DNA from: Hoplostethus atlanticus
Taxonomy: Eukaryota; Chordata; Actinopteri; Trachichthyiformes; Trachichthyidae
Direction of reading: 5' to 3'
Assembly (NCBI GenBank): GCA_034670405.1
Contig: JAXDDX010000018.1
Coordinates: 5,177,501 to 5,241,500, forward strand
DNA: 64,000 nucleotides
Each line of letters opens with the position of its first letter. Position 1 is the first letter of the stretch. The notes beneath the pieces were generated by a model, which saw only the letters and a list, made by a program, of their open reading frames with translations, made no database searches and had not been told where the DNA came from. Of the stretch, positions 1-64,000 are shown in pieces. The position numbers were made by a program, and so were the translations under genes.

Positions 1-473
1 GTAATGCAATGCTGTTACACATTTGAATAGGATGATTTTACACTACAGTATGTGTAAAGTGTGCTGTGAAAGAAAAAGAGGCCATCACTAATTATTCATT
101 GGCTTGCAAAAGAATAATAAAGACTTAATTAGAACAATTTAGAAAGGAAATATTGTTCAGTCCTTAAAGTGACATTATGTATCTCATTTCACGCATGTTC
201 CAAAATCCTAAACATTGTTGCCAAATTTCATTTGGGCACTGAATCCTTGTGTTGTGTAAATTAATGCTCAATTAAATGAGATTAAAGAATAGCACGCCCC
301 AAAGATTCAGTGAGGCGAGACAGTTTCCAAGCTCATTTATATACTTGGTACAGTGAAAAGGGCCAACCAAAAACCTAATTAACTGAAGACCACAGCTAAA
401 ATATTTCTGAAGGGATCTATTACATCCAAGGTAAGACAAAGAGTTCAGATGCTTTTTTTAAAATGAAGACTAA

Positions 474-1397
474 AGGCTCTATTTACGTGAATAAAGGCAC
501 AGCACAAGGTGCAGGAGTAAAGTCTAGGGTGCGTGGCGCGAGTGGGCGTGTCCAGTCTATGTAGGTGTTTTGGTGACCAGAGACGGAAGGCGCAACTGCG
601 GCGCGCTGGTCAAAGAGGTTGGATTAAGAAGAATGCATTATCAGTAGGTGAGGGCTGGCTTTAATTCTGGCCAATCAAATCAGCCCTTTTTCGTCCCCTT
701 TAAAAGCAGTGCGCTCACACAATGGCACATTTACAATTTCATGATGGCTGCGCCAAGTCACAACTGGTACCGCCATAAAAAGGTTCACCCAAGAAAAAAA
801 ATAATATTCTTGTCCAGGAGGTGCAGAGTCGACACAGGCTCATTTATGGCACCTCAGATAGGCTCCCATGGGCTGATGATGTAAAATTGGCTTGGGAACA
901 GAGATTGTCAATGCCTCTTCCTCTGGTCCACTGAGAACTGCTGCCGTTCTCAGGTGATTCTGTTCAATGATGCTTCCTGGCAGGAAGCATCAGCCATGGG
1001 AGGGGGACCACCTGCGAGCCATCCCCTCACGCCAGCGGAGGACATAGCCTGCGGTCCCCACAGAGAGCATAGCTGGCTTCGGGGCCATAGAGGTCGGCTT
1101 GTCAGGAGATGCATTGGAAATATGTGAATTATTCCAATGTCAAAATCGATTATTTGCCATTTATATGTACACAATATTAATTAAAGAATAGCTTCAGCTA
1201 CAGCACTCCTCCTCAGACAACGCAAGAAGACACAGGTGTAACTTCAGCCCAAAACTGACTGCGCCAGCTGGTTTTTATTGACACACCCCTTGCTGTGCCA
1301 TCCCGCGAGGAAAAGTTGTCATTGCACCTCACAAAATTGCCAATGCGCCAGTGAACATTGACTCCGCTGCAATTGTGTCGGTACGAAAATAGAGCCC
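474..1397. mobile_element. Non-autonomous Harbinger-like DNA element (MITE)
   Basis: The left end reads AGGCTCTATTTACGTGA and the right end, reverse-complemented, reads GGGCTCTATTTTCGTACC. These are imperfect terminal inverted repeats. Each end is flanked by TAA (471-473 and 1398-1400), which fits the 3-bp TWA target duplication of PIF/Harbinger transposons. The interior is rich in GCGC and GGCGCA-type words, is about 924 bp long, and shows no transposase. The short open frames inside it are not credible genes. It lies in the intron (or spacer) just upstream of the first visible brd8 exon. Superfamily assignment rests on the end sequence and the TAA duplication only. Confidence 0.7.
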
Positions 1398-1680
1398 TAA
1401 AGATGAAGTTTGAGTAAAATACAATCTGAAATCTCAAATATGCCATTTTGTCTATTAAGGCAATTTAGCCCTAATGAAACAAAGAGAGATGAATACTTTT
1501 ACAAACTAGATTTTTACTGTTAGTTTAAATTTATATCTTTAAATTCCCAGAATATCCTTCTCAGCTGAAGAATCTTAGATCTAACAAACAATGACAAATA
1601 ATGGCATTTGTGCCGTATGTGTGCAAACAAAATCTGTGCAAATTCTGAATGATATGGGATGTCCATGCCTCTGTGTGCAG

Positions 1681-4600
1681 AAGGGGATGTGATGGTGCCA
1701 ACTGTGCCCTCTGGATGCCAGCCTGTCCCTAGGGGGGGGAAGGTATCTGAGCTCAGCGAAGAGGACGTGTCTGTGTCCTACATGGGGGACGAACTAGACC
1801 TGAAGACAGTGGGGGACATCATCGCCATCATTGAGGATAAGGTGCAAAAAGACAAAAAGTACTTTGTAAGAGTATTTTCTCAGTGCTGAGATCAGTTTTG
1901 GATAAACTAAATCATGACATAGTGTGTAAAACACCTGCTTGTGGTGTTAAGGTGTAGAGTCAGATCTCTCCTTCCACAGGGGGATGAGAACGCGGAGGCT
2001 TTGGATGCCGCTGCAGTAGAGGCTGCTCTGTCCCTGTGTGAGGAGAATGGCCATGCCCTGTCTAGTGCCTGGGAAGTTGGGCCTTTCAAGCCCCATGAGT
2101 CAAACACTGTAGTGCCCACAGGAGTCCCACGCCCCTCATCTCTTCACAGTAGCCTGGTGGGGAAGACAGAAGTGGTGGAAATTCAGGGTGGGAGTTCAGC
2201 TCCACTCTCCTCTCCACGCAATAGTCAGGATAACTGTCTCTCAGCATTCCCTGTGGGACTAAGGGGCCTTCCTCCCACCTCCTCATCCTCATGCAGCTCA
2301 AGGATTTTGGAGCACTCCCAAACTGGAGCCCCTCCACAGCCTGAGGCAAAGGGAGAAACTGGAGAGGAGGTGCATCAGGAAAGCCAAATTTCATTGGACG
2401 TTACCATAAAGTGTGAGAGTGAGAACTGGGCACAGCAAACACCCGATAAACCCCATGGAGGTATGCGCATCCATGCAAAAATACTCGTATTCACTTGCTT
2501 CAAAACATGCAGTTTGCATGCAACTATGCATTTTGCATAACCATTTCCTTCTTATTATTCATCTTTACTATCTTGGCAGACTCAGTATTAGAAGATAGCC
2601 CACTGACAGAAAGGCACCCCAAGGTACACCACCCAATGAGGACAGAGCTAACATGATGCCTGTAATTGCTGTACTGAATTGCAGTGTGTGTGTAGCTCCA
2701 CAGCTTCCCTGCACAGTAAGCGCCATTAGAATCTCTCTGCGTCTTTCTCCGTCTTTGCAGGAGATGAAGGCAGAGGACGGGGTAAGTGTTGGGGAAGGGG
2801 AGAATGTCTCAGGGACTAAAGAGGACATGGAGGGGAATGGGCCAGAAGTGTGCGGCGGAGGAGAAGAGGAGGGGGACGGGGCAGAGGGATTCCTGTCGGA
2901 GCCAGACGGGGAGGCGGAGCTAGAGCCTCCGGCTAGCGAGAGTGAGGATGGATACAGCCTCCACACAGCTTCCTCGTCTCTGCAGCTCCACACAACTGTG
3001 GACTCGATCCCCAGCAGCCCTGCCTCGTCTCAGTTGTGAGTAGCACACACTGATGCACACACAGCAGGAAACGCAAGGGAGAAACGGTGGTGGAGTCACT
3101 AATGTCATCGTTATGACATTACGTAAGCACATGTTTTTCATATTAGTTGTCACGTGGCGACATTCATTTCTCACCGTGGCATGCTGCAGTTCTGGTTCTC
3201 CTTGATTATACTTCCCTTGTCACTTCTTGAGAAACACACAACCTCTGACTTGTTTTAACCTCCTTGATAAACACACAACCTCTGACTTGTTTTAACCTCC
3301 TTGATAAACACACAACCTCTAACTTGTTTTAACCTCCTTGATAAACACACAACCTCTAACTTGTTTTAACCTTCTTGAGAAACACACAACCTCTAAGTTG
3401 TTTTAACCTCCTTGATAAACACACAACCTCTAACTTGTTTTAACCTTCTTGAGAAACACACAACCTCTAAGTTGTTTTAACCTCCTTGATAAACACACAA
3501 CCTCTAACTTGTTTTAACCTTCTTGAGAAACACACAACCTCTAAGTTGTTTTAACCTCCTTGATAAACACACACAACCTCTAAGTTGTTTTAACCTCCTT
3601 GATAAACACACAACCTCTAAGTTGTTTTAACCTCCTTGATAAACATACAACCTCTGACTTGTTTTAACCTCCTTGATAAACACACAACCTCTAACTTGTT
3701 TTAACCTCCTTGATAAACACACAACCTCTAACTTGTTTTAACCTCCTTGATAAACACACAACCTCTAAGTTGTTTTAACCTCCTTGATAAACACACAACC
3801 TCTAAGTTGTTTTAACCTCCTTGATAAACACACAACCTCTAAGTTGTTTTAACCTCCTTGATAAACACACAAACCTCTAAGTTGTTTTAACCTCCTTGAT
3901 AAACACACAAACCTCTAAGTTGTTTTAACCTCCTTGATAAACACACAAACCTCTAAGTTGTTTTAACCTCCTTGATAAACACACAACCTCTAACTTGTTT
4001 TAACCTTCTTGAGAAACACACAACCTCTAACTTGTTTTAACCTCCTTGATAAACACACAACCTCTAAGTTGTTTTAACCTCCTTGATAAACACACAACCT
4101 CTAAGTTGTTTTAACCTCCTTGATAAACACACAACCTCTAAGTTGTTTTAACCTCCTTGATAAACACACAAACCTCTAAGTTGTTTTAACCTCCTTGATA
4201 AACACACAAACCTCTAAGTTGTTTTAACCTCCTTGATAAACACACAAACCTCTAAGTTGTTTTAACCTCCTTGATAAACACACAACCTCTAACTTGTTTT
4301 AACCTTCTTGAGAAACACACAACCTCTAACTTGTTTTAACCTCCTTGATAAACACACAACCTCTAACTTGTTTTAACCTTCTTGAGAAACACACAACCTC
4401 TAACTTGTTTTAACCTTCTTGAGAAACACACAACCTCTAACTTGTTTTAACCTTCTTGAGAAACACACAACCTCTGACTTGTTTTAACATCCATTCCTTG
4501 TTTTTGTGTTTTATTTGAATCTTTTCATCACTCTTCTGCAGTTCTGTGTCCAGTGAGGACCAGGAAGCTATACAGGCCCAAAAGATCTGGAAGAAAGCCA

Positions 4601-7277
4601 TTATGCTGGTGTGGCGTGCAGCGGCCAATCACAGGTTTGACTCCTTAACAACACAAATCTCGCCAGTGATCCTCCGACAGCTTAGTGTTTCACTTCTTTT
4701 AACCACCAGATCTTATTTTGGAAAACCTGTTGTAGGTATGCCAATGTGTTCTTGCAGCCAGTAACAGATGAAATTGCGCCAGGGTACCACAGTATCGTGC
4801 ACAGGTATGGATGCGTTGTGGTCATACTTTGTGTTAGCTATAGCACGTTTCCATTAATAGTTTTCCTAGTGGTCAGTTGTCATGTACAATCAAGCATCCT
4901 GGTCCATGACTCTCCATCAGCTCATCAAGTTCTACACATCTCATATCCCTCTTATTTTTATGCTTCCTCTCCTCGCACAACAATGGTCTCGGCTGTCTCT
5001 TCATAACTCCAACCCCCCCCCCCCCCCACTTTCTCCTCGCCCCACCCCTATTTCCAGGCCTATGGACCTGTCCACCATTAAAAAGAACATAGAGACTGGT
5101 TTGGTACGAACTACCGCTGAGTTCCAGAGGGACATCATGCTGATGTTTCAGAACGCCGTCATGTACAACAGCTTGGACCACGACGTGTTCCACATGGCTC
5201 TGGAGATGCAGCGGGACGTCCTCGAGCAGATCCAGCAGTTTCTGGCCACCCAGCTCATCATGCAGACGTCTGAGTCTGGCATCAGCGCCAAGAGCCTGAG
5301 GGGCCGCGAGAGCACGCGCAAGCAGGACTCCACTGACAAGGTGCTTCACTAGAATTTTTGCAGAGAGTAAAGAGAGGACGGGTGAAAAAGGAGATTAGGG
5401 TGAGATGATAGACTATCGCGAAGGTGAACAAGAGTGGTAGTTGATGCAGTTGTTTTTTCCCCCCCTCCCCAAATCTGGAATATGGTAACCCTATGAATGG
5501 AGTATAGTGTGCAGAGTCAAACAAAACCCTCATGTCAAGTTTATTTTTTAATAAATCTTACATTCGGTGTGGAATTTGCTGTACACATTGTTTTTGTGCA
5601 CCTTTGGCCTCAGGACTAGGGCAGTTATACACCTTTCTTATCTCTGTGCTCACGTCACTCTCTTCTGTGTCTGCTAAGAGTTCACTGTAGAAGAAAAAAG
5701 ACCACGTTCATACAGCTACAGGAGGTTGTTGAAATACCCCCCCCCCACACACCAGCTGTACTTGATTTCTCATTCAAGTTATTCATACTTCACGAGAAAA
5801 TAGAGCGTATTTTAGTAAGTATGAACAAAATGATATCTGAAGACACTTTCAAGTCATCATTTTGCACATAATACACCATAATGATTCATTCAGTATTTCT
5901 ACAAATGGTAAAGTATCTCATTACTGTACTCCTACATTACTGAAAACATGTTTATACATGAATCATTATTATATATCTTACAGTATTATTGACTTCTGGC
6001 TGTGTATGTTCAATTTGTGTGGAGGTAAACGAAGGTTGTGCATGCATACATATTTGCACACGCACAGAAACTCAAGACCCAAGCTGTTATCATTAGTAAC
6101 TTGTATGCTCAACAGATAGTATCGGGCCTGTGAGATAACAAACAGATTCCTGCGGTTTGTCCTGCTGTAAGCTCGGAAATCCAAAACAACAGTCACGCTC
6201 TTCACTTGTACAGTGGTGGTTACATCTATCTTCCTTTACTACCGAAGGGTTGAAATCACTTTGTGGGCGGAGAAACGGCCATAACAGCAGTGCAGTGAGG
6301 AAGTAAAAAGTGAAACCTCTACAATGGCTACATCTGCTGGCCTGTATAGCAATTAATGGAGAAATGTGCAGTGGAAGTAGTGCTCATGATGAAGAGGTTT
6401 ATTGTTAGATACTTTGATACGTCTGGTCCTCTCTGATGAATGTGTGAGTTGTATTTGGGTTCTGGACAGTAACCCTTCATTTCAGTCTGTTATTTTACTT
6501 TCTCTCTAGTCTTCCGTCTGCCCCTCTTTTGAGTCCTGGCTTGCTTTCTGACTGTTGTTTGTCCTCTCACAGGACAGTGTCTCCATGGCCTCCCCTGCCT
6601 TCCTTCTTTCTCTTTTTGTAAGTACCCATCCTACAGCCTTCTCCCTGAAGAACTTTCCCTCTCTTCCACAATTTGTCTGTGTTTTTCTTCTTGAAGCATG
6701 CATTGAGTATTTCAGAGCTATGTCCCGGGTGTTTCAGAAGTAGGTGCACTATTTTTGATAATAATAATAATGAAAAACAAAGTTGTGTAATTCTAGTACT
6801 TTTAAACGTATTCAGTCATTTTAACAATAATATAATTATATACATAATTAAATATTAAATTCATTGTTGCATATTAAACATTAGGTGTGTATTAACACAA
6901 ATTATGGAATAATGTATACAAAATCTATACCTACTTTTGAAAGGGGCTGTATATGAAGAACAAAACTCATGATCTCATGAGCCAAAACAAAATATGAGAA
7001 TCAGCTTGGCTGATTTCAGCAATAGTAGGTGATATGTGAAAGTACAATGTGAAGCATTTCATAGGTAGTATATATAGTTTTAATTTGTATTTCAATCAAG
7101 TAGTAAGCAATAAGTAGTAGTAAGTAAGTAGCAAGTAAGTAATACTATCAGTTCAGTTACAAAAGTGGATACTAACTCTGGTCTAATAGACGTTTCTCGC
7201 TCTGTTTGGCTGTACAGGATGGGGGCACCAGAGGGCGCCGTTGTGCCATTGAAGCTGACCTAAAGATGAAGAAATGA
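1681..7277 (+). CDS. brd8: brd8, bromodomain-containing protein 8 (3' part, 9 exons)
   Basis: Subunit of the nuclear NuA4/TIP60 histone acetyltransferase complex that reads acetyl-lysine. Exons inferred from GT/AG sites and phase: 1681-1841, 1980-2460, 2580-2623, 2761-3035, 4542-4634, 4736-4804, 5058-5340, 6573-6617, 7218-7277. They join without a stop into 502 residues. The first exon carries the BRD8-specific block TVGDIIAIIEDK, followed by AAVEAALSLCEEN. The middle is acidic and Glu/Ser-rich (PPASESEDGYSLH, DSIPSSPASSQF). Then comes the bromodomain, and a terminal tail ending IEADLKMKK and TGA. Agreement with human BRD8 as I recall it is close in every exon. The N-terminal SANT/coiled-coil half is not in the window. 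The ATG at 1659 is intronic and is not a start. The gene is convergent with dnajc18. Confidence 0.95.
3222..4490. repeat. 37-bp minisatellite (about 34 copies) filling a brd8 intron
   Basis: The unit is TTGATAAACACACAACCTCT followed by AACTTGTTTTAACCTCC, 37 bp, repeated without interruption. Variants are GATAAAC/GAGAAAC, CTAAC/CTAAG/CTGAC and an inserted A (ACACAAACC, 38 bp). It takes up most of the 1.5-kb intron between the exons ending at 3035 and starting at 4542. The three consecutive 38-bp units at about 3861 recur at about 4160, so an eight-unit block of 299 bp was itself duplicated. Confidence 0.97.
4542..5340 (+). other. brd8: Bromodomain-coding exons of brd8
   Basis: Three exons encode the four-helix acetyl-lysine reader: EAIQAQKIWKKAIMLVWRAA (helix Z), the ZA loop with FLQPVTDEIAPGYHSIV and RPMDLSTIKKNI, then FQRDIMLMFQNAVMYNS with the expected acetyl-lysine-anchoring Asn in MYNS, and a final helix through LEQIQQFLATQLI. 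All intron boundaries fall in the same phase (AG|G or AG|T), as expected for this gene. No key residue is missing, so the domain should be functional. Confidence 0.93.
6573..7277 (+). other. brd8: Last two coding exons of brd8 (alternative-type C-terminus)
   Basis: Two short exons (6573-6617, 45 nt; 7218-7277, 60 nt with stop) encode DSVSMASPAFLLSLF and DGGTRGRRCAIEADLKMKK. Both have clean acceptors (CACAG, TACAG) and a GTAAGT donor on the first. They match the C-terminus of the BRD8 isoform that ends in this basic tail. If the preceding exon is not spliced, reading runs past 5340 through GTG CTT CAC to TAG at 5350. That would give a shorter isoform ending just after the bromodomain. Confidence 0.88.
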
Positions 7278-8112
7278 CCACATGGAAATGGTTGTCTGAT
7301 GTCTCCCCAGTTAAAGTGATAATACTAGGACACTTAAATTATTTTCTATTAATTGCACATGGATATGTCTTGCTTAAAGTGCAATGAGCAAAATGTGCAG
7401 TGTAATCCTTCACTTACAGTCTGGATTAAATGGGTTGACTGTAAAGTGGAGAAGCTCATATCTTCAGAATCAGACATACAGACATGGATTACACATAATC
7501 CTAGATTAAAATGGTCCATTAAGTTGGACTGGCTCAAATCTTTCATAGACATAGCTTCAGATTGTCCTAGCTTTGGCCTGCTCTGGATTACATTAATCAG
7601 GTTGCATAAATGAAGACTAGAGTTACTTCAGGACTAAAGAAGGTCTAAAGGGGATCAGGTGCAGCTCTAGGTCAATGTTGTTGGTCAATGGCAGTTTTGG
7701 AGAATAGGTGATGTCAGTGATAACCACCACCATTAGTCCAAACATGTATTTTCATAGGCATATTCTAACTTTTTCACTGTTGGTATAGAATCATTTGATT
7801 TGTTTCAATTTTCCGTTTTTTTAAGTACTTTAAATATGTGCAAATATGTGTTTTCTTTCTATACTTCCATAAAGGGGTTGGCCTCTGAGAAACAGCTCTC
7901 TCTGTTTCTATTTCAGATAATCAGTGTTTTCAATCCATCAATCTGTGATCAGCATCACAGGCTTGTTTAAAGAAACACAGACATACTTTGTTAATAGCAG
8001 TGAACCTGTTTTAGTCTAACAGCTCAAATCTTGAACAGGTGCTGTTAAACAGAAAAATCAATTTGTGCAGAAGAAGGCCCAACTACGGCCTACTTCTAGC
8101 TTGATCCAAGCT

Positions 8113-8302
8113 ACAGTACTGTGCAAACGTCTTGGGCACCCTAGATGTTTATTTTTTTGTTTTCTGCATTAATGTTTTACATTACTGCTCTTTATAGTAT
8201 TTTTTTTTGATATTTAGAAACTTTTCACTACATTATTTTTGAAAGCATCTTCGCTTTACAGATTTTTTTTTACATGTGCCTAAGACGTTTGCACAGTACT
8301 GT
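8113..8302. mobile_element. 190-bp mariner-type MITE
   Basis: The ends 8113-8139 and 8276-8302 are inverted repeats matching at 26 of 27 bases, beginning ACAGTACTGTGCAAACGTCT. The interior is A/T-rich with no coding potential. The ACAGTACTGTGCAAACGTCT type of terminus is familiar from short mariner-like elements of fish and other animals. It sits about 840 bp beyond the brd8 stop codon and may be transcribed as part of the 3' UTR. Confidence 0.85.
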
Positions 8303-8779
8303 TTGTCTGTGCTGTGAAACGAGCCATAGTCCTTGAAGCACTGACTGGCCCAACTGTCATGATCAAGGAATCATCATCAGTCTGTGAAGCCTTTGGCCAG
8401 ATCACATTTAGGCTACAATGCAAATGTACAAAAATATAACAGATACCCTACCGGCATGCTTCATTGTGCGTATGATGCTTTTCTAAAGGCAGTAGTGAAT
8501 GGTTGAAACACAATAAATATTGTTGGTGAGATTGAGAGTGGCTTCCCACTACTTGAGACTGTTGTATGTTTTATATCATGATGTAGTAAACAGATTTTAT
8601 GCCGACCAAAAAGATTTGCCTTTCGCTTTCTGCCCCATGGAAAAGATTACACTTTCTCCACTGTTTCCGTGTTTCCTGAAACTATACCTCTAAACACAAA
8701 ACAAAAAACACACACAAAATGCAAAACTCCACTAATCTCTTGCAAAAGGAATCACATTCAAGACCTTTTAAATGTTGTG

Positions 8780-9172
8780 TCTTCTCAGATTTGAATTTTG
8801 AAAGCACTACCATTCAAAATGCTCATCTGAAATTAACAATTGGCCACATTGTTAAATGTAAAGTAGTCCCATTTTTCTATATTTTCTTCCATTGTGTGTT
8901 TTGGAGGTAGAACACTTTCCATACCCAACTGCTTTGCTGAAATGTATATTTTATTGTATTTGTACGTTTTTCCATTTTTATATTTGAGTACAGGCTAATA
9001 CTGTAACATGATAAATATGTTACAACAGGTACAGGTGTAAGTAACAGAGAATGAAGACGGCACCAGCCTGATATGGTATTTATAATATGGCATGTTTTCA
9101 GAGCACATCAGTGTATAATTGGTTCTCAGAAAGATCTATTCTTTCTATTCTTAAGATTCAAATCTGAGAAGA
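8780..9172. repeat. Inverted-repeat pair, possible degraded MITE
   Basis: TCTTCTCAGATTTGAAT at 8780-8796 is the exact reverse complement of 9156-9172, with weaker similarity beyond the core. The 360 bp between them are AT-rich with no open frame of interest. A non-autonomous DNA transposon is the simplest reading, but no target duplication is clear. Confidence 0.5.
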
Positions 9173-11429
9173 CAACGTGGTTTTGAATGTCATGTTTTTG
9201 TTCTTGCATTTGGTGTTCTTGTACTTAGTTTTGAGAAAAGGGGGTAGTTTCAGAAAACGTGTAAACAATTGAGAAAAACGAATCACTTTGAAATAAACAC
9301 AAAGAACTTGAATGACTGATAAACTAGCCTGACATTGTGGGCGGTGCAAATTAATTAGACACAGAGTCAATAGGAGACAGTAAAAATGACTTCTACTTCT
9401 ATCAGGTACAATAATGTTCCCCATCACGAGCTGAGTAAGTGCAGCAATTGCACACACCACTAATATGGCTCTGTCTGACCCACATCTTTCATATGCTGGC
9501 TTTATTATCTGACCAAAGGATGAGGCATTCAAAGATTAAAACCACCAGTAGACAAATTTCTTTATTTGGAAAATGAATCATAGACAGGCCAAAACATGTT
9601 CTGGCAACATCTTTCATTTTCTGGGTTTCTAGGCTTAAAAGCCATGAAATTTGAATTCTGCAGTGTTATGCCACTGAAAACCAAAAGTTTTAGAAGTTTG
9701 TACGATTCTGTTTGGGCCTTATTATTTGAAAGTGGCAGTTAAATGCACATTTTCATTGTGCAGAAATACTCTAATGAACATTTAGTGTGTAAAACCTGGA
9801 TATGAAGGTGTGATTGCCAACAATAAATATGTAAGTACATACTTGAGCTTCTCACTAGGGTGCATGCAATAGTGAGTAGGGGTATGTATGACACAGGATT
9901 GAAATACTGAAGTAAAACTCAAAAGTGCTTGAGGTGACCCTGAACAATTAAATAGTATGACAACAGCTAAGGCAGTTTGGCAAAGTATTAGTGCACAGCA
10001 GAAAGTATTGGGGTTGGTAAAAAGGTAAAAGCTCTCACAATCTACAAGTCCACAAAGTTTGTGTCCCATTCATGACATGACAGGTAACAGTCACGGTTCT
10101 CTGGAGTCTAGGTTTGGGAGAAAGTTGTTCATGTCCACAAATATTTAAACAGACTTTCTAAGATCTATTTGTTTCTAATGTAACATTTGTTACCTCGGGT
10201 TAAAGTTTGGATTTTCCCTTTAAAAACAAAAAGTGTCAGTTTATAAAATATCCATATTAATTAAATGTGCAGGCTTTATGAAGAGGGCTGAAAACTATTT
10301 TTCTGATGAAAAAAAATCTATGTTGTGAATGAGGAAATTAAGGTTCTGCATGTCATTTTTCAGACAAAGGTTTTTTTTAGTCTTATTAACTTGCACTGGC
10401 ATCGCTAACAAGCACTAACAAGCTTCCAACATCAAACCAGGAACACTGAGGCAAAGTGTTTTTTGGTTGAAATGGAATCCCTCTTTGTGACAAATCAGAC
10501 TGACTTCTTTAAGTAACACTCATAAAATGCCAACATATGCCTACAGCTGAACACTGGCTACTGGCAGAAAGTTTAACTGTATGACCTGTGCAATGTTAAA
10601 ATGTTCATGCAAGCAAAAGGATGGGGGAGGTGTGAAACTCTTCTGTAGGAGAGAGAGAGCTTATTTTTGGCAAGCGAAACCAAAAAAACAAAAAAAAAAC
10701 AAGCACATTACTCAGAAAAATGTTGGTAACATTTCCAACTCCACGGTGCCTCCTATTGCAGTAGGTCAATTGCCTAATAAACTACAGTATATATTCTATA
10801 GTTCTGTTTCTTTTCCATCTCTGATCGGCCTTAATCATAATTAAAGGTCCTGTCATTTCACAGTACAGAAGCTCTCAGTTTAGTTTTGTTTAAAGATTAT
10901 AGTAGAATGAACATCACAGTACCGAAACTTCCTACAGAAAAAGATAAAAATGCTTGCTACATTCACTCCATAGTCCTATTAAATAAATACACTAGAATTA
11001 GAATGAGGACACAAAACAAATAAATTAATACAGGTAAACCACAACTACTAACAACAGAACTGATAGAACATGTATGTGTGAACATACACTTGCCTTCATA
11101 ACCTCTGGCAGGGGAAACCCCAAACCATGTCTTGCCATTTCTATAAGAAAGTTTAAAGGCTCCGGGACGTCCTACAACACGTCCGCAGCGAGTCTGCACG
11201 CCATGTCGCGGTCAACACACAGCCAGGGCTGGCAGCTCACACGCAGCTCTATTCTCTTCCATCCAAGAGAGAAGGCCCATTGTTTCCAGCGGCATCATCT
11301 GCCACCGTGCTCTACCAAGAGACATTTCTTTACAAAGTGGCCGGATTAAATAAATTAAAACAATTCTATAAACTATAGTAGAGTTCGAGATAAATCTAGA
11401 AAGAAATGCCGCCTCCTCTCAGGCGCTCC

Positions 11430-14400
11430 TCATTCGCCCCTCTGTCGCCCGACGAAACGATGCAGCTTGTCACAATTGTCCAGCCTCATAGACTCTGCCT
11501 TCTGCTTTAACCTTTCATCCCGGTACAGTTGCCCAAGGTTTGCCAGATCCGACTCTGAAAGGGAGAACGGAACGACAGAGAGAGAGAAAAACGGATTTAT
11601 TTGCAAGATATTTACATTTGTGACCTAAGCGATGTTTCTCAGTAAAGGTTATCCATTATCCAAATAGTCTACTCTATTCTGGAGCTCAGATTTATCCAAG
11701 TCTGACACCTTCCCTGTAACTCCAACCATAATCCATCCATGTTGTTGTGCTAGTAAGCCAAGTAAGCAGTTTACTTTGCTGTTTCTCCTTCCAGCAGCTG
11801 TTGTGCAGGTGGTCGATATAGTCAGTTTCAATGGTTTTCTCCAGCTCCTCCAGGGCGTCTCCGCGGTATTCCTTCTGAAAACTTTTATCCACATAGTACG
11901 GTACGCCCATTTGCTGCGTCTCCCTGGACACCACCAGCCCCATGGCCCTGAAAACCAAATACATCATCTAAATGTATCGATTGTGCACTTGGTGGGATGC
12001 AGCTTTGTTTCATTTCAAAGTTTCATTTCAAAGCCAGTGCTCCTGTTAGGCTGAAGGTGTCAAGACTCACGGTTTGTAGAAGAGACTGTACGGTGGGTTG
12101 GTGGCCATCATCTGAGTAAACACTGAAATTAAGATGAGCATCAGCACAGGAAGAAGCTGCAGGAGGGCTGTGAAGGTGTTCTGTGGAAAGATGAAATCAC
12201 AACAGGTTAGAAAAACACAATATATGTTGGCCATAACTGATAATGCAAAAATGATAAACAATCCATGGCGGCCTGCAGCCCTCTTTAAAAGGCACCCCTG
12301 AAACTACCTGCTTTCTTGCTTTCCAGTAGCGCTCATAATGCCATAATACTATGTAGAGCTTGCCATTTAGAATACCACACCTACAAAAGGAACATCGTGG
12401 TGTGAAATTATGGGTGTTTAAGGGGGATTTGCCTTCATGATCAGTGAGTCACCGACCTGACTGCGGTTTTCCTCCACCTCCTCATCGCGCCTCTCATAAG
12501 CACGCCGACGGCGAGGCTGGTAGAACTGAGTGTAGGAGGCTCCTCGGTTGGTGTACACATGGATATTGCCTGGAGGGAGACATTACACGGTTCTACAGTA
12601 CCTACACTTGCTGTAAATAACAATTTATCTTAGTAAGCCCCGATGGAACCGAAAACACTCACACTAAACGACCGCTTACCTGTGGGAAACCTTCCTCCAA
12701 AGAAAATGTTGAACAGCTCTTCAGGGGAAATGTCAGCCTCAAAGTCTCTGTTGAAGCTGCGGTAGTGTCCGTGGCGCCCTTGGGTGGAGTGTTGGGGTGC
12801 ATTCCCAGCAAGTTGCTCTCCATACTGATCATACTGCAGCCTCTTCTCAGGGTTGCTGAGCACTGCATATGCATTGCCTATTGCTGTTGAGAGAAGAGGG
12901 AAACGTTTTGTCTTTGTGTCCTTGTGTGCAAAGTAAAAAGGTATCAGGATGAATTGAGTTGCACGAGGGAATCAGCCGAAGTATATCTACACTGCTTATT
13001 ACAGAATTTCAGCACTTTTCATGTTAAACTCATTCTCAAAGTCTGTTATCACTACAATGTAGCCTACAGTGGTTGAAGCCCTCTGTTGGCAAGCATCTGC
13101 CCTGTGGAAGTGTGCTTGAGCTACTGCAGAGGCGCTGTTCTGTAGCTGAGCCTGGCGGTATTTGAGATGAGGACTAGTAAACTTTCAATTTTCCAAGGTT
13201 CCATGACATTTTATTAATTTTCAATAATTGGGAAACTAATTTATTTTTAGGTTTTCCAGGACAACTGAGCACCCTGTTATCAAGACTGGAAAGGACTTTG
13301 GTGAGTGTACCCTTTGATTCAGAACTGTCTGTGCACCAAAACTGCACATCAGTACTCAGAAACTTCAGCAAATTCATATTGGATTAAATTGATATTTCAA
13401 AATAACACATCTTGAAAGTCATAGGTATTTTACAAAAGTATTATTGCACATTGCATGCATGCCATTTGTATTGTATCTACTATAAAACAGTGTTCTAATT
13501 TGGCTGTTCTAATAAAAAAGAAAAATTTGTTAATATCTGGTTTGGAGAAACAGAACAAAGCTGAAACATCCTCCTGTACCTTTGAATGCATCAGTTGCTC
13601 CTGGAGCAAAGTTCTTGTCAGGGTGGAACTTAAGTGCCAACTTCCTGTATGCCTTCTTCAGATCTTCATCACTGCCATTTTTGTTAATTCCAAGGATCTC
13701 ATAAAAGTCTTTACAATTCTTTATCCTGCAAGATCACAGCAAAACACATGTCAAAATATACACCTGAACAGAAAAGTTACCAGCAGTACTATGCCGAAGC
13801 AATATGAGGTTATAAAGTGCGCTAAAGTGAGTGGATACTCTTGACACAACAGTTTGTGTCAATGGCTACATTTACTAGCTGTTCTTAACCTGGTTACTCA
13901 GGTAATCTGGTTTTGGGTTGGCACGTGTAAATTTCACAACTAGGCTAGAATAACCTGGTTATTCTCATACCTGGCTAGTGTGGCTTGCAATCATCTTACT
14001 CCTTTCACTTTTGGCTTTTGCCACCTGTGCAAACTCAGACGGAATCAAAGGCATGTAAACAGCTTAACCCAAATAAAACCTTAACTGGAGAATGGCAAAT
14101 AGCCAGGTTACTCTGTGCATGTAAACATAGCTACTGTTAAAAGATGAAGAACAGTGGCAGTCAACTATCTGTTGTTGTAGAATTGTGTGAAACACGTGTC
14201 AAGAGAAAGAGTGTCACTGTGCACCTAAGAACGCCCTGGCGCTGATCCTCTGTGTAGCTCTTCTTTTCCTCACCACTCGCACTACTCCCTTCATCGTTGC
14301 TTCCAAAATCCTCGTCTCGCCAGCCGGTTGGTGGGGGTACATGGTTTGCTCCTGGAGCTGCAGTGCTTCCATTCCTTATTATGGCATCAATCAGCACTAG

Positions 14401-15727
14401 AGGAAAGCAGGGTCTGAGGTCAACTGAGAATTGAGGTGTGGCTAGGAAAGAATATGAGTGGCTTCCAGATGAAAAAGGTTTTGGCCTTTTCAAGTAAAAG
14501 CACTTCATGTATTTTTCCCCATGCTGTGGATTTTGTGTCTCACTTCAAGGTCAGGCCATCTCCTTTTGAACCAGGGGTAGGACCTATCTAGTTTCAATGA
14601 CAACTCATGTAGTTATGTCAACTAACCAACTACTTTAAGAATACCAAGATGCAAGAATACCAAGACTAAATTCACAGCGCTTTTATTGTGTAAACAAAAA
14701 CCATGCAACCCCTGCACAGCGCAGGTTACAGATGACTTAATCTTTCCCTAGCTATCTTAATAACATAGACAGTGAATTAACATTACTATTTCTATTCTCA
14801 ACTAGTGCAGGGATACTAAAGTAGCTTGGCCCGGGGCCAATTTCCACATGGAAATGGGGGGCATTACCAATGCTGATAAACTGAAAACGTATTTTTGCTT
14901 TCAAGTTTATTTCACACATTTCATTCTAATAATTATAACTTCCTTATGGTACATTGGGCCAATGCACTACTGGTCACCACCACATTGCGCTCTCTACACA
15001 GCATGCATAGCTGCAACCATAGAATATGCCACACTAGTTCAACACAGATAGCTACTGAACACTCAATATTTAATATCTACTGTCCATCCTAAGTCTGAGA
15101 GCCTGTTACCTTGCACAATGAGTCAGTACTGACACAACTGACCCCAGGCCGTCTGCCATTATCCTGGGTCCCAGGCTATGCTACTTGAGTGTCAAAGACA
15201 GTTGCCTGAGGTCCGGCCATAATCACCAAAATCGGGCTGTTGCAAAGCACGAGTGCACCGATTTACCAAATGATGTCGTAACCCCCTAACCCTATGTAAA
15301 GCAACAATACAGAAATACAGTCAGGTTTTAACACAGCGCTATCCTACAGTCCGCGGTGCTGTCAGTGAACTGCAGGGAAGGTAGCCCAAAACAACCTGAA
15401 TTTTTAGCTTTAACGTTAGCTTCAGACACAAAAAAACACACACACTAATGAAGCTGGAACAAATTCGTTTCCACCTGTAAAGAGCAACTCTGTATCATCT
15501 ACTTGAGAAACTGATAATTCCTCTTCTTAAATTTGGGGTTAGGCTAGCTACCCACCGTTAGTCAGACAACCACTGCACAATTTGTGTCAGCTAATTTTAC
15601 CTCTGGCCCGGGTGCTGGGGAAAATGTTCTGAGCTTCGTATAGCAGATGCAATGCCCTTTCTTTCCGTCCGGACCGCAAACATAGCTTTGCCTTCTCTAT
15701 CAACCGGTCTGATTCTTCTTTATCCAT
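11430..15727 (-). CDS. dnajc18: dnajc18, J-domain co-chaperone of the ER membrane
   Basis: Hsp40 family member that recruits Hsp70; the DNAJB12/B14/C18 group are single-pass ER-membrane proteins with a cytosolic J domain. Coding exons, 5' to 3': 15727-15601, 14396-14225, 13725-13580, 12883-12680, 12569-12457, 12180-12071, 11947-11775, 11554-11430. All junctions keep phase and give 389 residues. The J domain runs from about 105 to 170 with HPD at 134-136. A G/F-poor linker contains [19 protein letters not shown] membrane segment lies near 257-279 ([20 protein letters not shown]), followed by the DUF1977 tail ([27 protein letters not shown]). The tail [12 protein letters not shown] matches DNAJC18 rather than DNAJB12/14. 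The N-terminus resembles DNAJB12/14 instead, see findings. ATG 15727 is the only start opening this frame. Confidence 0.94.
13863..14134. mobile_element. MITE in dnajc18 intron 2
   Basis: The left end contains GGCTACATTTACTAGC followed by TTAACCTGGTTACTCAGG. The right end, reverse-complemented, reads GTAGCTATGTTTACATGCAC followed by AGAGTAACCTGGCT. The inverted ends are imperfect but clear. Inside are further AACCTGGTTATTC words, typical of the abundant fish MITEs with GTTTACATGCAC ends. It fills most of the 500-bp intron between exons 2 and 3. Superfamily is not certain. Confidence 0.65.
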
Positions 15728-16250
15728 TTTAACGTAACGGTGTTACTTTGCTGATCCAAAGGCTGGCTGCTTAGTTCGGTCCCTGTGCAGTGTGCGTCAA
15801 TATCATATGGCAAGACAGCCGTCTGTAGCTAGGTAAGTTAGCCAGTTAGCTTTGATTACAGCGGAAGGAACGACAGATAAAGACAGCTGCGTTACCGTTA
15901 GCTAGCTAGCTAACGTTGTATGTGTAAGCCAGCAATCACTCAAAATCTTTCGCACTATCCGGTCAGCCAACGATGACGTTTGCTGTCAGGCTGCAGACAG
16001 ACTTGAGGATGGGCCATTTTTATTAGCCGCGGGAAAAACAAAATGGATCGCGTTTTCCTTTCCGTTTTTTAATATCGTTACAGGGGACACCTTGCTAAAG
16101 AACTCTTCAGCTGTGACGTCATATCCGGCGGCGCAAGCCTCAAAAACCTTTGCTACGATGCTAATGATTTCAGAAGTTTCGCGACTTACAGGTTTCGTTT
16201 GTAAATTAAACAGACAATCGTGATTACAGACAATCGTGATTGTTCGTCAA
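15728..16250 (-). promoter_or_regulatory. Upstream region of dnajc18 with CRE palindrome
   Basis: CpG dinucleotides are denser here than in the surrounding AT-rich DNA. A perfect cAMP-response element TGACGTCA sits at 16114-16121, directly followed by ATATCCGGCGG, which contains an ETS-like CCGG core. A second TGACG half-site lies near 15973. No TATA box is obvious, as expected for a broadly expressed gene. Transcription start is not determinable. A 16-bp direct duplication containing ACAATCGTGATT lies at 16211-16243. Confidence 0.5.
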
Positions 16251-16480
16251 CATGTTATTTAATGGACTGTCTGCTTGTACAAATACCATTGTTTCCCTTT
16301 ACCTTGTTGGCCTTGGAGGCTGGCTAGCAGATATATGGAGAAGGGAATGATGGACATTGTTAAAGGGCTCTACAGAAGCTCTTACCTCCGAGCTTGGGGT
16401 CAGGAATGAACAAACAAACTGGACACTACAGCAAAACATTTTATGGCCATAGTGGTTTGAAATCAAGTATATTTGTTCCA

Positions 16481-17045
16481 GTCTAAAGTGTGGACACACC
16501 TGACTGTATGTAGTTTCTTAGACAATAGTGAAGTTGATGCCTGTGTAGGAATTTATTTCCAAAACAAAAAAAATAATTAAATGCACCCCCAAGTAATTTT
16601 CATTTAGAACTTGAAATTTAGAGGTGGAGAATAGTAAGTTAGTTAATTTGTGGAATTTATTTGCGTGTTAATGCCTAATGATAATCAGTTGTGTTGTGAC
16701 AAGGTATGGTGGGTCTTAAATAGCCCTATTTGGTAGAAGGCCATCTTTTCTGGTTGTAGTAGTCCCTAATATGCAGTGCAGTGGCAAAAACCTTAAAGCG
16801 CTATGATGAAACAGGCTCTCATGAGGATTACCACAGGAAAGGCAGACCATGAGTTACCGCTGCGGTAACTTGAGTTCAAGCAGCAGACACATCTCAACAT
16901 CAACTGTTCAGAGAAGACTGCGTGAATCAGACCTTCATGATAGAATTGCTGCAAAGACACCACTATTATGAAGAATAAGAAGAAATAAGAAGAAGACACT
17001 TGCTTGGGCCAAGGAACCTTGGTGTGTCCAAACTTTTTACTTTAG
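16481..17045 (+). mobile_element. Decayed Tc1-like transposon remnant
   Basis: The left end CTAAAGTGTGGACACACCT and the right end GGTGTGTCCAAACTTTTTAC followed by TTTAG are inverted copies. Near 16800-17010 the plus strand, read with frameshifts, gives transposase-like pieces: TGSHEDYHRKGRP, then STVQRRLRESDLHDRIAAK, then LAWAKE, the helix-turn-helix and spacer of Tc1 transposases. Stops and indels break the frame and most of the catalytic domain is gone, so it is dead. Confidence 0.8.
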
Positions 17046-17099
17046 TGTGTGTATATATATATATATATGTTTACATTATTTTATCATCATTTTATCATT

Positions 17100-17132
<33 letters not shown>
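17046..17132. repeat. AT dinucleotide and TTA trinucleotide microsatellites
   Basis: A short GTGTATATATATATAT run at about 17048-17068 is followed by about ten uninterrupted TTA units at 17101-17132. They directly abut the right end of the Tc1 remnant. Confidence 0.9.
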
Positions 17133-17133
<1 letters not shown>

Positions 17134-19847
17134 GTAGTAGTAAAATAAATAGTAAATTATTATAACAAACAATCAGCTATAAGGGCAGGATAGAAGGATG
17201 ACCCCATAGATAAAAAATAAATACAAACTTGAAAACATTCAGAAACTATATTGGACTCCAAACAAGCAAACTAATAGAACAATTACAGCATAATGATAGT
17301 TATCAGTTTCAATTTTTTAAAGTGAATACAGTTTGATAATCACATTTCTCCAGGCAGGTTGTTCTAAGGTGTAGGTTTAAGTTCTGTGTAAGTTTATTCT
17401 GGAAGCCAGTGTAAAATAACTAAAACATGAGCAATCGCCATATTTAACTGAAAACATGCCTTTGTGTAAGCCATACAAATTTAGTTATAAAGCGTGTCAT
17501 ACATTGTTTGCTATCAACATTATTTTTGTAATTATGTTTGGTCATCATGTTTGTTCATAATTATGTTTGAATCATCAACTATCTTAAATATCTTGAGGCA
17601 GTAGATATTGGTGCCACCTCTTAACTTCAGGTATCCATTAGGCAGCCTCAGTGCTCTGTTGAACAAAACATGTCTGATTGAAATGAAGCTAGTGCGACAT
17701 TTCAATCATGGAGACTTCTGTTAGACCATGGTGTGTATAATAAAGGTTTCCCTGAGCAAAACAACATGTTATTAAACTGAAACCAGTGTTTCACGGTTTA
17801 GTGTCCATTACCAAAGTATCACACTTTTAATGTTATTTAATCAAATGTGATGGAGAGAATGTTCTGCCTTTCTTTGACAATTCAAAATATCCAAAATATC
17901 TCCAATAATCTGATGAACAAAACCCTCAAAGGTATTAACCCCTACTAGGTGAAGAAGGCAGGGTCTACATGTTACACTGTCCTTTAATTCACATGTATTA
18001 AAAACTATCTGGATGTAAATAGAGGTTACAAATTCTTTAATTGTTCCTATCAACAAGAAAGTATGCGGCACCATTTTTGTTCATGCATATTTTATTCAAG
18101 AGTAAAAAAATGTGATTTGTCCCATAGGGCATGCTTACAATGTGTTTATCATTTAGGAAGTCAAATGCCAAAATCTATTTTAAGAGATTATAATATGAAA
18201 AAAATGTTGCAAGATAAAATCCATGATATTTGTTTTTTGAAATATGCATGTAGACCATACAAGAACCAGAAAACAGTGGAAGGAAAATCATAAGCTAAAT
18301 TGTAACAATAATAAGAATATCAGCAATAACTATAATCAGAATATAATGTTTCCTTTGAAAAGTAAGTGAGACACATGATTTTCATTGTGTCCAATTTGTT
18401 TACATCTGAAAACCATGCTATCATGCTTTGGCAGCCTGAATGTTGCTTTTCACTGAGATTATGTTCATTCACACTATTGAACATCTTCTGTACATCAATA
18501 GAACAGAAAAAAACACAAGGCTTCACACCTTAGAAGGGCATCTCTGCATACAACAAAACAATATAAAAATAAAAGCAGTGGTAATAAATAAAATAATGAA
18601 AAAAATGGACAAGAACAAATGAAGCCATAAAAATATGTATAAAAACAAGACAAATATAACTTTACAAATATAATTCAAAAAGAAAATAATTCAAGTTTAC
18701 TATTTTGAAAACACAATTATCACAATTAAAATCTCACATAACAATTAGGAACTTAATTGCATGCATTGATGCGTTCCATGTCGTATAGATGAAAATCACT
18801 GTTGCTGTTTTTGTCCATCCTTATAATTAACATACTTATATGATTAAATAGAAAGATGGGAATATAAAGTACAAAAAAGTATTCATATATGAAAGGAAAT
18901 TCTAAAAATGTATGCAATAGTGTCACTTGAGCTCGTTGATTCACAGGTACATATTTTCCAAGATTTCATATCATATGTGACTCAATCCTCTTCAAGGTTC
19001 TAGTAATGGATTTTGAAAATCATTTCCTGTTGGGAACCAAAATATTTCCTGTTTTAATTCCATATCTCTTGCTATATTAAGCCAGTAAGGCTATTTTAGG
19101 ATGTAGGTGGAGTCTTCATTGGCATACTCAGACCAGTGTGAATATGGGAATCTTATTGAGGTTTCAGGGGAAAACAAATATCCACTCCCCAAATATTAGT
19201 GAGAAAATAGGGAGGGTAGTTTTCAGGGATTTTTCTTTCTCATCCTGTTTCTCCATTGACTTCCATATTGAAATTAAGTGTACTTAAAAGCTAGGGAGGA
19301 GGATGATTATCAGGGATAGTACTTGGACACCATCCATAAGGTACCACCTATTCCACACTGTGTTCAAGTATTATAAAGAGAGTCCACCCTACAGCCTAAA
19401 ATTCAATTTAGATATATTGAAGGGAACTCATATCCGATTTATGCTCAGTAGACATAGTAGTAGGCATAGTTAGAACAACATTGTTCAAAACCCCTAAGTA
19501 CATTGCAGGCTAAGGAGGAAGTCCTAGTATCACAAGATATGAAACATGGGGCAAATTTCCAATCTGAGCCCGTCAAGCCCAAACGACACAATGGGTGGTG
19601 ATGGGTTACTTTTTAAATGACATATTTAGGTTGTATGCATTCACAAATTTGTAGAATTTCTTTCTTACTTTGTACTCTGCGTCATAAATCCCACTCTGTG
19701 TGTCTTGAAACAATTTTGTAGCAAATGTGCAAAAACTCAAGGCAATAATGTATATTTGAGTGACTGCACATATATGAATGTATATATATATATTATTTCT
19801 CTTTAGTTACAAGCAGGTGAGAAATAATCAGGTAGTGTGTGACAGCA
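17133..19847. other. AT-rich spacer
   Basis: No exon, RNA gene or clear repeat family recognised. The open frames here are short, AT-driven and lack splice context. It belongs to the spacer between dnajc18 and the calcineurin gene. Confidence 0.6.
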
Positions 19848-20397
19848 GGGGTGCGTCCCAAAGCCCCGAATGACTCCTTCTTTCCTCTACTATCGTCTCT
19901 TTTCCTCTGCGATCCAGAAAGTGATGTTCACCGCTGCCTCGTCGCCTGCTCTCCCAGTGGCAGAAGAGACGAGAGAAGCTGCATTGCCTGAAGCCTCCTT
20001 CAGCGGAGGATGCTCAAGTGTATCCTCTCCAGAAAGTGAATTACATAATTGTCGGACGTGTGCCAAGTAAAGCTCAATCATATGCCATGCTTCTCAGAGG
20101 TAAAGTGATTAAACGATTAGTGGAGAGAAAAGAATAACTTTTAGGGTGATGCTGATAAAAATATAACCCTTTGAGATTCACTTACTTTGAAGTTGATGAC
20201 AAGTTACATCTTAAAACATAGTGAATAAGAAGCTCCTTTTTGGGGACGTTTTCTGATATTAGAGCTTCATGTTACATTTACGATGCTTCTCCTTCCCTCC
20301 CTTTCTTCCTTCATCACCTCCAAGTTCTTGGTAGCAGATGAGTGGTAATGAGGGACGAGAGGAAAGGAGCAGTAGTGGAAGGTTTTGGGACGCACCC
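19848..20397. mobile_element. 550-bp MITE with GGGTGCGTCCCAAA ends (hAT-like)
   Basis: GGGTGCGTCCCAAA at 19848-19861 is the exact reverse complement of 20384-20397. The subterminal parts also resemble each other in inverted orientation (CTCCTT, TTTCCTCT runs). Ends of this type are common on vertebrate hAT-group MITEs. I could not find an 8-bp target duplication, so the superfamily is tentative. It contains several short open frames with no family match. Confidence 0.75.
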
Positions 20398-21129
20398 AAG
20401 GTAAACTTAAATCTGAGATTGCAGTGGTTTTGGTGGATAGGCCACAGCCAAGCACACGTGAGCACCCTAATTCTCTTTCCCCTGCAGGATCATGGCATCT
20501 TACCACAAGATAAATCAATAAATTAAAGTCCTCTGGTAAGATTGCATTGCAAGTTGTAAGAGGTACACATTTTGCTTTTCAGTGTTTTTAACTTGTCATT
20601 TTTAATACTAGCAAAACATGTTGACAAACAAGATTTTTTTTCCTTATGAAGTGGATGTGTGAGTGACTCTTATTAAACTCTTAATAAAGTAGTAAAATGA
20701 TTTGTGTGGCATGGATACTGCAATTATGTCTTCTGTCAGTCCCTATAATGAAGGAGCAGACATTTGACAGCACTCAGAACTACACAAACCCCACCAATTC
20801 AGTCTGTAATTGAACTGAGAAAGGGAACGACAGGCACACACAGCTTTCAACCACACTCTTCCAGCCAAACAGGTTTCCCTGCAGCCTGCTGGCCTCTCCT
20901 TATCCCTGCCCTAAGCTCTGACACCAAGCTCCCCCCTCCCCCGCGTGTGCGGTGACATACTGTCATGAAATAAATTACCTTTTCACCCATTTGAGATTTG
21001 CTGCAGATTTCATGTTCTGTCTGTGGGCCTGTTTTATTTCTGTCTATGTTCTGAGGCCTGATTTCAGGATTTGGCAATGTCTTGCTGCACAGTGCAACAG
21101 TGGCACGGTTTCGAGACTGAGACAGCACA

Positions 21130-43278
<22,149 letters not shown>

Positions 43279-43700
43279 GGGCAGTTGCTGTCTTCGAGGC
43301 AAAAGCGTTTTCTCTTCCTCCTTCAAGATAAACTCTCAGTGTTTATTGTCGAGATCCGGTCGATGCTGTGGCATCACTTAGATGATGCGCCCCCTCCGTG
43401 TGTCGGTGCCTGCGCCGGGTATGACTACTGCTACCCAGTCAGGGATGGATGCTGGATGCTGTAGAGGCTGCTACTGTGCTGTGCTAAGCTGTTATGTGGG
43501 GGAGGATGTACGAACAGAGAGAGAGCGAGAGAGAGAGAGAGGGGAGAGAGAGAGAGAGAGAGAGATGTACTCTCCCGACATGGCGGTGAAGGGAACTCCC
43601 ACGCAAATGTTTCACGGGACTGCCTGATGCTGCCATCAGATGGAGGCTGAGAGGGGGTTGCCCCACGCACGCACGGCGCGCCATGTTTTGGTATTCTTGA
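43279..43700 (-). promoter_or_regulatory. 5' UTR/promoter region of the calcineurin A gene
   Basis: Upstream of ATG 43278 the DNA becomes richer in CpG (GATGATGCGCCCCCTCCGTG, GCCTGCGCCGGG) and contains a GA repeat at about 43517-43565. The latter is a polypyrimidine run in the transcript sense. A second in-frame ATG (43272) follows two codons after the first and has AAG before it. Either start gives the same protein within two residues. No TATA box is seen. Confidence 0.45.
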
Positions 43701-43846
43701 CATTTTGGTACGCCTGAAGATGATGAGAGCGGATAGGCTTGGTTCAACGTGTATAGACGTTAAATTCAATTTAAAAAAACAACACATCTGCTATAGTTTC
43801 AGTCCACGGAGTGTGTGCTTGTGTGCAAAGATACAGATACAATGAT

Positions 43847-43852
<6 letters not shown>

Positions 43853-43877
<25 letters not shown>

Positions 43878-43956
43878 TGCACGCACACACACGCACACAC
43901 ACGCAAGGGACCCACAATAGTATCATACAATAGTATGTCAGATTTGTAAAGTGCAT
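43853..43956. repeat. CA-anchored dispersed repeat, copy 2
   Basis: CA repeat with CGCAAGGGACCC and TAGTATGTCAGATTTGTAAA. It pairs with the copy at 38518-38590. It lies about 0.6 kb upstream of the calcineurin start codon. Confidence 0.75.
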
Positions 43957-44557
43957 TAATACCGCCTACTCTGTAAGTAAATTTAGACTAGGCCTACTTC
44001 AACTTAAAAACTTGTAGTTGTAGTAGTTGTTGTTTTAATGTAGTAACACTCACTGAGTGAACCTGAGAAAATAATATTGACAAGCGTTCATTATTTACGC
44101 CTTTACTAGAGAATATATTTTTAGTGTCAGTTTGTACATCTGTGATAAATTTGTTACACTACATCACAACAAGTAAATGGTGAGTCTAGAAAGACTCTTT
44201 GAGAATCAGATACATCAGAGCCATGTGTGAGAGTGTTTATTGGAGACAAACTGTTGTATTGCAGCAAATCCAAGTCCATACCTTAATTTGTGATGCCTGA
44301 GTTTCAAATGCATTCAATCTTGGCAAAGACACTGACGGTAATTTATTATTTGGTTTACTAGCTAATGTTTAGGGTGTTTTCATAGTACATTTTTATTAAT
44401 AAATGTGCCAGCTCTTCAATTTATTTTTAGATTGTGACTGGAACAGACCAGATGCTGGTGAAGGTAAGCAAATGATGTTAACTTCTCTAGCTCTTATTCT
44501 GTCAGGTAACGTACATATAAACATAAATATAATAAACATAAATATCAATATTCAATA

Positions 44558-44918
44558 TCGTCACCTTCTTAAACTAATGGCCTAAGTCATATTTTAAAGT
44601 TTTTCCAAAAACAGAAAGAACTGAACCAAATATATTGTTGTTCTTTCTTCTGGAAGCAGCCGCCATCTTGTAAAGCTTGTAAAATTGCCTAAGTCACAAG
44701 AAAATGTGACTTAAGCCATTTTTTTTTTTCTTTTTTAATTGCCTAAGTCACACTCTTGACATAGGCCATTATACTACCAGGGTAGGAACAGCATGATCTT
44801 TTCAATAAGGATGTAGGCAATTTTACCAGAGGTGGCCAGCATCATGAAGAGATGATTTAGGCAAAAAAAACATTTTCCTCAAAATATGACTTAGGCCATT
44901 AGTTTAAGAAGGTGACGA
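44558..44918. mobile_element. 361-bp MITE with perfect 38-bp+ terminal inverted repeats
   Basis: The left end (44555-44595) and right end (44881-44921) are exact reverse complements over 41 bp. Taking TA as the target duplication, the element runs 44558-44918 and starts TCGTCACCTTCTTAAACTAA. The word GCCTAAGTCA and variants recur inside in both orientations (near 44580, 44687, 44706, 44741, 44757, 44887). No transposase. Perfect ends suggest recent activity. It lies about 1.3 kb upstream of the calcineurin start. Confidence 0.9.
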
Positions 44919-45959
44919 TATATTTGGTTTTGTGTTGTCACCTATATTCAGCTCAAGGTATTTTTTCCCATCTGGAGCTCCTCCCTTCACTTATAACCGT
45001 CCAGGCTCAGGGTGCAAAATAGTGGAGGAGCAGCCAGTCTAAGACCGGAAAACTCTGGTATGCCTCTCAAATTGCCTTTGATAGAGCAAGGTCAAAACCA
45101 AGAATAACATTGGTGTTGTTGTATTGTTAAGAGTGATACTCCATGCTTGCCTAATTGCTTAGAGTGAGCATTTTTATTTGTGAAATTCATTGTTATGTGT
45201 GTGATGCAATGCATTTTCAAAATAAGATAGGATTTTAAAACTGTTCTAGTGTGTCCACAGCCTCATTCTCTCCACTTGGTGAAATGGTAGGACATCTGAA
45301 TGGTAGGACGTCCTCATGTTGACAGCCACAAACTAAATTGGCTGTTGTCTAAAATACATGTGATCATGTGGCCTAGTTAGCTGCTAGCAACAAGTCTTGG
45401 TTTCACATGAGTAGGTATTTAGGGATTTGTGGCACAAACCAAAGCCTAGCAAAATGTTACTTGCCCAGCTTTTGTAAACATTTTTCAGCTAGACAAAATG
45501 TGAGACTGTGAAATTTCTGTTTACCACTAACATACACAATAAGGTGTTTCTTTATGATTGTCACAATATAATATATTACAATAAAGAAAGTAAAAAAGAA
45601 AATGTAAAGTATATTATGTGTCTTTCAGTGATTTGCTTTAACTGTAACTGTAAGTTTATAAGTTATAGTTTGTCTTTAACATCACATTATACTCACTGCT
45701 CACTGTTATAGCCTGTGATCTCTCTACTCCTGTCTGTGTCTCTGTCTACTCCGGGGGTAGAGTCTGCTACACCGATATTATTTGAAGCTCCGTTAATGTT
45801 CATAGCCTGAGTAATACAAAGCTACCAATCAGGTATAGTTTCTTGTAACTAGCAAACTAGCTAGTTCTACTCAAGGCTATTTACATTACAAATGACTGCA
45901 TCCATTTTCAATGTGTAAAGCTTTCTGGCTACTGAAGAGGAGGCACTGCCTGATTGGTT

Positions 45960-46040
45960 AAAAAAGTCAGAATTCCGAGAAATAAGTCAGAATTGTGAGA
46001 AATAAAGTCGGAATTCCAAGCAATAAAGTCGCAATTAAGC
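45960..46040. repeat. AAAGTCAGAATTC-type degenerate tandem repeat
   Basis: About four diverged copies of a 23-bp unit (AAGTCAGAATTNNGAGAAAT). The unit resembles a simple repeat often seen in fish and frog genomes. Confidence 0.75.
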
Positions 46041-47760
46041 AACATTTTTTTTCCCTCTTGCAAATCATGAGTTACACTTCTGAAAATAGTTTTGGCAGGG
46101 AAATACCTTCATACATTTGGACTGTGGCTATGATACCGTGAAAGCGACCTCCATCGAATCTTTTAAGGGAACATTTTAGTGGTTTTGCTCAGTGGTTTTC
46201 AAAACTTTCTGGTGACCGTATCCATTCATCATAGAATAAAAAACAGAACGTTCATCATCAGAATGTTCAGTGTTGCCATTGACGATGCAACTATAGTTAC
46301 GTTGTCAAAGAGGCAGGCATAACTGTTGGTATCAATATTTTTAGTTACTCTTACTCTTACTCAACAAAACTCACTAGATTCATTTCACCCACAGCTAAAA
46401 CCTTTGCATTGTTTTCAAAGCAGTTCAAAACCAGGTTCTACGTGGTTCAAAGTAAAATGTTTTCACAACCTTAGGAAATGTGTTCTATGTGTAAATTGTT
46501 ACAGTCAGTGTGTGGAGGAAAGGTGTAAAAGAGACAAATCAAAGGAGCTGCTGACTACAAGGTTTCAGGCTTCACACAATAAAGTTGGACACAAATTTGT
46601 GTATATGTATATTTAAAGGTGCAATAAGATCAAAAGTCCAAACACACAAAATGACATCAATATATCTGCAGGGGGGTTGATAGGTTTGATGATCGGTTAC
46701 TTGGGCAGTTGTCTGGCTTTTAAAAACTCACTTTCTGGCTCGTCTCCACCCATTAGAATGTCAAGACACTCTATTGGAAATATGTGACTTCATTGTTTCT
46801 GTCAATTACAGGCTACTGTACATCAAAGGGGTGGGAGAGGTGAGAGCCGTGGACGGTGGGGCCTGGGCCAGAGACCTGTCGATGTTGCAATTCCTACCAG
46901 TCGCCAATAGAGGTTGATAGACGTCATAAATGACTTCGCAATGCAATTTAACAGTTATCCTGGAAGCTTGTGTTACTTCAGTGAGCTTTGTAATGTATTT
47001 ATTGTGTTATAAATATTAGATTTCATGTCATCCTCGTGGCTCATGTCAGTCATAAAGACAAATATCACTTGAATTTAGGCTTAACAAATCTTGCTGTTAT
47101 GTGTGACCAGATGGTAAAAACACACATTATCGCTGTGGTGAATTTCAGGAAGGTTTTTTCTTTAGCTTTTGTCAGCAGCTGGTAACAGAACTGTTTGGTA
47201 ACAAACATTTATTGAATCCAACATCCAAAAAGTGAAAAGAGTATTTGTGTGATTTAATATAAAAGGAGGAAGCAAGCCTGAGAGCAAGTAACTTCTGTCT
47301 CTCCTTTGTTTCACACTGTTTCAACAGGCAATATTATCTGCGTAGTGCTCTCCCTCCCATAAGTTCAGTGAGTGGAGTCAGAGGTGAAAGAGTAACTGGA
47401 GCAAATCAAGAGTTGTTGGCTACAATGTTGCAGGCTTTGATACTAACCGAATTTAAAGTCGCTCAATGAACTCAGTGGATCAATGGATTTATTATCTTTA
47501 GATGTGCTTGTAATTCATTATACTCTCCTGACACACTGCCTGCTTTATTGTAGGACTGCCTGCAGCAATTTGCAAATTCTAGCCCCACAGTTTTTGCTAC
47601 AGTCGTTTAATCTTTCCCTTGAATGACTAGTAATTGTCTCATATGTGGAGAGTCAGTGGAGAGATGTCGAGGTATGTTTTGCCAAGGGGCCAGCTCAGTG
47701 GTGCTCTCACACCAAGTTGTCTTCAGTCAAGGCGGTGGAGCTGCACTACCACAATCTTTA
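46041..47760. other. Spacer upstream of the candidate secreted-protein exon
   Basis: No gene recognised. The stretch from about 46613 (AAAGGTGCAATAAGATC) to 46945 resembles a degraded fish repeat, but I could not define its ends. Confidence 0.4.
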
Positions 47761-47771
47761 TCATCATTAGG

Positions 47772-47806
47772 TTTTATCTATCTATCTATCTTTTATCTAT
47801 CTATTT
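47772..47806. repeat. TCTA microsatellite
   Basis: About seven TCTA units with one TTT interruption. It directly precedes the acceptor-like ATTTATCAG of the candidate exon. Confidence 0.9.
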
Positions 47807-47811
47807 ATCAG

Positions 47812-47952
47812 CAACGGCCATGACAACTGATCTAAAGCAGCATGGGCCTTGTCCCATGATGGCTTGTTCTTCATCCTCATCACTGCTCCTGTTACTAATA
47901 CCTTTCACATTCTTGGTATCAGCTTCAGTTTGCTTTGGAAAAGAAAAAGATG
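47812..47952 (+). CDS. Candidate first coding exon with signal peptide
   Basis: An acceptor-like ATTTATCAG (ending 47811) is followed by CAACGGCC and ATG at 47820. The frame continues through in-frame ATGs at 47856 and 47859 and reaches a donor-like GATG|GTACGT at 47952. The peptide from the second ATG is MMACSSSSSLLLLLIPFTFL followed by VSASVCFGKEKD. This has a hydrophobic core and a plausible signal-peptidase site after VSA. I could not find a matching downstream exon in phase 1, nor a family. It may be the start of a secreted or single-pass protein, or chance. Confidence 0.3.
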
Positions 47953-49975
47953 GTACGTTTTAACTCATTAATCAGATCACTTTTAGGTCCTCCCAGCAAT
48001 CAGAGGGGTTGGAGGTCCATTTAGCTTAATGGCTGTGAGTCTGGTGTATCTCCTTTGTGGGTCACTCTCTCAGGGATCGGCTCTGGAGCAGCAGGGTTTG
48101 TTTGGTCTGATTTTTGGGTGCAGCTGAACTGTGGGCCCCTGACCCAAGCCCATTAGGCCTGTTCAATAATTTGGCCTTGTGAATAAGAATGGTGAATGAT
48201 TCTGCTTGAGCCACACTTGATATAAAGCCACATCAGGTGTCATGCAGACCACAATGTCTGCTATATTTGACCAATGACAGGGGCATGCTACTCCTTATTT
48301 GGGCCTAATACTGTAGAAATACATTTCACTGAAAAGTTTGGATGGTCAGTAAAGTAATGAATGATTAATATATACCATCATATGATTACATTTTCATTTT
48401 AGAGATTTCCTGATTGTTGTTCCCTCTGGTGTTTTAACTCTTTTGCTATTTTGATGTTCACATTCAAGATGTGTCAGTAACTATGACTGAATAATAGAAA
48501 AAACTTGAGGCCATTCAGACAATCAAAAACCTTATTTTGTTATTTTGTTAGAGTTTGAAGTACAATTCATGAGAGATCAGTATAAAACTTGCCACTAGAT
48601 GGAGCCCTACCACTGATTTTAACTGACAGCAACTGGTTTGCTGGTACTATTCACATGAATTTGCTACTTCACAGTTGAGAGACATGGTCATTTGAGCTGC
48701 ATCTTTAGTGGTAAAAACATGCTAAAAAGTTCTTCTGCGTCAAGGCAAGTGAACCAAATGCTACTGTCAGAGAAGAGGGTGAGCATGTGATAAGTGGTAA
48801 GCTGAATAATACATTTCTAGAAATGGAGCCAGTGTTGCTTGTCCAACAGAGGTCTACTGCAGCTTGGAGCTGTGAGGCTGACACAAGGTATGACTGACTT
48901 ATTCAGTGGGATGAGAAAACACACCACAAAATCCATAACACTTTAGGCTCTTTCAATTGATAGCAGAGTGTCCAATACCTTTCCTGAGCACATGTGGTAT
49001 GTCCTTGAAGTTGCCAATATTGCAGGGACAGATAAACCAGACTGGTGGTGAAAGCAGTGTGAAGGTAGACTGGAATTCTTGCTGGTACTCTTGTTCAGTA
49101 TTGTGGCCAAACCATATTTTATTAAGTACTGCACACAAACAATGTCATCTAACTAGCAAGTCTGCTTTACTGCCAAAACGTCTTCCATTGCTTTGAAAAG
49201 ACATATTCTTGGACTCTTAAACCTTAAGCGCTGACTGTCACATTTACAGATTGTTGTGGAGACTCATGTCAGGTGGTGCTCCAGTCGTTATAAGTGGCAG
49301 ATGGCCTCAAGGAGGCAATGTGTGTATGACTGGTTGGAAGCACCATGCTTGTGCTAACTGTTCAAACCAAATTCACTTAAAAAACCTCTCTGGGTCTAGT
49401 AATATAAAATCTTGTGGCACTGACCTGTTGGCAACCGTGCTCTTTGACACCTCCCATTAAATTTAGATGCTGTTTTTACTGGCATGCTCTGCTGGCACTA
49501 CAGTAGGAGAAAGTGGCACATAGAGGAAGTTCTATTCCAACATTATATACTGTGGCTTTAACCAGCTGTATGTGCCAACATAATTAACTAAGTGATTTAC
49601 TGACAGTCACGTTAACTGCATAAAATCACAGGCAAAATTGCACATCCACATGTTGCACAAAATTGCACATCCATTGCTAGTGGAAGCATTTCGCTAGCTG
49701 GTAGAAGATTCATTGTAGGTTCCCTGGTTTCCTGATAAATAAGTCATGTGATTTAAATACATTCAATTGTTTAATTTAGGTTTCACATATATTGTTATGA
49801 GTGGGCTTAATCCCTTGTTGTGGATGTGATGTTACCGTAGTAAATTTAAACTAGCTGTAATGTTGTTGTAGTAGTGAATTTTTATTATTATTTGATTTTA
49901 CTACTACTACTACACACCAGTGTATTTACCTGTGTAATTGTGGCTTAGTAGAAAAGAACGATTGGGAGCGTATCT
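47953..49975. other. Spacer, nothing identified
   Basis: Several open frames near 48950-49460 have nearby AG and GT dinucleotides but no coherent phase and no recognisable family. No RNA gene is seen. Confidence 0.5.
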
Positions 49976-50285
49976 ATGTTCCCAGGGTTCTATGTTCCCA
50001 GGGTTCTATGTTCCCAGGCCCCTACGTTCCCTCAATGTAATTGTATGTACCCAGGGTTCTATGTTTCCAGGGTCCTATGTTCCCAGGGTTCTATGTTTCC
50101 AGGGTCCTATGTTCCCAGGGCCCTAAGTTCCCTCAATTAAATTGTATGTACCCAGGGCCCTTTGTTCCCAGGGTTCTATGTTCCCAGGGCCCTTTGTTCC
50201 CAGGGTTCTATGTTCCCAGGGTTCTATGTTCCCAGGGTTCTATGTTCCCAGGGACCAATGTTCCCCGGTCTATGTTCCCACAGCT
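49976..50285. repeat. 16-bp minisatellite (TTCTATGTTCCCAGGG)
   Basis: Roughly 17 units of TTCTATGTTCCCAGGG, some diverged (TTTCCAGGGTCC, CCCTTTG). A longer interruption, TTCCCTCAATGTAATTGTAT, recurs about 101 bp later, giving a higher-order repeat. Because 16 is not a multiple of 3, all three plus-strand frames cycle through the same peptide (MFPGFYVPRVLCSQGS) and stay open. These open frames are by-products. Confidence 0.95.
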
Positions 50286-51950
50286 CTCCACATCCCATTG
50301 GGGTCATACAGGCACCAAAGGTCATACCTCCAATCACTCTTAAATGATAGCACATTTTACTCATTGAACACATCGGAATGACATTCAGTGGGAGAACTAG
50401 CAGGAAAAAATTGGCAAACTCTTTACCAATAGTTGCTAAATTTAATAAATTTCATGTTGAACAAAAGATTTCTGTATTTCATTATTTTGTTAAGATGAGT
50501 TTATTATTAATAATATGGTTACAAGGCTGTAAAGGCCATATTACTATATTGTAATAACCCTACCATAAGTGCTTGAGAATGCTCAACAAGACAGCAATGG
50601 TTCAGGACAAACATCATGTAGGTGTGTGTATTATTCAACCCCATACATGGAGTTGTTACACATTAATAGAAATGAATGCTAACTCACGTGTATATGTGGT
50701 TGTGTGCTTGTTACACTACATGGGTTAGTCCTACGTTAGCACATTTAACCTATACAAGTTCTACAACAAAGAATGAAATATGGGGAAATTGTATTTGACA
50801 TGCACTTTTAAATAGACCCTTTTAATGGAACACTCTTACCAGTCCAATTCTGCGATCTTTAGGCTCAATCGTAAAATGACAGATTTAGTTGTAAAGATAG
50901 TAGTAAAGATGTAATTCACAAATTTGTGCACTTTGAGAATAGGACATGTTAGGGTTGTTTGTTAAATGTGGGTTAAAGGTTCCACATGGGATTAGTTTAG
51001 GAGATGGGTTACGTTGAGGTACATATTGATGAGGGTTAGGGAATCAATGTTGTCAATAAGATGTCCTTATTGACAAGTATAGTAATTCAAAGCTCTTTGT
51101 TTGCACTGCTGGAGAAAGAGAAGAAAGAAAATCACTAAATTCAACTGCAAGTCGGGAGAGACACTGTAGAAATGAGAACAAGAAAATAACTTCATAGAAA
51201 TATGGGGGAGTGTTGAAAGTGAGCTGTTGTGTTCATTTGGTTTACAGGGCTTTGCAACATTCCTCAGTATCTGAGAAAGCGGATGTTCATCTCTTTCCTT
51301 GCTCCCTTTCATTCCTCACACGTCTTTTTGGGCTGTCTGTGGGGACTCTCCTATGGTGCTGGTCATGTGTGCAGCTGGAGATGGAGGATGTGCAACACTA
51401 ATCCTCCTCCTCAGCTCAGGAAAGTACCCTGCCTTGCTTTTGCAGAGTGAAAACAACAAAGAGCTGAGTGTGGCTGCAGCCTCCGGGGTTCAGTGCACCC
51501 ACCAGAACATGTCCAGAGTCACACTTTGCTGCTCCCTCCTACCCATCTACCCTTGCATGTCTCTTTCTCTCTTTGGCCCTCTCCTAAACCTACGACAGAC
51601 ATGTAGTATTGGAGGTTACAGTGTAATATGCCATCCCCAGTGGTTGTGGCCGAGGGCAGAGGTGGAGGACCTCAGAAGGTCAAAAGCCATAAGGTGTACA
51701 ACGCTAGAACAATGACAGTGAGTGTGGTCAGCCTGGGTATCGTAGAGGCTTGATTGTCCTGCATCATCTAAAAATGACTTATTGCAGTTACATAATAAAC
51801 AGACTAAGACCCTGCATGGAAATAAAAAAAATGTGAAAAAAAATTGAAGCTGAACAGAAACTTGAATCACTACTCTAAATGTAACGGAAAACAGATATTA
51901 TAAAGCCCCACATTTACTTTCAATATCTCTTTCTCTCTTAAAAGAGAGGC
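50286..51950. other. Spacer, no gene established
   Basis: AT-rich to about 51.2 kb, then a more mixed stretch to 51.75 kb with overlapping open frames (for example plus 51299-51715). The codon content and lack of consistent splice phase do not support a gene. Confidence 0.45.
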
Positions 51951-51954
51951 AGAG

Positions 51955-52075
51955 GCCGTCCTGGTGGTTCAGTTGGCCAAGACACATCCTACGTAATCGG
52001 GACCTCCTGGGTTTGAATGAAGTCCAGGACCTTTGCTGCATGTGATTTCTCTCAGTCCACAGCAAGGATTTGATA
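51955..52075 (+). mobile_element. tRNA-derived SINE (GGACCTTTGCTGCATGTG family)
   Basis: A-box-like TGGTTCAGTTGG near the start, a B-box-like GGGTTTGAATG at about 52010, and a body with AGGACCTTTGCTGCATGTGA followed by TTTCTCTCAGTCC. This layout is that of a very common fish SINE. It is diverged and has no clear target duplication. Confidence 0.75.
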
Positions 52076-53436
52076 GTTTTATAATACATGTTAAATAAAA
52101 ACATTCGCTAGGGCTCTTTGGCTTGGGACAGTCCAGCATGGGCTAGTGAGGCCTATGCTTCAAAAAGAGCAAGAAGGATGAAATCAGTTTTGGGGCACGC
52201 TGAGTGATTTATAAACACCAAGAGTCTCGGGTAACACGTTACATGAACTCTGGTTTATAACCTTCATCACCTGAGCAACTGAGCAGCTTTGTAACAGCAA
52301 CATGGCAAATTCATGTATACAGATTTAATCCTTATGTCAGCTTTCATGAGATGTTCATGTAATGCTCAATTTGTGACATAGCAGTGGAGTATTATTTTAT
52401 TAGGTAGTTGGGATGAAGCACCTCAATAAGAGCTGGGCTCTGTTTGTTCATCAGTGTTGGCAGAGTCTGTGGCTGCGTCTGTGAGGATTTACGCACAGGA
52501 TTAGCTGAAGAGAAAAACTAGATGGCATTGAGATTGGACGTGCAAGCATGTGCATATTTATTGTCGCTCTTTGCCACTCTAATAATGTCCACTCCCTAAA
52601 CACCTAAAAAGCACTGGTGCACTTGTTAAAGCTACAATATGCAACTTATTGCCTTGCAGCAGCAAACAGTATTGTTAGTCCCGCCCTCCTCCTCCTCAGT
52701 TGGGCAAGTTCACGCCCCAAAACGTGTCACTCATCTTGATGATGTACCTGCCTTGAAATGGCATCTAGCCTGAGCTGAGGTAACCAGCATCTGCAGAGCC
52801 ACCACACATTTAAAATTAAAATGTAATTTATTTTTTTTAAAAAGCAGACAGTGAACACAGACAATCTGCAGTAAAAAAAAAACAATATCGAAGTTGACTC
52901 ATGTTTTAAACAGATCCACGTTTAGCTTCACTATTCTTTCTTTTCTTACTGCTTCACGGCGTTGTTGTCGCTGCTGTGCCGTCGCTCCATCACTTTTAAC
53001 TGAAAAACATACATAAACCATGAAAATGGATGTTGTGAACCATTTATCTAGCTTTTGTGAACATTATAAACACAGGTTTTACTGTGAATGAACGCAGCTC
53101 TAAATCACTGTAATTTCTCTAAATCAAATATTGTAGGCAGCTGGTTAAATAAATGTTTCGCTTCCTAAGTAAGTCTTTTCAAGATGTGATGCATGACTTC
53201 AGATTAGGAACCGTACGCAAACCAGTATGTGCTAAATGTCAAACTGTATGTGCATTAAGCAGCAGCAAGTCCTCACTTAAGTATGGGGAACATATTCTGA
53301 CCTACAATCACTTCCTTTTAGTTATTTGGGCGTTGTTAACACTAGGAATTTTTTTTTAACATCCATCCAAAATTCATAATGACTAGTAAAGCTTCAATAA
53401 ATGAACATGTAGTATGTTATAAGAACCTTATTAAGG

Positions 53437-53825
53437 GTGAAAATGTTTGAGAAGAGATTGGCCAGATTCTCATATGGTGAACCAAGGAAGCCCACAATCA
53501 ACCAGTTAAGGAAGGAGCTGAGGTCTTGGAAATGGCTGTTTAAGACGGAAGGCCTTGCCTGCACTGTGGAAGGAAGGAGATCGACCATCACCATAGCACC
53601 AATAGGGAACAGGACATGCTCTGCACTTCCTTGGTACCCACCAGGACCCAGCGCTGAGTTAAACTGCAGGGAGCCCATTTGGAAGGAGATCCAGGAGGTT
53701 GTCATGCAGGCAGGACCAGGCAGAGTGCCCTACAACGTGTACAGTTTCTGTACGGGTCATGGAGGATCCTGAGGGTAATATGCAGGAGAGGGAAGGTGGC
53801 CCAACAACATCAGTTTAAAGGTAAA
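53437..53825 (+). mobile_element. Non-LTR retrotransposon reverse-transcriptase fragment
   Basis: The frame at 53437-53772 contains INQLRKELRSWKWLFKTE, then EPIWKEIQEVVMQAGPGRVP and YNVYSFC. After a frameshift near 53755 it continues GSWRILRVICRRGKVAQQ. This matches the stretch just before and inside the N-terminal part of fish LINE reverse transcriptases (EVxEVV..APGPxGVPYxVYK, LWRILRVIWRRG). The rest of the reverse transcriptase and the endonuclease are absent. It is 5'-truncated, 3'-truncated and frameshifted. Confidence 0.75.
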
Positions 53826-55099
53826 TACCAGTCCGATTAATTCGCTATTAACTGTTTTTATTTTTTGTTGCTTATTGGAGCCAGACAATATCCACAGGTC
53901 ATGTCCAGGCTAACTTGAGGTGAATGCTAGGTTTATATTTATTTATTATGGCACAACACTACTTTTGCTACCAATATGTATAGCATATTACCTTTTGTTG
54001 GACTTTTTGTAGACCTGCTGGACTGCTGCACTTTGTTAGATTTTGTTGAAATATTTATCTTGACAAAATCCAGCACTTTGAGAGAAACGGACCATTGCAA
54101 AAAGAAAGAATTGTCAAAAATCACTGAGAATCACAAAAAAAGTGAGATTTTCTTTCACAATTTCACAATTTTAATCTGACTGCAAACCCTTCACTTACTG
54201 GCACAATTTGACCATGAAAGTTAAATATGCATGTCTTATTTGATCCATCATGTGAACCAATACGAATGGCGAAGCAGAGCTATTTCAACTGGGAACAGTT
54301 TATACGAAATTTGTATATGTATATTGACGTCATGATCCAAATGCTGAATGTTGAATGTCGTCCTATGGTGTATTGTAGCCATAGTCAAATACGCCTGACC
54401 AGAGCTGGGTCAAATAGGCTTTGCATTCCTAGTATTTGTTTGGACTTGTATGAGATACCAGATGGGTGGGGCTAACCACATCAGAACACTTCAGATGGTG
54501 TCAAGAAAGGAGTCAATCACAAAAAAATACTTCCCTGTGATGGTTTAAGCTGCATGGTACTGGAAGAGAATAGGCGACAACGACATGAAGTGATGAAAAT
54601 TGGGCTGCATGAAGTGGATTCTGTCTAATTTTACTGTCTTACTTCACTTCCTGGTTGTGATGCCATCACTACAAGTTTAAATGGGAAATTAACACAACAG
54701 GGTGGTGATTTCATGGAAAGGTATGTTGTTTGAGAGAAATGCAACGTGTGTGATGAAACAAATTATTTCGTACAGTGAATAAGATAAAAGCAGAAGACAT
54801 CAAACTCGTACCTTTTGACTGGTACTTCATTGAATGTGTAGTACTGGGGATATAAAATAATGTACAATACTCAATCTATGTTGGAGATGCTGTAGTTTGG
54901 ATTTTAAACAATAAAGGTGTACAGTTATGGAAGGAAACGTGGTTAGTGCACATCGTACATGTGCAACATTTTGTCTTGAGGACACCAAAGCTAAAAACAC
55001 AAGCTACTTTATGTAAAAAGAAATACATAATTTCTAAATTCAAAATTATTTTTATATGGATGATGTAGTCATGATTTTTAGCCTACAGCTTGTCAAATC

Positions 55100-55292
55100 T
55101 CTGATCTGCACTAGTAACAAGATAATGGCACTTGATTCAAGAAAAAAAACTTGAAACAAGTTGATTTGCGTTGGAAACAAGTGAAATAATCTCACCTCAC
55201 TGGCTGATTTTTTCACTTGTTTTAACACAAATAAGATTTTAAGACTCAACAATAGATTAAAAGACTTGTTTAGATGGATATTTTGCAGTGTG
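55100..55292. mobile_element. Probable MITE with CTGCACT/TGCAGTG ends
   Basis: The left end CTGCACTAGTAACAAG and the right end ATATTTTGCAGTG are inverted in their outer bases. Inside are ACTTGTTT words in both orientations (GAAACAAGTTGA, TCACTTGTTTTAA, GACTTGTTTAGAT). This is the layout of the CACTGCAAAA-type MITEs of fish. Ends are approximate. Confidence 0.55.
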
Positions 55293-55439
55293 CGCGTTTG
55301 GTACACAATCCCCCTGCGTAATTACGCATTTGGTAGGGCTGTGAATTTAGTATTTACTAAGTGAGTGTCATGTTTATGAGAGCAAGAGCATATTTGTGTG
55401 CAGGGAGGTTGGTTGGCTACTGGCAGTGTTGCACACAAC

Positions 55440-55502
55440 TCCTCTTTCTCTGTCTGTCTCTCTCTCTCTCCCTCTCTTCCTTTCTCTCTTTCTCTCTCTT
55501 CA
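55440..55502. repeat. CT-rich microsatellite
   Basis: CTGTCTGTCTCTCTCTCTCT followed by imperfect CTTTCTCT. It makes Ser/Leu-rich open frames that are not genes. Confidence 0.9.
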
Positions 55503-58500
55503 GCTGCCGCGATATTTTCCAGCTCTGGAGCCTCAACCGCACGGCTCGATCGATTCGCATTGATTGTCCCTGACGAGCTGCTCCACTTTCTAGCCAATGT
55601 CAGCCAGTCTGCGATTGGGAAGGAGAGAAATGAAGGAAAATCTCTGCCGCCCTGGCGGTGTCATTTCCACACACTTGGGTTGGCCGCCTGCCAGCAGACA
55701 GGACAGTCGAAAGAGGCGGAGTGGACTCTGGGGCTGAGCGAGAGGAGGCGCAGCCAGGGAGGTAGTTGTAAATAATAAAAGGTGGGTGAAACTGATCATC
55801 ACGGGTCAAGCAACCACCAGTATAAACAAATAATTTAGAAAAGCAAAGTAATCCCTGCCCTCATGTAATCACAAAAGTTTGACACAAGTTACTATGATGA
55901 ATTTATGTCAGCATTAAAAGGGGAGTGAACTCTTGTTAATAGTTGGGTAAACTAACTGAGTTTGGGCGGGTTTACCCTCCACTGCCAGGCCCAACAACTC
56001 AATAGAAAAAACAACAACTCAAATCGCATAATTATACAGTAGGCTGGCCACTGCTGTTGTTTGACGATAAACAAATCTGAGCAAGGATGTTAAATTTGAT
56101 CAATAGGGACACATTTGATTGTCTCACAGTTGTATTGAATCTAGGAGAGACTATAGGTGAGGTTTAAGTCCAGTTATGCAATGTCATGTATATAATAGAC
56201 AATCTTATAATAGCCAAGAAATCCTGACTTTCATACCTAAGCCACTTTTGTTATCAGGTTCTGTTAGCCCTGCTGTATAAATATTTGCAAATAGCCTTAA
56301 GCCTATGCAAGGCGAGAGTGGCATGAAATGATGCTCTTACCAGTACATTCTTAAACATGCAAAATGCTTTATAACCATGAATGTGTTAAAGATGCATTTA
56401 CGCATGATAGAATATAAACTTGTGTGCAGAGAGAGAAAATAGAGACTACTGTACATACTGTAAATGATGTACATAATGCCACATAATATCAGACAACTGG
56501 ATATCCTCATGTTAGAAACACTCATTTTCAGTGTTTAATTCAAGATAAATGGCACATTTGTAACCATAATAGGATGTTTCCATGCAATATATATATATAT
56601 ATTTTTTTAAATGTCATTTGTAAAACAGATTCAGTTCAGGTTCTCCCCTCTGATTGGCTGATTCTCGTTGGAAGCCGTTGTGAAATACCGATAACACGTC
56701 GTTTAAATATTAATGAGATACCGAAAGTCGCCTCTCGCGCAGGTTCTCATGTATCGCTCAAGTGCTATATTGCTTAGGCGGAAAAGATAACATTTAATTA
56801 TTATAGTTGATAAAAAAATAAAAGATTCGCCAAGATTTTTTATCATGTTGTATTGCCGCCGTTTCTGCCATTGTAGAAAGAAAGCTACAAGCGACTGGAG
56901 ATATTTAAGTGATTTCTGAACAGCAAAATTATACTTCTTTTTTTTTGTAAATGAATGCCTCCTAGCTGTCCTAACATCAATGTGAACCATGGCTTCTTCA
57001 TGGCTTATTGCTCAAGTTTGAAGTCTGCGCGCCGCAGAAAAGTCCAGTTCGGTTTTTCCGCGAAGCTCCAAAAATCTATGAAATGTGTTTGCATGTTCCT
57101 CTCTGCAAGCGGGGATGTAGAGGTGGGATTGCAAGGACCGAGAAAGCTGGGGGAACCCACGCGTTCAGCCTCTGAGAAAGTACGATTTCTCAAATAATTT
57201 ACGGTGAATATTTTTTTTTTCATTTGTTCTCAACAGACGGGCACTCTGTAGGATTCTGTTATCGGAGAAGAAGCTTTTTCCCCCCTGCCTTTCTTTTTTT
57301 TTTGTCACCATTCTGCACGGTAGGCTTAGAGACGGACCGCTCGGACTGTGGGAGCCCTCCCCTCTGCTCGGATGTGCTTTGGTAGGTGCGAATAAAATGG
57401 GCCCGTGTTTGCAAATATGCAGATACATGGAAGAGGAAGGGAGGGAGGGAGTGAGGGAGGGGGGGGAGATCATACTTTGCTGAAGTCTGCTCAAAGTTGG
57501 GATGTCATCTTCTTATAGGATCAAGTTATAGCTGGGTGAGGAATGGTTCTTCTGTGTATCCTCAAATGTGCGACTGCAGACCATATGCTGGTACCGCAGA
57601 TACCGTGGTCTTAGATCAGTGAGTCTAGACAAAAGATATTTTAGTGCCGCTTAAATTTAAGATTTAAAAAAATGTTTTTCAAAGCGCTGCCATGCGATGT
57701 GTAATGATGCCTCAACAGCAGGGGACAAGGGGTGATACAAGCTACTGTCAGTTTGCTCTAACACTCTTTTTTGGGGGGTCTGTGTTATTTATAAGGCTAA
57801 CGAAGGTATTCGGACACATTGTGGTGCGGTGTATTTTTTTTAATCAAAACCATGTTTGTCAGTGTGAATCAGCTGTTAATGACGTGCGCGCGAAACTTGA
57901 CGCTGTCGGTAAATGGGAGAAATTATCACTGTGCATTTGAGCCGGATCATGCTTTATTATTTACTACAGGTGACACTTCTCAGTCGCCCCCTGTATATTT
58001 GAAACTTTTATTTCCTGCTGTACTCCTCTGCACCACCATCATTACCACCCCGTTAATAGCTTACAACATAACCTGTACTAACAATAGAAATCATTAGCTC
58101 ATTTTCTATTCGTGTAAAGATAGTCAAGGTAGTCAAGAACAGCTTATGGATATAGATATATATTTGTGTGTATTCTAAATGGCAGACCAGTCGATTCTAA
58201 CACGTTTTTATTTCTTAGTTTATGTGTTTTTTTCCCATGTGATAATTAGAAAGTTCCCAGGTAGCCAAGTCCCCAGTCTTTCACCCTGCTAACCGAGATT
58301 TACAGTGATCCCCCTGCAATCCGCCACCGGTATCGGTGCTCAGAGGGGACCGTTGTTTGAGAATAATTTAAAGTCATAATGTGACCGGCGTGGTTGTTTT
58401 TCTGCTCCAACTTTATGGATGCAGAAGTAGGGAGAGGGTGAGGCGCAGCAGGTTATGGACAACGGATGAAGCCTTGAGTCTAATTATTGTCACCAGGCTT

Positions 58501-58760
58501 TTAACTTCCACTGCGCGTGTGCGTCCGTGTATACATGCGCGCGTGAGTGTGTGTAGGTGCGCGTGCGCATCTGTTCGTGTGCGCGCGCGATAGGCGACAT
58601 GAGGTGGGAGGAATGGGGAATGTGCCATGGACAAGAGTCCGCAGACTGCGCGTCTGGAGGGGAAGCGTTGCATTTACGGTGTGCATTACTTTAACTAAGG
58701 CATTAAGTCGCCCATATTCACGTCAGAGGAGATGTAGTAAACTCGTAGTTTTGGCATCTC
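55503..58760 (+). promoter_or_regulatory. CpG-richer zone, possible promoter of a gene off the right edge
   Basis: Three stretches (55500-55780, 56640-57400, 58500-58760) have many CpG and GCGC words, unlike the surrounding AT-rich DNA. CCAAT-box cores are present: GCCAATGTCAG near 55591 and the inverted form TGATTGGCTG near 56650. No coding exon with convincing splice phase is found inside. The simplest idea is a promoter plus 5' untranslated exons of a developmental gene whose coding part lies beyond 64 kb. Strand is a guess. Confidence 0.3.
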
Positions 58761-60080
58761 AACCGCCTCGCAACGACGCCGGAAATGAGACATTTATTTT
58801 CCCCACCATTTAGAATTTGGCTGCAATTGCCTGGCACCTGCATGCAGGGTGTAGTGATGTCAGCGAGGGAAACTTGCTCAAGAGTTTCTTTAATCCGCTT
58901 GTCATACAAATACGGACAGTGGCAAGCCTATCAATTCATTTCTGGCTAATTGCCCAAATGGTAAAGTCCGTTTACCTAATTTTATCTGAAATCATGACCT
59001 ATCTTGAGCTGGAAATTCAATTAGCAGTACAATTTGTTTCTTAAATTGAAAGACATAATGGAGTCAAGATTACTGCCTGGTGGTGAAAACAAGAAAGTTG
59101 CACAGGGAGCCATAATTTGAGTTGCTGTATACCTCACAGTCCTAAACTAAATGTGCTTTATTGAACTCCTAAATGAAGTTAACAGGTATTACAAATATGG
59201 TGCTTGAGTATTATTCTACTGTGTGAAGCTAGTCAATAGTCTCTGGAGTGTTAAAGTAACAACGAGAGAATACCAGTCTGCAGATCTACTCTTCAGATTT
59301 CAGCTAATGTTAGTAATTATACTTTTTTTTTAAAGAAAAATAATATTGTAGCTAATTAGTGACAGGTGAGATAAATGCACACGAGCCCTAAACACTTCCC
59401 TCCATCCATCACCAATTGATCTGTCATCCGAGTAGTCAACAACTGAACCAAAAAAACATCCATCAGTCAATGTCATCATTAGATCAGAGACTGACATCAT
59501 TTTTTATGACAGACACCTGTTTGAAATATAAATCATCATATAAATCCCTTAAGTTTAACAGTTGGCATGAAGTTAGGGCATTGAGAAGTGAAATAAGTAA
59601 ATAATAGATATAGCTGCCACTCCAGGTTTCAAGGTAGTTAAAGATTCAGAGCTGTCACAGGTCAAGAGCTGCATGGGAATGTTCAAAGATGAGAGCTGTT
59701 CATGCTCACACAGGTTTCACAGTGCTAACAACATTCATCCAGTGGCACTGTGACAGTTTTGACCTATAAGTACTCATCTTTGTATTATCAATACAGTAAA
59801 TAGTTCATTCTTTAAAGTACTGCCATTTACTGCAATTTAGTAACGGGTTGTGGTGTGTTCAAATGCAATGAAGACCAAGTTTTATCCTGATTGAACGTTG
59901 CATTCCAAGCCGTTATAGGAGACCAAATGCACTATTTACAACCACTGAAAATAATCCAGCACTATAACTCACTTCACTAATACTATGCTGCATGTCTCAT
60001 AAAAAAACAACAACAATACAAAACAAAACAAAACGCCAAGGGGAATTAATTGTTTTTCACAAAAATTGGGCTACTGGGGC
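58761..60080. other. AT-rich stretch, nothing identified
   Basis: No exon, RNA gene or clear repeat. It may be intron of an undetected gene or intergenic. Confidence 0.5.
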
Positions 60081-60082
60081 TT

Positions 60083-60325
60083 TGGGGCAGCATGGTGGCG
60101 TAGAAAATAGGGAGACCATCCTTTGATCGGAAGGCCCGGGTTCAGGCCCCTGTGACAGCAAACATCTGCGCTGCTGAAGTGTCCTTGAGCTAGACACTGA
60201 ATTCATAGGAGCTGCAGGGACGCTGTTCTATAACTCATCATGCACTCTGACTTCCCTGTGGATGAGGCAAGCAAAAAGAGAATCTCTCTTCAGGGTCCAA
60301 TAGAGTATTCTGTAGATCAAGAATA
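60083..60325 (+). mobile_element. tRNA-derived SINE, same family as 36.7 kb
   Basis: The head starts GGGGCAGCATGGTGGCGTAG, like the A-box region of fish tRNA SINEs. It is followed by a B-box-like GGGTTCAGGCCC, the shared body CTGCTGAAGTGTCCTTGAGC, and a tail GAATCTCTCTTCAGGGTCCA with ATAGAGTATTC. It is the more complete of the two copies. Confidence 0.82.
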
Positions 60326-63015
60326 GTTGGATAAGTACACCAGCTTTCATGCTGATATCATGTGGTCATATGTACCCACATTCAGTTATAAACTTTCAGG
60401 TGACTGATCATAGTTAAACTTAATATGCTGACTAATACTGTCCCATATAGCATATGTGCCAAATTGTGTGACATTTAGTTAACTGCATTCAAACAATATG
60501 GTCTTGAAATCTCAGTGCACACACACCTTGGGCACAGCCACATTGGTGACAGGGGTTCAAGACCAGCCGCTACCGTGACGTCATAGGTCCATAGCCTTAA
60601 AGTCACTTGGATATGTGGACTTGGACTTAAAGTCATATCCACAAATTTCCGTTTGCTGAGCTGACATTGCTTAGCCGATTCAACAAAACAGGTTGTGAAT
60701 TAAGGGCAGGATATCAATAAATGTCTTAATTGAATGAGCCAGACTTTACTTGGCTGAAGTAGTAGACATGCAAGTATGTAAAATATGAAGAGGATGTTTA
60801 CAAAATATTTTGATTTGGTCCATAATGACCATCAGACAAACAAAGAAATATAGAAAATCATTACAAGAGACAGTGAATGAGAGACTACATTTATATGGTG
60901 GGTTTGATTGAAGTTTCATATGGTGCCTCTCAGGCCACACCCATGTTCTACAATCTGCAGCCGAGCCCATTGGTCGATTTGAAAATGGCTTCACACACAT
61001 AATTGTTGGACTATATTGATCATTTGGACCATTTGTATCCAGATCTGTATCTCTAGTCTACTAATCCTGTGTAGCACATTTAGTACAGACTGATAAAAAA
61101 CAAGAAAGCCTTAGGGAAATATCAAAGATAGCTGGATTACTTACTTTCATGCTGATATGGCCCAAAGTGTATGAAATGTGGCTTTTAGAGGTTTTTATAT
61201 TTGACTACTAATTATAGTGTCCTCGTCAGGCCGATTTTACACGGGGACCTGGAAAGTGTGAAGCTATAATATGGAGCAAAAACTCATGTCTCTAGCAAGC
61301 ACAGGAAATTGAGCAAATGTGTTTAGGGAAAAAGCTAAAAACAATTTGGTTTCAGCCCTATGACATTAACACCCAAAATAGAAGAGAAAGTTGTGGTATA
61401 GTGGAACAGTTCACATATGGGTGAAAAAAATCAAGGGAGCTTCTGAGAATGACGCGCCGAAGGGACAGGGAAACCTGACACATATGGAGGAAGGGCACTA
61501 GAGCCATAGCCTTGACACTGAAGGTGGAAGACACTGATTAGCGAGAGAAAGTCTCTGCCATGCTCAGGTTGGATGGTGATGAGTGATAGGTCAGGAGGAT
61601 GGAAAACACACACATAATCGGTGCCCCTGCTTTCATTTGTTACACAATGTGGATCACCTAGGCATATGTGGTGGCAGTTTTGGCTACAACCTGATATCAT
61701 TCTGGCTGGCCAGGATACTTTCTTACTTTTTGTCAGAAAAGCAGTCTTGAACAAATAAACTCAGCCAGGCCTCATTGCAAGTTTGAACACAACCTATAAA
61801 CATGTCAAATAAGCATTTGAATAAGCGAGTTTGTCATTCTGAGTTCCTTAGTATCTTTTTGGTGATAAATATTCTAACCATGCGATTATCTATAGGTACA
61901 GGTTGGCATTTTTGTCAAGTGACAAAAACTGTAGTTGAGGAAAGAGAATCTGAAAAAGCCATGGCAACAGGCAGTGCTGAATTAGTGTTACACAAACTTT
62001 GGTCCATGAACCAAATCTAACTTAATTCATGGAGTGCTAATGCTAGGATTTATATGCTAGCTGAGATCTGCAATAACAGCAATAACAATCCATATTTTAA
62101 TTGGAAGGATTTACCCTTTTCCATGCATCCATTTCATTACTGAACGTGAACTTCAAACTATTAGTGGCAGTGTCATTGGCAGGTCAGCGGTTGCGAGGGT
62201 GGGAGGATAATGGTGTTCTTGCTAAATTATAACATTACAGCTCATCAACGTTATCTTTGAAACTACTGTTTTCATGAGCCTCGAACTCGGTCATTTTGTA
62301 GACAACTTGAGACCCTGTGTATTCATGCTATTGGTAATACGTCAGTTTATGGCTTAAGTTGAATGCCTTAACCTCTTAGCACATTAGTTTAGAACAATAA
62401 TCAAACACTTGCACCAGAGCTGTTTGTTTATGCTGTATGTTAAACAAATTTAATGGTCCTACCGCAGCCAGTCACCACTCCCAAACCATGATAAAACAAG
62501 AAATAGTGTTGTTGTAGACGTTCCTCTTAGTCAATCAGAAGGCTGTTTTTGTAAATGCACGGCTACCATAGAACTTGATTGAGAGACCGTGACACTCAAA
62601 TCTTTGAAGTGTTTTGTCCTCAAAACTTTTGTTTCACAAAGTAGCAACAGTCAACAAGCAATAGTTTCCTAATTTTTTCAGCAAATTAAGTGCAAGATGC
62701 ATTTGTAACTCCAATCTTCTATAAAACCACAAGAACTTCCTTGTGTCACGAGGGAATGATTTGCAATGCTGTTTCACATTCACTTACAATTGGGAAAAGA
62801 CGAAGTTGATGCTAAGATGCTTTTGAGAAACCGGACCCTGGTCAGTCTCATAGAGGGAGAAACTGAAACTATGGGGTTGAGGGGCTGTGGAGCTGGCTCT
62901 GGTTCGCTGGCGCCACATCCCCCTGAGCTGGTGAGAATGTGGGGGCTGTGCTCTTGCCTTTGAAGCTTTACCTCCCACTAATTCTGGCCTTCCAATTTCC
63001 ACACACTGCACAGAC
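60326..63015. other. AT-rich stretch, nothing identified
   Basis: Open frames such as minus 61431-61754 have no splice or family support. No structure beyond short simple repeats is seen. Confidence 0.5.
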
Positions 63016-63016
63016 A

Positions 63017-63037
63017 CCCCCCCCCCCCCCCCCCCCC
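63017..63037. repeat. Poly-C tract
   Basis: About 21 uninterrupted C, followed by pyrimidine-rich DNA to 63070. Confidence 0.92.
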
Positions 63038-63654
63038 ATCCTCTTCCCCTCCCCTTCCCTTTGTTTCCCTTATAAGGACTGGCCCGGCCATTTCCTCAGC
63101 TTTTCTGTGGGAGGTGGTATGCTTGTTTGTGAACATGGACAGGTCAGGAGAATAGCGGCATAGTTTTTCTTTTCATAGATGAGCAGTCACAGGAATCTTA
63201 CGTTGAAACCAAGTGTATGCACACATTTGTGTCCAGTGGGCAGTCTCCCACTAGCCTAGTGAACTAGTCCTCCCTTACTGAAATGTCTAGCAAGAAGATA
63301 TTTGATCTCTCATTTTCAATTATATACTCTCATTTTCAATTATATTGTGCTCAACGCTTTAGCTTTATGACTAATTGGTTGACAAATTAATTTAAGACCT
63401 ACAGTATCAGTTGGTGTCCAGTCAGCTCATAAAGGAGACTGACAGAGCCAAATGAAACATGATCACAAAATCAACGTCTTTTATAATGTCTCTGTGAGAG
63501 TTTTGGCCACATTTAGCTTCCCAGACTCTTAATAAGGAACAAGTAAATATTCTCTCACATCTATTATCACTAGGTAATACACTCAGTTCAATAACCAATT
63601 CATTGTTAGTCAATAAATACCACATTTCTTCAATTATTTGAGCTGAACTGAAAT

Positions 63655-63770
63655 GGAGCCCTCTGGAGTCAAATCAAGTAAAGTCAATTTATGTAGAAAT
63701 CACTTTTAAAAACAGGTTAGTCACAAGGTGCTTTACAGGGCAGCAAGGGACGGAATTAGAGATAAATACA
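63655..63770. mobile_element. Fragment of a common fish repeat (CAAGGTGCTTTACA tail)
   Basis: AAGTCAATTTATGTAGAAATC and CACAAGGTGCTTTACAGGGC resemble the 3' ends of LINE/SINE families in fish (ATTTATATAGCA...AAAGTGCTTTACA). It is too short and diverged to classify. Confidence 0.45.
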
Positions 63771-64000
63771 GATGCACCCCGGATGTAAAATGGTATTGAA
63801 GAATGACAAGCTTCACTTGAACCTATAAATCAATCTGACTAATATCATGCCATGCTCAGTTTCGTAACAACTGAAGATTGAGGAGGATCGATAGATTGAG
63901 AACAAACAAAGAAACACCTGTAACTCACAGGTGTTCAGTATGGATGACCTGACCACACTCTCATGCAGAGCTCAGTGATAATTACCGTTTGGACTTTCAT

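Follow-up and report, generated by a model that had tools for sequence, protein, structure and literature searches.

The window analysed here, a 64,000-nucleotide stretch of the Hoplostethus atlanticus genome (contig C18, positions 5177501-5241500), carries an intact calcineurin A gene that is very probably a fourth member of the family (ppp3cd), sister to the three found in mammals, originating in the early vertebrate duplications, doubled together with its genomic block and lost in mammals. A fourth ancient calcineurin A near DNAJC18, lost in mammals, had been proposed in an earlier note on this sequence, and three results support the proposal. The best trees place the gene outside alpha, beta and gamma in a genome that also holds ppp3ca and two ppp3cc; a partner gene on contig C37 lies within a doubled 5q31-type block; and two sheep gene lists for the interval, in the portions available, are without PPP3C (PMC6568386, PMC11161479).

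According to the scenario that we favor, ppp3cd would have arisen when the vertebrate genome was first duplicated, together with PPP3CA, PPP3CB and PPP3CC, and would have kept its place in the 5q31-type block, flanked by DNAJC18/STING1 and UBE2D2/CXXC5. The gene and its block would then have doubled together, giving the copies on C18 and C37; the teleost duplication is the most likely occasion. In mammals the gene would have been lost. Since sampling consisted of this teleost and the human genes, we infer the early vertebrate origin and the mammalian loss, and likewise the dates of origin and of doubling. An origin of the family in vertebrate duplications conflicts with the dating given in the available part of PMC9857879, where PPP3CA and PPP3CB date to sponges and PPP3CC to molluscs.

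The calcineurin A gene and its neighbours in the window

On the minus strand of the window, six-frame motif searches and tblastn searches located a complete calcineurin A gene extending from 43278 to 21130, for which a hand-built model gives 13 coding exons. Exon 1 (43224-43278) begins with the ATG at 43278 and ends on a GT donor. It is followed by exon 2 (36936-37136, with APVT), exon 3 (34165-34289, with VCGDIHGQ and metal-binding residues), exon 4 (33446-33557, with CVLYLW), exon 5 (32377-32522), exon 6 (32126-32265), exon 7 (26774-26851), exon 8 (26561-26655) and exon 9 (24644-24769, with VGEK), all found by tblastn as well as in the gene model. Exon 10 (24387-24464) and exon 12 (23328-23425) come from the gene model, while exon 11 (23598-23682), which contains the calmodulin-binding region, and the last exon (21130-21308), with the autoinhibitory region and the stop at 21130-21132, were again obtained by both means. 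All internal boundaries are GT-AG and the predicted product of 505 amino acids is without internal stop. An optional in-frame exon 13 of 51 nt is proposed at 22786-22836 from splice sites and frame.

The metallophosphatase catalytic domain was recognised by Pfam (PF00149, 1.1e-40), and the calmodulin-binding and autoinhibitory segments are present in the gene model and the alignment. The six peptides quoted in the earlier note were all found in the window. In one 15-residue segment human alpha stands apart at some sites (S/A, N/T and L/M), and there the window gene matches beta, gamma and a fly sequence, so that these states look ancestral and changed in alpha. The possibility of a pseudogene was rejected on the intact model and the low dN between the C18 and C37 copies. 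Scans of viral and genome contigs detected no relatives, which is unsurprising for a gene of an animal; in one of them 16 stretches fitted a pattern without any being a relative. The NCBIfam matches were weak ones to bacterial phosphatases only, far under the cut-off, and Rfam gave no match at gathering scores.

The arrangement first described for this region is what is seen: calcineurin A and dnajc18 form a tandem on the minus strand, and the adjoining brd8 is on the plus strand. The dnajc18 gene adjoins ppp3c downstream, with outer match limits of 11436-14406 in tblastn searches against human references and a DUF1977 match at C18:5189249-5189431. Its J-domain exons alone fail to separate DNAJC18, DNAJB14 and DNAJB12. 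With the same references, identity in the last exon is 62.5% for human DNAJC18 versus 35% for DNAJB14, which rejects a misread DNAJB14, and the DNAJB12 query gave no match at this exon. The part of brd8 within the window, delimited by eye against human BRD8, extends from about 1653 to 6740, with bromodomain matches at 4555-5328 (Pfam bromodomain, 1.4e-14). A 37-bp minisatellite (34 copies, 96% match) occupies 3226-4492 between brd8 exons, and an open frame of 125 amino acids without Pfam match lies on the minus strand at 9161-9535, between brd8 and dnajc18.

In the roughly 20 kb upstream of the calcineurin gene (43300-64000), inspection by eye of open frames of at least 42 amino acids recognised no gene. 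A tandem array with 16-bp and 101-bp periods is found there at 49973-50280, and around it all three frames of the plus strand stay open at once over some 200 bases (50141-50340). Open frames at 53413-53769 and at 27540-28289 look by eye like retroelement pieces; the former gave only a sub-threshold Gag_p10 match in Pfam and the two frames of the latter gave none.

Five calcineurin A genes and a doubled 5q31-type block

The whole assembly (632,777,144 bases in 1,161 contigs) was searched with the window protein (best 85 of 97 candidates scored) and with human PPP3CB (best 82 of 103). Calcineurin A genes were found at five places, and the remaining matches, 33-68% identical, were taken as other phosphatases; as the best candidates only were scored, absence of a gene from these results is not proof. 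The five genes are one ppp3ca on C102, with alpha-only residues and an alpha tail, two ppp3cc on C55 and C77, with the gamma motif KINHP and a one-residue gap, and the pair formed by the window gene on C18 and its partner on C37. The exon plan of the pair is that of the other calcineurin A genes. The two copies are 96.9% identical in protein over trimmed columns, C37 being represented without its first and last exon. Their coding sequences are 85.3% identical, by which haplotype copies of a single locus were rejected. No ppp3cb was found among the scored candidates of either query, although two 10q22-type dnajb12-ddit4 pairs are present in the assembly. Exon 6 of the C102 ppp3ca shows an apparent GC donor in place of GT.

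The gene order around the two copies is that of one block doubled. On C18, brd8 on the plus strand (5182 kb) is followed by dnajc18 on the minus strand (5189 kb), ppp3c on the minus strand (5199-5221 kb), cxxc5 on the plus strand (5248 kb) and pura on the minus strand (5327 kb). On C37, the order is brd8 (plus, 3577 kb), sting1 (minus, 3590-3593 kb), ppp3c (minus, 3604-3617 kb), ube2d2 (plus, 3634-3639 kb), cxxc5 (plus, 3651 kb) and pura (minus, 3717 kb). Six of the 15 human 5q31 markers tried match within 150 kb of ppp3c on one or both contigs: BRD8, PURA and CXXC5 on both, DNAJC18 on C18, STING1 and UBE2D2 on C37. CDC23 is also on C18, about 430 kb away from ppp3c, and the other eight (ETF1, PAIP2, CTNNA1, SLC23A1, REEP2, ZMAT2, PFDN1 and HBEGF) match other contigs only.

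Some of these names depend on position. In the CXXC marker search (best 47 of 71 candidates scored) the fragment fits best a gene on C7 (94%, called cxxc4), then C18 (80%) and C37 (77%), and the genes on the latter two contigs, with open frames of 331 and 330 amino acids, are probably cxxc5, judging from rank, frame length and position. The ube2d2 gene was named from its position, the UBE2D fragment being unable to separate family members, and sting1 was identified from three exon matches of 38-61% identity.

dnajc18 was found on the C18 copy of the block only and sting1 on the C37 copy only, a pattern that resembles reciprocal loss. Given the C37 partner in the doubled block, ppp3c was there before the doubling and is no late arrival; its arrival after the doubling was rejected, both block copies carrying it.

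Compared with the available sheep list (PMC6568386), the block around the window gene is the Hsa5-type one of the Hsa4/5/8/10 paralogon. Markers of the other paralogon arms gave no match near the pair among the best 39 of 194 candidates scored; this search missed the C37 UBE2D gene that was found separately, and the missing CISD2 and NFKB1 rows are uninformative. In human, we assume DNAJB14 to be linked with PPP3CA and DNAJB12 with PPP3CB. In the present assembly, the 10q22-type neighbours dnajb12 and ddit4 adjoin each other on C44 and on C50, and neither C18 nor C37 has a match to them. The ppp3ca of C102 has a ddit4l-like gene (43%) at a distance of 22 kb, and dnajb14 is on C7 together with an mcub-like gene (49%); dnajb14 and ppp3ca are therefore apart in the assembly.

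TMEM173 is taken here as another name of STING1. In the portion of the sheep study available, the interval reads DNAJC18, TMEM173, ECSCR, UBE2D2, CXXC5, PSD2, NRG2 and PURA, with no PPP3C (PMC6568386), and the excerpt of a second sheep study gives the same eight genes in alphabetical order, again with no PPP3C (PMC11161479). The slot that ppp3c occupies in the fish, from STING1/ECSCR to UBE2D2, is thus empty in these sheep lists, which points to a loss in mammals.

Placement of the pair among calcineurin A genes

The vertebrate sequences of the trees were human PPP3CA, PPP3CB and PPP3CC and the five genes of this genome, beta being represented by the human gene alone; a fly sequence served as outgroup, and fungi in a separate rooting. 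Without outgroup, C18 and C37 form a clade (SH-aLRT/UFBoot 99.9/100), next to an alpha clade of human and C102 (98/98) and a gamma clade of human, C55 and C77 (98/98), and the split of beta and gamma from alpha and the pair is supported at 95.5/97. This split was the best unrooted one in all four models, and it stayed so in each of 11 subsets, although in one of these it was practically tied. Human PPP3CA, PPP3CB and PPP3CC are assumed to lie on 4q, 10q and 8p. In the part of PMC2453138 at hand, which does not have PPP3C among its families, the most frequent pairing for the Hsa4/5/8/10 paralogon is (Hsa8,Hsa10),(Hsa4,Hsa5). With that pairing and the assumed positions, alpha is the expected partner of a missing 5q member, which agrees with the tree.

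Rooting was unstable: with fungi the root came to lie within alpha at low support, whereas the fly took a position beside the pair (0/33). In the fly-rooted tree the pair stands outside both alpha (human and C102) and beta plus gamma, with an exclusion support of 32/51, and three arrangements that keep the pair separate are about equal. The arrangement (((pair,alpha),beta),gamma) had an AU value of 0.13-0.16. When residues were polarised by the fly sequence, none was common to the pair and alpha only, and five were common to the pair, alpha and beta and absent from gamma.

Of the alternatives, the one that survives best, unlikely as we consider it, is that the pair represents the ppp3cb of teleosts, which would have entered the 5q31-type block ahead of the doubling and would have human PPP3CB as its orthologue. 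It would account for the failure to find another ppp3cb among the candidates scored, and the window gene shares with PPP3CB residues such as IINEGAA and IHTLDDI. Placement of the pair with beta has an SH value of about 0.3 in the unrooted tests, one fly-rooted arrangement, ((alpha,(pair,beta)),gamma), reaches AU 0.06-0.10, and a zebrafish gene named ppp3cb exists (PMC10648238, in part). Against it, the unrooted AU test rejects the beta placement at p 0.022-0.030 (0.021-0.030 for the pair with gamma as a whole). Five residues derived in beta and gamma are absent from the pair, as is the polyproline N-terminus of PPP3CB from the window gene, and the tail is of the alpha type (NGTD...NIQ). The genomic block differs from that of human PPP3CB, and a moved gene would have needed to land beside dnajc18, the paralogue of dnajb12. 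When human gamma is left out, the AU value of the beta placement increases to 0.08, and when C102 is left out, to 0.05; the middle columns taken alone give 0.23 and the C-terminal third 0.42, the signal being mostly within the first 120 columns.

Very unlikely is an origin of the pair from PPP3CA alone, by duplication of this single gene into the 5q31-type block at a time preceding the divergence of fishes and tetrapods, in place of a whole-genome duplication. The pair is closest to alpha, with 90.6-90.8% identity to human alpha against 87.9-88.4% to human beta. Its slot, however, is situated in the expected member of the Hsa4/5/8/10 paralogon (PMC2453138, in the part at hand), and it shares the exon plan of the other genes.

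That the pair consists of diverged fish duplicates of ppp3ca is extremely unlikely. The window gene resembles PPP3CA in exon plan, catalytic core, calmodulin-binding and autoinhibitory regions, exon 2 motifs and C-terminus, being 90.6% identical to human alpha over trimmed columns, and placing the pair beside fish alpha yields AU 0.04-0.08 when the fly serves as outgroup. Unlike PPP3CA, it is without six alpha-only residues, has 12 private residues in common with C37 and has 5q31-type neighbours. The place of a fish alpha is filled by C102, where ppp3ca has all six residues and its ddit4l-like neighbour, and nesting of the pair inside alpha was rejected by the unrooted AU test (0.0003-0.03), with SH values of 0.13-0.21. 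Finally, ppp3cc duplicates can be set aside as practically nil: beyond family membership and shared exon phases nothing favors them, two ppp3cc already exist on C55 and C77, the window gene falls outside the gamma clade, and placing the pair within gamma, in either of two ways, gives AU values no higher than 0.0013 and SH values under 0.02, these being the only placements rejected by the unrooted SH test.

Taken as a fourth calcineurin A, the pair thus appears to branch outside alpha, beta and gamma, with moderate confidence as regards beta. Its separation from beta, and with the fly outgroup from fish alpha, leans on gene order and is likewise of moderate strength; by sequence the weaker point is beta more than alpha, and the doubled block provides the remaining weight.

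Predicted function, naming and significance

Calcineurin is the target of cyclosporin and FK506. In the alignment, all 18 functional residues considered are identical to human alpha in both copies; we take their roles to be in metal binding, catalysis, PxIxIT and LxVP docking and immunophilin-drug contact. Between C18 and C37, dN is 0.017-0.023 versus a dS of 1.1-1.3, which indicates strong constraint. As the residues checked for these roles are conserved, the sequence predicts an ordinary serine/threonine phosphatase, activated by calcium/calmodulin. It should associate with calcineurin B, dock its substrates through PxIxIT and LxVP motifs and be sensitive to block by FK506 and cyclosporin. 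The 12 residues private to the pair include R408K and V409M in the calmodulin-binding helix, and the optional exon 13 measures 51 and 48 nt in the pair, whereas that of C102 has 30 nt and the shortest form of that of C55 has 27 nt. These two substitutions and the longer optional exon suggest that activation may be tuned.

Calcineurin is described as a three-gene family (e.g. PMC9857879, in part). A fourth calcineurin A gene is not named in the titles and abstract openings among the literature matches listed, and searches for PPP3CD, ppp3cab, ppp3caa and calcineurin A delta found no literature match. PPP3C is also absent from the available portions of PMC3896409 and PMC3238295.

Zebrafish may offer a lead. 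Its chromosomes 14 and 21 are assumed to carry the 5q31-type duplicates, and the copy on Chr14 is presumably the gene named ppp3cb. An excerpt of a catfish study places zebrafish ppp3ca (ENSDARG00000004988) on Chr21 and a duplicate on Chr14 (PMC3691659), and the available part of another paper puts both ppp3ca and ppp3cb (ENSDARG00000025106) under human PPP3CA (PMC10648238). These two zebrafish genes, known here by name and chromosome only, may be the paralogue described above. We lean slightly towards the combined view that fishes keep a 2R calcineurin A lost by mammals and that zebrafish ppp3ca and ppp3cb are its two copies; if true, zebrafish ppp3ca work modelling human PPP3CA addresses a gene that is absent from humans.

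A fourth ancient gene in fish, if true, would complete the expected calcineurin A quartet and would set its mammalian loss at a defined place, from STING1/ECSCR to UBE2D2. It would also change the naming of fish calcineurin genes and their use as models of human PPP3CA disease.
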